A program made the translations under genes and the position numbers. From NCBI RefSeq assembly GCF_004402045.1, contig NZ_SOMG01000012.1, positions 62,001-126,000 on the forward strand: 64,000 nt of DNA, given 5' to 3'. Source of the DNA: Lelliottia nimipressuralis (GTDB lineage: Bacteria; Pseudomonadota; Gammaproteobacteria; Enterobacterales; Enterobacteriaceae). Below the pieces are notes generated by a model. The model saw nothing but the letters and a program-made list of their open reading frames with translations, had not been told where the DNA came from and ran no database searches. Below are positions 1 through 64,000 of the stretch, in pieces. Within the stretch, counting starts at the first letter, position 1. Every line of letters starts with the position of its first letter.

Positions 1-141
1 CGCCGCGGCGCTAACGGTGGCGGTCGCGAGCAACAGCGTCCTGCCGCTAAAGCCGCAAAACCGCGCGGACGTGATGCCCAGCCTGCAGGTAACAGCGCGA
101 TGATGGATGCGCTGGCAGCCGCAATGGGTAAGAAACGCTAA
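1..141 (+). CDS. yhgF: Tex/YhgF transcription accessory protein, C-terminal end (partial)
   Basis: Frame 1 is open from the window edge to a TAA at 139-141 and encodes the last 46 residues. The tail is Gly/Arg/Ala-rich and ends in MMDALAAAMGKKR, which I recognise as the C-terminus of the enterobacterial Tex-family RNA-binding protein YhgF. YhgF lies just upstream of feoA in E. coli, so context agrees. The basic low-complexity tail follows the S1 RNA-binding domain, which is outside the window. Function is known only broadly (nucleic-acid binding, toxin expression in other genera). The catalytic and structural core is not visible here. Confidence 0.85.
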   Translation, partial: RRGANGGGREQQRPAAKAAKPRGRDAQPAGNSAMMDALAAAMGKKR

Positions 142-151
142 GGTTGTAAAT

Positions 152-217
152 GCCCGGTGGCGCTGCGCTTACCGGGCCTGCGGTTTTGTAGGCCGGGCAA
201 ACGCAGTGCCGCCCGGC
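152..217. repeat. REP/BIME-like pair of palindromic repeats
   Basis: Two inverted copies of a GCCCGGTGGCGC...ACCGGGC-type palindrome (about 152-180 and 190-217) sit in the spacer after yhgF. Each can fold into a GC-rich hairpin, and the same element recurs at 5846, 7520, 19224 and 60718. The rest of the 318-base spacer up to feoA is AT-rich and holds the FNR-like and Fur-like sites listed separately. Confidence 0.75.
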
Positions 218-327
218 AAGCAGGCCGCAGGGAATTAAAATAAATAGGATGTAGCCATATTTAAACCACTAGTTATCACCCCGTTAACAAATACCCCCAT
301 TTCGTTTTCCCGTCATTTCAGCAAATA

Positions 328-341
328 TTGAGCAAGGTCAA
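328..341 (+). promoter_or_regulatory. FNR-like site upstream of feoABC
   Basis: TTGAGCAAGGTCAA is a dyad matching the FNR consensus TTGAT-N4-ATCAA at 8 of 10 fixed positions. The feo operon of E. coli is known to be induced anaerobically by FNR, so the location about 120 bases upstream of feoA is sensible. The match is imperfect and no promoter position has been measured here. Confidence 0.5.
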
Positions 342-398
342 ACAGGCCGTAAATTAATACCGCAAACAACATTCCGTCACAGTTTTAATATTGCTGAT

Positions 399-417
399 AA
401 AAACTATTCTCATTATC
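399..417 (+). promoter_or_regulatory. Fur box-like site upstream of feoABC
   Basis: The right half (TCATTATC) matches the Fur consensus exactly and the 19-base window agrees at 13 of 19 positions. It lies about 43 bases upstream of the feoA start, where iron-dependent repression of the ferrous uptake operon would be expected. Confidence 0.55.
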
Positions 418-459
418 ATCCCATAGTAGATAATTTAACCTTTCGTGGAATCAGGCATT

Positions 460-687
460 ATGCAATTCACTCCAGACAGTGCATGGAAGATTACCGGTTT
501 TACCCGCGAAATTAGCCCTGCCTATCGGCAGAAGCTGCTGTCACTGGGCATGCTGCCCGGCTCGTCATTCCAGGTGGTACGCGTGGCGCCGTTAGGCGAT
601 CCGGTTCACATCGAAACCCGACGCGTGAATCTGGTACTGCGTAAGAAAGACCTCGCATTAATAGAAGTCGAAGCTTTATCCCGATAA
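460..687 (+). CDS. feoA: Ferrous iron transport protein A (SH3-like)
   Basis: Small cytoplasmic SH3-like protein of the Feo ferrous iron uptake system; it is thought to modulate the FeoB GTPase. The 75-residue product has the E. coli length and motifs ([10 protein letters not shown] near residue 30, PLGDP, RKKDL). An in-frame GTG lies five codons upstream at 445, but the ATG at 460 gives the family length and is preferred. feoB starts 29 bases downstream, making feoABC one operon with Fur-like and FNR-like sites upstream. Confident call; only the exact start is open to doubt. Confidence 0.93.
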
Positions 688-716
688 CAAGCCAGCGGTT
701 TCAGTGAGTCTAAAAA

Positions 717-3035
717 ATGAAAAAGTTAACTATTGGCTTAATTGGCAATCCTAATTCCGGCAAGACTACGCTTTTTAACCAGCTTACGGGGGCACGCCAG
801 CGCGTGGGTAACTGGGCGGGCGTGACGGTTGAGCGTAAAGAAGGCCAGTTCACAACAACCGACAACCAGGTCACGCTGGTTGACCTTCCCGGCACCTATT
901 CCTTAACCACCATTTCGTCACAAACCTCGCTCGATGAGCAAATTGCCTGTCACTATATTCTTGGCGGCGACGCGGACCTGCTGATCAACGTGGTCGATGC
1001 CTCGAACCTCGAGCGTAACCTTTATCTGACGCTGCAGCTGCTGGAGCTGGGGATCCCCTGCATCGTGGCGCTCAACATGCTCGACATTGCGGAGAAACAA
1101 AAGCTGCGCATCGATGTCGATGCCCTCTCCGCACGTCTCGGGTGCCCAGTCGTTCCGCTGGTTTCGACGCGCGCTCGCGGTATTGATGCACTCAAGCTGG
1201 CCATTGACCGTCACGCGGGCAATCGCGACGTTGAGCTGGTGCATTACGCGAAGCCCCTCCTGCGCGAAGCCAATATGCTGGCGCAGGAGATGGACAACAG
1301 CATGCCTGCGAAACAGCGGCTGTGGCTCGGCCTGCAGATGCTGGAAGGGGATATCTACAGCCGCGCTTACGCCGGACATGCGGCTGATAAACTGGACGTG
1401 ACGGTGGCCCGTCTTAGCGACGAGCTGGACGACCCGGCGCTGCACATCGCCGATGCGCGTTACCAGGCCATCGCCTCGATCTGCGACGTTGTCAGTAACG
1501 CCCTCACTGCGGAACCCAGCCGCTTTACGGCGGCGGTAGATAAGGTTGTGCTAAACCGCTTCCTCGGCTTGCCCGTTTTCCTGCTGGTGATGTACGTGAT
1601 GTTCCTGCTCGCCATTAACATCGGTGGCGCACTCCAGCCCATTTTCGATGCGGGTTCCGTCGCGGTCTTCGTACACGGTATTCAGTGGGTGGGTTACACC
1701 CTGCACTTCCCGGAATGGCTAACCATCTTCCTCGCGCAGGGGATCGGCGGCGGTATCAACACCGTTCTGCCGCTGGTGCCGCAGATCGGCATGATGTATC
1801 TGTTCCTCTCGTTCCTGGAAGACTCCGGTTACATGGCGCGCGCCGCGTTCGTGATGGATCGTCTGATGCAGGCGCTGGGCCTGCCGGGTAAATCCTTCGT
1901 TCCGCTGATTGTCGGCTTTGGCTGTAACGTCCCGTCGGTGATGGGTGCGCGCACCCTTGATGCGCCGCGTGAACGTCTGATGACCATCATGATGGCGCCG
2001 TTCATGTCCTGCGGTGCCCGTCTGGCGATCTTTGCCGTCTTTGCGGCAGCCTTCTTTGGTCAGCAGGGCGCGCTGGCAGTCTTCTCGCTGTATGTGCTGG
2101 GCATCGTGATGGCAATCCTGACCGGCTTAATGCTGAAACATACGATCATGCGCGGTGAGGCCTCACCGTTTGTGATGGAGCTCCCGGTGTACCACGTGCC
2201 GCACCTGAAAAGCCTGGCGATCCAGACCTGGCAGCGCCTGAAAGGCTTTGTGCTACGCGCCGGTAAGGTGATTGTCATCGTCAGTATTTTCCTGAGCGCG
2301 CTGAACAGCTTTACCCTCAGCGGGCAGGCGGCAGATAACATCAACGACTCGGCCCTCGCCTCCGTCAGCCGCGTCATCACGCCGGTCTTCAAACCGATTG
2401 GCGTGCATGAGGATAACTGGCAGGCAACCGTCGGGCTGTTTACTGGTGCAATGGCAAAAGAGGTCGTTGTCGGCACGCTGAACACGCTCTACACCGCAGA
2501 GAACATTCAGGAGCAGGAGTTTAATCCGGCAGAGTTTCATCTCGGTCATGAACTGCTGGGTGCCGTAGAGGAAACCTGGCAGAGCCTGAAAGACACCTTC
2601 AGCCTGAGCGTGCTGGCCAACCCAATTGAAGCGAGCAAAGGCGACGGCGAAATGGCAACGGGAGCCATGGGCGTGATGAGCGAGAAATTTGGCAGCGCGT
2701 CCGCGGCCTATAGCTACCTCATCTTTGTTCTGCTCTACATTCCTTGCATCTCCGTGATGGGGGCGATTGCCCGCGAGTCCAGCCGCGGCTGGATGGGCTT
2801 CTCCATCCTGTGGGGGTTAAACATTGCCTACTCGCTGGCGACGCTCTTTTATCAGACCGTTAACTTCAGCCAGCACCCGCGCTACAGCCTGGTCTGCATC
2901 CTCGCGGTGGTTCTGTTTAACGCGATCGTTCTCGGCCTGTTACGGCGCGCGCGCAGCCGCGTCGATATCGACCTGCTGGCTAATCGTAAAACCGCCGCGA
3001 CCTGCTGCAGCAGCCCGGCGGGCGACTGTCACTAA
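717..3035 (+). CDS. feoB: Ferrous iron transporter FeoB (GTPase-permease)
   Basis: Inner-membrane Fe(II) permease with an N-terminal G-protein domain. The 772-residue product matches the family length. G1 is GNPNSGKT (residues 10-17), G3 is DLPG (56-59) and G4 is NMLD (120-123). A helical GDI-like region follows, then the polytopic membrane half with two Gate motifs that contain conserved cysteines ([21 protein letters not shown]). The tail is cysteine-rich (CCSSPAGDC). It is the second gene of feoABC; feoC begins 10 bases after the stop codon. Confidence 0.97.
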
Positions 3036-3045
3036 GGAGTACGCA

Positions 3046-3282
3046 ATGGCATCGTTGATTCAGGTTCGAGACCTGCTGGCGCTACAGGGGCGGATGGAGG
3101 CGAAACAGCTGAGCCTCAGCCTGCATACGCCGCAGCCGATGATCGATGCCATGCTGGAAAGGCTTGAAGCCATGGGGAAAGCCGTGCGGATTCAGGAAGA
3201 CGCGGACGGTTGCCTCTCCGGCAGTTGTAAAAGCTGTCCGGAAGGAAAAGCCTGCCTCAGGGAGTGGTGGGCACTGCGCTAA
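3046..3282 (+). CDS. feoC: FeoC, small winged-helix Fe-S protein of the Feo system
   Basis: 78 residues with a winged-helix N-terminal part and a C-terminal cysteine cluster ([15 protein letters not shown]), the pattern known to hold an oxygen-sensitive Fe-S cluster in Klebsiella and E. coli FeoC. It stabilises FeoB or regulates its proteolysis. The ATG at 3046 follows a strong AAGGAG at 3034-3039; longer in-frame starts lie inside feoB and are rejected. A GC-rich hairpin follows directly after the stop. Confidence 0.93.
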
Positions 3283-3283
3283 T

Positions 3284-3309
3284 AAAGCCGGGCAGTGATG
3301 CCCGGCTTT
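3284..3309. terminator. Bidirectional hairpin between feoC and the DUF1471 gene
   Basis: Perfect 10-bp stem AAAGCCGGGC / GCCCGGCTTT with a 6-base loop starts right after the feoC stop. The A and T runs at the stem ends allow termination in both directions between the convergent genes. Confidence 0.75.
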
Positions 3310-3315
3310 ATCGTA

Positions 3316-3585
3316 TTACTTATAGACGTCCGCCGTTGCGCGCACGTTTTTGGTCTGCTTTTCAGCACTGGTGACGACATAGTACGTCCCACCCAGCTCA
3401 TCCGCTTTCTTCGACAGCTCTCTTCTTGCGTCCATCGGCGCGGTGGTGTCAGACGTAGAAATCTCACCAACTTTGGTCAGATTCATTCCGGCAACTTTAT
3501 CTTTTTCCAGCTCTTTTGCCGCAAAGACGCCAAATGAAAGTGACCCAATAACCAGAGAAGTGACAATACCTGTAACAAGTTTCAT
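3316..3585 (-). CDS. DUF1471 (YhcN/BhsA-like) small periplasmic protein
   Basis: 89-residue secreted protein with a signal peptide (MKLVTGIVTSLVIGSLSFGVFA) and a short YhcN/DUF1471-type domain ending in TYYVVTSAEKQTKNVRATADVYK. The family includes BhsA, McbA and YhcN, small stress-induced periplasmic proteins linked to biofilm and envelope stress. The start at 3585 has a GGAG about 10 bases upstream; an in-frame ATG at 3600 sits on top of that site and is less likely. E. coli K-12 has no such gene here, so this is a local accessory gene. Exact function is unknown. Confidence 0.8.
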   Translation of the reverse strand: MKLVTGIVTSLVIGSLSFGVFAAKELEKDKVAGMNLTKVGEISTSDTTAPMDARRELSKKADELGGTYYVVTSAEKQTKNVRATADVYK

Positions 3586-3696
3586 AGCCTGACTCTCCAT
3601 AGGATTGTTGTTTTGATTATCGTAGGCAGAACAACCGCAACGACAACTGGAGTATGGTTGCGGTGTGTTACTTTTTCCAGGCTGGATGGAAAATAA

Positions 3697-4470
3697 TCAG
3701 TCGAAACGTTGACTTAACGCAATGAGCGCTGAACAAAATTCGACCGGATGAGAGATGAACGGGGCATGCGCGGCTTTGGCAATGACCTGCGATTCGCTGT
3801 CCGGCCAGAGTGCATCCAGGAGCGGAACCACTTTGCGCGGCACAAGGCCATCGAGGTACCCATAGATGCGCAGATGCGGCATTGCCAGCGCGGTCAGCGG
3901 CTCACGCAGGTCAACCGTTTTCAGGATCTCCAGCCCACCGTTAAGCACCTCCACGTCCGGCATCGGCAGGGAAAGCACGGTCTGTTTCAGCGTTCTGGCA
4001 TCCTGACGCGCCGTTTCCGTGCCCATCGTCTGCAGGGCGAGGAACCGCTCTACGGTCCGCTGGAAATCTTCGCTCAGCTGTTGCTGGAAGCTCGCCAGCA
4101 CGTCAGGTTTTATGCCTGGCCACGCCTCTTGCGCACTAAAGCATGGCGATGAAGCCACGGTCACCAGCGCCCTCACGCGTTCGGGCTGCGACAGGGCAAT
4201 CTGGCTCGCCACCAGCCCGCCCAGGCTCCAGCCGAGCCAGATAGCATTTTGCGGCGCAGCGTCCAGAACCTGCCGGGCCATCTCATCAAGCGACATCACC
4301 CCAAAACCGCGGCTGCGGCCAAAACCGGGTAAATCCACCAGATGCAGCGTGAAATGCGAGGCAAGTTCCTCACTTATGCAATGCCATACTTCTGCATTCA
4401 GGCCCCATCCGTGCAGCAGCACAAGATGGCAATTTCCTGTCCCTGCAGTCTGCCACCACAGCGTCTTCAT
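3697..4470 (-). CDS. bioH: Pimeloyl-[ACP] methyl ester esterase BioH
   Basis: Alpha/beta hydrolase that removes the methyl group from pimeloyl-ACP methyl ester, ending the BioC-primed fatty-acid detour of biotin synthesis. 257 residues. The nucleophile elbow GWSLGG places Ser82; Asp in YLDGLVP and His in KAAHAPF (near residues 207 and 235) complete the triad. The oxyanion-hole motif HGWGLN is present. It is divergent from gntX with only 36 bases between the start codons, so the two promoters must overlap. Confidence 0.96.
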
Positions 4471-4506
4471 CAGTTACTGTTCTCTCTTTTCACATGGAGG
4501 TTGCAC

Positions 4507-5190
4507 ATGCTAACAGTGCCCGGCTCGTGCTGGCTATGCCAAATGCCACTTGCACTCAGCGGATGGGGCGTCTGCTCCGTCTGCACGCGATCGCTTGTAG
4601 GGCGAATCGCGACCTGCCCACAGTGTGGTTTACCGGCAACAAACCCCGTTCTGCCCTGCGGCCGTTGCCTGAAAAAATCCCCGCCATGGAGCGCGCTTGT
4701 CGCCGTGGATGATTATGTTCCGCCGCTGAGCAGGCTCATTCACGCGCTGAAGTTTTCCGGCCAGAGTTCGCTGGCACGGCCCCTTGCCCGCCTGCTCTTG
4801 CTGGCGGTTTTGCAGGCGCGTCGTCATCGTGGGTTGCCGAAAATCGACAGGGTGGTGAATGTGCCCTTATTCCGACGCCGGCACTGGCGACGCGGCTATA
4901 ACCAGAGCGATCTGATCTGCCGCCCCCTCGCCCGGTGGCTCGGCTGTCGGTATGACGCCAGCGCGCTCACGCGTGTTCACGCCACCGCCATCCAGCATCA
5001 GCTCAGCGCCCGGCTTCGCAAAAGAAACCTCAAAAATGCCTTTCGCCTTGAATTGCCGGTCGACGGTCTCCATATCGCGATTGTGGATGATGTCGTCACC
5101 ACAGGCAGTACCGTTGCTGAACTTTCCCGACTGCTTTTGCGAAGCGGCGCCGCGTCGGTTCAGGTATGGTGTCTGTGCCGTACCTTGTAG
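4507..5190 (+). CDS. gntX: ComF/GntX-family phosphoribosyltransferase-like protein
   Basis: 227 residues. The N-terminus carries zinc-ribbon cysteine pairs (CWLC, CSVC, CPQC, CGRC) and the C-terminal half has a PRTase-type PRPP loop (VDDVVTTGST). The family includes ComF of competent bacteria and E. coli GntX/YhgH, which is associated with high-affinity gluconate uptake and with use of DNA as nutrient. The ATG at 4507 is preceded by GGAGG; longer frames run back into the bioH promoter and are rejected. It lies between bioH and nfuA as in E. coli. Confidence 0.93.
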   Translation: MLTVPGSCWLCQMPLALSGWGVCSVCTRSLVGRIATCPQCGLPATNPVLPCGRCLKKSPPWSALVAVDDYVPPLSRLIHALKFSGQSSLARPLARLLLLAVLQARRHRGLPKIDRVVNVPLFRRRHWRRGYNQSDLICRPLARWLGCRYDASALTRVHATAIQHQLSARLRKRNLKNAFRLELPVDGLHIAIVDDVVTTGSTVAELSRLLLRSGAASVQVWCLCRTL

Positions 5191-5251
5191 CCCTTCTTCA
5201 ATGGGCGTATGATTATACCCAGGTAATTTAGTCAACTATTAGGCCAAAGCT

Positions 5252-5827
5252 ATGATCCGTATTTCCGATTCTGCACAAGCGCACTTTGCCAAACTGCTGG
5301 CAAATCAGGAAGAAGGGACGCAGATCCGCGTGTTTGTGATTAACCCAGGCACTCCGAATGCAGAATGTGGTGTTTCTTATTGTCCTCCGGACGCCGTGGA
5401 AGCAACTGACACTGCCCTTAAATTTGAACAGCTCACCGCCTACGTTGATGAGCTGAGCGCACCTTATCTTGAAGATGCGGAGATCGACTTCGTCACCGAT
5501 CAGCTGGGTTCTCAGCTGACCCTGAAAGCACCAAACGCGAAAATGCGTAAAGTGTCTGACGATGCCCCGCTGATGGAACGCGTTGAATATCTGCTGCAAT
5601 CCCAGATCAACCCGCAGCTGGCTGGCCACGGCGGTCGTGTTTCCCTGATGGAAATCACCGACGACGGTCTGGCGATCCTGCAGTTCGGCGGCGGCTGTAA
5701 CGGCTGTTCCATGGTCGACGTGACCCTGAAAGAAGGGATCGAGAAGCAGCTGCTGAACGAGTTCCCGGAACTGAAAGGCGTGCGCGACCTGACTGAACAC
5801 CAGCGCGGCGAGCACTCTTACTACTAA
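5252..5827 (+). CDS. nfuA: Fe-S biogenesis/carrier protein NfuA
   Basis: 191 residues: an N-terminal degenerate A-type carrier domain (1-~100) and a C-terminal Nfu domain with the cluster-binding CNGC (Cys149, Cys152). It carries a [4Fe-4S] cluster and passes it to targets such as lipoyl synthase and aconitase under oxidative or iron stress. Length and motifs match E. coli NfuA. It is monocistronic here; a REP pair and a T-rich run follow. Confidence 0.96.
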
Positions 5828-5845
5828 TTCAGTGCCCGTCTGTAT

Positions 5846-5940
5846 TGCCCGGTGGCGCTGCGCTTACCGGGCCTACAAAACAGTTACTGCATCCGAATCG
5901 TAGGCCGGGTAAGGCGAAGCCGCCACCCGGCTTTTGTTTT
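5846..5940. repeat. REP/BIME pair with T-rich tail after nfuA
   Basis: Two inverted REP palindromes (about 5846-5876 and 5900-5931) followed by CTTTTGTTTT. The second hairpin plus T-run probably terminates nfuA. The remaining 250 bases to gntT hold the gntT control region with two GntR-type operators. Confidence 0.75.
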
Positions 5941-6018
5941 CCCCCCGCTCCCCCTCTATATGTTGACCTGCGTCTCATAATTCAAATTTAGCCTCCCAGG
6001 GTGATTCTCAATCGCGTC

Positions 6019-6034
6019 ATGTTACCCGTATCAT
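6019..6034 (+). promoter_or_regulatory. GntR operator 1 upstream of gntT
   Basis: ATGTTACCCGTATCAT matches the GntR (gluconate repressor) operator type ATGTTACC-N-GTAACAT. E. coli gntT is known to have two such operators, so presence of a pair here supports the call. Confidence 0.65.
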
Positions 6035-6160
6035 TCTCGTGGGCACTCAGCATCCTTATAACAGCCGACTAAACTTAATGGTTTCGAAGGCATCAGTATG
6101 AGTGCCGTTAACACTCTGTTCCCAGTTGGGACAATCGGAATTTGTCGTTGAAACAATGAC

Positions 6161-6172
6161 GTTACCCATAAC
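6161..6172 (+). promoter_or_regulatory. GntR operator 2 upstream of gntT
   Basis: The near-palindrome GTTACCCATAAC lies 22 bases before the gntT start and about 140 bases from operator 1. That distance allows a repression loop between two bound GntR dimers. Confidence 0.6.
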
Positions 6173-6193
6173 AATTCAAAGGCCAGGTAAATC

Positions 6194-7510
6194 ATGCCAT
6201 TAGTCATCGTTGCTATCGGTGTTGTGTTATTACTGCTCTTGATGATCCGTTTCAAAATGAACGGATTTATCGCTCTGGTTCTGGTGGCACTTGCAGTCGG
6301 TCTGATGCAAGGGATGCCGCTGGTGAAAGTCATCAGCTCGATTAAAGCCGGTGTCGGCGGCACGCTCGGCAGCCTGGCGTTGATCATGGGCTTCGGCGCC
6401 ATGCTCGGCAAAATGCTGGCGGACTGCGGTGGTGCCCAGCGCATTGCCACCACGCTTATCGAAAAATTTGGCAAGAAGAACATTCAGTGGGCGGTGGTAT
6501 TAACCGGTTTTACCGTCGGTTTTGCGCTGTTCTATGAAGTGGGCTTCGTGCTGATGCTGCCGCTGGTATTCACCATCGCCGCCGCGGCCAACATCCCGCT
6601 GCTGTTCGTGGGTGTGCCAATGGCTGCGGCGCTGTCCGTTACCCACGGCTTCCTGCCGCCGCACCCGGGCCCAACCGCTATCGCGACTATCTTCCATGCA
6701 GATATGGGTAAAACCCTGCTGTTCGGTACGATTCTGGCGATCCCAACCGTAATCCTGGCAGGCCCCGTTTATGCCCGCTTCCTGAAAGGCATTGATAAGC
6801 CTATCCCGGAAGGTCTGTACAGCGCGAAAACCTTCACCGAAGAAGAGATGCCTGGCTTTGGCGTCAGCGTCTGGACCTCTCTGGTACCGGTAATTCTGAT
6901 GGCGATGCGCGCCGTGGCGGAGATGATCCTGCCGAAAGGTCATCCGTTCCTGTCCGTTGCCGAGTTCCTGGGTGACCCGGTGATGGCCACCCTGATTGCG
7001 GTCCTGATCGCGATGTTCACCTTCGGTCTGAACCGTGGCCGCTCCATGGATCAGATCAACGACACGCTGACCTCGTCCATCAAAATCATTGCCATGATGC
7101 TCCTGATCATCGGCGGTGGCGGTGCGTTCAAGCAGGTTCTGGTCGACAGCGGCGTGGATAAATACATCGCTGCCATGATGCATGAAACCAACGTGTCACC
7201 GCTTCTGATGGCCTGGTCTATCGCCGCGGTTCTGCGTATTGCGCTGGGTTCTGCGACCGTTGCGGCGATCACCGCAGGCGGTATCGTTGCCCCGCTGATT
7301 GCGACCACGGGTGTGAGCCCTGAGCTGATGGTTATCGCCGTCGGTTCCGGTAGCGTGATTTTCTCTCACGTAAACGATCCGGGCTTCTGGCTGTTCAAGG
7401 AGTACTTCAACCTGACGATCGGTGAAACCATCAAGTCCTGGTCCGCGCTGGAAACCATTATTTCGGTGTGCGGTCTGGTCGGGGTGCTGCTGTTGAATAT
7501 GGTGGTTTGA
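6194..7510 (+). CDS. gntT: High-affinity gluconate:H+ symporter GntT
   Basis: 438-residue GntP-family inner-membrane permease, the same length as E. coli GntT and nearly identical to it through hallmark segments such as GFLPPHPGPTAIATIF and SHVNDPGFWLFKEYF. About 12-14 hydrophobic segments span the whole protein. It imports gluconate for the Entner-Doudoroff pathway. The start has weak RBS signal but matches the family N-terminus (MPLVIVAIGV). The long leader carries two GntR operators; catabolite control is likely, though I could not place a convincing CRP site. Confidence 0.96.
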   Translation: MPLVIVAIGVVLLLLLMIRFKMNGFIALVLVALAVGLMQGMPLVKVISSIKAGVGGTLGSLALIMGFGAMLGKMLADCGGAQRIATTLIEKFGKKNIQWAVVLTGFTVGFALFYEVGFVLMLPLVFTIAAAANIPLLFVGVPMAAALSVTHGFLPPHPGPTAIATIFHADMGKTLLFGTILAIPTVILAGPVYARFLKGIDKPIPEGLYSAKTFTEEEMPGFGVSVWTSLVPVILMAMRAVAEMILPKGHPFLSVAEFLGDPVMATLIAVLIAMFTFGLNRGRSMDQINDTLTSSIKIIAMMLLIIGGGGAFKQVLVDSGVDKYIAAMMHETNVSPLLMAWSIAAVLRIALGSATVAAITAGGIVAPLIATTGVSPELMVIAVGSGSVIFSHVNDPGFWLFKEYFNLTIGETIKSWSALETIISVCGLVGVLLLNMVV

Positions 7511-7519
7511 TGTAAAAAA

Positions 7520-7550
7520 GCCGGGTGGCGCTGACGCTTACCCGGCCTAC
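7520..7550 (-). terminator. REP hairpin with T-run, probable malQ terminator
   Basis: A single REP palindrome whose minus-strand reading ends in GCCGGCTTTTTT-type sequence (A-run at 7514-7519 on the plus strand). It lies between convergent gntT and malQ and would stop minus-strand transcription leaving malQ. Confidence 0.65.
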
Positions 7551-7558
7551 AATCTATT

Positions 7559-7592
7559 CCCTCTCCCTCTGGGAGAGGGTTAGGGTGAGGGT
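7559..7592. repeat. CCCTCTCCC/GGGAGAGGG palindromic repeat, copy 1
   Basis: The unit is CCCTCTCCC-x-GGGAGAGGG followed by TTAGGGTGAGGG. Further copies are at 15383, 17456 (two, inverted) and 30781. Such elements are common intergenic hairpins in Enterobacter and Klebsiella genomes; function is unknown. Confidence 0.7.
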
Positions 7593-7596
7593 GAAA

Positions 7597-9678
7597 CTAC
7601 CGCTTCTTACCCACTGCTCTTCTGCGCTTGTCCAAATCCTTAATCAGCCTGTTCACCCCGTCATCGGCAAACATCTTCTCAAGGGTTGTGGAGAGCTTGC
7701 GACGCCAGTTCTTGTACTGATAGCTGGTGCCCGGAATGTTCACCGGCTCCGCCATATCAATCCAGTCTTCCGGCTGCAGACCCAGCAGGGCGCTGTTGCT
7801 GTCGGCAATGTAACGCTGCAAACCGCGGTTGAGCGTGGAGGTCATGGACATCAGCGATGCCTTGTGCCCGGCCCGTTTCGGCAGACAACCCTGCTTGTGC
7901 AGCGCATCCAGCAGCCCTTGTTTGGAGAGCTCGCGATCCTGATACAGACCGCGCAGGACCTCTTCATCAGGATACAGACCCAGCGTTTTGCCAAGGGTCA
8001 GATCGCCGCTTTCCCAATAGCCACGAAGCGTAGGAAGGTCATGCGTCGTCGCGACTGCCATTGACTGTTCAGGGTACGCTTTCGGCGCGCGGAAGGTTTT
8101 CTCATGGTCGTTTTCAAAATAGAGCACTTTATAGGAGTAAACGCCGCTGTCGCGGAGCTTGCTGACAATTTCCACCGGCACGGTACCGAGATCTTCGCCG
8201 ATCACCATGCACTGATGACGCTTGCTTTCCAGCGCCAGGATCGACAGCAGATCGTCAACCGGATACTGCACGTACGCCCCGTGATCCGCCGTTTCACCGT
8301 ACGGGATCCACCACAGGCGCAGCACGGACATCACGTGGTCGATACGCAGCGCACCGCAGTTCTGCATGTTGGCGCGCAGCAGGTCGATAAACGGCTCGTA
8401 CGCGCGCGCCGCCATCACGTGCGGATCCATCGGCGGCAGGCCCCAGTTCTGGCCGAGCGGGCCAAGAATGTCCGGTGGCGCGCCGACGGAGGCTTTCAGG
8501 CAGTAGAGTTCACGGTCGCACCAGGTTTCCGCACCGCCCTCTGCCACACCGACGGCCAGGTCGCGATACAGGCCGATAGGCATTTTATAGCCCTGGCTCA
8601 CCTGCCAGCAGGCGGCAAACTGGCTGTACGCCAGCCACTGTAGCCACAGGTAGAAATCCACTTCATCCGCGTATTTTTTACAGAATGCCTTCACTTCAGG
8701 GGTGTCGACGGATTGATACGCTTCCGGCCAGACCGGCCAGCCCCAGCGCATTTCGTCCTCTTTCACCTGATACGCATGCAGCGCATCAAATGCCGCCTGC
8801 CAGTACAGGCTCTCGCCCTCCTGAGTGACAAACTGGCGGAACGCGGCCATCTGCTCGTCATTGCGCTGCGAAAAGCCTTTCCACGCCAGACGCAGCGCGG
8901 CCATTTTCAGCGCCGTGACGGTAGAATAGTCCACCCAGTCCGCGTCGCGCGCCTGCTTCAGGGCCTGCTGCGTGGTGCTGAGTTTCCACCACGCCTGTGC
9001 CTCTTTGCTGTTTTTGAAGTCGTCTAACGCATTAACGTCGATGTAAATCACGTTCAGCCAGCGGCGGGATGAGGGGCTATACGGGCTGGCGCTCTCCGGG
9101 TTGGCCGGATAGAGCGCGTGGATCGGGTTGAGTCCGATAAACGCACCGCCGCGCTCCCCCACAGAGGCCAGCATTTTCTGCAGATCGCCAAAATCGCCGA
9201 TGCCCCAGTTGCTGTCGGAACGCAGGGTATAGAGCTGTACGCAGGCACCCCACAGCTTTTTGCCCTCAAGCAACGCCTGCGGCTCATAGCAGCGTTTTGG
9301 CGCGACGATCACCCGACAATGGAAACGCTGGTCATCCTGGGTGAGCGTTAAGGTGTGGTAGCCCTCCGGCAGTTTCGCCGGAAGGTTAAGGGTTTTGCCG
9401 CCGGTGGCGTGGCCTTTGTGCTGCTGGCCGTCTTCGGTGGTGAGCAGCCAGCTAAACTCGCCGCGCCCCTCCACCGCCAGCGGCATCTTTTTACCCGAGG
9501 TGAAAACCTTCACGTTCGGGACTGGTGCAGCCGACGCTTTCGCGTCGGTTTTGTGCATGGCGTCCAGCAAACGTCTTTTGGTGTCGGCGCCAATAGACTG
9601 CGGTTTGCCGTGAGCATTAATGTAACTGAGGCTGATCCCCGCCGCCTGCGCGGCGCTGTCCAGACGTTTACTCTCCAT
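7597..9678 (-). CDS. malQ: 4-alpha-glucanotransferase (amylomaltase)
   Basis: Cytoplasmic GH77 disproportionating enzyme that transfers glucosyl/maltosyl units between maltodextrins, making longer chains for MalP and releasing glucose. 693 residues, one shorter than in E. coli. The catalytic Asp (ALRIDHVM), acid/base Glu (VIGEDLGT) and third Asp (TTHDLPT) are all visible. It follows malP by 9 bases and is the second gene of the malPQ operon controlled by MalT. Confidence 0.97.
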   Translation of the reverse strand: MESKRLDSAAQAAGISLSYINAHGKPQSIGADTKRRLLDAMHKTDAKASAAPVPNVKVFTSGKKMPLAVEGRGEFSWLLTTEDGQQHKGHATGGKTLNLPAKLPEGYHTLTLTQDDQRFHCRVIVAPKRCYEPQALLEGKKLWGACVQLYTLRSDSNWGIGDFGDLQKMLASVGERGGAFIGLNPIHALYPANPESASPYSPSSRRWLNVIYIDVNALDDFKNSKEAQAWWKLSTTQQALKQARDADWVDYSTVTALKMAALRLAWKGFSQRNDEQMAAFRQFVTQEGESLYWQAAFDALHAYQVKEDEMRWGWPVWPEAYQSVDTPEVKAFCKKYADEVDFYLWLQWLAYSQFAACWQVSQGYKMPIGLYRDLAVGVAEGGAETWCDRELYCLKASVGAPPDILGPLGQNWGLPPMDPHVMAARAYEPFIDLLRANMQNCGALRIDHVMSVLRLWWIPYGETADHGAYVQYPVDDLLSILALESKRHQCMVIGEDLGTVPVEIVSKLRDSGVYSYKVLYFENDHEKTFRAPKAYPEQSMAVATTHDLPTLRGYWESGDLTLGKTLGLYPDEEVLRGLYQDRELSKQGLLDALHKQGCLPKRAGHKASLMSMTSTLNRGLQRYIADSNSALLGLQPEDWIDMAEPVNIPGTSYQYKNWRRKLSTTLEKMFADDGVNRLIKDLDKRRRAVGKKR

Positions 9679-9687
9679 CGCGCTTCC

Positions 9688-12081
<2,394 letters not shown>

Positions 12082-12149
12082 AGGGGATCGGCATCCTTTA
12101 GAAAGAAAACACAAGTTGGCGCTAGTGTGCCTGGCTCATTTCCCCTCTT

Positions 12150-12195
12150 CCTCCTCCCGCAGGGGATTAGACAGGGAGGAGTAGCGGGGATGAGC
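12150..12195. promoter_or_regulatory. MalT box cluster upstream of malPQ
   Basis: Three matches to the MalT box GGGGA(T/G)GAGG: CGGGAGGAGG on the minus strand (12150-12159, 9/10), AGGGAGGAGT (12173-12182, 8/10) and GGGGATGAGC (12186-12195, 9/10) on the plus strand. They lie about 70-115 bases before malP, where MalT-ATP-maltotriose activates malPp in E. coli. Confidence 0.7.
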
Positions 12196-12528
12196 AGAAA
12201 AGTGTGATCGAGGCCACTCTAAGAGCATAGCTGGAGTGTGCCCTGAAGATAAAAAAGTAACCGCGTAGAATGTCAAAGAAATGAAATGCAGTTTCGAGGG
12301 AAATTAAACCACCGGGAAATAATTACTTACGTAGAGTAATATATCTGCAATTAAGCAATACCTTACAGGACTATTAAGCTCGCATAACATTACCCAAACT
12401 TTATTAAATTTGACGTCACTATACCTTTCTGAAACCAGTTACAGCGCAACGGCAATGCATCCTGACAAGCCAGCAGCCACGCGGCATGTAAGCCTTTTTG
12501 GGAAAGTTCCGCCATTATGGGAATGTTT

Positions 12529-12544
12529 TGTGACAGAGTGCAAA
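12529..12544 (+). promoter_or_regulatory. CRP site upstream of malT
   Basis: TGTGACAGAGTGCAAA has a perfect left half-site (TGTGA) and closely resembles the known CRP site of the E. coli malT promoter. It lies about 120 bases before the malT start. The spacer between it and the MalT boxes is AT-rich with no further feature I can support. Confidence 0.65.
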
Positions 12545-12665
12545 TTCAGCGCCATAAAACCCAGACATAACTTGCAATAGTTAACTTATTGGCCGAACTT
12601 ATATCCATTAATTACGAAGCGCAAAAAAAATAAAATCTCTCGTTCCCCACAGTGAAGTGAAACCT

Positions 12666-15371
12666 ATGTTGATTCCGTCAAAATTAAGTCGCCCGGTTCG
12701 CCTTGACCATACCGTGGTCCGCGAGCGTCTGTTGGCTAAACTTTCCGGCGCGCATAATTTCCGACTGGCGCTGGTTACGAGCCCTGCAGGTTATGGAAAA
12801 ACAACGCTCATTTCGCAATGGGCCGCAGGTAAGAGCGATCTTGGCTGGTACTCTCTTGATGAGGGCGATAACCAGCAGGAGCGCTTTGCCAGCTATCTGA
12901 TTGCCGCTATTCAGCAGGCAACCAATGGACACTGCGTCGCCAGTGAGGTGATGGTGCAAAAGCGCCAGTACGCCAGCCTGTCCTCCCTTTTCTCTCAGCT
13001 GTTTATTGAACTGGCCGAATGGCATCGCCCGCTTTACGTGGTGATTGATGATTACCATCTCATCACTAACCCGGTTATTCATGAATCGATGCGTTTCTTC
13101 CTGCGCCATCAGCCGGAAAACCTGACTTTAGTGGTGCTGTCCCGCAACCTGCCGCAGCTGGGTATTGCCAACCTGCGCGTGCGCGACCAGCTTCTTGAAG
13201 TGGGCAGCCAGCAGCTGGCCTTTACCCACCAGGAAGCGAAGCAGTTCTTTGACTGCCGCCTGACATCACCGATTGAGGCCGCCGAAAGCAGCCGTCTGTG
13301 CGATGACGTCGCCGGCTGGGCCACGGCGCTGCAGCTCATCGCCCTCTCTGCCCGGCAAAACAACAGCCCGGCACATCAGTCTGCGCGCCGCCTGGCTGGC
13401 ATCAACGCCAGCCACCTTTCGGATTACCTGGTGGATGAGGTGCTGGACAGCGTCGATCCGTCGACCCGTAATTTCCTGCTGAAAAGCTCGCTACTGCGTT
13501 CCATGAACGATGCGCTGATCGTGCGCGTGACGGGGTGTGAAAACGGTCAGCTACAGCTCGAAGAGATTGAACGTCAGGGCCTCTTCCTGACGCGCATGGA
13601 CGACCCCGGCGAGTGGTTTAGCTATCACCCGCTGTTTGGCAGCTTCCTGCGCCAGCGTTGCCAGTGGGAACTGGCGGTTGAACTGCCGGAAATTCACCGC
13701 GCTGCCGCCCAAAGCTGGATGGCACAGGGCTTCCCAAGCGAGGCCATTCACCACGCGCTGGCCGCCGGTGACGCCAGCATGCTGCGCGATATCCTTCTCA
13801 ACCATGCCTGGGGCCTGTTTAACCACAGCGAGCTGACGCTGCTTGAAGAGTCCCTGAAAGCGCTGCCGTGGGAAAGCCTGCTGGAGAACCCGCGCCTGGT
13901 CCTGCTTCAGGCCTGGCTCATGCAGAGCCAGCATCGCTACAGCGAAGTGAACACTCTGCTGGCCCGCGCGGAGCAGGAGATGGAAAGCAACATGGATACG
14001 CCCCTGCACGGTGAATTCAACGCCCTGCGGGCTCAGGTGGCGATTAACGACGGCGACCCGGACGAGGCTGAACGCCTGGCGATGGTCGCACTGGATGAAC
14101 TGCCGCTGGCCAACTTCTACAGCCGGATCGTTGCCACGTCGGTACACGGCGAAGTACTGCACTGCAAAGGCGAGCTAACGCGCTCCCTGTCGCTGATGCA
14201 ACAAACCGAACAGATGGCGCGTCGCCATGATGTCTGGCACTACGCGCTGTGGAGCCTGATCCAGCAAAGCGAAATTTTGTTCGCTCAGGGCTTCCTGCAG
14301 GCCGCCTGGGAAAACCAGGAAAAAGCGTTCCAGCTGATTCGTGAACAACACCTTGAACAGCTGCCGATGCACGAGTTCCTGCTGCGTATTCGCGCTCAGC
14401 TACTGTGGGCCTGGTCGCGTCTGGATGAAGCCGAAAGCTGCGCCCGTCAGGGTGTGAACGTCCTCTCCGGTTTCCAGCCGCAGCAGCAGCTGCAGTGTCT
14501 GGCGCTGCTGGTGCAGTGCTCGCTGGCGCGCGGCGATCTCGATAACGCCCGCAACCATCTTAACCGCCTGGAAAACCTGCTCGGCAACGGTCAGTATCAT
14601 AGCGACTGGGTATCGAACGCCGATAAGGTCCGGGTGATTTACTGGCAGATGACCGGCGACAAAAAATCCGCCGCCAACTGGCTGCGTCAGACGCCAAAGC
14701 CGGAATTTGCCAACAACCACTTCCTGCAGAGCCAGTGGCGCAACATTGCCCGCGCGCAGATCCTGCTCGGTGATTTAGAACCCGCAGAGATTGTACTGGA
14801 AGAGCTGAACGAGAACGCGCGCAGCCTGCGCCTGATGAGCGACCTGAACCGCAACCTGCTGCTGCTTAACCAGCTCTACTGGCAGGCGGGCCGTAAAAAC
14901 GACGCGCAGCGCGTGCTGCTGGAAGCGCTACAGCTGGCTAACCGCACCGGGTTTATCAGCCACTTTGTGATTGAAGGTGAAGTGATGGCCCAGCAGCTGC
15001 GTCAGCTTATTCAGCTCAATACGCTGCCGGAGCTTGATCAGCATCGCGCCCAGCGCATTCTGCGCGAGATTAACCAGCACCATCGCCACAAGTTTGCGCA
15101 TTTCGATGAGAACTTCGTTGAACGTCTGCTGAACCATCCGGAAGTGCCAGAACTTATCCGCACCAGCCCGCTCACCCAGCGCGAGTGGCAGGTTCTGGGG
15201 CTGATCTATTCGGGCTACAGCAATGAGCAGATTGCCGGCGAGCTGGCGGTGGCGGCGACCACCATCAAAACGCATATCCGCAACCTGTATCAGAAGCTGG
15301 GCGTGGCGCATCGTCAGGATGCGGTGCAGCATGCGCAGCAGCTGTTGAAGATGATGGGGTATGGCGTTTAG
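12666..15371 (+). CDS. malT: MalT, ATP- and maltotriose-dependent activator of the maltose regulon
   Basis: 901-residue STAND/LuxR-type activator, identical in length to E. coli MalT. The N-terminal NTPase has Walker A SPAGYGKT (residues 39-46) and Walker B-like VVIDDYHLI. Central helical repeats bind maltotriose. The C-terminal LuxR helix-turn-helix spans about 830-895 ([22 protein letters not shown]). The ATG at 12666 gives the known start [10 protein letters not shown]; an in-frame GTG at 12657 is less likely. It is divergent from malPQ, which it activates. Confidence 0.97.
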
Positions 15372-15382
15372 GTTTTGTGCGG

Positions 15383-15424
15383 CCTGATGCCCTCACCCCG
15401 GCCCTCTCCCACAGGGAGAGGGAG
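15383..15424. repeat. CCCTCTCCC/GGGAGAGGG palindromic repeat, copy 2
   Basis: Element lying between the convergent ends of malT and glpR (GCCCTCTCCC-ACA-GGGAGAGGG with the CCCTCACCCC arm). It fills nearly the whole 62-base spacer and probably serves as the shared terminator. Confidence 0.7.
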
Positions 15425-15433
15425 AAAGGCGTC

Positions 15434-16192
15434 TCAACACAACTCTAACTGCAAATTATTATCCTTAATTACCTGCATGACGCCTGCCGGCGGCATCACG
15501 TCGGTATAGACCGCATCCACCATGCTGATGCTGCCCATATTGACCATCGCGTTACGGCCAAACTTCGAGTGATCCACGACCAGCATCACGTGGCGCGAGT
15601 TTTCAATAATCGCGCGCTTGGTGCGCACCTCGTGATAATCAAACTCCAGTAGCGAGCCGTCGCTGTCGATGCCGCTGATCCCCAGAATGCCAAAGTCGAG
15701 GCGGAACTGAGAGATAAAATCGAGGGTCGCTTCGCCGATAATCCCGCCGTCGCGGCTGCGCAGTTCTCCGCCCGCGAGGATGATGCGAAAATCGTCTTTC
15801 TGCATCAGGGTATTGGCCACGTTCAGGTTGTTGGTGACCACGCGCAGGTTCTCGTGATTCAGCAGCGCATGGGCGACCGCTTCCGGCGTGGTGCCGATAT
15901 CAATAAACAGCGTCGCCCCGTTTGGGATCTGGCTGGCAACCTTGCGGGCAATGCGCTCTTTCTCTGCCGTCTGCGTGGCTTTACGGTCATGCCAGGAGGT
16001 GTTGACCGAACTGGACGGCAGGGCCGCGCCGCCGTGGTGACGCAGAATGCGGTTTTGATCGGCCAGGTCGTTCAGGTCACGACGGATGGTTTGTGGACTG
16101 ACGGCAAACTGCTCCACCAGCTCTTCGGTGCTGACGTATCCCTGTTTTTTGACCAGTTCGATAATGGCGTCATGGCGTTGTGTTTGTTTCAT
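15434..16192 (-). CDS. glpR: Glycerol-3-phosphate regulon repressor
   Basis: 252-residue DeoR-family repressor that releases DNA on binding glycerol 3-phosphate. The N-terminal helix-turn-helix contains YVSTEELVEQFAVSPQTIRRDL. The C-terminal effector domain contains GTTPEAVAHAL and VVTNNLNVANTL. The ATG at 16192 has AGGGAT upstream; a TTG one codon earlier is rejected. It is the third gene of glpEGR, 16 bases after glpG. A matching GlpR operator lies before glpD. The frame is intact here, unlike in some E. coli K-12 lines. Confidence 0.96.
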   Translation of the reverse strand: MKQTQRHDAIIELVKKQGYVSTEELVEQFAVSPQTIRRDLNDLADQNRILRHHGGAALPSSSVNTSWHDRKATQTAEKERIARKVASQIPNGATLFIDIGTTPEAVAHALLNHENLRVVTNNLNVANTLMQKDDFRIILAGGELRSRDGGIIGEATLDFISQFRLDFGILGISGIDSDGSLLEFDYHEVRTKRAIIENSRHVMLVVDHSKFGRNAMVNMGSISMVDAVYTDVMPPAGVMQVIKDNNLQLELC

Positions 16193-16208
16193 CAATTATC
16201 CCTGAGAA

Positions 16209-17039
16209 TTATGTTCGTTTTCGCGCATGGAGCGTGTCGGCAAAGGCCATCGCCAGCCCGATGGCCAGCCCGGTGACGTGTGCACCATTGGCGATAGACA
16301 TACCAAACAGATCAAACCATCCGGCAATTAGCCATATTAACGCAAAGGTTATTAATCCGCGCTGCAGATAGATGCCGCTTTCCGGGTCACGCTCACCGCG
16401 AAGCCAGACATAGCCCATCAGGGCATACACGACACCGGACAACCCGCCAAACCACGGGCCGCTAAATTTGTGCTGCACGTAGCCGCTCAGCAGGGCGCTA
16501 ATAATGGTGATAACGATCAGCTTGCCGCTCCCCAGACGCTTCTCAACGGCACCGCCGAGATACCACCACCAGAGCAGGTTAAAGAGGATATGCATCACCG
16601 AGAAGTGCATCAGCGCGTGGGTAAAGTAGCGCCAGACGTCAAACTCTAGAGACGGGTCATACGGCCACGCCAGGGCAATCATCACGCTCTGGTCGCCCAC
16701 CACGTTCATGATAATGAAGACGATGATGCAGGCGGCCATCAACAGCAGCGTAAACGGGCCTGCGCGTTCGCGGATGGTGGCAAGGAAAGGAAAACGGCTG
16801 TAGTGCAGCCCGGTGTCCGTCTGGCCGGACTGCCAGCTTGCCGCCAGATAGCGAGGGTCGCCGGGGTTCTCAAGAAAACGCGCCAGCTCCTGGTTTACCC
16901 GCCCGGCCTGGCTCTCGTCGGCCAGCCAGACGTCAGTCTGATGATGTTGCTGGATGGTCAGGATAACGCCCTGCGTCGCCATATAGTCGACAAACGCCTG
17001 GGCAACGCGCGGGTTGGTAAAAGAGGTGATCATCAACAT
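16209..17039 (-). CDS. glpG: Rhomboid intramembrane serine protease
   Basis: 276 residues, the E. coli GlpG length. An N-terminal cytoplasmic domain (about 1-90) precedes six transmembrane helices. The catalytic dyad is Ser in [12 protein letters not shown] (position 201 by alignment) and His in [11 protein letters not shown] (254). The conserved [19 protein letters not shown] of the L1 region is present. It cleaves transmembrane segments of membrane proteins. The start at 17039 (MLMITSF) matches the family; the frame extends nine codons further upstream without support. Confidence 0.96.
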
Positions 17040-17086
17040 GGGCAGCGGTCGCTTATTTCCACACAAAAGGGGACAGTATAGCGGGA

Positions 17087-17419
17087 TCAGCGCTCAAAAG
17101 CGTATTCCACTTCTGCCGGGAAATGACGATGCCAGGCATCGAAACCGCCGTCGACGCTGTACACCGTGTCGTAACCCTGCTGAAGCAGATACTGCGCCGC
17201 ACCTTTGCTGCTGTTGCCGTGGTAGCACATGACCATCACTGGCGTCTCGAAGTCGTTATCGCGCATAAACGCGCCCAGCGTGTCGTTGGTGAGATGGAAC
17301 GCGCCTGGCGTGTGGCCCATCGCAAAACTCTGCGGATCGCGGATGTCCACCAGCACCGCTTTTCCCTGGTGCATCTTCTGGTGGGCTTCTTCTACGTTAA
17401 TACATTCAAACTGATCCAT
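17087..17419 (-). CDS. glpE: Thiosulfate sulfurtransferase GlpE (single-domain rhodanese)
   Basis: 110-residue single-domain rhodanese. The active-site loop [10 protein letters not shown] places the persulfide Cys at 65, and the [19 protein letters not shown] motif is typical. It transfers sulfur from thiosulfate to cyanide or thioredoxin in the cytoplasm. First gene of glpEGR, divergent from glpD. Two residues longer at the C-terminus than in E. coli. Confidence 0.95.
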
Positions 17420-17455
17420 GGTGTTCTCATCTTATATTCGGGTGTGGTGCGTTTT

Positions 17456-17537
17456 CCCCTCACCCTACCCTCTCCCTGAGGGAGAGGGAAACGGATCCCC
17501 CTCTCCCCGTGGGAGAGGGCTGGGGTGAGGGCATCAG
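17456..17537. repeat. Two CCCTCTCCC/GGGAGAGGG repeats in inverted order (copies 3 and 4)
   Basis: Copy 3 (about 17456-17488) and copy 4 (about 17495-17537) point in opposite directions, so besides its own hairpin each can pair with the other in a large cruciform. They sit in the 284-base spacer between divergent glpE and glpD, 37 bases before the glpE start, an unusual place for this element. Confidence 0.7.
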
Positions 17538-17651
17538 ACCGCACTATTTTACCCCGTAGTGTACGTCCTGGCGGCGGGTAAACGCCATTATGTTATCCAT
17601 ATCACTCTAAATTGTTTTTTTGATGTTACCAAAAGCGCGTTCCTTTGCTAT

Positions 17652-17691
17652 TATGAGCGATATCGAACATTTCTGAGCTTTAACGAAAGTG
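17652..17691 (+). promoter_or_regulatory. Tandem GlpR operators at the glpD promoter
   Basis: TATGAGCGATATCGAACATT (17652-17671) is a near-perfect GlpR operator (consensus WATGTTCGWTAWCGAACATW). A weaker copy follows directly at 17672-17691 (about 13 of 20 positions, with an intact CGAA). E. coli glpD is known to carry tandem operators at the promoter. The first operator overlaps a plausible -10 region (TTGCTATTATG). Confidence 0.7.
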
Positions 17692-17703
17692 CATGAGGGT
17701 GTT

Positions 17704-19212
17704 ATGGAAACCAAAGATCTGATTGTGATAGGCGGTGGCATCAACGGTGCCGGTATTGCGGTCGATGCCGCAGGACGCGGTTTATCCGTACTGATGCTGG
17801 AAGCTAACGATCTCGCCTGTGCGACGTCGTCCGCCAGCTCCAAACTGATTCACGGTGGCCTGCGCTACCTGGAACACTACGAATTCCGCCTGGTCAGTGA
17901 AGCACTGGCCGAACGTGAAGTGCTGTTGAAAATGGCGCCGCATCTGGCTATTCCGATGCGCTTCCGCCTGCCCCATCGCCCGCATCTGCGTCCGGCGTGG
18001 ATGATCCGAATCGGTCTGTTTATGTACGATCATCTGGGTAAACGCACCAGCCTGCCGGGCTCGACCGGTTTGCGTTTTGGCTCAGAATCGGTCCTTAAGC
18101 CTGAAATCGTGCGCGGTTTCGAATATTCCGACTGCTGGGTGGACGATGCGCGTCTGGTGCTGGCGAATGCGCAGATGGTCGAGAAGAAAGGTGGCGAGGT
18201 AAAAACCCGCACCCGCGCGACCGCTGCCCGTCGTGAAAACGGCCTGTGGATTGTCGAAGCGGAAGATATCGATACCGGCGAAAAATTCAGCTGGAAAGCG
18301 CGCGGCCTGGTGAACGCCACCGGTCCGTGGGTGAAACAGTTCTTTGACGACGGCATGCATCTGCCTTCGCCGTACGGCATTCGCCTGATCAAAGGCAGCC
18401 ATATTGTGGTGCCGCGCGTGCATACGCAGAAACAGGCCTACATTCTGCAAAACGAAGACAAACGTATTGTGTTCGTGATCCCGTGGATGGACGAATTCTC
18501 GATCATCGGCACCACCGACGTGGAGTACAAAGGCGATCCGAAAAACGTCGAGATCGACGAGAGCGAAGTTAACTACCTGCTCAAAGTGTACAACGCGCAC
18601 TTTAAGAAACAGCTGGGGCGCGATGACGTGGTCTGGACCTACTCCGGCGTGCGTCCGCTGTGCGACGACGAATCGGATTCACCGCAGGCCATCACCCGTG
18701 ATTACACGCTTGATATTCATGACGTAGACGGCCAGGCGCCGCTGCTGTCGGTATTTGGCGGCAAGCTCACCACCTACCGTAAGCTGGCCGAGCACGCGCT
18801 GGAAAAACTGGCGCCGTACTACAAAGGCATTGGCCCGGCATGGACGAAAGGCGCGGTACTGCCCGGCGGAGATATCGGCGACAACCGCGATGATTACGCC
18901 GCGAAGCTGCGTCGTCGCTTCCCGTTCATCACCGAAGGGATGGCACGCCACTATGCCCGTACCTACGGCAGCAATACCGAGCTGTTCCTGGGCGACGCGA
19001 AAGAGATTGCGGATCTGGGTGAACATTTCGGCCACGAGCTGTACGAAGCCGAGCTGCGTTATCTGGTCGAACACGAATGGGTTCGCCGCCTGGACGATGC
19101 TATCTGGCGTCGTACCAAAGAAGGGATGTGGCTCAACGCCGAACAGCAGTCTCGCGTGGCGCAGTGGTTGCTGCAGAATGCGGGGAAGCGTGAGTTGTCG
19201 TTAGCGTCTTGA
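17704..19212 (+). CDS. glpD: Aerobic glycerol-3-phosphate dehydrogenase
   Basis: Membrane-associated FAD enzyme that oxidises glycerol 3-phosphate to dihydroxyacetone phosphate and feeds electrons to ubiquinone. 502 residues. The dinucleotide-binding GGGINGAG lies at 10-17 and the DAO-family ATSSASSKLIHGGLRYLE follows. The ATG at 17704 has GAGGG upstream and gives the known N-terminus METKDLIVIGGG. Repression by GlpR is expected from the operators just upstream. It converges with glgP through a REP pair. Confidence 0.97.
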   Translation: METKDLIVIGGGINGAGIAVDAAGRGLSVLMLEANDLACATSSASSKLIHGGLRYLEHYEFRLVSEALAEREVLLKMAPHLAIPMRFRLPHRPHLRPAWMIRIGLFMYDHLGKRTSLPGSTGLRFGSESVLKPEIVRGFEYSDCWVDDARLVLANAQMVEKKGGEVKTRTRATAARRENGLWIVEAEDIDTGEKFSWKARGLVNATGPWVKQFFDDGMHLPSPYGIRLIKGSHIVVPRVHTQKQAYILQNEDKRIVFVIPWMDEFSIIGTTDVEYKGDPKNVEIDESEVNYLLKVYNAHFKKQLGRDDVVWTYSGVRPLCDDESDSPQAITRDYTLDIHDVDGQAPLLSVFGGKLTTYRKLAEHALEKLAPYYKGIGPAWTKGAVLPGGDIGDNRDDYAAKLRRRFPFITEGMARHYARTYGSNTELFLGDAKEIADLGEHFGHELYEAELRYLVEHEWVRRLDDAIWRRTKEGMWLNAEQQSRVAQWLLQNAGKRELSLAS

Positions 19213-19221
19213 CGTGAAAAA

Positions 19222-19301
19222 AAGCCCGGTGGCGCTACCGCTTACCGGGCCTACGGGATCGACCAGGCCGGGTAAGGCGTAGCCGCCACCCGGCTTTGTT
19301 T

Positions 19302-19302
<1 letters not shown>
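19222..19302. terminator. REP pair acting as bidirectional terminator between glpD and glgP
   Basis: Two inverted REP palindromes (19224-19254 and 19264-19293) are bordered by AAAAAAA on the left and TTTGTTTTT on the right. Either strand therefore reads hairpin followed by T-run, which suits termination of both convergent genes. Confidence 0.7.
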
Positions 19303-21767
<2,465 letters not shown>

Positions 21768-23201
21768 TTACATCAAGCGTTGATAGAGATCGCGGTACGA
21801 CTGCGCCGCGACATGCCAGCTAAAGTCCATGGACATCGCCTGACGTTGTACGTAACGCCACAGCGATGGACGGGACCACAAGACGAAAGCACGCCGAATC
21901 GCCCGAAGCAGCGACCAGGCATTACTGTCCTCAAAGACAAACCCGCTGGCGATACCGTCCGCCAGGTTTTCCAGAGAGCTATCGGATACGGTATCCGCCA
22001 GCCCGCCCGTGCGGCGTACCAGCGGCAGGGTGCCGTATTTCAGGCCGTAAAGCTGCGTCAGACCGCAGGGTTCGAAACGGCTTGGCACCAGGATGACGTC
22101 TGCGCCGCCCATAATGCGGTGCGAAAATGCCTCGTGGTAACCAATCTGCACGCCCACCTGCCCCGGATGCTCCGCCGCAGCGGCAAGGAAACCTTCCTGC
22201 AGCACCGGGTCGCCCGCGCCGAGCAGGGCCAATTGTCCGCCCTGTTCCAGTAAACCGGGCAGCGCCTCCAGCACCAGATCCAGCCCTTTCTGGCTGGTCA
22301 GGCGGCTCACTACCGCAAACAGCGGCACTTTGTCGTTAACCTTCAGGCCCATTGCAATCTGCAGCTGGCGTTTGTTTTCCGCTTTGTCTTCCACGGAATC
22401 GCGGCCATAGCGTGCTGCCAGCAGGAGATCGGTTTCCGGGCTCCAGATCTGTTCATCCACACCGTTCAAAATACCCGACAGGCGCCCTTCACGATGGCGC
22501 TGTTGCAGCAACCCTTCCATACCGTAGCCAAACTCAGGCTGGGTAATTTCGCGGGCGTAGGTTGGGCTTACGGCGGTAATATGATCGGCGTAGTAGAGTC
22601 CGGCTTTCAGGAACGAGATCTGCCCGTTAAACTCCAGCCCATGCATGTTATAGAACGATAATGGCAGATCGATTTCACTCATGTGATGGGCATAGTACAT
22701 CCCCTGATACGCCAGGTTATGCACGGTAAAGATCGATTTGGCAGGGTGGCCGCGCGCGGCAAGATACGCCGGCGCAAGCCCGGCGTGCCAGTCGTGCGCG
22801 TGCACCACATCCGGGCGCCAGAACGGATCCAGCCCCGTCGCCATTTCTGCACCAACCCAGCCAAGCAGCGCAAAGCGCAGCACGTTGTCGGTATAGGCGA
22901 ACAGGTTCGTATCGTGATACGGGCTGCCCGGCCGGTCGTATAAGTGCGGCGCGTCGATCAGGTAAATCCCTACGCCATTGTAATGTCCAAACAGCAGGGT
23001 AATGCGTCCGGCGAAGGTCTCACGACGCGTCACGACTTTTGCATCGGGAATACCACGCCGGATATCCGGGAAGGCGGGCAGCAGGACTCGGGTATCCACT
23101 CCTCCGGCGATTTGCGCTGCCGGTAATGCACCAAGAACATCTGCCAGACCGCCCGTTTTTAACAACGGGAACATCTCAGAACATACGTGTAAAACCTGCA
23201 T
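21768..23201 (-). CDS. glgA: Glycogen synthase (ADP-glucose)
   Basis: GT5 enzyme that extends alpha-1,4-glucan from ADP-glucose. 477 residues. The ADP-glucose-binding KTGGLADV has Lys15, and the conserved [14 protein letters not shown] (near residue 377) is present. Two ATG codons are adjacent at 23204 and 23201. The second gives the E. coli start MQVLHVC; the first would overlap the glgC stop as ATGA. Either start is tightly coupled to glgC. Confidence 0.96.
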
Positions 23202-24496
23202 CATCGCTCCTGTTTGATTTGCAGCTTCCGCAACATTTCCCGTGTGACTAACACGATCCCCTCTTCCGAACGGTAGAAACGACGCGCGTCTTCTTCCGCG
23301 TTTTCGCCAATGACCATCCCTTCAGGAATGACGCAGGCACGGTCGATAACGCAACGACGCAGACGACACGAACGCCCTACCCAGACATCCGGCAGTAAGA
23401 CTGCCGAATCGATATTACAGAATGAATTTATCCGCACGCGGGGGAAAAGCACCGACTGCACCACCACCGAGCCTGAAATGATGCACCCGCCGGACACCAG
23501 CGAGTTCAGCGTCATACCGTGGCTGCCGGATCGGTCCTGGACGAATTTAGCCGGCGGAAGCGATTCCATGTGGGTACGAATCGGCCAGTTCTGGTCGTAC
23601 ATGTCCAGTTCAGGCGTGACGGAGGCCAGGTCGAGGTTCGCTTTCCAGTATGCTTCCAGCGTTCCCACATCGCGCCAGTAAGGTTCCGCATTCGGGTCTG
23701 ACTGCACGCAGGACAGCGGGAAAGGATGTGCATACGCCATGCCAGCTTTGGTGATTTTCGGGATGATGTCCTTGCCGAAGTCGTGGCTGGAGTTTTCGTC
23801 TTTGTCGTCGTCTTCCAGCAACTCATAAAGATAATCAGCATCAAAGATATAGATCCCCATGCTGGCGAGCGATTTGGTGTCATCTCCCGGCATAGTTGGC
23901 GGGTTCACCGGTTTTTCAACGAAGTCGATAATTTTGTCGTCTGCATCCACGTGCATGACGCCAAACGCCGTCGCTTCAGCAACGGGCACCGGCAGACACG
24001 CCACGGTGCAACGCGCCCCTTTTTCGACGTGGTCGATAAGCATGTGGGAGTAATCTTGCTTGTAGATGTGGTCCCCGGCGAGGATCACGATGTATTCCGC
24101 GCTGTAGCGACGAATGATGTCGAGGTTCTGCGTCACCGCATCCGCCGTCCCGCGGTACCAGTTCTCGCCGTGAACGCGCTGCTGAGCAGGAAGGAGATCG
24201 ACAAATTCGTTCATCTCTTCGCTGAAGAATGACCAGCCGCGCTGGATGTGCTGCACCAGCGTGTGCGACTGATACTGCGTAATGACGCCAATGCGGCGAA
24301 TACCTGAATTCAGGCAGTTGGAGAGGGCAAAGTCGATAATACGGAACTTACCACCAAAGTGAACAGCCGGTTTGGCGCGCTTGATGGTCAAATCTTTCAG
24401 ACGGGTACCACGCCCACCCGCAAGTATCAGGGCAACCGTTTTTAATGGTAGCTGGCGAGCCAACATTAAGGGATCGTTCTTCTCTAATCTAACCAT
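23201..24496 (-). CDS. glgC: Glucose-1-phosphate adenylyltransferase
   Basis: ADP-glucose pyrophosphorylase, the committed and allosterically controlled step of glycogen synthesis. 431 residues. The nucleotidyltransferase signature [12 protein letters not shown] is near residue 25, and the substrate and regulator regions ([17 protein letters not shown], left-handed beta helix at the C-terminus) are intact. The start at 24496 has AAGGAG upstream and gives [12 protein letters not shown]; the frame extends 12 codons further upstream without an RBS. It overlaps glgA. Confidence 0.97.
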
Positions 24497-24513
24497 GACT
24501 AACTCCTTTTTTA

Positions 24514-26487
24514 TCATCTTTGGAATACGCACACTCCGTGCGCAGGCCCGTGCCAGACAGCCATTACTACCGGATTATCCGCTCCGGCAAAGGGAGGAAC
24601 GGCGCGCCATTCCCCTTCAGGTAAAACAATCTCTGCGACGTCATCCGTCGCGTTCAGCGTGACCAGCCATCTATCCGAAAGCAGGATTTGCAGGCGGGGT
24701 ACGCCGTGTTGCCACTCTTGCGCGCTTAGTGGTTGCGCGTCTTGATTCAGCCAGCGAACGTTTCCGTCACCCTCTTCCCACCAGCTGTCGGCAGTCAGCG
24801 CGGGGATGTGCTGGCGAAGATGGATTAGCGCCGCGGTGAAGTGGATCAAACCGCTGTTCGCTTCTCCCCAGTCGAGCCAGGTTAAGGTGTTGTCCTGGCA
24901 ATATGCATTGTTATTACCGTGCTGGCTGTGACCATGCTCGTCGCCCGCCAGCAGCATCGGCGTGCCCTGCGACAATAAAAGCGTTGTCAGCAGCGCATGA
25001 ACGCTGGCGCGTCGCCGCTCGATAACGTCAAGGCTTCCGCCTAACCCTTCTATACCATGATTGAAGCTATGGTTATTGTTAGTGCCATCGCGATTCTCCT
25101 CGCCGTTTGCCTCATTGTGTTTCTGATTGAAACAAACGCAGTCCCGGAGCGTAAAACCGTCATGCGCCGTTAACAGATTGACGGTGGCCGACGGGCGTTT
25201 ACCGTCACGCTTAAAGAGATCGCTGGACGCGGCAAAGCGTCCGGCAAATTCCCCCAGCGACAGATTGCGTTCCAGCCAGAAGCGACGCACGGCATCGCGG
25301 TAGTGATCGTTCCACTCGGCAAACAGGGGCGGGAAATTCCCGACCTGATAACCGCCTTCACCGATATCCCACGGCTCCGCGATGAGCTTCACCTGCGAGA
25401 GCACCGGACAGTTTTTTATCGCCTCAAACAGCGGCGCCTGCTGGCTAAACGCTGGCGTGCGCCCCATCACGGGTGCCAGGTCGAAACGAAAACCGTCGAC
25501 GTGGAACGTTTCTACCCAGTATTTCAGGCATTCATAAGCAAAATGCGTGACCGCAGGATGGCTGAGATTGAGCGTGTTACCGCAGCCGGTCCAGTTCTCG
25601 TAATCGCCATCCTGCCTGATCCAATAATAGCTACGGTTATCAATTCCGCGCATGGAGAGCGTCGGGCCGTCGAGATCGCTTTCCGCACTGTGGTTCAGCA
25701 CCACGTCCAGAATGACCTCAATACCCGCCGCATGGAGCGCCTTCACCGCATCGCGAAACTCGTCCCGCGCCTTTTCAGGATGGACGGCATAGCGGGGTTC
25801 GAGCGCGAACATGGCCAGCGGGTTGTAGCCCCAGTAGTTGCTCAGCCCCAGCCGCTGCAGACGAGGTTCACTGGCAAAATGGGCAATGGGCAGCAGTTCC
25901 AGGGCAGTGATGCCGAGGTGTTTCAGGTAGGCAATCATCGTCGGATGCCCGAGCGCCTTGTAGGTGCCGCGCATCTCTTTGGGGATCGACGGGTGCAGGT
26001 ACGTCAGCCCTTTGACGTGAGCTTCATAAATGACGGTGTTGCCCCAGGGCGTGCGCGGTGGGGCATCGTCTTCCCAGTCGTAGAGATCGTTCACCACCAC
26101 GCTTTTTGGCACGACGGGCGCGCTGTCGCGGTGGTCGGGCTCGCCGTAGCCCACGTGGAATAGCGGGTCGTCTTTAAATTCACCGTCCACGCGGTGCGCG
26201 CACGGGTCAATCAACAGCCTGGCAGGGTTAAACCAGTGACCCTGCGCGGGGTCCCACGGACCCTGTACGCGAAAGCCGTAGTGCATTCCTGGCCGCCCTC
26301 CGGCCAGGTAACCGTGCCAGGTATCCCCCGTGCGCGCCGGTAAATCGTAACGGTGTTCGTTACCTTCACCATCAAACACGCACAGTTCTACCCGCTCAGC
26401 GTGAGCGGAAAAGAGGGTGAAGTTCACCCCCTTTCCGTCAAAACTCGCCCCGAGCGGTTCGGGTTTACCTGCCGTAAGCTGCGTCAT
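24514..26487 (-). CDS. glgX: Glycogen debranching enzyme GlgX
   Basis: GH13 isoamylase-type enzyme that hydrolyses alpha-1,6 branches of phosphorylase-limit glycogen. 657 residues, as in E. coli. The N-terminal CBM48 domain precedes the barrel. Catalytic motifs [17 protein letters not shown] and [10 protein letters not shown] are present. Its start overlaps the glgB stop by 4 bases (ATGA) and glgC follows 17 bases later. The set is catabolic and anabolic in one operon. Confidence 0.97.
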
Positions 26488-28670
26488 TCTCCCTCCCGCA
26501 CCAGCCAGATAGTGCTAAGCGGCGGCAGCGTCAGGCTCAGGGAGTTTGGCCGCCCGTGGCTTTCGATGGCATCACTTTGTACCAGACCACCGTTACCGGC
26601 ATTGCTGCCGTGGTAATGCATGGAATCGGTATTCAGGATTTCGCGCCATTTACCCGGCTGATTAATGCCAAAGCGATAGTGCTGGCGCGGTACTGGCGTG
26701 AAGTTGCTGGCGACGATAATCTCGTTACCCGCTTTGTCACGACGCACAAAGACAAACACCGAACGCTCATGGTCATCCACCACCAGCCACTCAAAACCGT
26801 ACGGATCGAAGTCCAGCTCGTGCAGCGCTTTGTGATGGCGATAGGTCAGGTTCAGGTCCCGGACCAGACGCTGCACGCCGTGGTGCCAGTTATCGCCCCC
26901 TTCCAGCAGATGCCAGTCGAGGCTGGCGTCGTGGTTCCACTCGCGCCCCTGGGCAAACTCATTGCCCATAAACAGCAGTTTTTTGCCCGGGAAGGCAAAC
27001 ATCCAGCCGTAGTAGGCGCGCAGGTTGGCAAACTTCTGCCATGCATCGCCAGGCATGCGGTCGAGAATGGATTTCTTGCCGTGCACCACTTCATCGTGCG
27101 AGAGCGGCAGCATGAAGTTTTCGGTGTAGTTGTAGAGCATCCCGAACGTCAGCTTATCGTGATGGTACTTGCGGTGAACCGGATCGAGTTTCATGTAGTC
27201 GAGCGTGTCGTGCATCCAGCCCAGGTTCCACTTATACCAGAACCCCAGGCCGCCTAATGACGGTGGACGGGAGACACCCGCAAAGTCGGTCGACTCTTCC
27301 GCCATTGTCACGGCACCGTCTACCTGCTCGCCGATAATGCGGTTGGTATTACGCAGGAATTCAATCGCTTCCAGATTTTCACGGCCGCCAAATTCGTTCG
27401 GGATCCACTCGCCCTCTTTGCGGCTGTAGTCGCGGTAAATCATCGACGCCACCGCATCAACGCGCAAGGCATCAATGCCGAAGCGCTCTATCCAGTACAG
27501 CGCGTTCCCGACCAGATAGTTCGCGACTTCACGACGACCGTAGTTGTAGATCAGCGTATTCCAGTCCTGGTGATAACCTTCGCGCGGGTCGCTGTGCTCG
27601 TACAGGTTCGTGCCATCAAACTCTGCCAGCGCAAAATCATCCGACGGAAAATGACCCGGCACCCAGTCGAGGATCACGTTCAGCCCGGCGGCGTGTGCGG
27701 CATCAATGAAATAGCGGAAGTCATCTCGCGTGCCGAAGCGGCGCGTTGGCGCATACAGCCCGGTGGGCTGATAGCCCCAGCTGCCGTCGAACGGGTGTTC
27801 ATTGACCGGCAGCAGCTCAAGATGAGTAAAGCCCATCCATTTGGCATACGGCACCAGCTGGTCGGCAAGCTCCCGATAGCTGAGCCAGAAATTGTTATCG
27901 GTGTGGCGGCGCCAGGAGCCGAGATGTACCTCATAAACGGAGATCGGCGCATCAAAGCGGTTGGCCTGTTTGCGCTCCTCCGTCTGAACGACTTTCTCCG
28001 GCAGGCCACAAATCAGCGACGCGGTTTCAGGACGCATCTGCGCTTCGAAGGCATACGGGTCGGCTTTAATGCGCAGCTTGCCGTGGGCGTCGATCATCTC
28101 GAATTTATAGAGCTGCCCGTGGTGCGCCCCAGGGATAAACAGCTCCCAGATGCCGGTTTCGCGGCGCAGACGCATCGGGTGACGGCGCCCGTCCCAGTAG
28201 TTGAACTGTCCGACAACGGAGACACGCTGGGCATTTGGCGCCCACACGGCAAACCGCGTGCCGGTGATACCGTCCATCGTGTCCGCATGGGCACCCAGCG
28301 TTTCATAAGGTCGCAGATGAGTCCCTTCAGACAGCAGCCAGGCGTCCATCTCTTTTAAGAGCGGGCCAAAACTATAGGGATCGTCAATCAGGTTTTGCTG
28401 ACCGTGCCAGATGACGGCGAGCTGGTAACGAAAGGGGTTTTTACGACGGGGCATTACGCCCGAGAAGAAGCCACGCGAATCAAGGCATTCAAGATTACCC
28501 ACCTTGCGGCCGGTTTTGGGTTCAATGACCCACACTTCGGTGGCATCCGGTAACAATGCCCGAACTTCCAGACCAGCCTCAGTATGATGCATCCCAAGCA
28601 CGGAAAAGGGGTCGGCAAAATGACCCGCAATAAGCGCATTAATCACGTCTCTATCCACACGATCGGACAT
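26484..28670 (-). CDS. glgB: 1,4-alpha-glucan branching enzyme
   Basis: GH13 enzyme that makes alpha-1,6 branches in glycogen. 728 residues. It has tandem N-terminal CBM48-type domains, then the catalytic barrel with nucleophile Asp in [11 protein letters not shown], Glu in TMAEEST and Asp in LSHDEVVHG (405, 458 and 526 by alignment). The start at 28670 (MSDRVDRDV) has AGGA 9 bases upstream; an ATG at 28679 lies against that site and is rejected. First gene of glgBXCAP. Confidence 0.97.
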
Positions 28671-28856
28671 GGTATTCATCCTGTTTTTTATGTCGTCCTT
28701 TTTTAGCGCCTGGGACGACTTTAATGTGACCTGAACGGGTATCCTGTCGCCCGTCCTAACCTCAGGTAAGAAATGACTCTTCCTTAAAGCATAGCCAACG
28801 CTCTACACGACTCCTGATAAAAATAAGACATATGCGTTTTACTCCATGTAGTACGC

Positions 28857-28882
28857 AAAAAAAGGGGGTGAAAATCACCCCC
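28857..28882 (-). terminator. Rho-independent terminator of asd
   Basis: Minus-strand hairpin GGGGGTGA / TCACCCCC with a 3-base loop followed by TTTTTTT. It lies 18 bases after the asd stop. The 229-base spacer from here to glgB contains the glgB promoter region, in which I see no confident operator. Confidence 0.85.
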
Positions 28883-28899
28883 CTGTAGTTAACAAATTA

Positions 28900-30003
28900 T
28901 TACGCTAGCTGGCGCAGCATGCGGCGCAACGGCTCGGCGGCGCCCCATAAGAGCTGGTCACCGACGGTGAACGCGGAGAGATACTCCGGCCCCATGTTCA
29001 GCTTACGCAGGCGGCCAACCGGCGTGGTCAGCGTGCCGGTAACGGCCGCAGGGGTCAGTTCACGCATGGTGATATCGCGATCGTTTGGCACCACTTTCGC
29101 CCACGGGTTGTGCGCGGCCAGCAGCTCTTCCACGGTCGGAATAGACACATCTTTTTTCAGTTTAATGGTGAAGGCCTGGCTGTGGCAGCGCAGCGCGCCG
29201 ATGCGCACGCACAGACCGTCAACCGGAATGGTGTTCGCGGTCGCGAGGATTTTGTTGGTCTCGGCCTGGCCCTTCCACTCTTCGCGGGTCTGGCCGTTAT
29301 CCAGCTGTTTGTCGATCCACGGGATCAGGCCACCGGCCAGCGGTACGCCGAAGTTATCCACCGGCAGTTCGCCGCTGCGGGTCAGTTGGGTGACTTTACG
29401 CTCGATATCCAGAATCGCGGACGCCGGGTTTGCCAGCTCGGTCGCGACGCTCTGGTGCAGCTGGCCCATCTGGGTCAGCAGCTCACGCATGTGACGCGCG
29501 CCGCCGCCGGACGCCGCCTGGTACGTCGCCACGGAGACCCACTCCACCAGGTCCTGCGCGAACAGGCCGCCCAGGGACATCAGCATCAGGCTGACGGTAC
29601 AGTTACCGCCGACAAAGGTTTTCACGCCGTTGTTCAGGCCATCGGTGATCACGCCCTGGTTAACCGGGTCGAGAATAATGATGGCATCGTCTTTCATACG
29701 CAGCGAAGAGGCCGCGTCAATCCAGTAGCCCTGCCAGCCGCTTTCACGCAGCTTTGGATAGATTTCGTTGGTATAATCGCCGCCCTGGCACGTGACAATA
29801 ATGTCGAGTGCCTTCAGCGCTTCCAGATCGTAAGCATCCTGCAACGTGCCTGTGGTACCACCAAAGGACGGTGCAGCCTGGCCGAGCTGGGAAGTGGAGA
29901 AGAAGACCGGGCGGATAGCGTCGAAATCGCGCTCTTCAACCATGCGTTGCATGAGTACAGAGCCGACCATACCGCGCCAGCCGATGAAACCAACGTTTTT
30001 CAT
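28900..30003 (-). CDS. asd: Aspartate-semialdehyde dehydrogenase
   Basis: NADPH-dependent reduction of aspartyl phosphate to aspartate semialdehyde, the branch point to lysine, diaminopimelate, methionine and threonine. 367 residues. The N-terminal NADP motif is [14 protein letters not shown] and the catalytic Cys is in [11 protein letters not shown] (135 by alignment). Monocistronic with its own terminator. I see no lysine riboswitch in the 177-base spacer to divergent yhgN. Confidence 0.97.
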
Positions 30004-30111
30004 AGCATTTTTTTCCTGCAGAGGGTGTGTGCTGTTTGTGCAAGCCAGTATTGAACTGGGATATGCTTCACATTACAAAATGCTGCCAAAGTCGCAAGCG
30101 AAATTAATCGA

Positions 30112-30128
30112 TGATTGCCCGGCAATCA
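30112..30128. other. Perfect 7-bp inverted repeat between asd and yhgN
   Basis: TGATTGC-CCG-GCAATCA lies in the divergent spacer, 52 bases before yhgN and about 110 bases before asd. It could be an operator or a leader hairpin of yhgN. No known motif matches it in my judgement. Confidence 0.45.
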
Positions 30129-30180
30129 GAAAAAGAGCTAATCATCATAATAACCATAGAGAGTTTCAGGGATAATTTAC

Positions 30181-30774
30181 ATGAGTGAAATCATTTCCGC
30201 CGCGGTTTTATTGATCCTGATAATGGATCCGCTGGGAAACCTGCCGATCTTCATGTCGGTGCTGAAGCACACCGAGCCAAAGCGCCGCCGGGCGATCATG
30301 ATCCGCGAGCTGCTTATCGCCCTGCTGGTGATGTTCATCTTCCTGTTTGCGGGTGAAAAAATTCTCGCGTTCCTGAACCTGCGCGCCGAAACCGTTTCGA
30401 TTTCCGGCGGGATTATTCTGTTCCTGATCGCCATTAAGATGATTTTCCCGAGCGCGGAAGGCAGCAGCAGCGGCCTGCCTGCGGGTGAAGAGCCGTTTAT
30501 TGTGCCGCTGGCGATTCCCCTCGTCGCCGGGCCGACCATTCTGGCCACGCTGATGCTGCTTTCACATCAGTATCCGAATCAGATGAGCCATCTGGTGATT
30601 GCCCTGCTGATCGCCTGGGGCGGGACATTTATTATCCTGCTGCAGTCGTCTCTGTTCCTGCGCCTGCTGGGAGAGAAAGGGGTGAACGCCCTGGAACGCC
30701 TGATGGGGCTGATTCTGGTGATGATGGCGACGCAGATGTTCCTGGACGGGATCCGGGCGTGGATGAAAGGATGA
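30181..30774 (+). CDS. yhgN: MarC-family inner-membrane protein YhgN
   Basis: 197-residue MarC/UPF0056 membrane protein with six predicted transmembrane segments, almost identical in length and sequence to E. coli YhgN (LILIMDPLGNLPIFMSVLKH near the start, PLAIPLVAGPTILATLMLL centrally). The biological role of the family is not settled; a transport function is assumed. Divergent from asd, convergent with tusA through a palindromic repeat. Confidence 0.93.
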   Translation: MSEIISAAVLLILIMDPLGNLPIFMSVLKHTEPKRRRAIMIRELLIALLVMFIFLFAGEKILAFLNLRAETVSISGGIILFLIAIKMIFPSAEGSSSGLPAGEEPFIVPLAIPLVAGPTILATLMLLSHQYPNQMSHLVIALLIAWGGTFIILLQSSLFLRLLGEKGVNALERLMGLILVMMATQMFLDGIRAWMKG

Positions 30775-30780
30775 CTTTCT

Positions 30781-30819
30781 CCCTCTCCCCGTGGGAGAGG
30801 GCCGGGGTGAGGGCATCAG
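30781..30819. repeat. CCCTCTCCC/GGGAGAGGG palindromic repeat, copy 5
   Basis: CCCTCTCCCC-GT-GGGAGAGGG followed by CCGGGGTGAGGGCATC. It occupies the 56-base spacer between the convergent 3' ends of yhgN and tusA and may end both transcripts. Confidence 0.7.
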
Positions 30820-30830
30820 GCCGCAGAGGA

Positions 30831-31073
30831 CTAACCCTTACGAATCAAATACCGGTACGGCAGCGCTTCAGTCTGCTGAGCCACCAGCTCATGCTCCATA
30901 AAGGTACAAAAACCGGGAATATCGCGCGTGGTGGCCGGGTCGTCGGCGATGATCAGCAGCGTTTCACCGGTCTGCATGTTGCGCACGGTTTTACGTACCA
31001 TCATTACCGGTTCCGGGCAGCGAAGGCCCTGGGCATCAAGGGTGTGGTCTGGGCTGGAAAACAGGTCGGTCAT
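30831..31073 (-). CDS. tusA: Sulfur carrier protein TusA (SirA)
   Basis: 80-residue persulfide carrier that takes sulfur from IscS and passes it to TusBCD for 2-thiouridine in tRNA; it also affects Moco and Fe-S balance. The active Cys19 is in [16 protein letters not shown], the family signature. One residue shorter at the C-terminus than E. coli TusA. Monocistronic, divergent from yhhQ. Confidence 0.96.
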
Positions 31074-31240
31074 GATCTTCTCGGTCAGGTAAAAACGGCT
31101 GTAGTTTACGCCCCGTTGCAGTCAATGCAAACCAGGTTAACGATTGCGTAAAAACTAACCATTGCAATGTCCTGCCAAAGCAGTATCATGCTGCGGTTTT
31201 TATTGGGTTCCCTCACCCCAACGTATAAAAAGGTCACAAT

Positions 31241-31906
31241 ATGACGCAGTTTTCTGAATCGCAGCGCGTAAAGGCGTTGTTCTGGCTTTCCCTTTTTCAC
31301 CTGCTGGTGATTACCTCCAGTAACTATCTGGTGCAGCTCCCCATCTCCATTTTTGGTTTTCACACCACCTGGGGCGCGTTCAGTTTTCCGTTTATTTTCC
31401 TCGCCACGGATTTAACCGTACGTATCTTTGGTGCACCGCTGGCCCGCCGCATTATTTTTGCGGTCATGCTTCCGGCGCTGTTCATCTCGTACGTGGTTTC
31501 CTCTCTGTTTTATATGGGAAGCTGGCAGGGCTTTGAGGCGTTAACCCACTTCAACCTGTTTGTTGCCCGTATCGCCGCGGCGAGCTTTATGGCCTACGCG
31601 CTGGGGCAGATCCTCGACGTGCATGTGTTTAACCGCCTGCGTCAGAATCATCGCTGGTGGATGGCACCCACTGCCTCGACGCTGTTCGGTAACGTGAGCG
31701 ATACGCTGGCCTTCTTCTTCATCGCCTTCTGGCGCAGCCCGGATGCCTTCATGGCCGAACACTGGATGGAAATCGCACTGGTGGACTACTGCTTCAAGGT
31801 GCTCATCAGCATTGTTTTCTTCCTGCCCATGTACGGCGTAATGCTGAATATGCTGCTGAAAAGGCTGGCAGATAAATCTGAAATCACGGCATTACATGCT
31901 GGTTAA
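31241..31906 (+). CDS. yhhQ: Queuosine precursor transporter YhhQ
   Basis: 221-residue inner-membrane protein of the YhhQ/DUF165 (VUT/ECF-like) family with about six transmembrane segments. E. coli YhhQ imports the queuosine precursors preQ0 and preQ1. Signature stretches are GFHTTWGAFSFPFIFLATDL and TASTLFGNVSDTLAFF. Same length as E. coli. It lies in the conserved tusA-yhhQ-dcrB order. Confidence 0.95.
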   Translation: MTQFSESQRVKALFWLSLFHLLVITSSNYLVQLPISIFGFHTTWGAFSFPFIFLATDLTVRIFGAPLARRIIFAVMLPALFISYVVSSLFYMGSWQGFEALTHFNLFVARIAAASFMAYALGQILDVHVFNRLRQNHRWWMAPTASTLFGNVSDTLAFFFIAFWRSPDAFMAEHWMEIALVDYCFKVLISIVFFLPMYGVMLNMLLKRLADKSEITALHAG

Positions 31907-31978
31907 GGGTTCGCTTTATCAGTTGTGATAAGATGAACGAATGAGCCGTTATGGCCGTTTATCGAAAGGAAGAAGTCA

Positions 31979-32536
31979 ATGCGCAATCTGGTTAAATATG
32001 TCGGGATTGGCCTGCTGGTTGTGGGTCTTGCAGCCTGTGATAACAGCGACACGAAAACGCCTGCTCAGGGCGCATCCGCAGAGAGCAACGCGACCGGCCA
32101 GCCGGTGAATCTGATGGATGGCAAACTCAGTTTCTCTCTGCCAGCCGATATGACTGACCAGAGCGGCAAGCTGGGCACCCAGGCGAACAATATGCACGTT
32201 TACTCCGACGCAACCGGGCAGAAAGCGGTCATTGTGATTGTGGGCGACGACACCAGCGAAGACCTGGCCGTACTGTCCAAACGTCTGGAAGATCAGCAGC
32301 GCGGCCGCGATCCGCAGCTGCAGGTAGTCACCAATAAATCCATCGAGCTGAAAGGCCACACGCTGCAGCAGCTGGACAGCATCATCTCTGCAAAAGGCCA
32401 GACCGCCTACTCTTCCGTGGTGCTGGGCAAGGTCGATAACAAACTGCTGACCCTGCAGATCACCCTGCCTGCGGAAAACCAGCAGAAAGCGCAGACGGCT
32501 GCTGAAAACATCATTAACACCATCGTGATCCAGTAA
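31979..32536 (+). CDS. dcrB: DcrB inner-membrane lipoprotein
   Basis: 185-residue protein with a lipoprotein signal ending in VVGLAAC (Cys20). E. coli DcrB is an inner-membrane-associated lipoprotein needed for phage C1 and C6 infection and, with YciB, for envelope integrity. Length and sequence match E. coli. It ends in a strong hairpin terminator that lies inside the 3' end of convergent yhhS. Confidence 0.95.
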
Positions 32537-32540
32537 GACT

Positions 32541-33758
32541 TCACGATGATGACGTGGCCTCCGGTGCCTGCACCGGAGGCCATTTTTTTAGTCGCCATGT
32601 CAGCATCAAGGCGATAACCACCAGGCCCGCCGCGGCAAGATAGATAACCGGAACCCCTGCCCAGGCCATCACCAGCCCCGCCAGCGGGCCGGTAATGCCT
32701 AAAGACATATCCATGAAGACCGTATAGGTCGCCAGCGCCGCCCCCTGGTTCTGCTGCGGCACGGCTTTTACCGCCACCACGCCCAGTGCCGGGAAGACCA
32801 GTGAAAAGCCCGCCCCCGCGAGGAACACACCCACTTTCGCGACCCAGGGCACCATGGCTATTCCGGTCAACAGCAGCCCGACAATCTCGACACTAAAGCA
32901 GATCATCGCCACATTCAGCCCACCCAGACGGTTAATACCGTTAGGGAAAAGTAAACGCGCGCCCACAAACGCACAGCTGAACAGGGTTAGCGCAAAGGCT
33001 GCGCCGTCCCAGCCTTTGGCGTCATAGAACAGGGTAATGAAGGTCGCGATGACTCCGAAGCCGGTGGTCGCCAGCGCCAGCGCCATACCGTACGGCCAGA
33101 CGCGCCCCAGCACAGCCCGAAACGGCAGCGGCTTGCCCTTGCTGGCCTTCACTTTCGGGCGCGGCAGCGCAAAGAGGATCGCCAGAAGCGCGACCACCAT
33201 AATGGTGATAGCCAGCCCATACAGACCGCCAAACGCATAACAGGCCACGCCGAGCGGCGCACCAAGCGCCATCGCGCCGTAAGTAACAATACCGTTCCAG
33301 GAGATCACCCGGCCAATGTGCGGCGCGCCGACTACCCCTACGCCCCACAGCGTTGAACCGGTTCCCGCCAGACTTTGCCCGATACCCAGGATGACGCGGC
33401 CCAGGCAGAGCAGCGCCAGGCTGACCAGCGGCCAGTGGCTGGCTGAGGCAGCCAGCAGGTAGCTCAGGCCGCTCAGGAAACAGCCGCATAACCCGACAAC
33501 CACGATGCTTTTTGGACCGAACGCGTCCGCGTAGCGCCCGGCATACGGGCGGCTGAGGAGCGTGGCGAAATACTGCAGGCTAATCACCAGCCCCGCCCAG
33601 AAGGCACTGTAACCCATGACGTCATGGACATAGCCCGGCAAGACTGCCAGCGGCAGGCCGATGGTCAGATAGCTCGCAAAGTTGAAAATAACGACGGAAA
33701 CGATGCGCAGATTAAGGCGCAGTCCGCTCAGTGCCGGTTCAGCGGCAGGTTCGGGCAT
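32541..33758 (-). CDS. yhhS: MFS transporter YhhS
   Basis: 405-residue major facilitator with 12 predicted helices; the loop motif GRYADAFGPKSIVVVG (motif A-like) is between helices 2 and 3. E. coli YhhS is linked to arabinose efflux and glyphosate resistance, but a physiological substrate is not firmly known. It converges with dcrB: its last 16 or so codons contain the dcrB terminator hairpin. Confidence 0.93.
   Translation of the reverse strand: MPEPAAEPALSGLRLNLRIVSVVIFNFASYLTIGLPLAVLPGYVHDVMGYSAFWAGLVISLQYFATLLSRPYAGRYADAFGPKSIVVVGLCGCFLSGLSYLLAASASHWPLVSLALLCLGRVILGIGQSLAGTGSTLWGVGVVGAPHIGRVISWNGIVTYGAMALGAPLGVACYAFGGLYGLAITIMVVALLAILFALPRPKVKASKGKPLPFRAVLGRVWPYGMALALATTGFGVIATFITLFYDAKGWDGAAFALTLFSCAFVGARLLFPNGINRLGGLNVAMICFSVEIVGLLLTGIAMVPWVAKVGVFLAGAGFSLVFPALGVVAVKAVPQQNQGAALATYTVFMDMSLGITGPLAGLVMAWAGVPVIYLAAAGLVVIALMLTWRLKKWPPVQAPEATSSS
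32556..32589 (+). terminator. dcrB terminator embedded in yhhS
   Basis: Perfect 11-bp stem GGCCTCCGGTG / CACCGGAGGCC with loop CCTG followed by TTTTTTT, 19 bases after the dcrB stop. The same bases encode the C-terminal region of yhhS on the other strand. Confidence 0.88.
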
Positions 33759-33903
33759 GGGGTTCTACCTGGATTTTTTACAACAGTGTTTCACTATTAC
33801 CACGGCGCAATAAGAAAATCAGCACCGACTTTCAGATTAACGGATCCAGACGAAGCGAAGCCCGGGCACTACACTTACCGAGTCATCACACTAAGGAACG
33901 CGC

Positions 33904-34953
33904 ATGACTCCTAATCCGTCCGACAAAGCAGGACTCCACATCTTATTAAAACTCGCCTGTCTGGTGGTTATCCTTGCGGGTATCCATGCTGCCGCCGACA
34001 TTATTGTTCAGCTCCTGCTGGCGCTCTTTTTTGCCATTGTGCTTAATCCCCTGGTCACCTGGTTTTTACGCCGGGGCGTCAGCCGCCCGGTAGCCATCAC
34101 CATCGTGGTCATCGTGATGCTGATTGCCCTGACCGCGCTTTTCGGCGTGCTGGCGGCCTCGCTGAGCGAGTTCTCCACGATGCTGCCGCAGTACAACAAA
34201 GAGCTCACGCGGAAGATCGTGGCGCTGCAGGAGATGGTGCCTTCCCTTAATCTGCATATCTCACCCGAACGGATGTTGCGCCGGATGGATTCAGAGAAAG
34301 TCATGACCTACGCCACCACCTTGATGACGGGGCTATCCGGTGCGATGGCCAGCATTCTGCTGCTGGTGATGACGGTAGTGTTTATGCTGTTCGAAGTCCG
34401 CCACGTTCCCTATAAGCTGCGCTTTGCGCTGAATAATCCACAAATTCACATTGCCGGCTTACACCGTGCATTGAAGGGCGTTTCCAAATATCTGGCGCTG
34501 AAAACGCTCCTGAGCGTATGGACCGGGGTCATTGTCTGGCTGGGGCTGATGCTGATGGACGTGCAGTTCGCGCTGATGTGGGGCGTACTGGCCTTTCTGC
34601 TGAACTACGTGCCCAATATTGGCGCGGTGCTCTCTGCCGTACCGCCGATGATTCAGGCATTTTTGTTTAATAGTTTCTACGAATGCATGTTAGTCGGCGC
34701 GCTGTTCCTCGTGGTGCACATGGTGCTGGGCAATATTCTTGAGCCGCGCATGATGGGGCACCGGCTGGGTATGTCGACGCTGGTGGTGTTTTTATCCTTA
34801 CTGGTTTGGGGATGGCTCCTGGGCCCGGTCGGGATGCTGCTCTCAGTCCCCCTGACCAGCGTGTGTAAGATCTGGATGGAGACCACCAAAGGCGGCAGCA
34901 AGCTGGCCATTCTGCTTGGGCCAGGGCGACCAAAAAGCCGGCTTCCGGGTTAA
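33904..34953 (+). CDS. yhhT: AI-2E family transporter YhhT
   Basis: 349-residue polytopic membrane protein of the AI-2E (TqsA/PerM) family with about eight transmembrane segments and the conserved FLLNYVPNIGAVLSAVPP motif. Substrate of YhhT is unknown. AAGGAACGCGC precedes the ATG. In E. coli K-12 the next gene is acpT; here a 14-kb aryl polyene operon lies between them. Confidence 0.93.
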   Translation: MTPNPSDKAGLHILLKLACLVVILAGIHAAADIIVQLLLALFFAIVLNPLVTWFLRRGVSRPVAITIVVIVMLIALTALFGVLAASLSEFSTMLPQYNKELTRKIVALQEMVPSLNLHISPERMLRRMDSEKVMTYATTLMTGLSGAMASILLLVMTVVFMLFEVRHVPYKLRFALNNPQIHIAGLHRALKGVSKYLALKTLLSVWTGVIVWLGLMLMDVQFALMWGVLAFLLNYVPNIGAVLSAVPPMIQAFLFNSFYECMLVGALFLVVHMVLGNILEPRMMGHRLGMSTLVVFLSLLVWGWLLGPVGMLLSVPLTSVCKIWMETTKGGSKLAILLGPGRPKSRLPG

Positions 34954-34975
34954 GCATCTGGGGTAGAACGGAGCA

Positions 34976-35063
34976 TTACTCTAAGGGAAATTTTTAGGAG
35001 TAACGTTATTCGCAAGCCTGCGACAACACTGTACGATGTACGCTGCAACATCGCGCTTGCGAA
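34976..35063 (+). promoter_or_regulatory. Structured leader of the aryl polyene operon (two inverted repeats)
   Basis: First dyad: TTACTCTAA (34976-34984) pairs with TTAGGAGTAA (34994-35003), one bulged base, 9-base loop. Second dyad: TTCGCAAGC (35009-35017) pairs perfectly with GCTTGCGAA (35055-35063), extended inward by GCGA/TCGC past a 2-base bulge, giving a 13-bp stem around a 27-base loop that contains GTAC-GAT-GTAC. The first may be the yhhT terminator. The second ends 40 bases before the first ape gene, suiting a leader RNA or operator. Confidence 0.6.
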
Positions 35064-35103
35064 GAAAACATCACAGAAACAGGTTTATCGCGGACGCGCT
35101 TAG

Positions 35104-35823
35104 ATGAAATTCACACTCTCTATTATCGACTGGCAGGCAAGAGCGCCAGGACTCAGCGATGCCGATGCATGGCAGGCATGGTCGCGCCAGTCTGAAGCCA
35201 TCGATCCCGCCGCGCCGCTTGCAAAACTGACTGACCTGCCGATGATGACTGCCCGCCGTCTCAATTCTGGCAGTAAGCTGGCCGTCGATATCGGTCTTGC
35301 GATGCTTCGCAAACATCGTATTGATGCCGTGGTCTACAGCAGTCGCCATGGCGAACTTGAACGCAACTATCGTATTCTGCAAGCGCTGGCGACGGAGCAA
35401 CCCGTCTCTCCCACCGATTTTGCGATGTCCGTCCACAATGCCGCGGTCGGCAACCTCACTATTACCGCGGGTCAGCCAATTGTTTCATCCTCGGTTTCTG
35501 CCGGTATAGACACTTTCCAGCAAAGTTTGTGCGAAGTGTTGAGTTTGCTCCATGCGGGCTACTCCCGCATTTTGCTGGTAGATTTTGACGGCGAACTGCC
35601 TGAGTTTTATCAAACCGGACTTCCGCCGCAGATGCCTGTCTGGCCTTACGCCCTTGCGCTGGTAATTGAAGCCGGAGACACGCTCTGCTGTGAAACCCGG
35701 GGCGCAAGCGCAGGTGAAGAGCCGGCGTTGCCGCAAAGCCTTCAGTTCCTGCGACATTATCTGAGCGACGCGCAGCGATTTACCCTTGCGGGCGAGCGTT
35801 TGCAGTGGCAGTGGACACGCTAA
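35104..35823 (+). CDS. apeC: Chain-length-factor-like ketosynthase half (ApeC)
   Basis: 239 residues resembling only the N-terminal half of a beta-ketoacyl synthase. The nucleophile region reads QPIVSSSVSAGIDTFQ, with Val131 where an active KS has Cys, so it cannot condense by itself. In aryl polyene systems such a protein pairs with the active KS (ApeO) as chain length factor. It opens the operon, and its stop overlaps the next start by one base (TAATG). The ape letters C to R fit this gene order exactly. Assignment rests on motif and position. Confidence 0.8.
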   Translation: MKFTLSIIDWQARAPGLSDADAWQAWSRQSEAIDPAAPLAKLTDLPMMTARRLNSGSKLAVDIGLAMLRKHRIDAVVYSSRHGELERNYRILQALATEQPVSPTDFAMSVHNAAVGNLTITAGQPIVSSSVSAGIDTFQQSLCEVLSLLHAGYSRILLVDFDGELPEFYQTGLPPQMPVWPYALALVIEAGDTLCCETRGASAGEEPALPQSLQFLRHYLSDAQRFTLAGERLQWQWTR

Positions 35824-36638
35824 TGAGCCGGTTCCTGTCCCGTATCAATCGGTTATGGCGCATGCTGATGACCGGATTCTGCTTCGCGCTGTTTGGCCTC
35901 GGCGGACTGCTGCTGTCGCTGGTCTGGTTTAACCTGCTGCTGGTTTTCCAGCGCGATCGCGCGAAACGCCGCCGACTGGCGCGACGCAGTATTTCAGCCA
36001 GTTTTCGGCTGTTTCTGGCGGTCGTTCGCGGAACCGGCGTGCTGGATTACCGTTTCACCAACCTGGACGTATTGCGCGCCGAGCGCGGCTGCCTGGTGAT
36101 AGCGAACCATCCTTCGCTGCTGGACTATGTGATTCTCGCTTCGGTCATGAACGAAACCGACTGTCTGGTGAAAAGCGCGTTGCTGCGTAACCCCTTCGTC
36201 AGCGGCGTGATCCGTGCAGCCGACTACCTGATCAACAGCGAAGCAGAAACGCTGCTTCGTGCCAGCCAGCAGCGTCTGGCACAGGGGGATACCCTGCTTA
36301 TCTTTCCGGAAGGCACCCGCACCCGCGCAGGTGAAGCCATTACCCTGCAACGGGGGGCGGCGAATATCGCCGTTCGTTGCAACCGATCCCTGCGCGTGGT
36401 GGTGATCCACTGTAGCGAACGCATGCTGGATAAACAGAGTCGCTGGTACAATGTGCCGCCCAAAAAACCTGTTTTTACCGTGGATGTACGCGAACGCATC
36501 AACATTCATGATTTTTACGATGCAAGCCAGCATGAACCTGCGCTGGCGGCAAGGCAGTTAAACCGGCATATGCAGCAGCAATTAATATCCGGTCTTCAAT
36601 CTTTGTCAGGAATAAAAGATGCAAGCGCTCTATCTTGA
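35823..36638 (+). CDS. apeD: PlsC-like 1-acyl-glycerophosphate-type acyltransferase (ApeD)
   Basis: 271 residues with an N-terminal hydrophobic helix (about 12-42) and the acyltransferase motifs NHPSLLD (HX4D) and FPEGTRT. Such enzymes transfer an acyl chain to a glycerophospholipid-like acceptor at the inner membrane. In this operon it probably helps attach the polyene or a fatty chain to the lipid anchor. The ATG at 35823 overlaps the previous stop; a frame extension to 35805 is not needed. It overlaps the next gene by 20 bases. Confidence 0.82.
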   Translation: MSRFLSRINRLWRMLMTGFCFALFGLGGLLLSLVWFNLLLVFQRDRAKRRRLARRSISASFRLFLAVVRGTGVLDYRFTNLDVLRAERGCLVIANHPSLLDYVILASVMNETDCLVKSALLRNPFVSGVIRAADYLINSEAETLLRASQQRLAQGDTLLIFPEGTRTRAGEAITLQRGAANIAVRCNRSLRVVVIHCSERMLDKQSRWYNVPPKKPVFTVDVRERINIHDFYDASQHEPALAARQLNRHMQQQLISGLQSLSGIKDASALS

Positions 36639-36876
36639 AATTAAGAATCTCATTATCTCTACGCTGAATCTGGAAGAACTTACCCCAGAGGATATCGATA
36701 CCGACGCTCCGCTGTTTGGCGACGGACTGGGTCTGGACTCCATTGATGCCCTGGAGCTGGGGCTGGCTGTGAAAAATCAGTACGGCGTAGTGCTTTCTGC
36801 CGAAAGCGACGAGATGCGTCAGCACTTCTATTCCGTTGCCACGCTCGCCGCTTTTATCCATCAACAACGCGCCTGA
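36619..36876 (+). CDS. apeE: Acyl carrier protein 1 of the aryl polyene system (ApeE)
   Basis: 85-residue acidic carrier protein with the phosphopantetheine site GLGLDSIDALEL (Ser41). It holds the growing aryl polyene or the aryl starter as thioester. The ATG lies inside the 3' end of apeD with CAGGAA in front. The presence of two distinct carrier proteins in the cluster matches the described APE type II polyketide synthases. AcpT at the end of the operon is the likely activator. Confidence 0.9.
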   Translation: MQALYLEIKNLIISTLNLEELTPEDIDTDAPLFGDGLGLDSIDALELGLAVKNQYGVVLSAESDEMRQHFYSVATLAAFIHQQRA

Positions 36877-36888
36877 GAATGACCCGCT

Positions 36889-37140
36889 ATGACAGAACAA
36901 GAAACGATTTATCAGGAAGTCTCTGCGCTTCTTATTAAACTTTTTGAACTCGCCCCTGAGGACATTACGCCGGAGGCCCGGCTTTATGAAGACCTGGATC
37001 TCGACAGCATAGATGCCGTAGATATGGTGGTTAACCTGCAGAAGAAGACGGGCCATAAAATTAAGCCTGAGACCTTCAAAGCGGTGCGCACCGTTCAGGA
37101 CATCGTGGACGTTGTGGAACAACTCCAGCGCGAAGCCTGA
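36889..37140 (+). CDS. apeF: Acyl carrier protein 2 of the aryl polyene system (ApeF)
   Basis: 83 residues; phosphopantetheine site DLDLDSIDAVDM with Ser40. It differs clearly from the first carrier outside the helix II region, suggesting divided roles (starter loading versus extension). It starts 12 bases after apeE. I cannot tell from sequence alone which carrier takes which role. Confidence 0.9.
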   Translation: MTEQETIYQEVSALLIKLFELAPEDITPEARLYEDLDLDSIDAVDMVVNLQKKTGHKIKPETFKAVRTVQDIVDVVEQLQREA

Positions 37141-37141
37141 C

Positions 37142-37717
37142 GTGCCTGCCATTCCGCTCATCCCGATACTGACGGGCCTGATGCTGCTGGCATGGCCTTT
37201 TTTGATTGGCTATGGCCTTGCAAGCCACAATTTACAGTGGATACTGCCCGTGATGGCGCTGGTGTTGCTGCTGCGTTTATATCAGGCGCGCCAACATAGC
37301 GGTCCCCTGCGCTACGTTTTCCTGAGCGTGACGCTGGCCGGGGTGGTTCTGTGCGTTGCGAGCGCGCTTCTGCACGCTCACCAGTGGGTACTGTTTTATC
37401 CGGTGGTCGTCAATCTGGTGATGCTGGTGGTCTTTGGGGGCTCGCTGTGGACATCCATGCCGATGGTTGAACGGCTGGCGCGGATACGCGAGCCCCACTT
37501 GTCTCCTGCCGGGGTGCGTTACACGCGCAAGGTCACTCAAGTCTGGTGCGGCTTTTTTATCGGCAACGGGGCAATCGCGCTGTTTACCGTGTTGTACGCC
37601 GACATGCGCCTGTGGACGTTGTGGAACGGGATAATTGCCTACATCCTGATGGGAACGCTGATGGCCTCCGAGTGGCTGGTGCGCCAGCGGGTGATGAAAA
37701 GAGAGAACGATGAGTAA
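37142..37717 (+). CDS. apeG: COG4648-type inner-membrane protein of the APE cluster (ApeG)
   Basis: About 191 residues with five to six hydrophobic segments, including one near the start and a last one around IIAYILMGTLMASEWL. Related proteins are found only next to aryl polyene-type fatty acid/polyketide genes; the biochemical role is unknown. I chose GTG at 37142, one base after the apeF stop. A GTG at 37112 inside apeF would add ten residues. The 3' end overlaps apeH by 8 bases. Confidence 0.7.
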   Translation: MPAIPLIPILTGLMLLAWPFLIGYGLASHNLQWILPVMALVLLLRLYQARQHSGPLRYVFLSVTLAGVVLCVASALLHAHQWVLFYPVVVNLVMLVVFGGSLWTSMPMVERLARIREPHLSPAGVRYTRKVTQVWCGFFIGNGAIALFTVLYADMRLWTLWNGIIAYILMGTLMASEWLVRQRVMKRENDE

Positions 37718-39059
37718 ACCCCTTCCTCTTAGCCAGTGGCTAAATGCCCCGCGTCCTGATGAGGCACCGATCGCCTGGCTCGACGAACGCGTCTGGACCC
37801 TCGGCGACCTGCGCCACGATGTCACGCGGCTGGTCGACATGCTGCGTCAGGAGGAAGGCGAGCGCTGGGCGCTCTGTTTTGAAAACGGCTATCTTTTTAT
37901 CGTCGCCCTGCTGGCGACGCTTCATGCGGGTAAAACGCCCGTGCTCCCCGGCCACAGCCGGGCTGCGCAGCTTAACGAACAGCGGGCCATGTTCAGCGGC
38001 GTCCTGAGTGACACAACGCTCGACTTCTCGGGGCGGCAGCGGTTGGTGGCTTCCACGCCGCGAACAAACAACGACTTTTCCCCCCTGCCTGCCATTGACG
38101 ATACGCGCGTGATCGAGCTTTTTACCTCTGGCTCTACCGGCGTGCCGCAGCGGGTGATTAAGCCGGTTATTAGCCTGGATCGGGAAGCCCGTTTACTCGC
38201 TGACCGGTTTGGCGAACGACTGACGGGCTGTAGCGTCGTGGCATCCGTGGTGTTGCATCACCTGTATGGCCTGACGTTTCGCGTCGTCTTACCCATGGCG
38301 CTCGGTCTATCAGTACATGCCCGTCTGCTCAACTATGCCGAGCAGCTCTCAGCCCTGTCCCACGACAAACGCTATCTTTTCATCAGCAGCCCGGCGTTCC
38401 TCAAGCGGCTGGATACGGCACTGACGCCGCCTCCCATTGCCCTGCTCTTCTCCGCAGGGGGCGTACTGCCCTGGCGAGACATCACCGCGTTTCAGAGCTG
38501 GCTCAACGTCTGGCCCGATGAAATCTACGGCAGCACCGAAACGGGAGTCATGGCCTGGCGTCACCGTCAGGATGAAACCACGCTCTGGCAGCCATTCCCC
38601 GGCGTGACGTTCCACGGCGATCGCGTGACGTCGCCGCTGATCCACGAGGCAGAAGGGATAGCGCTGGATGATATCCTGCACTTCGCGGCTGACGGGCAGT
38701 TCAACATCGTTGGACGCCGGGGTCGGGTGGTCAAAATTGAAGATAAACGCATTTCGCTCGATGAGATTGAGCAGAGGTTACTGGCGCTGGACGGCATCTG
38801 CGACGCCGCCGCGCTGGCGGTCTCGCGCCGTGGACGCCAGGCCATTGGCGTGCTGTTGGTGCTCAGCGACGCGGCGCGTTTGCACAGAGATAACGTGGGT
38901 AGAAATGCTCAGGAATCCGCCTGGCGTCGCGCCCTTCGCCCCTGCCTTGAACCGGTTGCCGTGCCCCGCTACTGGCGGATCGTCGATGAAATCCCGGTCA
39001 ACAGCATGAACAAGCGTGTGACTGCGCAGTTACAGGAGCTATTTCATGAAGATTCATGA
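37710..39059 (+). CDS. apeH: Acyl-AMP ligase for the aryl starter unit (ApeH)
   Basis: 449-residue member of the ANL (AMP-binding) superfamily. The P-loop LFTSGSTGVPQRVIKP and the adenylation motif EIYGSTETGVMAWR are present, as is a C-terminal GRRGRVVKIEDKRISL hinge. In studied APE systems this enzyme activates a hydroxybenzoate-type acid and loads it onto the carrier protein. It overlaps apeG by 8 bases and apeI by 14. Confidence 0.85.
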   Translation: MSKPLPLSQWLNAPRPDEAPIAWLDERVWTLGDLRHDVTRLVDMLRQEEGERWALCFENGYLFIVALLATLHAGKTPVLPGHSRAAQLNEQRAMFSGVLSDTTLDFSGRQRLVASTPRTNNDFSPLPAIDDTRVIELFTSGSTGVPQRVIKPVISLDREARLLADRFGERLTGCSVVASVVLHHLYGLTFRVVLPMALGLSVHARLLNYAEQLSALSHDKRYLFISSPAFLKRLDTALTPPPIALLFSAGGVLPWRDITAFQSWLNVWPDEIYGSTETGVMAWRHRQDETTLWQPFPGVTFHGDRVTSPLIHEAEGIALDDILHFAADGQFNIVGRRGRVVKIEDKRISLDEIEQRLLALDGICDAAALAVSRRGRQAIGVLLVLSDAARLHRDNVGRNAQESAWRRALRPCLEPVAVPRYWRIVDEIPVNSMNKRVTAQLQELFHEDS

Positions 39060-39399
39060 AATCGAACGCCACCAGCCCCAGCCGGAGCATCTGGAGATAA
39101 CCCTTTATCTTGATCCTGACCTGCTCTGGTTTAAGGGGCATTTTGCCGTCCAGCCGCTGCTCCCGGGCGTTGCACAACTCGACTGGGTCATGCATTACGC
39201 CATCACCCTGATGGCACCGGGCTACCGTTTTCACAGCATTCAGAATGTGAAGTTTGCCGCCCCACTGTTGCCGGACAACACGGTGACGCTGGTCCTTGAC
39301 TGGCACCCCGCACGTCAGATGCTCAGCTTCAGCTACCAGCGCCATGCGGGCAGCGAGCGCCATACCGCCAGCAGCGGGAAGATTCGCCTATGTCAGTAA
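39046..39399 (+). CDS. apeI: Hotdog-fold dehydratase (ApeI)
   Basis: 117-residue FabZ/FabA-like hotdog protein. The core GHFAVQPLLPGVAQLDW corresponds to the dehydratase GHFxxxPxxPGV motif with its catalytic His. In described systems it works with ApeP as a heterodimeric 3-hydroxyacyl-ACP dehydratase, giving the conjugated double bonds. It overlaps both neighbours (14 and 10 bases). Confidence 0.82.
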   Translation: MKIHEIERHQPQPEHLEITLYLDPDLLWFKGHFAVQPLLPGVAQLDWVMHYAITLMAPGYRFHSIQNVKFAAPLLPDNTVTLVLDWHPARQMLSFSYQRHAGSERHTASSGKIRLCQ

Positions 39400-41081
39400 C
39401 GTTCCGTCCCTGCGTGCTGATCCCCTGCTACAACCACGGTGCGATGATGGCAACGGTGCTCGCACGCCTGGCGCCGTTTGAACTCCCGTGCCTGGTGGTG
39501 GACGACGGCAGTGAAGAACACACGCGCCGCACCCTTGCACACTTAGCGGAGCAGCATCCTCAGGTCACGCTACTGCGTCTGGCGAAAAACAGCGGCAAAG
39601 GAGTGGCGGTGATGGCGGGGCTGAAAGCCTGCGCTGAGCGCGGCTTCACCCATGCGATCCAGGTGGACGCCGATGGCCAGCACGCCATTGAAGATATCCC
39701 CCGGTTTCTGGCGCTGGCGCAACGTCACCCTGATGCACTGATTTCCGGTCAGCCCGTTTACGATGACTCTATTCCACGCGCGCGCCTCTACGGACGCTGG
39801 ATAACGCACGTATGGGTCTGGATTGAGACCCTGTCCCTGCAGCTGAAAGACAGCATGTGCGGCTTTCGGGTCTACCCGATTGCACCGGTCATGCAGCTTG
39901 CCGCCCGGACGTCGCTCGGCAAGCGCATGGAATTTGATACGGAAGTGATGGTCCGTCTCTACTGGCAGGGCAATACGAGCTATTTTCTGCCGACCCGTGT
40001 CACCTACCCGGCAGATGGTGTATCCCACTTCGATGCGCTAAAAGATAACGTGCGCATCTCGCTGATGCATACCCGTCTGTTCCTGGGAATGCTGCCGCGC
40101 ATCCCCTCCCTACTGATGCGCCATCGCCCGCAGCACTGGGCGCAACAGCAGGAAGTGAAAGGGCTGTGGGGAATGCGCCTGATGTTACGCGTCTGGCAGC
40201 TGCTTGGGCGCAAGGCCTTCACCCTCCTGCTGTGGCCGGTCACGGCCGTTTACTGGCTAACCGCTCGTTCGGCGCGTCACGCATCGCGGCAATGGCTGAG
40301 GCGCGTTAAGCAGGTTATGGCGCAGCGGCAGATCCCTCAGCCACCCCGGCTGCACAGCTTTTTCCACTTCCTGCGTTTTGGTCAAGCCATGCTGAACAAA
40401 GTGGCCAGCTGGCGCGGCGAGATGCACCTTCATCGCGATCTGGTATTTGCGCCGGGCGCCAGCGAGGCGCTGGGGCTGGACGACCCTCAGGGCAAACTGC
40501 TGCTGGCTTCGCATCTTGGCGATGTGGAAGCCTGCCGGGCGCTGGCCCAGCGTGAAGGGGGAAAAACCATCAACGCGCTGGTCTTTAGCGATAACGCCCA
40601 GCGCTTTAAGCAGATCATGGAAGAGATGGCTCCGCAGGCGGGCATTAACCTGATGCCCGTCACCGACATCGGCCCGGAGACCGCTATCCTGATTAAAGAA
40701 AAACTGGATCGCGGAGAGTGGGTAGCCATCGTGGGCGACCGGATCGCCGTCACGCCACAGCGCGGCGGCAGCTGGCGCGTGATCTGGAGCGATTTTATGG
40801 GCCAGCCCGCGCCGTTCCCGCAGGGGCCATTTATCCTGGCCTCTATTTTGCGCTGTCCGGTGGTGCTGATTTTTGCCCTCAGCCAGCAGGGGAAGCTTAC
40901 CCTGCACTGCGAACCGTTTGCCGACCCGCTGCTCCTGCCTCGCGGTGAACGCCAGCAGGCGCTGCAACAGACTGTCGATCGCTATGCCCAGCGGCTGGAG
41001 CATTACGCCTTACTGTCGCCGCTCGACTGGTTTAATTTTTTCGATTTCTGGCAGTTGCCCGAGATCGCCGAGAAGGAGTAA
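39390..41081 (+). CDS. apeJ: Fused family 2 glycosyltransferase and LpxL-like acyltransferase (ApeJ)
   Basis: 563 residues with two domains. Residues about 1-245 are a GT-A glycosyltransferase (CVLIPCYNHGAM, VVDDGS, VDADGQHAIEDIP). Residues about 290-563 look like the LpxL/HtrB lysophospholipid acyltransferase family (LLLASHLGDVEACRAL, VGDRIAVTPQRGGSWRV, ending in SPLDWFNFFDFW). A transmembrane stretch lies between them near 265-285. It could build a glycosylated and acylated membrane anchor for the pigment. The fusion is seen directly; the product is inferred. Confidence 0.82.
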   Translation: MSVTFRPCVLIPCYNHGAMMATVLARLAPFELPCLVVDDGSEEHTRRTLAHLAEQHPQVTLLRLAKNSGKGVAVMAGLKACAERGFTHAIQVDADGQHAIEDIPRFLALAQRHPDALISGQPVYDDSIPRARLYGRWITHVWVWIETLSLQLKDSMCGFRVYPIAPVMQLAARTSLGKRMEFDTEVMVRLYWQGNTSYFLPTRVTYPADGVSHFDALKDNVRISLMHTRLFLGMLPRIPSLLMRHRPQHWAQQQEVKGLWGMRLMLRVWQLLGRKAFTLLLWPVTAVYWLTARSARHASRQWLRRVKQVMAQRQIPQPPRLHSFFHFLRFGQAMLNKVASWRGEMHLHRDLVFAPGASEALGLDDPQGKLLLASHLGDVEACRALAQREGGKTINALVFSDNAQRFKQIMEEMAPQAGINLMPVTDIGPETAILIKEKLDRGEWVAIVGDRIAVTPQRGGSWRVIWSDFMGQPAPFPQGPFILASILRCPVVLIFALSQQGKLTLHCEPFADPLLLPRGERQQALQQTVDRYAQRLEHYALLSPLDWFNFFDFWQLPEIAEKE

Positions 41082-41084
41082 AGG

Positions 41085-41507
41085 GTGCTGACCGATCCCC
41101 GCTTTACGACGGAAGTTGAGTTAACCGTCCCGTTCCACGACGTCGATATGATGGGCGTGGTCTGGCACGGTAACTATTTCCGTTACTTTGAGATTGCCCG
41201 CGAGGCTCTGCTCAATCAGTTCGATTACGGCTATCGCCAGATGAAGGACTCGGGCTACGTCTGGCCGGTTGTCGATACGCGTGTGAAGTACCGCGATGCG
41301 GTGACGTTTGAGCAACGAATCCGGGTACGTGCGCACATTGAAGAGTATGAAAATCGGCTGCGCATTGCCTATCAAATCTTCGACGCGCAGACCGGTAAAC
41401 GGACCACGACCGGTTACACCATCCAGGTGGCGGTCGACGAGGCCACCCGCGAAATGTGCTTTGTCAGCCCGGCAATACTGTTTGAACGTATGGGAGTGAC
41501 GCCATGA
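41085..41507 (+). CDS. apeK: 4-hydroxybenzoyl-CoA-type acyl thioesterase (ApeK)
   Basis: 140-residue hotdog thioesterase of the YbgC/4HBT class; VPFHDVDMMGVVWHGNYFRYFE carries the catalytic Asp and neighbours. It may release or edit acyl chains on the carrier proteins. The start is GTG at 41085, 8 bases after AAGGAG (41072-41077), which lies in the end of apeJ. It overlaps apeL by 4 bases (ATGA). Confidence 0.83.
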   Translation: MLTDPRFTTEVELTVPFHDVDMMGVVWHGNYFRYFEIAREALLNQFDYGYRQMKDSGYVWPVVDTRVKYRDAVTFEQRIRVRAHIEEYENRLRIAYQIFDAQTGKRTTTGYTIQVAVDEATREMCFVSPAILFERMGVTP

Positions 41508-42109
41508 AATGGTTGCCTTTGCTGGCGCTGATCTTCAGCCCGCTGGTCAGCGCCGTGACGCTGGATGAGTTGCAGCAGCGCTTCACAGAGCAACCTGTGG
41601 TGCGCGCGCACTTCGAGCAGGTTCGCACGATAAAAGATATGCCGCAGCCGCTGCGTTCCCAGGGCGAGATGCTGATCGCCCGCGATAGCGGCCTGCTGTG
41701 GGATCAAAAAGCCCCGTTCCCCATGACGCTGCTGCTGGACGACAAACGAATGGTTCAGGCGATCAACGGCCAGCCGCCGCAGACCATTACCGCCGAGAAT
41801 AACCCGCAGATGTTCCAGTTTAACCACCTGCTGCGGGCGTTGTTCCAGGCCGACCGCAAGGTGCTGGAAGAAAACTTCCGCATCGATTTTAAAGACCTGG
41901 GAGAAGGCCGCTGGTCGCTGGTGCTCACCCCAAAAACGACGCCGTTGGACAAGATTTTCGCCACCCTCGATCTGGGCGGTGCAACGTATCTGGAGTCCGT
42001 TCGTCTCAACGACAAACAGGGCGATCGCACAGATATCACCCTCAGCCGCCACCAGCTGACGCCCGCCAGCCTGACCGATGACGAACGCCAACGCTTTGCC
42101 GCACCGTAA
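41504..42109 (+). CDS. apeL: LolA-like periplasmic carrier protein (ApeL)
   Basis: 201 residues with a signal peptide (MKWLPLLALIFSPLVSA) and the LolA-type half-barrel sequence (TLDELQQRF, SGLLWDQKAPFPMTLLLDD). LolA carries lipoproteins across the periplasm; this relative probably carries the lipidated pigment to the outer membrane, where aryl polyenes are found. It overlaps apeM by 32 bases. Confidence 0.85.
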   Translation: MKWLPLLALIFSPLVSAVTLDELQQRFTEQPVVRAHFEQVRTIKDMPQPLRSQGEMLIARDSGLLWDQKAPFPMTLLLDDKRMVQAINGQPPQTITAENNPQMFQFNHLLRALFQADRKVLEENFRIDFKDLGEGRWSLVLTPKTTPLDKIFATLDLGGATYLESVRLNDKQGDRTDITLSRHQLTPASLTDDERQRFAAP

Positions 42110-44399
42110 ATCCCTGCGCCCGGCGCTGCTGTGGGCCACGCTATGCCTGGTTCTGCTGGGCGTGCTGCTGTCGCTGCTGCCCGGTGCGCGCCTTAACAGC
42201 AGCGTGCTGGCCATGTTGCCGAAACAGACGCTGGGGGCCATTCCCCCGGCGCTTAACGACGGATTTATGCAGCGGCTCGACCGCCAGCTGGTCTGGCTGG
42301 TCAGCCCAGGCAAAGATCCGGATCCGCGCGTGGCGCAGCAATGGCTGGAACTGCTGCAAAACAGTGGCTCGCTCAGTGAGGTCAAAGGCCCGATGGACGC
42401 CGCCGGTCAAAAAGCCTGGGGAGAATTCTTCTGGCAGCACCGAAATGGCCTGATTGATCCGGCCACCCGCGCCCGCCTGCAAAACGGCGGCGAAGCGCAG
42501 GCACAGTGGATTTTATCCCAGCTTTATTCGGCCTTTTCCGGCGTGAGCGGCAAGGAGCTGCAAAACGATCCGCTAATGCTGATGCGCGGCTCGCAGCTCG
42601 CGCTGGCGCAAAACGGCCAGAAAATGCGGCTGATGGACGGCTGGCTGGTGACGCAGGATGAAGCCGGAAACACCTGGTATCTGCTGCACGGCGAGCTGGC
42701 CGGTTCCTCCTTTGATATGCAGCAAACCCACCGGCTGGTGACCACCCTTAAGGCGCTGGAGGTGAAGCTCAAAGCGCACTATCCGCAGGCGCGGCTGTTG
42801 TCTCGCGGCACGGTGTTTTACAGCGATTACGCCAGCCAGCAGGCCAAACGAGATATCTCAACACTCGGTGTCACCACCCTTCTGGGCGTGCTCCTGCTGA
42901 TTGTGGCGACGTTTCGCTCCGTTAGGCCGCTGCTGCTGTGCGCCGTCTCCATTAGCATCGGCGCGCTAGCGGGCACGGTCGCCACCCTGCTGCTTTTTGG
43001 CGAGCTGCACCTGATGACGCTGGTGATGAGCATGAGCATCATCGGAATTTCGGCAGATTACACCCTGTATTACCTGACCGAGCGGATGGTGCACGGTAGC
43101 GAAAGTTCACCGTGGCAAAGCCTGGACAAAGTACGTCATGCCCTGCTGCTGGCACTCCTGACGACCGTCGTGGCGTACCTGATTATGATGCTGGCCCCCT
43201 TCCCTGGGATCCGCCAGATGGCGCTGTTTGCCGCCGTGGGGCTGAGCGCTTCCTGTCTGACGGTGATCTTCTGGCATCCCTGGCTGTGCCGCGGTTTGCC
43301 GGTACGCCCGGTTCCGGCCAGGGGTTTGATGTCGCGCTGGCTGGCCGCCTGGCGACGTAAAAAAACGCTTGCTGTTGGCCTGCCCGTCACGCTGGCGCTC
43401 CTTTCCGCCGCAGGGATTAGCACCCTGAAGGTGGACGACGATATTGCCCAGCTGCAGGCGCTACCGAAAGCGATTCTGGCGCAGGAGAAGACCATTACCG
43501 CCCTGACCGGCCAGAGCGTCGATCAGAAGTGGTTTGTGGTTTACGGCGCGTCGGCCCAGCAAACGCTGGAGCGGCTGGAGGCCTTCACCCCGGCGCTGGC
43601 GCAGGCACAAAAAATGGGTGAGCTTGCAGGCTGGCGAACCCTGCCGCTGAACTCGATGGCGCGTCAAAAAAGCGACCTTGCGCTGTTGCACAACGCCGCG
43701 CCTGCGGTAACGAACGTGCTGCACAATGCGGGGCTTAACACCGTCTCACCGAATCTGGCAGCCATGCCTGTCAGCGTGGAGGCCTGGCTTGCCAGCCCGG
43801 CCAGCGAAGGCTGGCGTCTGCTCTGGCTGACCCTGCCAGGCGGCGAAAGTGGTGTACTCGTTCCGGTGGACGGCGTCAAAAACAGCGCGGCACTCAGCGA
43901 GCTGGCCGCCCGCCATAAAGGGGTTGTCTGGGTCGATCGCAAGGCCAGCTTTGACAGCCTGTTTGCCCTCTACCGCACCCTGCTGACGGGGCTACTGTGC
44001 GTAGCGCTGGCGGTGATTGCCTGCGGCGCGATGATCCGTCTTGGCTGGCGTAAAGGGCTTATCAGCCTGGTGCCATCGGTGCTGTCGCTCAGCTGCGGGC
44101 TGGCGGCGCTGGCCGTCGCCGGGCATTCGGTTAATCTGTTTTCACTGCTGGCGCTGGTGCTGGTCCTCGGCATTGGCATCAACTACACGCTATTTTTCAG
44201 TAACCCGCGCGGCACGCCGCTGACGTCGATGCTGGCCATCACCCTGGCGATGATGACCACGCTGCTGACGCTGGGCATGCTGGTGTTCAGCGCGACGCAG
44301 GCCATCAGCAGCTTCGGTATTGTGCTGGTAAGCGGCATTTTCACCGCCTTCCTGCTGGCTCCGCTGGCGATGCCGGTTAAGAACGAGAGAAAACGATAA
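42078..44399 (+). CDS. apeM: MMPL/RND-family membrane exporter (ApeM)
   Basis: 773-residue RND-superfamily protein of MMPL type: one N-terminal helix and a large periplasmic domain, five more helices, then the same arrangement repeated (about 12 helices in all). The first helix bundle has SMSIIGISADYTLYYLTERM, the usual proton-relay helix 4. It likely extracts the polyene lipid from the inner membrane for the LolA-like ApeL. The start overlaps apeL by 32 bases, supported by the family-like N-terminal helix. Confidence 0.86.
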   Translation: MTNANALPHRKSLRPALLWATLCLVLLGVLLSLLPGARLNSSVLAMLPKQTLGAIPPALNDGFMQRLDRQLVWLVSPGKDPDPRVAQQWLELLQNSGSLSEVKGPMDAAGQKAWGEFFWQHRNGLIDPATRARLQNGGEAQAQWILSQLYSAFSGVSGKELQNDPLMLMRGSQLALAQNGQKMRLMDGWLVTQDEAGNTWYLLHGELAGSSFDMQQTHRLVTTLKALEVKLKAHYPQARLLSRGTVFYSDYASQQAKRDISTLGVTTLLGVLLLIVATFRSVRPLLLCAVSISIGALAGTVATLLLFGELHLMTLVMSMSIIGISADYTLYYLTERMVHGSESSPWQSLDKVRHALLLALLTTVVAYLIMMLAPFPGIRQMALFAAVGLSASCLTVIFWHPWLCRGLPVRPVPARGLMSRWLAAWRRKKTLAVGLPVTLALLSAAGISTLKVDDDIAQLQALPKAILAQEKTITALTGQSVDQKWFVVYGASAQQTLERLEAFTPALAQAQKMGELAGWRTLPLNSMARQKSDLALLHNAAPAVTNVLHNAGLNTVSPNLAAMPVSVEAWLASPASEGWRLLWLTLPGGESGVLVPVDGVKNSAALSELAARHKGVVWVDRKASFDSLFALYRTLLTGLLCVALAVIACGAMIRLGWRKGLISLVPSVLSLSCGLAALAVAGHSVNLFSLLALVLVLGIGINYTLFFSNPRGTPLTSMLAITLAMMTTLLTLGMLVFSATQAISSFGIVLVSGIFTAFLLAPLAMPVKNERKR

Positions 44400-44977
44400 T
44401 GAACGCTTTTTACCGCGCCGCCGCGCTGGCCGCGACGCTGCTGCTGGCAGGCTGCAGCCATTCGACCGATACTGAAGGGACGCGCCCGCAGGCCTGGCTT
44501 CAGCCGGGAACCCGGGTGACGCTGCCGCCGCCTGGCATTACCCCGGCAATCCGCTCACAGCAGTTACTGACCGGCCGGTTTAACGGCCAGACCCAGTCGC
44601 TGCTGGTTCTGCTGAACGCTGACGGGCAAAAAGTGACGCTGGCCGGGCTCTCCTCGGTGGGGATCCGCCTGTTCCTCGCAACCTATGATGGCACCGGGAT
44701 CCACACCGAGCAGTCTGTCGTTATGCCGCAGTTGCCACCCGCCAGCCAGGTGCTGGCGGATGTGATGCTCAGCCACTGGCCACTCAGCGCCTGGCAGCCG
44801 CAGTTGCCGAAAGGCTGGACGCTAAACGATACTGGCACCCGACGCGAACTGCGTAACCCCGACGGCAAACTGGTGACCGAGATTGTCTACCTGCAGCGCA
44901 AAGGTAAGCGCGAGCCGATCAGCATTGAGCAGCACGTTTTTAAATACCACATCACCATTCAATATCTGGGTGACTGA
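44399..44977 (+). CDS. apeN: DUF3261 lipoprotein (ApeN)
   Basis: 192 residues with a lipoprotein signal (AATLLLAGC, Cys19) and a DUF3261 body. The residue after Cys is Ser, which favours outer-membrane sorting. By analogy with LolB it may receive the pigment lipid from ApeL at the outer membrane. Start and apeM stop share one base (TAATG). The function is inference from order and localisation. Confidence 0.8.
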   Translation: MNAFYRAAALAATLLLAGCSHSTDTEGTRPQAWLQPGTRVTLPPPGITPAIRSQQLLTGRFNGQTQSLLVLLNADGQKVTLAGLSSVGIRLFLATYDGTGIHTEQSVVMPQLPPASQVLADVMLSHWPLSAWQPQLPKGWTLNDTGTRRELRNPDGKLVTEIVYLQRKGKREPISIEQHVFKYHITIQYLGD

Positions 44978-44978
44978 G

Positions 44979-46148
44979 ATGATTTACATTTCCGCTGTTG
45001 GCATGGTCAACGCGCTGGGCAACTCGGCCGACGAGATCGCGGCAAACCTGAACGCCGGGATAGCTCCCGGTATGCGTCCTCGCGCCGGATGGCTACAGGG
45101 ATTGCCCGATGCCATCCTGGGCGGTGTTGAGGGTGAACTGCCGCCAATACCGGATAGCCTGTCAGCGCATCGCAGCCGTAACAATCAGCTGTTGCTGGCG
45201 GCGCTGGCACAGATTCAGCCCACCGTCGAGGCCGCCATTGCGCGCGTGGGGCGCGACTGCGTGGCGGTGGTGCTTGGCACCAGCACCTCGGGGCTGGATG
45301 AAGGCGATGAGTACGTGCGCCTTTCCCTGAACGGAGAACCCAGCCCACAATGGCAGTATCCGCAACAGGAGCTGGGTGACCCCTCCCGCTTCCTGGCCGA
45401 CTGGCTGCAGCTGGACGGTCCGGCGTATACCATCTCGACAGCCTGCTCCTCCAGCGCCAGGGCGATCATCAGCGGACAGCGTCTGATCGACGCAGGACTG
45501 GTGGACGTGGCGATTGTTGGCGGTGCAGATAGCTTAAGCCGGATGCCGGTCAACGGCTTTAACAGCCTTGAGTCGCTCTCGCCGACGCAGTGCGAACCGT
45601 TTGGCCGCGACCGCCGGGGGATCACCATTGGTGAAGCGGCGGCACTCATGGTGCTGACCCGCGAACCGGATCGGGTTGCGCTGCTGGGGGCGGGGGAATC
45701 GAGCGATGCTTACCATATCTCTGCCCCACATCCGCAGGGGGAAGGGGCGATCCGCGCGATTACCCAGGCGCTGAATGAGGCGGGAATGATGGCCGATGAC
45801 GTGGGTTATATTAATTTGCACGGCACCGCCACCCCTCTCAACGATCGCATAGAGGCGAGCGTGATTAACGCCCTCTTTGGTGACCGGGTACCGTGCAGCT
45901 CCACCAAACATTTAACCGGCCATACGCTTGGCGCGGCGGGGATCACCGAAGCGGCATTAAGCTGGCTGATCCTGACCCGTGACCTGCCGCTGCCGCCGCA
46001 GGATTTTGCCCGCTACGCACCAGACGATACGCTGCCTGCCTGTGGCCTACTGCACAAGAGCGTAGCGCTGAAAAAACCGGTGATTTTATCGAACTCATTC
46101 GCCTTCGGCGGTAACAACGCCAGCCTTCTGCTGGGGAGAGTGTCATGA
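44979..46148 (+). CDS. apeO: Beta-ketoacyl-ACP synthase, main elongating ketosynthase (ApeO)
   Basis: 389-residue FabF-type ketosynthase with the complete triad: Cys156 (TISTACSSSA), His281 (NLHGTATPL) and His315 (STKHLTGHTLGAAG). In described APE synthases the active KS pairs with the ApeC chain length factor and extends the aryl starter with malonyl units. The ATG at 44979 is one base after the apeN stop; the frame continues further upstream inside apeN and is rejected. It overlaps apeP by ATGA. Confidence 0.88.
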   Translation: MIYISAVGMVNALGNSADEIAANLNAGIAPGMRPRAGWLQGLPDAILGGVEGELPPIPDSLSAHRSRNNQLLLAALAQIQPTVEAAIARVGRDCVAVVLGTSTSGLDEGDEYVRLSLNGEPSPQWQYPQQELGDPSRFLADWLQLDGPAYTISTACSSSARAIISGQRLIDAGLVDVAIVGGADSLSRMPVNGFNSLESLSPTQCEPFGRDRRGITIGEAAALMVLTREPDRVALLGAGESSDAYHISAPHPQGEGAIRAITQALNEAGMMADDVGYINLHGTATPLNDRIEASVINALFGDRVPCSSTKHLTGHTLGAAGITEAALSWLILTRDLPLPPQDFARYAPDDTLPACGLLHKSVALKKPVILSNSFAFGGNNASLLLGRVS

Positions 46149-46618
46149 GTTATTTATCCCCCAGCGACTACCTTCCTCACGACGCGCCGATGATGCTGCT
46201 GGAGCGCGTTGAGCGTGTCACCGACAGCGGCGCGGTGTGCAGCGTCACGGTCAACGGGCACGGTGTCCTTGCCCCCTTCCTGAACGCTGACGGCGATCTG
46301 CCGGGCTGGTTTGCGCTGGAACTGATGGCCCAGACCGTGGGCGTCTGGTCTGAATGGCAACGTCTGCAGAAAGGCCTGCCCCACAGTGCGCTTGGCATGG
46401 TGCTGGGTGCGCGCGAGCTGGTCTGCGGCGCAGGACGCTTTGGCGCAGGTACCACGTTGATCATTTCCATTGAACGCCTGATGCAGGATGAACGTTTTGG
46501 CAGCTTTGAATGCATCATCCGGGCAGATACCGCCCCTCTCGCCACGGGCCGCGTAAATACCTTCCAGCCCAGCGAGGACGAATTAACCTCACTTTTCATT
46601 CAGGGAGCTCCATCATGA
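46145..46618 (+). CDS. apeP: Hotdog 3-hydroxyacyl-ACP dehydratase-like protein (ApeP)
   Basis: 157 residues of the COG4706/FabZ-like hotdog family; LPHDAPMMLLERV near the start is typical of the group. It is described as the partner of ApeI in a heterodimeric dehydratase. It overlaps both apeO and apeQ by 4 bases. I cannot see by eye which of the two subunits holds the full catalytic site. Confidence 0.8.
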   Translation: MSYLSPSDYLPHDAPMMLLERVERVTDSGAVCSVTVNGHGVLAPFLNADGDLPGWFALELMAQTVGVWSEWQRLQKGLPHSALGMVLGARELVCGAGRFGAGTTLIISIERLMQDERFGSFECIIRADTAPLATGRVNTFQPSEDELTSLFIQGAPS

Positions 46619-47346
46619 CACGTTCCGTACTGGTCACCGGGGCCAGCAAAGGCATTGGCCGCGCAATCGCCCGTCAGCTTGCGGCTGACGGTTTCACCGT
46701 GGGCGTGCATTACCATCGTGATGCTGACGGCGCCAGGGAGACGCTGGATGAGATTGTTCAGGCCGGTGGAACGGGCCGTTTACTGACGTTTGACGTGGGC
46801 AACCGCGAGCAGTGCCGCGAGGTTCTGGAACAGGAAATCAGTACGTTTGGTGCATGGTATGGCGTGGTCAGTAATGCCGGGATCGCCCGCGATGGCGCGT
46901 TTCCGGCGCTCAGCGAAGAGGACTGGGACAGCGTCATCCACACCAACCTCGACAGTTTTTATAACGTCATTCATCCCTGCATTATGCCGATGATAAGCAC
47001 CCGCAAAGGCGGGCGAATTATCACCCTGTCATCCGTTTCAGGGGTGATGGGCAACCGTGGACAGGTGAACTACAGCGCTGCCAAAGCCGGTATTATCGGT
47101 GCCACCAAAGCCCTGGCCATTGAGCTGGCAAAGCGCAAAATCACCGTCAACTGCATCGCACCAGGGCTGATTGATACCGGCATGATCGAGATGGAAGAGG
47201 CCGCGCTGAAAGAGGCCATGTCCATGATCCCGATGCAACGTATGGGTCAGGCCGACGAGGTGGCCGGGCTGGCGAGCTATCTGATGTCGGACCGGGCAAG
47301 CTATGTGACTCGCCAGGTGATCTCGATCAACGGGGGGATGTTATGA
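46615..47346 (+). CDS. apeQ: 3-ketoacyl-ACP reductase, FabG-type (ApeQ)
   Basis: 243-residue short-chain dehydrogenase. NADPH motif TGASKGIG at 8-15, NAG at 87-89, and catalytic Ser140, Tyr153, Lys157 (SSVSG, YSAAK). It reduces the 3-keto group after each extension. The ATG at 46615 overlaps the apeP stop (ATGA); longer frames run back through apeP and are rejected. Confidence 0.9.
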   Translation: MTRSVLVTGASKGIGRAIARQLAADGFTVGVHYHRDADGARETLDEIVQAGGTGRLLTFDVGNREQCREVLEQEISTFGAWYGVVSNAGIARDGAFPALSEEDWDSVIHTNLDSFYNVIHPCIMPMISTRKGGRIITLSSVSGVMGNRGQVNYSAAKAGIIGATKALAIELAKRKITVNCIAPGLIDTGMIEMEEAALKEAMSMIPMQRMGQADEVAGLASYLMSDRASYVTRQVISINGGML

Positions 47347-48572
47347 CGCGTCGGGTGGTGATTACGGGGATGGGTGGCGTGACCGCCTTTGGCGAGAACT
47401 GGCCGACCATTTCACAGCGTCTGCTCGGCTACGAAAACGCCGTGCGCACCATGAATGAGTGGCGGGAGTATGACGGTCTGCAAACGCTGCTGGCCGCGCC
47501 CATCGAGGACTTCACCCTCCCGGCACACTATACCCGTAAGCGCATTCGCGCCATGGGCCGCGTGTCGCTGCTCTCAACCCGCGCCACCGAACTGGCGCTT
47601 GAGCAGGCGGGATTGATCGATGACGCGGTGCTGACGCAGGGTCAAACCGGCATCGCCTATGGATCGTCGACGGGCAGCACGGGGCCGGTCAGCGACTTCG
47701 CCTCCATGCTGATGGAAAAACACACCAATAACATCACCGGCACCACCTATGTGCAGATGATGCCGCATACCACTGCGGTCAATACCGGGCTGTTCTTTGG
47801 TCTGCGGGGGCGCGTCATTCCCACGTCGAGCGCCTGTACCTCCGGCAGCCAGGCAATTGGTTACGCCTGGGAAGCCATTCGCCACGGCTATCAAACCGTC
47901 ATGGTTGCCGGGGGCGCCGAGGAGCTTTGTCCGTCAGAAGCGGCGGTATTTGATACGCTGTTCGCCACCAGCCAGCGCAACGACGCACCGAAAACCACGC
48001 CGTCGCCATTCGATACAGAGCGCGATGGCCTCGTCATCGGTGAAGGGGCTGGCACGCTGATTCTGGAAGAGCTGGAGCACGCCAAAGCGCGCGGGGCCAC
48101 CATCTATGGCGAAATCGTGGGCTTTGCCACCAACTGTGATGCGGCGCATATCACCCAGCCACAGCGTGAAACCATGCAGATTTGCATGGAGCAATCGCTG
48201 GCGATGGCGGGCTTAAGCGCCACGGACATAGGGTATATTTCCGCACATGGTACCGCCACCGATCGCGGTGATATTGCTGAAAGCCTGGCCACTGCTGCCA
48301 TCTTTGGCGACAGGGTGCCTGTCTCTTCGCTGAAGAGCTATTTTGGCCACACGTTAGGGGCCTGCGGTGCGCTGGAAGCATGGATGAGTGTGCAGATGAT
48401 GCGTGAAGGCTGGTTTGCCCCGACGCTCAATTTAAAGCAACCAGATGAGCAATGCGGTGCTTTAGATTATATTATGGGAAAAGCACGCCAGATCGATTGC
48501 GAGTATCTGCAGAGCAATAACTTCGCATTTGGCGGCATCAACACCTCGATTATCATTAAACGCTGGGCGTAA
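47343..48572 (+). CDS. apeR: Second beta-ketoacyl-ACP synthase (ApeR)
   Basis: 409-residue FabF-type ketosynthase with Cys165 (SSACTSGS), His302 (SAHGTATD) and His336 (YFGHTLGACG) intact. It is clearly different from ApeO and is described as acting alone, possibly in priming or early extension. ATGA overlap with apeQ; acpT begins 2 bases after its stop. Confidence 0.87.
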   Translation: MTRRVVITGMGGVTAFGENWPTISQRLLGYENAVRTMNEWREYDGLQTLLAAPIEDFTLPAHYTRKRIRAMGRVSLLSTRATELALEQAGLIDDAVLTQGQTGIAYGSSTGSTGPVSDFASMLMEKHTNNITGTTYVQMMPHTTAVNTGLFFGLRGRVIPTSSACTSGSQAIGYAWEAIRHGYQTVMVAGGAEELCPSEAAVFDTLFATSQRNDAPKTTPSPFDTERDGLVIGEGAGTLILEELEHAKARGATIYGEIVGFATNCDAAHITQPQRETMQICMEQSLAMAGLSATDIGYISAHGTATDRGDIAESLATAAIFGDRVPVSSLKSYFGHTLGACGALEAWMSVQMMREGWFAPTLNLKQPDEQCGALDYIMGKARQIDCEYLQSNNFAFGGINTSIIIKRWA

Positions 48573-48574
48573 CT

Positions 48575-49192
48575 ATGTACCAGTTTGTACTGGGAAAAAT
48601 CTCCACCCTTTGCGCGGACCCGCTGGCGTCAACGCTCGCAGACAGAGCACCTCAGGGTGCCCGACATGCCTCCTGGCTGGCGGGCAGGACGCTGCTCGCC
48701 AGAACGTTATCTCCTCTCCCGCTCCCCGACATCATTTACGGCGAGCAAGGAAAACCGGCCTTTGCGAAGGGGAGTCCGCTGTGGTTTAACCTGAGCCATA
48801 GCGGTGACGATATCGCCTTACTGATGAGCGATGAAGGCGAAGTCGGTTGCGATATTGAAGTGATTCGGCCCCGACAAAACTGGCAGGCTCTGGCCAATGC
48901 CGTCTTCAGCATGACAGAACACGATGAGCTGGAGCGTGTAGCGCCGGAGGAGCAACTTTCCGCGTTCTGGCGTATCTGGACACGGAAAGAAGCGATTGTG
49001 AAACAGCGTGGCGGCAGTGCCTGGCAGATTGTCAGTATTGATAGCACGGCGCAGGCACACGCGGTCAGCCAGTTACAGATAGGCTCGCTGAGCCTGGCCG
49101 TCTGTACAACGACGCCATATACCCTGACCACCGAGTCGATTATTCACTTTGGGGCGTTCGGGGCAGAAAAATCACTAACACACCCAGAATAA
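48575..49192 (+). CDS. acpT: 4'-phosphopantetheinyl transferase AcpT
   Basis: 205-residue Sfp/AcpT-type transferase that attaches phosphopantetheine to carrier proteins. Signatures are FNLSHSGDDIALL, VGCDIEVIRPRQNW and FWRIWTRKEAIVKQRGG. It is highly similar to E. coli K-12 AcpT, whose target was long unclear. Here it starts 2 bases after apeR and is plainly the last gene of the aryl polyene operon, so ApeE and ApeF are its natural targets. Its last 53 bases overlap the 3' end of arnF on the other strand. Confidence 0.93.
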   Translation: MYQFVLGKISTLCADPLASTLADRAPQGARHASWLAGRTLLARTLSPLPLPDIIYGEQGKPAFAKGSPLWFNLSHSGDDIALLMSDEGEVGCDIEVIRPRQNWQALANAVFSMTEHDELERVAPEEQLSAFWRIWTRKEAIVKQRGGSAWQIVSIDSTAQAHAVSQLQIGSLSLAVCTTTPYTLTTESIIHFGAFGAEKSLTHPE

Positions 49193-49529
49193 TAAACCCG
49201 ACACCCACCAGCCCGTGCCAGGAGAAGCGCTCCCCCCAGCCTGGCAGCAGGATCGCGGCGCCCCACACCAGAATATAACTGAGACTCAGCAGGGCATACG
49301 CTTTGCTGAGCGCCATTCGATGCAGCGCCAGATACCAGCAGCCCATCGAGGCCACATACCCTATCAATCCCAGCAGCAACGCGCCGGTGCCGGACGAGAA
49401 GTGCCACAGTGCAGAAATAAACGCCAGGATATCGCTGACGGGTGGCAATGCCTGCATAGCGCTTCGCAGCAGCAACTGCGCGGCGCTGACTAACAGCACG
49501 CTGCATAAGGTCCAGAATGCCCCTTTCAC
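49140..49529 (-). CDS. arnF: L-Ara4N-phosphoundecaprenol flippase subunit ArnF
   Basis: 129-residue small multidrug resistance-like membrane protein with four helices; with ArnE it flips 4-amino-4-deoxy-L-arabinose-undecaprenyl phosphate to the periplasmic face. [23 protein letters not shown] matches E. coli ArnF. Last gene of arnBCADTEF. Start overlaps the arnE stop (ATGA), and the 3' end overlaps convergent acpT by 53 bases, with no terminator seen between. Confidence 0.93.
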
Positions 49530-49861
49530 AGGCTCCCTCCCAGGATAACAATCCCAATGATGATGAACCCAACCCCCAGCCAGTGATGCGACGCGACGTT
49601 CTCACGCCACAATGCTTTCGCCGCCAGCGTCACCCAGACAAAATTGAGGCTCAGCATAGGGTAGGCAATGCCAACAGGCAGGCGTTGCAGCACCACCAGC
49701 CAGACCAGCATCCCGCTGCCCAGCGCCAGCAGTGCGAGACCAAGCCACAGCGCGATATGCGCGCCACGCCGCCCGGCTTTCGCCGGACGGGTGGCTTGTT
49801 TCTGGCACAGCTGCCCTGCGCAGCTTAGCAAGCTTGCCAGTATCAGCCAGATCCAGGTCAT
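49526..49861 (-). CDS. arnE: L-Ara4N-phosphoundecaprenol flippase subunit ArnE
   Basis: 111-residue four-helix SMR-type protein, partner of ArnF. The sequence [21 protein letters not shown] is characteristic. The ATG at 49861 shares a base with the arnT stop (TGATG); a GTG one codon upstream is possible. Length then equals E. coli ArnE. Confidence 0.93.
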
Positions 49862-51516
49862 CACTTAGGCAGATACTGCAGGTAGGCCAGACGGCCCTGG
49901 ATATACACGCTGTCCGGCTCTGGCAGATTAGCCCGCGAAAGGTCGTCGCGTTTTGACAGCAGGATAACCAGTGATACGCGTCCCTGCTGACGATGCTCCG
50001 CCAGCCACTGCGCGAAATCATCTTTACCAACAAAACGATCTTTCACATCGGGATAATCCAGCCCGTAACGCAGTTCGCCACTCTGCCCAAACAGCGTGAT
50101 GTCATTACGCTTTAGCTCCCACGCCAGACCAGCGGCCAGGCCAACGTTATTGGCCAGCACAAATCGGCTGTCCTGAAGCGGCTCGCGCACGGTATCGACC
50201 AGCGACTGCGGCTGTTTGGAATCCACCACCAGGTTAGGAATAGCAAAGCCAATCAGCAACGCCAGGCCCGCAGGACACAAGGCAGCCAGCCACCAGCGCT
50301 GCTGACTCTGCCTGAACGTAAACCAGCCTACCGCGGCCCAGATGAGGAACGCTACCACCGCACAGAAGACTTTATACAATTCAACCGACGTCCAGACCGG
50401 ATGCTTAGACAGTCCCCACGGAGAGACCACCAGCGCCGCCACCACGCCGATGACGCCAAACGCCAGGTTAATCCCGCCGTTAATGCGCAACGCTCTGGCG
50501 CCTTTTTCCGCCGCGAGGCAGGCATAGCGCGCCATCAGGATAGCCAGCGGGGCAAAGCACGGCAGAATATAGGTCGGCAGCTTGCCTTTGGCGATGCTGA
50601 AGAACAGCAGCGGCATCACCACCCATCCCAGCAGATAGAACCCACCCCCGGCGTTTTGTCTGTCATTCCAGCCGAGGCGAAACGCGCCGGGCAGCAGCGC
50701 CAGCCACGGCAGGCTTCCCGCAATCAGGAACGGCAGGTAATACCAGAACGGTGCTTTGTGCTGCGCATCGCTCTGGGCAAAACGCTGAATATGCTCAACC
50801 CAGAAGAAGTAACGCCAGAAATCAGGCTCACGCTGCGCAATGGCCAGCGCCCACGGCAGGACAATCAGCACGCAGCTCAGGATTGCGAGCCAGCCAAATA
50901 TCAGCACCTCTTTCCAGCGCTTCTGGGCAATCACCCACGGCAGGACGCCAATCACCGGTACCGCCAGCGCCAGGAAGCCTTTGGTCATCACCCCCATCCC
51001 ACACGCCAGGCCAAGCAGCACATAGCCACCCGCTTTTCCGGCAACGGTTTCAGCCTGTGAAGCCAGCCAGAAGCTGCACATTGCCGCCACCAGCCACAGG
51101 GTGATGATGGGATCCAGCACCGCGTAAGTACCGATGCCATACACCAGGAACAGGGTCAGGAAGATAAGGCCGGAGAAAATGGCTGTCCGCTTATCCCGCC
51201 AGAGACGCCAGGCCATCCAGATAACCAGCAGCGCCGTTAACCCGGTAGAGAATATGGACCCGGCGCGCACGGCAAGGTTCGTATGCCCAAACAGTAATTG
51301 CCCGATACTGTTGATCCAGTAGCCGGCGATCGGTTTTTCAAAGTAACGCAGCCCCAGAAAATGCGGGACAACCCAGTCTCCCGATGCCAGCATTTCGCGA
51401 CTGATTTCCGCATAGCGGGTTTCATCAGGCTGCCACAGCAGGCGGATATCGACTGGAATGAGGTAGTAAACGATAAACAGTGCGAGAAGCGCTAAGCCAT
51501 AACGGGCTGTTTTCAT
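49861..51516 (-). CDS. arnT: Undecaprenyl phosphate-alpha-L-Ara4N transferase ArnT
   Basis: 551-residue GT83 glycosyltransferase that moves L-Ara4N from undecaprenyl phosphate to lipid A phosphates on the periplasmic side, lowering polymyxin binding. An N-terminal run of about 12 helices contains the catalytic loop [21 protein letters not shown]; a C-terminal periplasmic domain follows. Overlaps arnD and arnE by a few bases, within the arn operon. Confidence 0.96.
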
Positions 51517-52415
51517 GGGGCCGAACTCACGGTTTGTTGATAACCAAGCCAGCCTTCCCGGCCAGCCAGTTCATTACGTACAACTTTGCCCACAGGCAGG
51601 GTACTGAGGTCGTCTGGCAGCAGCTCGCTCAGCGGGCAAAATTCAATGCCCTCCTGAGCGGCCATCGTCAGCAGCGCATCGAAATCATGCTGATACGCAA
51701 TCCCTTCCACTTCCGCATGGATGGTATACACCGGTGTACCGGCGTCACGATGCATGCAGTCAAGGATATAGCGATTGAACGCCTCAGCGTTCACCTCGCG
51801 CCCCACCACTTCATCCCAGGTAGGAAGCGTGACAGGAATTTGCACCGTACCGTAGCGGTTTTCCCCTAAAAGCGGCAAAAAGGGCCCGGTTCCGCGGCAA
51901 TCGCTGTTGTAGCGAAACGCGAACGCTTCTTTGGCTTTCACGACGCGTTGATCCGCACGCCATCCAGCCACGGCGGAGCAGCGCACGGGCTGGCCGGTAA
52001 TGGCCTCCAGTTCCAGCATTCCGCGCTCAACCTCACGGGACAGGCGCGGGATGTCCCAGACGCCAGCCCAGGCTTGCCAGGCATGGTGATCCCAGGCATG
52101 CAGGCCAATCTCATGATGCTGGGCCGCCTCACGGATAACCGCTTCATTACCCGCGCCGATGCGCCTGCCGGGCCATGCGGTGCCGGCCAGCAAAATATCC
52201 CAGCCATAAAGGGATGCTGCGCGCGAGCGCAGCATTTTGAACAAAAATGCCGGTTTAACCAGACGCCATAAATGGCGTCCCATGTTGTCAGGCCCCACGC
52301 TGAAGAAAATGCTGGAACGCACACCGTGCTTGCTCAGCAGTTCCAGCAGTTTGGGTACGCCGTCACGCGTTCCCCTGAAGGTGTCGACATCAATGCGTAA
52401 ACCGACTTTTTTCAT
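51513..52415 (-). CDS. arnD: 4-deoxy-4-formamido-L-arabinose-phosphoundecaprenol deformylase ArnD
   Basis: 300-residue polysaccharide-deacetylase-fold enzyme that removes the formyl group from undecaprenyl-phosphate-Ara4FN. The NodB-type first motif [10 protein letters not shown] and metal-binding HAWDHHAW are visible. Four residues longer than in E. coli. ATGA overlaps with arnA and arnT on both sides. Confidence 0.95.
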
Positions 52416-54394
52416 GAGTCCTGTTCCGACAGCTCCACGGTGCGCAGGAAGAAGTCGAGCGTCTCATCAATGGTCAACTCCATCTTCACCGTCGGCGTCC
52501 AGTTCAGGCAGCGCTTCGCATTGCGAATGCTTGGCTTACGGTGCTCAACGTCCTGATACCCTTTACCGTAGTAGCTGCTGCTTTCCACTTCGCGGAAACC
52601 GGCAAACGGCGGGAACTTATCGCGCAGCGGATGGCGCTCAAAGCTGGCCAGCAGCATCTCTGCCAGCTCGCGAATGCTCGCTTCGTTATCCGGGTTACCG
52701 ATGTTGATGATTTCACCGTTGCAGCGGTTATCTTTGTTTTCGATGATGCGGAACAGGGCTTCGATACCATCGCTGATATCCGTAAAGCAGCGTTTCTGTT
52801 TACCGCCTTCGATAAGCTTGATCGGTGAGCCTTCTACCAGGTTCAGGATCAGCTGGGTGATCGCACGGGAGCTACCGATACGCGCCGCGTTCAGGTTATC
52901 CAGACGTGGCCCCATCCAGTTAAACGGACGGAACAGGGTAAAGCGCAGCCCTTCTTTCTCACCGTAGGCCCAAATCACGCGGTCCAGCAGCTGTTTGGAG
53001 ACAGAGTAAATCCAGCGCTGTTTGTTGATCGGCCCGACCACCAGGTTGGAAGTATCTTCATCGAAGTTTTTGTCGGTACACATGCCGTACACTTCAGAAG
53101 TGGACGGGAAGATGATGCGCTTGTCGTATTTCACGCAGTCGCGGATGATCTTCAGGTTCTCTTCGAAGTCCAGCTCGAACACGCGCAGCGGGTTACGGGT
53201 GTACTCGATTGGCGTGGCAATGGCGACCAGCGGCAGCACCACGTCACATTTTTTAATGTGATACTCGATCCATTCAGAGTGGATGCTGATGTCCCCTTCC
53301 ACGAAGTGGAAACGCGGGTTGTCGAGGAAACGGCTGATCGCATCAGAGCCAATATCCAGACCGTAGATTTCGTAGTTATCGTCTTTGAGCAGGCGTTCGG
53401 TCAGGTGGTTACCGATAAAACCGTTCACGCCGAGGATCAGCACGCGGGTGCGGCGTTTGATAGCCACAACCGGCGCGCTGGTGATCAGTGCCCCTGCCAC
53501 CAGACCCAGAGACTGTGCCAGCTGGGTGCCCTGAACGTACAGGCCGTTGTCGGTTTGCCCGGTGACGATCTCCAGCGCCTGCTCGCCGCAGCTCACAACC
53601 AGCGGGGAGACAGAGATGACGGTGCCCGGTTTGGCGGCCGGAATATCATCACGCACGCGAGATTTCCAGACGATAAATTTGCTCACGCCCGCAAAGCTGT
53701 ATGCGCCCGGCCATGGATCGGTCACGGCACGCACCAGGTTGTGCAGCTGGCGGGCTGGCTTGTTCCAGTCCAGACGACCGTCTTCCGGCGCGCGGCGGCC
53801 AAAGCAGCTTGCCTTGCTCTCATCCTGCGCGGTTTCGCTGAAGGTACCGCTGAGGATAGCGGGAAGTGCATCACGCAGCAGCGTTTGTGCCGTCGCATTC
53901 AGCTTTTGATGCAGCTGCAGCGCGGTTTCGTCCGCATCAATAGCGACTTTCTGCTGTGCCACGATAGCGCCCGCGTCCGCACGACGCACCATGCGGTGCA
54001 GCGTCACGCCCGTTTCCGTTTCACCGTTCACCAGCACCCAGTTCAGCGGGGCGCGGCCACGGTAGGCAGGCAGCAGAGAGCCATGAAGATTAAAGGCCCC
54101 TTTTGCAGCCAGACCTAAGATCTCGTCGGAAAGCAGGTTGCGATAGTAGAACGAGAAAATCACATCAGGCGCGAGCGCGCGAATGCGATCCACCCACAGC
54201 GGGTGGTTGACGTCGTCCGGGGCATAAACCGGAATCCCACGCTCGGCAGCGATACGCGCCACAGAGCCGAAAAAGTTATTCTCTCCGGCCGTGTCCGGAT
54301 GGGTAAAGATTGCCGCAATGTCATAGCCCGCTTCCAGCAGGGCCAGCGTGCCCGTGCACCCCATATCGTGATAGGCAAATACAACAGCTTTCAT
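52412..54394 (-). CDS. arnA: Bifunctional UDP-Ara4N formyltransferase / UDP-glucuronate decarboxylase ArnA
   Basis: 660 residues, as in E. coli. Residues 1-~305 are the formyltransferase ([18 protein letters not shown], with Asn102 and His104). Residues ~315-660 are the extended SDR decarboxylase ([31 protein letters not shown]). The enzyme supplies two steps of UDP-L-Ara4FN synthesis. ArnC-ArnA-ArnD starts and stops overlap. Confidence 0.97.
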
Positions 54395-55374
54395 GGGTGA
54401 ATTTCCTCTTGAGATGCTTTGTGTTCCTGACGGACGACACGTTGAATAAAGTAGCGCGGACGCGCGCGAACATCGTTATAAATTCGGCCAATGTATTCAC
54501 CGAGGAGACCCATCCCGACAAACTGGGCGCCGATGAACATAAACAGCACGGCAAAGAGCATAAAGACCCCTTCCGCCGCCCACTGCGGGCCAAAGACCAG
54601 TCGCAGCACGACCAGCAGGACGGACAGCGCAAACCCGGCAATGGCGATGATGCTGCCGAAAACGCTCAGCAGACGCAGCGGCGTGGTGGTCAGGCAGGTG
54701 ATGAGGTCGTACATCAGGTTGATGAGACGCATAAAGCTGTACTTCGATTCCCCGTGCTCGCGCTCGGCGTGCAGTACCGGGATTTCCGTTGCCTTACGGG
54801 CAAAGGTGTTGGCGAGGATCGGAATAAAGGTGCTGCGTTCATGGCAGTGAAGCATGGCGTCGATAATATGACGGCGATAGGCGCGCAGCATGCAGCCGTA
54901 ATCGCCCATCGCTTTACCGGTTGTGCGCTGGATAAGACGGTTAATGGTCCGCGAGGCCAGCTTACGGAACAGACTGTCCTGGCGGTTTTGACGCACCGTG
55001 CCGACCACGTCGTAGCCTTCATCAGCTTTAGCAACCAGGCGCGGGATCTCTTCCGGCGGGTTTTGCAGGTCAGCGTCCAGGGTGATGACCAGATCGCCCG
55101 TGACGTGGCTAAACCCCGCCATAATCGCCGAGTGTTGGCCGTAGTTACGGTTGAGCAGCACGGCAACAATATGGCTGCCTTCAGCCTGAGCGGCTTCGGT
55201 CAGCATCAGCGCGGAATTATCGCTACTGCCGTCATCCACCAGCAGAATTTCGTAAGCCTTACCCATCGTGTCGCAGGCGGCCGTGGTACGGCGGATCAGT
55301 TCGGGCAGGCTCTCCTGCTCGTTATAAACCGGGATGACCACGGAAACTTTTTGTACGGGCGGTGCACTGAACAT
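54391..55374 (-). CDS. arnC: Undecaprenyl-phosphate 4-deoxy-4-formamido-L-arabinose transferase ArnC
   Basis: 327-residue GT2 enzyme: cytoplasmic GT-A domain ([46 protein letters not shown]) and two C-terminal transmembrane helices. It attaches Ara4FN to undecaprenyl phosphate. The ATG at 55374 lies one base after the arnB stop and has AGGAC upstream; the frame continues 18 codons into arnB and is rejected. Confidence 0.95.
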
Positions 55375-55375
55375 A

Positions 55376-56515
55376 TCAATGTCCTGCAAGCTGATGGAGT
55401 GCGGTAATGACACGGGTTGTGTCGTCATGAGTCATGTCCGGGAAAAGAGGGAGAGAACAAATACGCGCGCTATTCCATTCAGAATTCGGGAGCGATACAT
55501 CAGGAAAACGCTCGCGGTAGTATTTTTGCGTGTGCGCCGCGCGGAAATGGAGGCCGGTACCGATGCCTTTCTCTTTCAGCGCCGCCATCAGGCTGTCGCG
55601 GGAAATTCCGCAGCGCGCTTCATCCACGCGAATAATAAACAGGTGCCAGGCGTGAACGTGCGGCCATGACGGAATAGTCAGCGGCTGGAACGGCGTATCG
55701 GCAAGCTCTCGCAGGTAGCGTTCAGCAATGTCCTGGCGGCGCTTGTTGGCCTCTTTCAGTTTGCCCAACTGCACCAGCGCCAGCGCGGCATTGATATCCG
55801 CCAGGTTGTATTTATAGCCCGGCGCGATCACTTCCGCCTGCGGCGCACGACCGTGCGTCTGGCGGTCATAGGCATCCACGCCCAGACCGTGGAATTTCAG
55901 ACTGCGGATCCGCGCAGCAAGCTCGGCATTATCCGTAACCACTAAGCCGCCTTCTGCGCAGGTCATATTTTTAATGGCGTGGAAGGAGAAAATCGCCGTC
56001 CCTTTCCAGCCCACATGGTGGTTCTTGTAGTACGTTCCGGCGGCATGGGCCGCGTCTTCAATAACCGGAATACCGTGACGTTCACCGATGGCATGGATAG
56101 CGTCGATTTCGCACGGCGCGCCGGCATAGTGAACGGGAATAATGGCTTTGGTACGCGGGGTAATGGCAGCTTCAACGGCTTGTGGCGTCACCATCAACGT
56201 ATCTTTGTCCACATCAATCATGACCGGGGTTGCGCCCAGCAACACGATCATATTCAGGGTGGAGACCCAGGTTTGCGAGGGGGTAATGACTTCATCGCCC
56301 GGGCCAATATCCAGCGCCATCAGCGTGACGTGCATTCCCGCGGTGGCTGAACAGACGGCAATCGCGTGCTGATTCCCGGTAAGTTGACAGAATGCCTCTT
56401 CAAGTTCCTGATTCTTAGGACCCGTGGTGATCCAGCCCGACATCAAAACGTCCTGAAGCGCCGCAATTTCCTCAGCGCCCATCGACGGTCGCGAAAAAGG
56501 CAGAAAATCACTCAT
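55376..56515 (-). CDS. arnB: UDP-4-amino-4-deoxy-L-arabinose aminotransferase ArnB
   Basis: 379-residue PLP-dependent DegT/DnrJ/EryC1 aminotransferase; Schiff-base Lys182 in [14 protein letters not shown]. It converts the UDP-4-keto pentose to UDP-L-Ara4N. First gene of the seven-gene arn operon. The upstream 450-base AT-rich spacer contains a PmrA-type box 168 bases before the start, so induction by PmrAB (low Mg2+, Fe3+, mild acid) is likely. No pmrD-like gene is present in the window. Confidence 0.96.
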
Positions 56516-56682
56516 TATTAATTTCCTTGCTGTATTAAAGGCGTCATCTTTTACTGCGCTGTCGTCATGGGCAGCTCAATGGGATCATGCAAGATGGTTA
56601 TTAAATAAAGACCAAATAAAATTAAGTCGCTATACCAGTTATGTCAACAAACCATCAACTGAAGCAAAAGTAACGTCGTTTT

Positions 56683-56699
56683 CTTAGGAAAAAATTAAG
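56683..56699 (-). promoter_or_regulatory. PmrA box of the arn operon
   Basis: On the minus strand the sequence reads CTTAAT-TTTTT-CCTAAG, 11 of 12 matches to the PmrA consensus YTTAAK-N5-YTTAAK, in the same orientation as arnB. The rest of the 56516-56881 spacer is AT-rich; I see no other confident site. Confidence 0.65.
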
Positions 56700-56881
56700 A
56701 CAGGTGAAAAGCAGAAGGGAAACAGCACATAGAAGAGAATAGAAAATCGTTTTACAACAGCAAGATAGTGATTCTAACTATTTTTTTTGTTTTTTGTGGG
56801 TGGACTCACAGCGATTACTCTACTATTTCATTTCGTTTCCATTAAAATTATAAGAAAAGTAAATGAATACTCAACCAAAAT

Positions 56882-56924
56882 AAAAATCCCGGAGGTTTGG
56901 GGGGAATTCCGTCATCCTCCGGGA
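56882..56924 (-). terminator. Rho-independent terminator of padC
   Basis: On the minus strand a 9-bp stem TCCCGGAGG / CCTCCGGGA encloses a 20-base loop and is followed by TTTTTATTTT. It lies about 45 bases after the padC stop. Confidence 0.75.
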
Positions 56925-56966
56925 ACTTTCTATTAATATCAATTGTCGCGCATTCAACTGTCGCGC

Positions 56967-57473
56967 TTAGTTAAGATTAGCAGGAAAATCATTCGGCAAT
57001 TCACTGGCCGCGCAGGCAATCACGCTTTCATTATTTGCACCGCAGTCGCGAACAAAGGTGATGGTAGCAAATTCATCAATCACTTCCGTTGGATACGCGG
57101 GGCCTGCATCACGATAGCTGTTCATCAACGGAATGTGATCGTTCTGGAAGCAGACGGTTTTTTCCGGGTTGTTCATGACCCAACGCGGGAAGAAGATGGT
57201 GCCGTGGAACAGTTTGTCGCCCAGGTTCACGATCAGGCTGACGTCGGTGCCGGTTGGCTCGGTCCAGGAAATTTTATAGATGCTTTCCCCTACCCGCACG
57301 ATGTAAGCCTGCTGATCTTTCACCCAACGGTTGGCCACAAGACCGCTGTGAATACGGTAATCAAGCGTGGTCTCATTTTTTACATAAATCTCGTAGTTCC
57401 AGCCATTGTCATACGTATAAACAAGGTGTTTGCCAACGAAGCCGCTTAAGTCGTGTTTGTCGAAGGTGCTCAT
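56967..57473 (-). CDS. padC: Phenolic acid decarboxylase
   Basis: 168-residue cofactor-free lipocalin-fold decarboxylase that turns p-coumaric, ferulic and caffeic acids into 4-vinylphenols, a detoxification of plant phenolics. Family motifs are YTYDNGWNYEIYVKN, DYRIHSG, SWTEPTGTDVSL and HGTIFFPRWV. From memory it is extremely close to the ferulate decarboxylase of Enterobacter. It is divergent from a LysR gene (99-base spacer), which is its likely regulator, and ends in its own terminator. Confidence 0.95.
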   Translation of the reverse strand: MSTFDKHDLSGFVGKHLVYTYDNGWNYEIYVKNETTLDYRIHSGLVANRWVKDQQAYIVRVGESIYKISWTEPTGTDVSLIVNLGDKLFHGTIFFPRWVMNNPEKTVCFQNDHIPLMNSYRDAGPAYPTEVIDEFATITFVRDCGANNESVIACAASELPNDFPANLN

Positions 57474-57572
57474 AAGATGTCTCCTTTGTTTTGATGAGAC
57501 GATCGTACCCCTTCAAAAAATGAATGAATAACGCTATGTTTTAATGAAATCCATCCAAATTTTAGATAAATA

Positions 57573-58454
57573 ATGCATAAGACGACGCTGGAACAATGGT
57601 CTTTACTGGCGAAAGTGGTTGAGGCGGGCAGTTTTGCCAAAGCCGCGGAAGAAACCCACCGCAGCCAGTCCTCAGTGAGCTATAACCTGTCGCTGCTGCA
57701 GGAGCGGCTGGGCGTGGCGCTACTGGTGCCGGAGGGGCGACGGGCGGTGTTAACCCCGGCCGGAGAACTTCTTCTCAACCAGGTTAAACCGCTGCTGAAA
57801 GCGTTTTCGTATGTTGAGACGCGCGCAGCGACTCTTCGCAACGGGATGCGCACGCGGCTGGATCTGGTGGTGGACTCCATTTTCCCGCGCCGCCGCCTGT
57901 TCGCCATCCTCCGTCAGTTCCAGCAGCAGTATCCGCAGACTCAGGTCCGTCTCACCGAAGTGCTGGAAAATACCCGCGCCGATGCCATCAATGACGAAGC
58001 CGACGTGATGGTCTTAACCCGCCGCCAGGACATGACCGGGCTCGGTGAATGGCTGATGAATATCGACTTTGTTGCCGTGGCGTATCACCAGCACCCCCTC
58101 TTTCAGCTCGACGCGCCGCTTAACGACGGCATGCTGCGCCCGTGGCCGCTCATCCAGATTGCGGACAACCAGACCGCCGCGCGCGCGGCCGGCGAGTCGT
58201 GGACCTTCTCTACCATCGATGCCGCCATTGAAGCCGTCGTCTCTCAGGTCGGGTATGGCTGGCTGCCGGAGGAACGCATCCAGCCCCTGCTGGATCGGGG
58301 CGTGCTGAAACGGCTGCCGCTGAGCCACGGCGCGCGCAGGGCAACGCCGCTTCACCTGATTGTAAAGCGCTCTCTCGCCCCGCTTGATGAGCAGGTCGAG
58401 GCACTGTTGCGGCTTTTTAGCCAGGAGCCGTCATCCTCACCTGCTACGCTTTAA
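57573..58454 (+). CDS. LysR-type regulator beside padC
   Basis: 293 residues. The N-terminal winged helix-turn-helix is typical (LEQWSLLAKVVEAGSFAKAAEETHRSQSSVSYNLSLLQERLG); an effector domain follows from about residue 90. The divergent arrangement suggests control of padC in response to phenolic acids. A weak T-N11-A motif (57560-57572) lies just before the start. No clear Shine-Dalgarno precedes the ATG, so translation may be weak or the leader very short. Function is inferred from context. Confidence 0.85.
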   Translation: MHKTTLEQWSLLAKVVEAGSFAKAAEETHRSQSSVSYNLSLLQERLGVALLVPEGRRAVLTPAGELLLNQVKPLLKAFSYVETRAATLRNGMRTRLDLVVDSIFPRRRLFAILRQFQQQYPQTQVRLTEVLENTRADAINDEADVMVLTRRQDMTGLGEWLMNIDFVAVAYHQHPLFQLDAPLNDGMLRPWPLIQIADNQTAARAAGESWTFSTIDAAIEAVVSQVGYGWLPEERIQPLLDRGVLKRLPLSHGARRATPLHLIVKRSLAPLDEQVEALLRLFSQEPSSSPATL

Positions 58455-58486
58455 GGTCCGAACGTTAAAACGATAAGGAGCAGATG

Positions 58487-59281
58487 ATGAAAATCGACTT
58501 TGCGGGGAAAGTGGCGCTGGTGACTGCCTCAACCGGCGGGATCGGCTTCGCCATTGCCAGAGGTCTGGCAGAGAGTGGTGCGGAAGTGATCGTCAATGGC
58601 CGTAGCACGGAATCGGTGAATAAAGGCATTCAACAACTCCAGCAGGTGGTGCCTGGCGTGCAGGTGCGTGCCGCGATTGCCGATCTCAGCACGGCAGAAG
58701 GGGTCGAGTCGCTTCTGAAGGTCGCGAATAACGTCGATATCCTGGTCAACAACGCCGGGATTTACGGCCCGCAGGATTTCTATGCCACCGACGATGAAAC
58801 CTGGGAACGTTACTGGCAGACCAACGTTATGTCCGGTGTACGCCTCTCCCGCGCCCTGCTGCCGGGCATGGTGCAGAAAGGCTGGGGACGCGTGGTCTTT
58901 ATTTCCTCCGAGTCGGCCTGCAATATCCCGGCGGATATGATCCACTACGGCGTGACCAAAACGGCGCAGCTCTCGCTGGCGCGCGGGCTGGCGAAGTTCG
59001 TGGCGGGAAGCGGAGTGACGGTCAACAGCGTATTGCCGGGGCCGACGATGTCAGACGGTTTCGCGGAAATGATGAAGGATGAAATCGAAAAAACCGGCAA
59101 ATCGCTGGAGCAGCTGGCGAAAGAGTTTGTGATGGCCAACCGCCCCAGCTCGGTTATCCAGCGCGCGGCTACGGTTGAAGAGGTAGCCAATATGGTGATT
59201 TACGTCTGTTCGACCCAGGCCTCCGCCACCTCGGGCGCGGCGTTGCGCGTCGACGGCGGCGTCGTGGATGACATTATCTGA
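58487..59281 (+). CDS. Short-chain dehydrogenase/reductase, unknown substrate
   Basis: 264-residue classical SDR: TASTGGIG cofactor motif near residue 14, NNAG, and Tyr-Lys in HYGVTKTAQ. Two ATGs are adjacent (58484, 58487); the second has AAGGAG at the better distance. It follows the LysR gene by about 32 bases in the same direction and may be co-transcribed. It could reduce a vinylphenol-related aldehyde or ketone, but nothing in the sequence shows the substrate. Confidence 0.82.
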   Translation: MKIDFAGKVALVTASTGGIGFAIARGLAESGAEVIVNGRSTESVNKGIQQLQQVVPGVQVRAAIADLSTAEGVESLLKVANNVDILVNNAGIYGPQDFYATDDETWERYWQTNVMSGVRLSRALLPGMVQKGWGRVVFISSESACNIPADMIHYGVTKTAQLSLARGLAKFVAGSGVTVNSVLPGPTMSDGFAEMMKDEIEKTGKSLEQLAKEFVMANRPSSVIQRAATVEEVANMVIYVCSTQASATSGAALRVDGGVVDDII

Positions 59282-59285
59282 TCCG

Positions 59286-59813
59286 TCAGGCTGCAGCGCC
59301 TGCTACACGGCGGGCGGTGATGAAGTGTTCCTGCCAGTAGCTATCAGTCAGGGTTGAAACCGTTACGCCCTGGCTGCTTGAGGCATGAATAAACTGGCTA
59401 TCACCAATATAAACGCCGACGTGCTTGCGGTGCGGACCGGTCTGGAAGAAGACCAGGTCTCCGGGCCTCAGGCGATATTGTGCCACCTGCACACCGCGGT
59501 GGATCTGCTCGCTCGTCGTGCGCGGTAAATCAAGATGTACCGCATCGCTGAACAGATGTTGCATCAGCGCGGAGCAATCCACCCCACGTTGCGTGGTTCC
59601 GCCCAACTGGTACTGGGTTCCCTTCCATTTCTGGTATTGGTCAAGAATTCGGGAGCGTAGCGGACCCGTTTCCTGGTGCACCAGCGCAGACTTCGCCGGG
59701 GAGGCTGCTAGCTCGCTGTTCATCGATAACATCGACGCAGGCAGTTGAAAACTTAATGCAGAGAACGAAGCAAAACTTAACGTGAGGATTGAAAAAAGCG
59801 ATCTGAACGTCAT
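59286..59813 (-). CDS. NlpC/P60 (C40) cell-wall hydrolase
   Basis: 175 residues with a signal-like N-terminus (MTFRSLFSILTLSFASFSALSF) and a C40 endopeptidase domain: Cys in QRGVDCSALMQHLF, PGDLVFFQTG, and His in HVGVYIGDSQFIHASSS. Relatives (MepS, NlpC) cut D,D- or D-gamma-Glu-mDAP bonds in peptidoglycan. Unlike NlpC there is no lipobox. The ATG at 59813 lacks a clear RBS; a TTG 16 codons upstream preceded by GAGGG is an alternative. It is not an obvious orthologue of MepS. Confidence 0.8.
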   Translation of the reverse strand: MTFRSLFSILTLSFASFSALSFQLPASMLSMNSELAASPAKSALVHQETGPLRSRILDQYQKWKGTQYQLGGTTQRGVDCSALMQHLFSDAVHLDLPRTTSEQIHRGVQVAQYRLRPGDLVFFQTGPHRKHVGVYIGDSQFIHASSSQGVTVSTLTDSYWQEHFITARRVAGAAA

Positions 59814-60051
59814 ATCAAAAGAGAGTCTGTGAGTGAATTTATCCTTACCTGTGAGGGACAATGTTCCCTCTAAATATCTTGCGATGTGGCGATAATATAG
59901 ACTGCTTACTTTTTCACCAATCTTTATCGGGACCAAAAATGGACTCACTTTAGATCGCAAGATTGAGAAAAAAAGGGTTGTGATGTAAGGACTGTCCAGC
60001 TAAAGCAGGTAAACTAATTCGCAGAATGTGTATTTCAGCTAAGACGTATTT

Positions 60052-60711
60052 ATGACCAATATGATTGCCGACGAGACGGTGGCGAAATCCAGCGTGCTCT
60101 CTGTCTTTGACTTTGACGGGACATTAACGCACCACGACAGCTTTATTCCTTTCCTGCGTTTTGCCTTTGGTAAACGTTACTTTGCGGGTCGTCTGGTGCG
60201 TATGGCGCTGCCCACGCTCCACTGCGTGCGCCGCAAGCTGACGCGCGATGAGCTGAAGGAAGTGCTGATTAAAACGTTCCTGACGGGCGTGGATGAACAC
60301 TGGTTACGCCAGCAGGCGGAGGCGTTTTGCGAAAAATACTGGGGCAAGCTGATGCGTCCGGAGGGCGTGATGGCCGTCGCCGCAGAGGTGAATTCCGGTG
60401 CGGAAGTGACCATTTGCTCTGCGTCTCCGGCGCTGGTGCTCCAGCCGTGGGCCGACAAACTGGGCATTAAGCTGATTGGCACACAGCTGGAAGTGAAAGA
60501 CGGCAAGCTGACAGGGCGCATTACGGGCAATAACTGCCGCTGCGCCCAGAAAGTGGCAAGACTGGAAAAAGTGTATGGCGATCTGAACGCCTATCACCTG
60601 CGCGCCTGGGGCGACACCCGCGGCGACCACGAACTGCTGGCTGCCGCGCAGGATCCGCACTGGCGGCATTTCCATCATCCGCGCAAGCGCCGGAATTCGC
60701 CGATTAAGTAG
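60052..60711 (+). CDS. HAD-IB family phosphatase
   Basis: 219 residues. Motif I FDFDGTLTHHDSF gives the nucleophile Asp, motif II SASP follows VTICSASPAL, and motif III/IV is KVARLEK...WGDTRGDHELL. HAD-IB proteins include phosphoserine and phosphatidylglycerophosphate phosphatases; the substrate of this one is unknown. It is followed by a REP pair and converges with the TerC-family gene. The tail HHPRKRRNSPIK is basic. Confidence 0.82.
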   Translation: MTNMIADETVAKSSVLSVFDFDGTLTHHDSFIPFLRFAFGKRYFAGRLVRMALPTLHCVRRKLTRDELKEVLIKTFLTGVDEHWLRQQAEAFCEKYWGKLMRPEGVMAVAAEVNSGAEVTICSASPALVLQPWADKLGIKLIGTQLEVKDGKLTGRITGNNCRCAQKVARLEKVYGDLNAYHLRAWGDTRGDHELLAAAQDPHWRHFHHPRKRRNSPIK

Positions 60712-60717
60712 CCTTTT

Positions 60718-60788
60718 GCCGGGTGGCGGCTGCGCCTTACCCGGCCTACATTCGAACCGTAGGCCCGGTAAGCGAAGCGCCACCGGGC
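60718..60788. repeat. REP/BIME pair between convergent genes
   Basis: Two inverted REP palindromes (60718-60749 and 60759-60788) fill the spacer between the HAD gene and the TerC-family gene. They probably protect or end both transcripts. Confidence 0.75.
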
Positions 60789-60794
60789 GATGCA

Positions 60795-61820
60795 TCAGGC
60801 AGTACGTTTCCCAGGGAACATCACGCTCGCAATAATCCCCAGCGCCAGCACGCCGAGCACGACAAACAGGCTTGCCGTGGCCCCAATGTTGTAACCGTGA
60901 TGCCAGAAGTGATCGGTGGCATTTAATCCCAGCTTGAACGCCACGAAGAACAGCAGCAGCACGACGGCTTTTTCGAGGTGCACCAGGTACTGCTTCAGCG
61001 CTTCCAGAACGAAGTAGAGCGTACGCAGGCCGAGAATGGCGAACATCATAGCGCTATAGATAATCAGCGGTTCGCGGCTCACGGCAATAATGGCCGGCAC
61101 GGAGTCAAACGCGAACATCACATCAGAGAGCTCAACGACGGCCACGCAAAGCAGCAGCGGCGTCGCATAGCGTTTCGCCTTCTTCACGCGTCCCACCATC
61201 ACGTCCTGGTTTTCCGGTTTTTCAAGCTCCGCATCCACCTCTTTCTGCGTCAGAATAAAGGCATTGCTGCTGATTTTCGGCCAGACAGGATAGAAGCGTT
61301 TCACCAGGCGATAAGCGAGATGACCCGAGTAATCTTCCACTTCGTCACTCTCTTCATTGCGTTTGAGCATCATCACCGCCGTCCAGCCGACGACCAGCGC
61401 GAAGATCACTTCTACATAAGGCCCCAGACTCAACAGGCTTGTCCCAATCGCCACAAAGATGCCGCGGAACACTATCGCCCCCAGCACGCCCCAGTAGAGC
61501 ACGCGGTGGCGATACTTATCCGGCACGCCGAACCAGGCAAAAATCGCCATCATCACAAACAGATTATCGACGGAAAGCACCTCTTCCAGCGCATAGCCGG
61601 TGAGGAACAGGCTCGCCATCTCTGCACCGTGGTGAACATACAGGAACCCGGCGAACACCATCGCCATCATCACCCAGAAGATGGACCACATCGCCGCGCT
61701 TTTCAGCGAGACAGGTTTATCGTGACGGTGCATGAAGAGGTCGATGAACATCGCCCCAACAGCCATGACGACGAAAACGACAACGGTTTCAGTTGGGAAA
61801 CCGAGATGAGCAGAAACCAT
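60795..61820 (-). CDS. TerC-family integral membrane protein
   Basis: 341 residues with about nine hydrophobic segments and the TerC motifs EEVLSVDNLFVMMAIF and ELSDVMFAFDSVPAIIAVS, whose Asp residues may bind metal. It is closer to TerC of tellurite resistance operons than to Alx (YgjT), judged from the start MVSAHLGFPTETV and HRHDKPVSLKSAA. No other ter gene is nearby. The start at 61820 has AAGGA upstream; a start at 61841 would add seven residues. Likely a role in metal (Mn) or membrane homeostasis; tellurite resistance alone is unproven. Confidence 0.88.
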   Translation of the reverse strand: MVSAHLGFPTETVVVFVVMAVGAMFIDLFMHRHDKPVSLKSAAMWSIFWVMMAMVFAGFLYVHHGAEMASLFLTGYALEEVLSVDNLFVMMAIFAWFGVPDKYRHRVLYWGVLGAIVFRGIFVAIGTSLLSLGPYVEVIFALVVGWTAVMMLKRNEESDEVEDYSGHLAYRLVKRFYPVWPKISSNAFILTQKEVDAELEKPENQDVMVGRVKKAKRYATPLLLCVAVVELSDVMFAFDSVPAIIAVSREPLIIYSAMMFAILGLRTLYFVLEALKQYLVHLEKAVVLLLFFVAFKLGLNATDHFWHHGYNIGATASLFVVLGVLALGIIASVMFPGKRTA

Positions 61821-62461
61821 GAATCTATCCTTAACATTCATCTGCGCGATGGCAGAGATAACGTTTGCAGCAAAAAGAAGAAAACGCCCATATCACCGGG
61901 CAAGCAAATAATAATAACACTTCTTCGTACCCGTCCGGCAATGTAAATGCAATGTTAAAAACATCCAGTTCGAAACAGATAAAACAACGCATAGCACACT
62001 GAGATATGGACGAACTACGTTACGGCGGTGAAACTGTTTATCTCCACATTTTTAAAAAAGCAAACTGTTCTTCCGTATATTATTCTTTCATTGTTCTGAG
62101 AATTTTATTATCAGAACAGCACCCGATACCCAGGAAGTAGTAAATAAGCCGTAAGTTTCTCACGAGAAAATGCTGATAAAATCATGAAAAATTAAACGCA
62201 ACTTATTGATTTATAAAGAACAAAAGTCAAATCATAGCGTTCTCACTTTATTTTCTAAAAGCGCTTGATAACCTGACACCACCTATTTTAAGACTTTTGA
62301 TGATGGAAATTATTCACACGTACTGATAAGCAACTATGAATATCAACGTTAACTTTTCGCATTAACGGAATATCCGCATATCGCGGTCACAATAACTCTA
62401 TTGAGTTACTAACCTGAAATAATAATGTTCTAACATTTACACACTGAGGAATAGTTTAAAG
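61821..62461. other. Long AT-rich spacer before the fimbrial operon
   Basis: 641 bases without a gene. Two dyads are visible: TGTTCTGA (62092-62099) with TCAGAACA (62111-62118), and TAACTC-TATT-GAGTTA (62393-62408). The remainder is strongly AT-rich and holds the fimbrial promoter region and probably H-NS-type sites. GAGGAA lies about 16 bases before the first fimbrial start. No invertible-element repeats or recombinase genes are seen. Confidence 0.55.
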
Positions 62462-63019
62462 ATGAATAAATCCGTCATTGCCATGGGATTATTATTGGCC
62501 GCCGTTGCCAGCCCTTCCAGCCATGCGGCAGATCCCGGTAAAGGTGCAGGTCAAATCAATTTCACGGGCACCATTACCGCGAGCACCTGTGATGTCGATA
62601 TTAATGGTCAGGGAGGTAACCCAACGATTCAAATGGGCACCATCTCGTCTTCGGCATTTAAAGAAAAAGGGGATGTTGCGGGTATTCACCGCATCCAGAT
62701 AGATCTGTCTAACTGCGATACCGCCGTCCTTAAAGAAGCCGGAGCACGATTTGGCGGTGCTTATGATTCTAATGATAACAATCTGCTCGCGCTTAAAACC
62801 GGCGGCGACGCCGCAACGGGTTTGGGTATTGAATTCCTGAATGAAGATGGAACCTCTCTGAAACTGGGCGAAAATCCAAATAAATTTATCCCTATTACCG
62901 GCGCCGGCACCGCGGGTACGGCCACCCTGCTTTATTCAGCCCGTTATAAATCAACCATTGATACTGTGACCGCCGGTAAAGCAGATGCGGTTGCGGATTA
63001 CACCATTATCTATAAATAA
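62462..63019 (+). CDS. Fimbrial major subunit (type 1-like pilin)
   Basis: 185 residues. Signal peptide cleaved after PSSHA (about residue 22). The mature part has an alternating hydrophobic donor strand region (GQINFTGTITASTCDVDI), the conserved disulfide pair Cys43 and Cys85, and the penultimate Tyr of the C-terminal beta-zipper (DYTIIYK). These are the hallmarks of chaperone-usher pilins. It is followed by a chaperone and usher gene. I do not recognise a specific named fimbria. Confidence 0.87.
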   Translation: MNKSVIAMGLLLAAVASPSSHAADPGKGAGQINFTGTITASTCDVDINGQGGNPTIQMGTISSSAFKEKGDVAGIHRIQIDLSNCDTAVLKEAGARFGGAYDSNDNNLLALKTGGDAATGLGIEFLNEDGTSLKLGENPNKFIPITGAGTAGTATLLYSARYKSTIDTVTAGKADAVADYTIIYK

Positions 63020-63074
63020 ATTACTCAACTCAGTTCCGGGCTGTGGATAATAGCCCGGAATGCAAGGATGTTTT

Positions 63075-63758
63075 ATGTTAAGGAAACGCTACCTGACGCT
63101 GCTGGCCTTGCTCTTTGGCTCTTGTTTGTCACACGCCAGTGTGACCTTATCGAATACGCGAGTGGTATATAATGCTGACAAGAAAGAGAGCAATATTAAC
63201 GTCAGAAACAATACTGACAGCCCTTTCCTGGTGCAGAGCTGGGTACAGGGCAATGATTCACAGGGAACCAAAGCCCCGTTTATTGTGACCCCACCACTTT
63301 TTCGCCTTGATGGGGGTAAAGCCAATGCGCTACGTATTATCTATAACGGCACCGCGTTGCCGCGGGATCGCGAGTCGCTTTTTTGGCTCAACGTGAAATC
63401 GATCCCGTCCTCCTCAAGAGAGGATGTCAACAAACTGCAAATCGCCGTTAATACTCGGATCAAGTTATTTTATCGCCCTGCGAATTTAGCGGATGAACCG
63501 GGAGAAATTAGCAAGAATGTTCAGTGGTCAGTTGAAAATAACAAACTCATCGTACGCAATAATTCTTCTTATCACATCTCATTTGCGGAGGTGACGATCA
63601 ATAACAAAAAATGGTCAGAGTTTGATCTGTTGGCACCTAAAAGCAGTAAAGCATTCACGCTAAATAATATACTACTGACAAACAACGCAAGCGTACATTG
63701 GAAATATATCAATGATTATGGCGGCAACAGCCAGCTAATAACACAAAAAATAGAATAA
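63075..63758 (+). CDS. Periplasmic fimbrial chaperone (PapD-like)
   Basis: 227 residues with signal peptide (LLALLFGSCLSHA) and the immunoglobulin-like chaperone domains. The subunit-anchoring Arg (SNTRVVY) and Lys (RIKLFYRP) are present, and the short F1-G1 loop suggests the FGS class. It caps pilin subunits by donor strand complementation and delivers them to the usher. The ATG at 63075 has AGGA 7 bases upstream; a start at 63060 is less likely. Confidence 0.88.
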   Translation: MLRKRYLTLLALLFGSCLSHASVTLSNTRVVYNADKKESNINVRNNTDSPFLVQSWVQGNDSQGTKAPFIVTPPLFRLDGGKANALRIIYNGTALPRDRESLFWLNVKSIPSSSREDVNKLQIAVNTRIKLFYRPANLADEPGEISKNVQWSVENNKLIVRNNSSYHISFAEVTINNKKWSEFDLLAPKSSKAFTLNNILLTNNASVHWKYINDYGGNSQLITQKIE

Positions 63759-63794
63759 CGATTTTAACGCAATAACCTCGCAGGGGTATTTTTC

Positions 63795-64000
63795 ATGACT
63801 ATATTTTGGGGCATTCGTCCAGCGCTTTGCTTTGCCTGGATATTACCCAGCGCATTATACGCCAGTGATTATTTCGACCCGGCCTTTCTGGAAACAGGTG
63901 GTGCGCCACGTACCGCTGTCGATCTTTCTCTCTTTGAGAATAAAAATAGCCAGACACCCGGCATTTATCGTGTTGATCTCTTTGTTAACAATAAAATGAT
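63795..64000 (+). CDS. Fimbrial usher, N-terminal part (cut by window end)
   Basis: The frame from ATG 63795 runs off the window and gives 68 residues: a signal peptide (PALCFAWILPSALYA) and the usher N-domain start SDYFDPAFLE...VDLSLFE...PGIYRVDLFVNN, typical of PapC/FimD outer-membrane ushers. It is 36 bases after the chaperone gene. The pore and C-terminal domains are outside the window. Confidence 0.85.
   Translation, partial: MTIFWGIRPALCFAWILPSALYASDYFDPAFLETGGAPRTAVDLSLFENKNSQTPGIYRVDLFVNNKM

Follow-up and report, generated by a model that had tools for sequence, protein, structure and literature searches.

A relic of apeB upstream of a shortened aryl polyene operon in Lelliottia nimipressuralis, and a promoter-like core recurrently retained when apeB is lost

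The spacer preceding the aryl polyene operon of Lelliottia nimipressuralis contig NZ_SOMG01000012.1 is, judged by its similarity to intact genes, a fossil of the methyltransferase gene apeB, and the same ~34-bp core of that gene has been kept in six separate apeB losses. The analysis covered a stretch of 64,000 nucleotides, referred to here as the window. It seems somewhat probable that the relic has been kept for a cis-acting element, most likely a weak sigma70-like promoter, serving apeC to apeR. A wider proposal is put forward more tentatively: in part of the Enterobacteriaceae, apeC and the genes behind it may be driven by a promoter lying within an expendable apeB, whose silent sites would be constrained by it, and deletion may have carved apeB away around this ~34-bp promoter at least six times. 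The origin of the inverted repeats that first drew attention to the spacer is mundane, a decayed gene; what is notable is which part of apeB so often survives. The features concerned, in window coordinates, are as follows.

33904-34953, forward strand: yhhT, a gene for an AI-2E family transporter and the upstream neighbour (open reading frame; NCBIfam NF008930).
34976-35004, no strand assigned: dyad 1, a 9-bp inverted repeat with one bulge, fully paired in the window only.
35007-35050, forward strand: apeB relic piece 1, matching nt 518-562 of intact apeB (nhmmer, shuffles).
35009-35014, forward strand: -35-like hexamer TTCGCA of putative promoter role, also the start of the dyad 2 5' arm; nine relic representatives, drawn from six losses, all have TTCGC here.
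35009-35063, no strand assigned: dyad 2, with arms at 35009-35017 and 35055-35063 from two distant apeB coding pieces.
35032-35037, forward strand: -10-like hexamer TACGAT, likewise of putative promoter role, 17 nt after the -35-like hexamer.
35047-35089, forward strand: apeB relic piece 2, matching nt 632-677 of intact apeB (nhmmer, shuffles).
35084-35103, forward strand: apeC upstream segment TTTATCGCGGACGCGCTTAG, the CGCGGACGCGC part of which also occurs in intact-apeB genomes.
35104-35823, forward strand: apeC, for a ketosynthase/chain length factor, the first remaining gene of the operon (open reading frame; Pfam PF13723; chain length factor by the E. coli annotation).
35104-49192, forward strand: what else is left of the aryl polyene operon, up to and including the gene for the phosphopantetheinyl transferase, with apeA and apeB missing (open reading frames; family scans on part of the genes).

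The two inverted repeats are present, in the sequence and in its fold, as the original prediction described them. Dyad 1 pairs TTACTCTAA with TTA-G-GAGTAA over 9 bp around a single bulged base. Dyad 2 has perfect 9-bp arms, TTCGCAAGC (35009-35017) and GCTTGCGAA (35055-35063), gains four pairs (GCGA/TCGC) past a 2-base bulge, and encloses a 27-base loop with GTAC-GAT-GTAC inside; 40 bases separate its end from the ATG at 35104. A scan of 34700-35300 found no intrinsic terminator, a G+C-rich stem with a T run behind it. A search of the window against Rfam 15 gave no matches at gathering scores, and scanning the spacer for sigma70-like sites at a 9-of-12 threshold gave none. The fold of the spacer (MFE -40.9, z -2.03, 6 of 200 shuffles as good) is modestly better than chance; the opposite strand folds alike (z -2.10, 5 of 200 shuffles), so that the spacer bears no RNA-specific mark. 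A mobile element or repeat was ruled out as its origin, since the spacer occurs once in its own genome, as itself.

Behind yhhT, E. coli TB06051 and ERL06-2503 have genes for a lipoprotein, a methyltransferase and a chain length factor, in this order, the counterparts of apeA, apeB and apeC, and Enterobacter relatives carry apeB, often together with apeA, between yhhT and apeC. Searching the window's own genome, rated 100% complete, gave no matches to apeB at E<=10 and a single match to apeA (E 0.7) that was judged to be chance. As a control, the same queries were run on 61 Enterobacter genomes and found apeA in 21 and apeB in 29, the latter comprising 27 full-length genes, one frameshifted and one fragment; apeC was found in 40 of the 61. 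Three side observations concern this locus more widely. No apeC was found in the genome of locus L028 (G006), where 3' of yhhT about 110 nt resembling the 3' end of apeR precede the phosphopantetheinyl transferase gene (by eye). The last 330 nt before apeC in L124 (G236) show an apparent tandem duplication of the spacer and the start of apeC, with a truncated apeC copy ahead of the intact one (also by eye), and in the bovine E. coli ERL06-2503 (L033) the genes at the apeD and apeH places, 3742-4563 and 5641-6219, are annotated with internal stops.

The spacer is common to nine of the 61 Enterobacter genomes, the window's included, with a length of 150 or 125 nt. An exact pattern taken from it matches E. 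mori LMG 25706, E. cloacae DSM 26481, E. hormaechei subsp. hoffmannii DSM 14563 and Enterobacter genomosp. O GN03164, and on this ground the genus of the 61 genomes is taken as Enterobacter. All nine spacers match an nhmmer DNA profile built from the 27 intact Enterobacter apeB genes, in two ordered pieces that fall within apeB nt 516-562 and 629-678, with about 70-80 nt of apeB missing between them. The window, which keeps only about 90 nt of apeB, scores 12.2 and 7.4 bits, and the ordered match was reached by none of 2000 dinucleotide shuffles for each of three spacers tested. Piece 1 codes for FAS..TKLYDVGG and its surroundings, where the SAM-binding region starts, and piece 2 for QIALAQENVAKAG; the end of the spacer, CGCGGACGCGC, is ordinary apeC upstream sequence of intact-apeB genomes. 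The spacer thus combines ordered similarity above chance with the same place between yhhT and apeC and no intact copy of apeB elsewhere in the genome. Each arm of dyad 2 thus comes from its own part of the apeB coding sequence, the two parts lying far apart until deletion joined them, and their codons already look nearly complementary in intact apeB.

By eye, GGTTTATC at 35082-35089 is similar to apeB piece 2 and also to what precedes apeC in some relatives, and short direct repeats may therefore have been the two ends joined in the last deletion. The relic was judged not to encode a conserved small peptide, as two 1-nt gaps, one within the core and one in the middle part, set the window apart from G029. 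A weak match from the family-wide DNA search, in G255 (L046), was discarded as it sits among other genes.

The relic is under constraint in the window clade. Over 35007-35103, differences from the window number 2/97 in G017, 4/97 in G016 and G023, 10/96 in G026 and G029, 11/96 in G027, 12/96 in G033 and 15/96 in G037. Four-fold sites of apeC and yhhT in the same pairs have changed by 14-21% (G017), 28-40% (G016 and G023) and 40-46% (the rest); over the eight comparisons, 2-16% of the relic has changed compared with 14-46% of the silent sites. Together with the recurrence of the core in independent lineages, this supports the part of the original prediction that placed a cis-acting element before the aryl polyene operon; the part that made it a two-hairpin leader RNA is not supported.

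Among the 27 intact Enterobacter apeB genes, silent-site conservation peaks at nt 514-549, a peak reached by none of 1000 permutations. No silent-site conservation was seen at nt 514-549 in 34 apeB genes from outside Enterobacter (2633 of 5000 permutations), and when all 61 genes are taken the best window lies elsewhere and is not significant gene-wide (95 of 1000). The evidence from intact genes is therefore limited to Enterobacter. Codons 298-309 (nt 892-927) of apeB had the strongest silent-site conservation in the 61-gene and non-Enterobacter sets; for the 61 genes, a first scan had put codons 176-187 on top and the repeat codons 298-309. A second piece of apeB, nt 640-684, is constrained too: codons 214-228, part of the piece kept by L087 (G300) and L095 (G061), show silent-site conservation among the intact Enterobacter genes (3 of 5000 permutations).

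Across the family, apeC was found in 130 of 392 genomes, and loss of apeB was surveyed in the 66 best-scoring of these 130, for 60 of them through newly collected regions upstream of apeC. Full-length apeB was present in 39 of the 60 and lost from 20, while one (G205) has only the part from about nt 560. The Enterobacter losses were A (the nine genomes), B (G022 and G025) and C (G050). A retention map was then made by scoring 37-nt apeB windows in 34 spacers (the 20 losses, A, B and C, and five extra genomes) against 100 simple letter shuffles each; it took six of the nine clade-A spacers and two of the four g10 genomes, left out G205 and the frameshifted but full-length G001, and contained G450, which turned out to have intact apeB and was dropped, with G236, from a later test on 12 loss groups. 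Windows starting at nt 509-537 were recognisable in 7 of 11 lineages in this map, compared with 0-4 elsewhere. In the test on 12 groups, which were defined after the map and in which G425 and G300 were placed though outside the tree, the same windows were kept in seven groups under one setting and in six under three. The observed overlap was matched by 17, 22, 29 and 1 of 20000 random circular shifts under the four settings. A check for bias towards the better-conserved parts of the gene showed that the information content of the retained stretch, nt 509-537, is below average (rank 664 of 1026), so that ease of detection alone would not account for its retention.

The independence of the losses was judged from an apeC tree of 51 genes, with 22 of the 27 intact Enterobacter included and deep nodes weakly supported. 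Sisters with intact apeB were found for A (with G011, 0.985), for C (with G014, 1.000) and for G144 (with G260, 1.000), and B is nested in an intact-apeB group (0.996); a shared single loss for A, B, C and g85 was thereby ruled out. The g42 and g72 losses were counted as one (node 0.993) and g143 as one further loss, which brings the separate losses with the core to six. Retention is not universal. Nothing recognisable of apeB remains in some genomes that have lost it; four loss groups (G366/G425, G061/G300, G362/G421 and G205) have recognisable apeB remains without the motif described below, G366 having both hexamers just 10 nt apart; G325 has the 3' half of the core only; and a motif search in G236, G363, G453, G069, G304, G370, G217, G374 and G430 found none. 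In genus g2, L087 (G300) and L095 (G061) retain apeB nt ~626-748 upstream of apeC and not the promoter-like core, and this piece may hold a second element.

The core follows the pattern ATTCGC...ACAA...GTAnGATGT. All 18 spacers with z above 4.5 at start 516 of the map, which was made blind to the motif, have TTCGC[A/C]-N17/18-TAnnAT. With a pattern that allowed a spacing of 16-20, the motif was found in 19 of the 34 spacers, G202 included; the spacing is 18 in 16 of the 19 and 17 in three (the window, G017 and G016). In G296, nhmmer at E<1 missed the core, which both the retention map and the motif search found; the motif is present too in the two E. coli apeB genes that were read. All nine relic representatives share TTCGC, ACAA and G-TA-n-GAT without a change, and the -10-like hexamer takes the forms TACGAT, TAGGAT, TATGAT and TAGAAT. 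In an ungapped comparison of these representatives with the intact consensus, identity was 100/108 for the hexamers and 119/161 for the spacer between them, a contrast mostly due to the anchoring of the rows on TTCG..TA..AT, which fixes 8 of 12 sites and inflates the hexamer figure; the four free sites agree at 28/36, much like the spacer. Identity falls off sharply on both sides of the core, to 81/180 over the left-hand 20 nt and 96/180 over the right-hand 20 nt.

Such a boundary at about -35 and -10, with a fixed length and variants of the TAnnAT type, is what a weak sigma70-type promoter would be expected to leave. The hexamers of the window, TTCGCA-N17-TACGAT, agree with the sigma70 consensus (TTGACA and TATAAT) at 4/6 and 4/6, under the 9-of-12 scan threshold, with a spacing inside the usual 16-18 nt, and the relic is the sole promoter candidate found between yhhT and apeC in the window. 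The distance from the core to apeC ranges from 66 nt in the window to about 327 nt, a variability more in keeping with a promoter than with a leader or with a translation or ribosome-binding element.

We would reconstruct the events as follows. Deletions took apeA together with its leader, and the greater part of apeB, and left two short apeB pieces fused to the apeC upstream segment, with the hairpin as a by-product of the fusion. Piece 1 would carry the TTCGC[A/C]-N17/18-TAnnAT element for the downstream genes, and selection would keep the relic on its account. In intact operons, a weak internal promoter embedded in apeB would serve apeC-apeR, and when apeB is lost the deletions that spare the element would often be the ones retained. 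As the candidate promoter lies inside dyad 2, its transcript would omit the 5' arm; a start near 35044 would give a leader of about 60 nt without it. The operon would then depend on the core element.

The main rival explanation, which we regard as rather unlikely, is that the core is an operator or activator site for a regulator of the aryl polyene genes and that polymerase starts elsewhere. The ACAA in the middle of the core is invariant in the nine relics, as invariant as the hexamers and beyond what a bare sigma70 promoter needs, and it would suit a regulator site; most Enterobacter rows also have a small dyad, ACAA-AA/CA-TTGT. However, this small dyad is broken in G144, G202, G296 and G452, while TTCGC, TAnnAT and the distance between them stay.

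The original prediction had seen in the two dyads a structured leader RNA, perhaps a switch or attenuator, and this proved largely wrong. The stretch of dyad 1 occurs in four of the nine related spacers and is absent from five. In G017, G016 and G023 it differs from the window at 3-4 of 34 sites, and base changes have partly broken its pairing in these three of the four; in the other five relatives, 10-13 of 27 sites differ with 8 gap columns in addition. Conserved stems with several compensatory changes, as expected of such a leader, were not seen: dyad 2 is kept in all nine genomes having the spacer but dyad 1 is not, and the nine pairs of dyad 2 show just one double change. An RNA hairpin or attenuator restricted to the window clade, with dyad 2 selected as a structure, can still draw on the 98.4% of pair cells that are standard pairs in the seven distinct rows, on 13 perfect pairs in G029 and on a covariation score equalled by 16 of 500 shuffles. 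This covariation is thin and at most suggestive: seven of the nine pairs are invariant, G033 has lost one, and only a single sub-branch carries the A-U to C-G double change. With arms that are apeB codons near-complementary in the intact gene, no Rfam match, and a longest perfect stem from the core arm of 7 bp in relics that keep the core outside the window clade, selection for the hairpin is improbable. Least probable is a neutral deletion scar, a functionless apeB remnant inherited by the nine genomes, which would agree with the deletion pattern and with the other parts of apeB that remain in other lineages but is opposed by the recurrent retention of one apeB segment and by a level of change roughly three- to tenfold lower than that of the four-fold sites on both sides at the same divergence.

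If the promoter reading is true, the core genes of a very widespread pigment cluster gain a candidate promoter; a literature search at title level found no title reporting one for them. It would also mean that internal promoters hidden in an upstream gene can be uncovered by comparing its independent losses, as the promoter survives. Enterobacter species with the relic, E. mori LMG 25706, E. cloacae DSM 26481 and E. hormaechei subsp. hoffmannii DSM 14563 among them, would be predicted to express the cluster and to make an aryl polyene without ApeB methylation.

Internal sigma70 promoters are known inside the upstream coding sequence of operons, and the proposed element is likewise a promoter-like site in one gene for the genes behind it. 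The difference is that the evidence here is evolutionary, with the host gene repeatedly lost and the site often what remains. Attenuators and riboswitch leaders of biosynthetic operons also place a hairpin before the operon. The window shares with them a hairpin in the spacer before a biosynthetic operon, but has no U-tract terminator, Rfam match or conserved dyad 1, and its dyad 2 consists of methyltransferase codons. The closest family of intact apeB is the FlxJ family methyltransferase NCBIfam NF053543; the intact apeB of G038 matches it over its whole length at 468 bits, below the curated cut-off of 560 bits, and is thus related and not a certified member.

The nearest characterised system is APE_Ec of E. 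coli CFT073 (apeA-apeR), in which apeA encodes a lipoprotein, apeB a SAM-dependent methyltransferase and apeC a ketosynthase/chain length factor (PMC8253772). Aryl polyene genes were higher at 37 C in another study, the passages of which give no start sites (PMC12890032). As far as the two were compared, the window has the same gene order as APE_Ec from apeC on, and differs from it in having neither apeA nor apeB. Deletion of apeA, apeB or apeK in E. coli led to immature aryl polyene carboxylic acids by HPLC (PMC8253772), and the window strain may therefore make an unmethylated or otherwise altered product.
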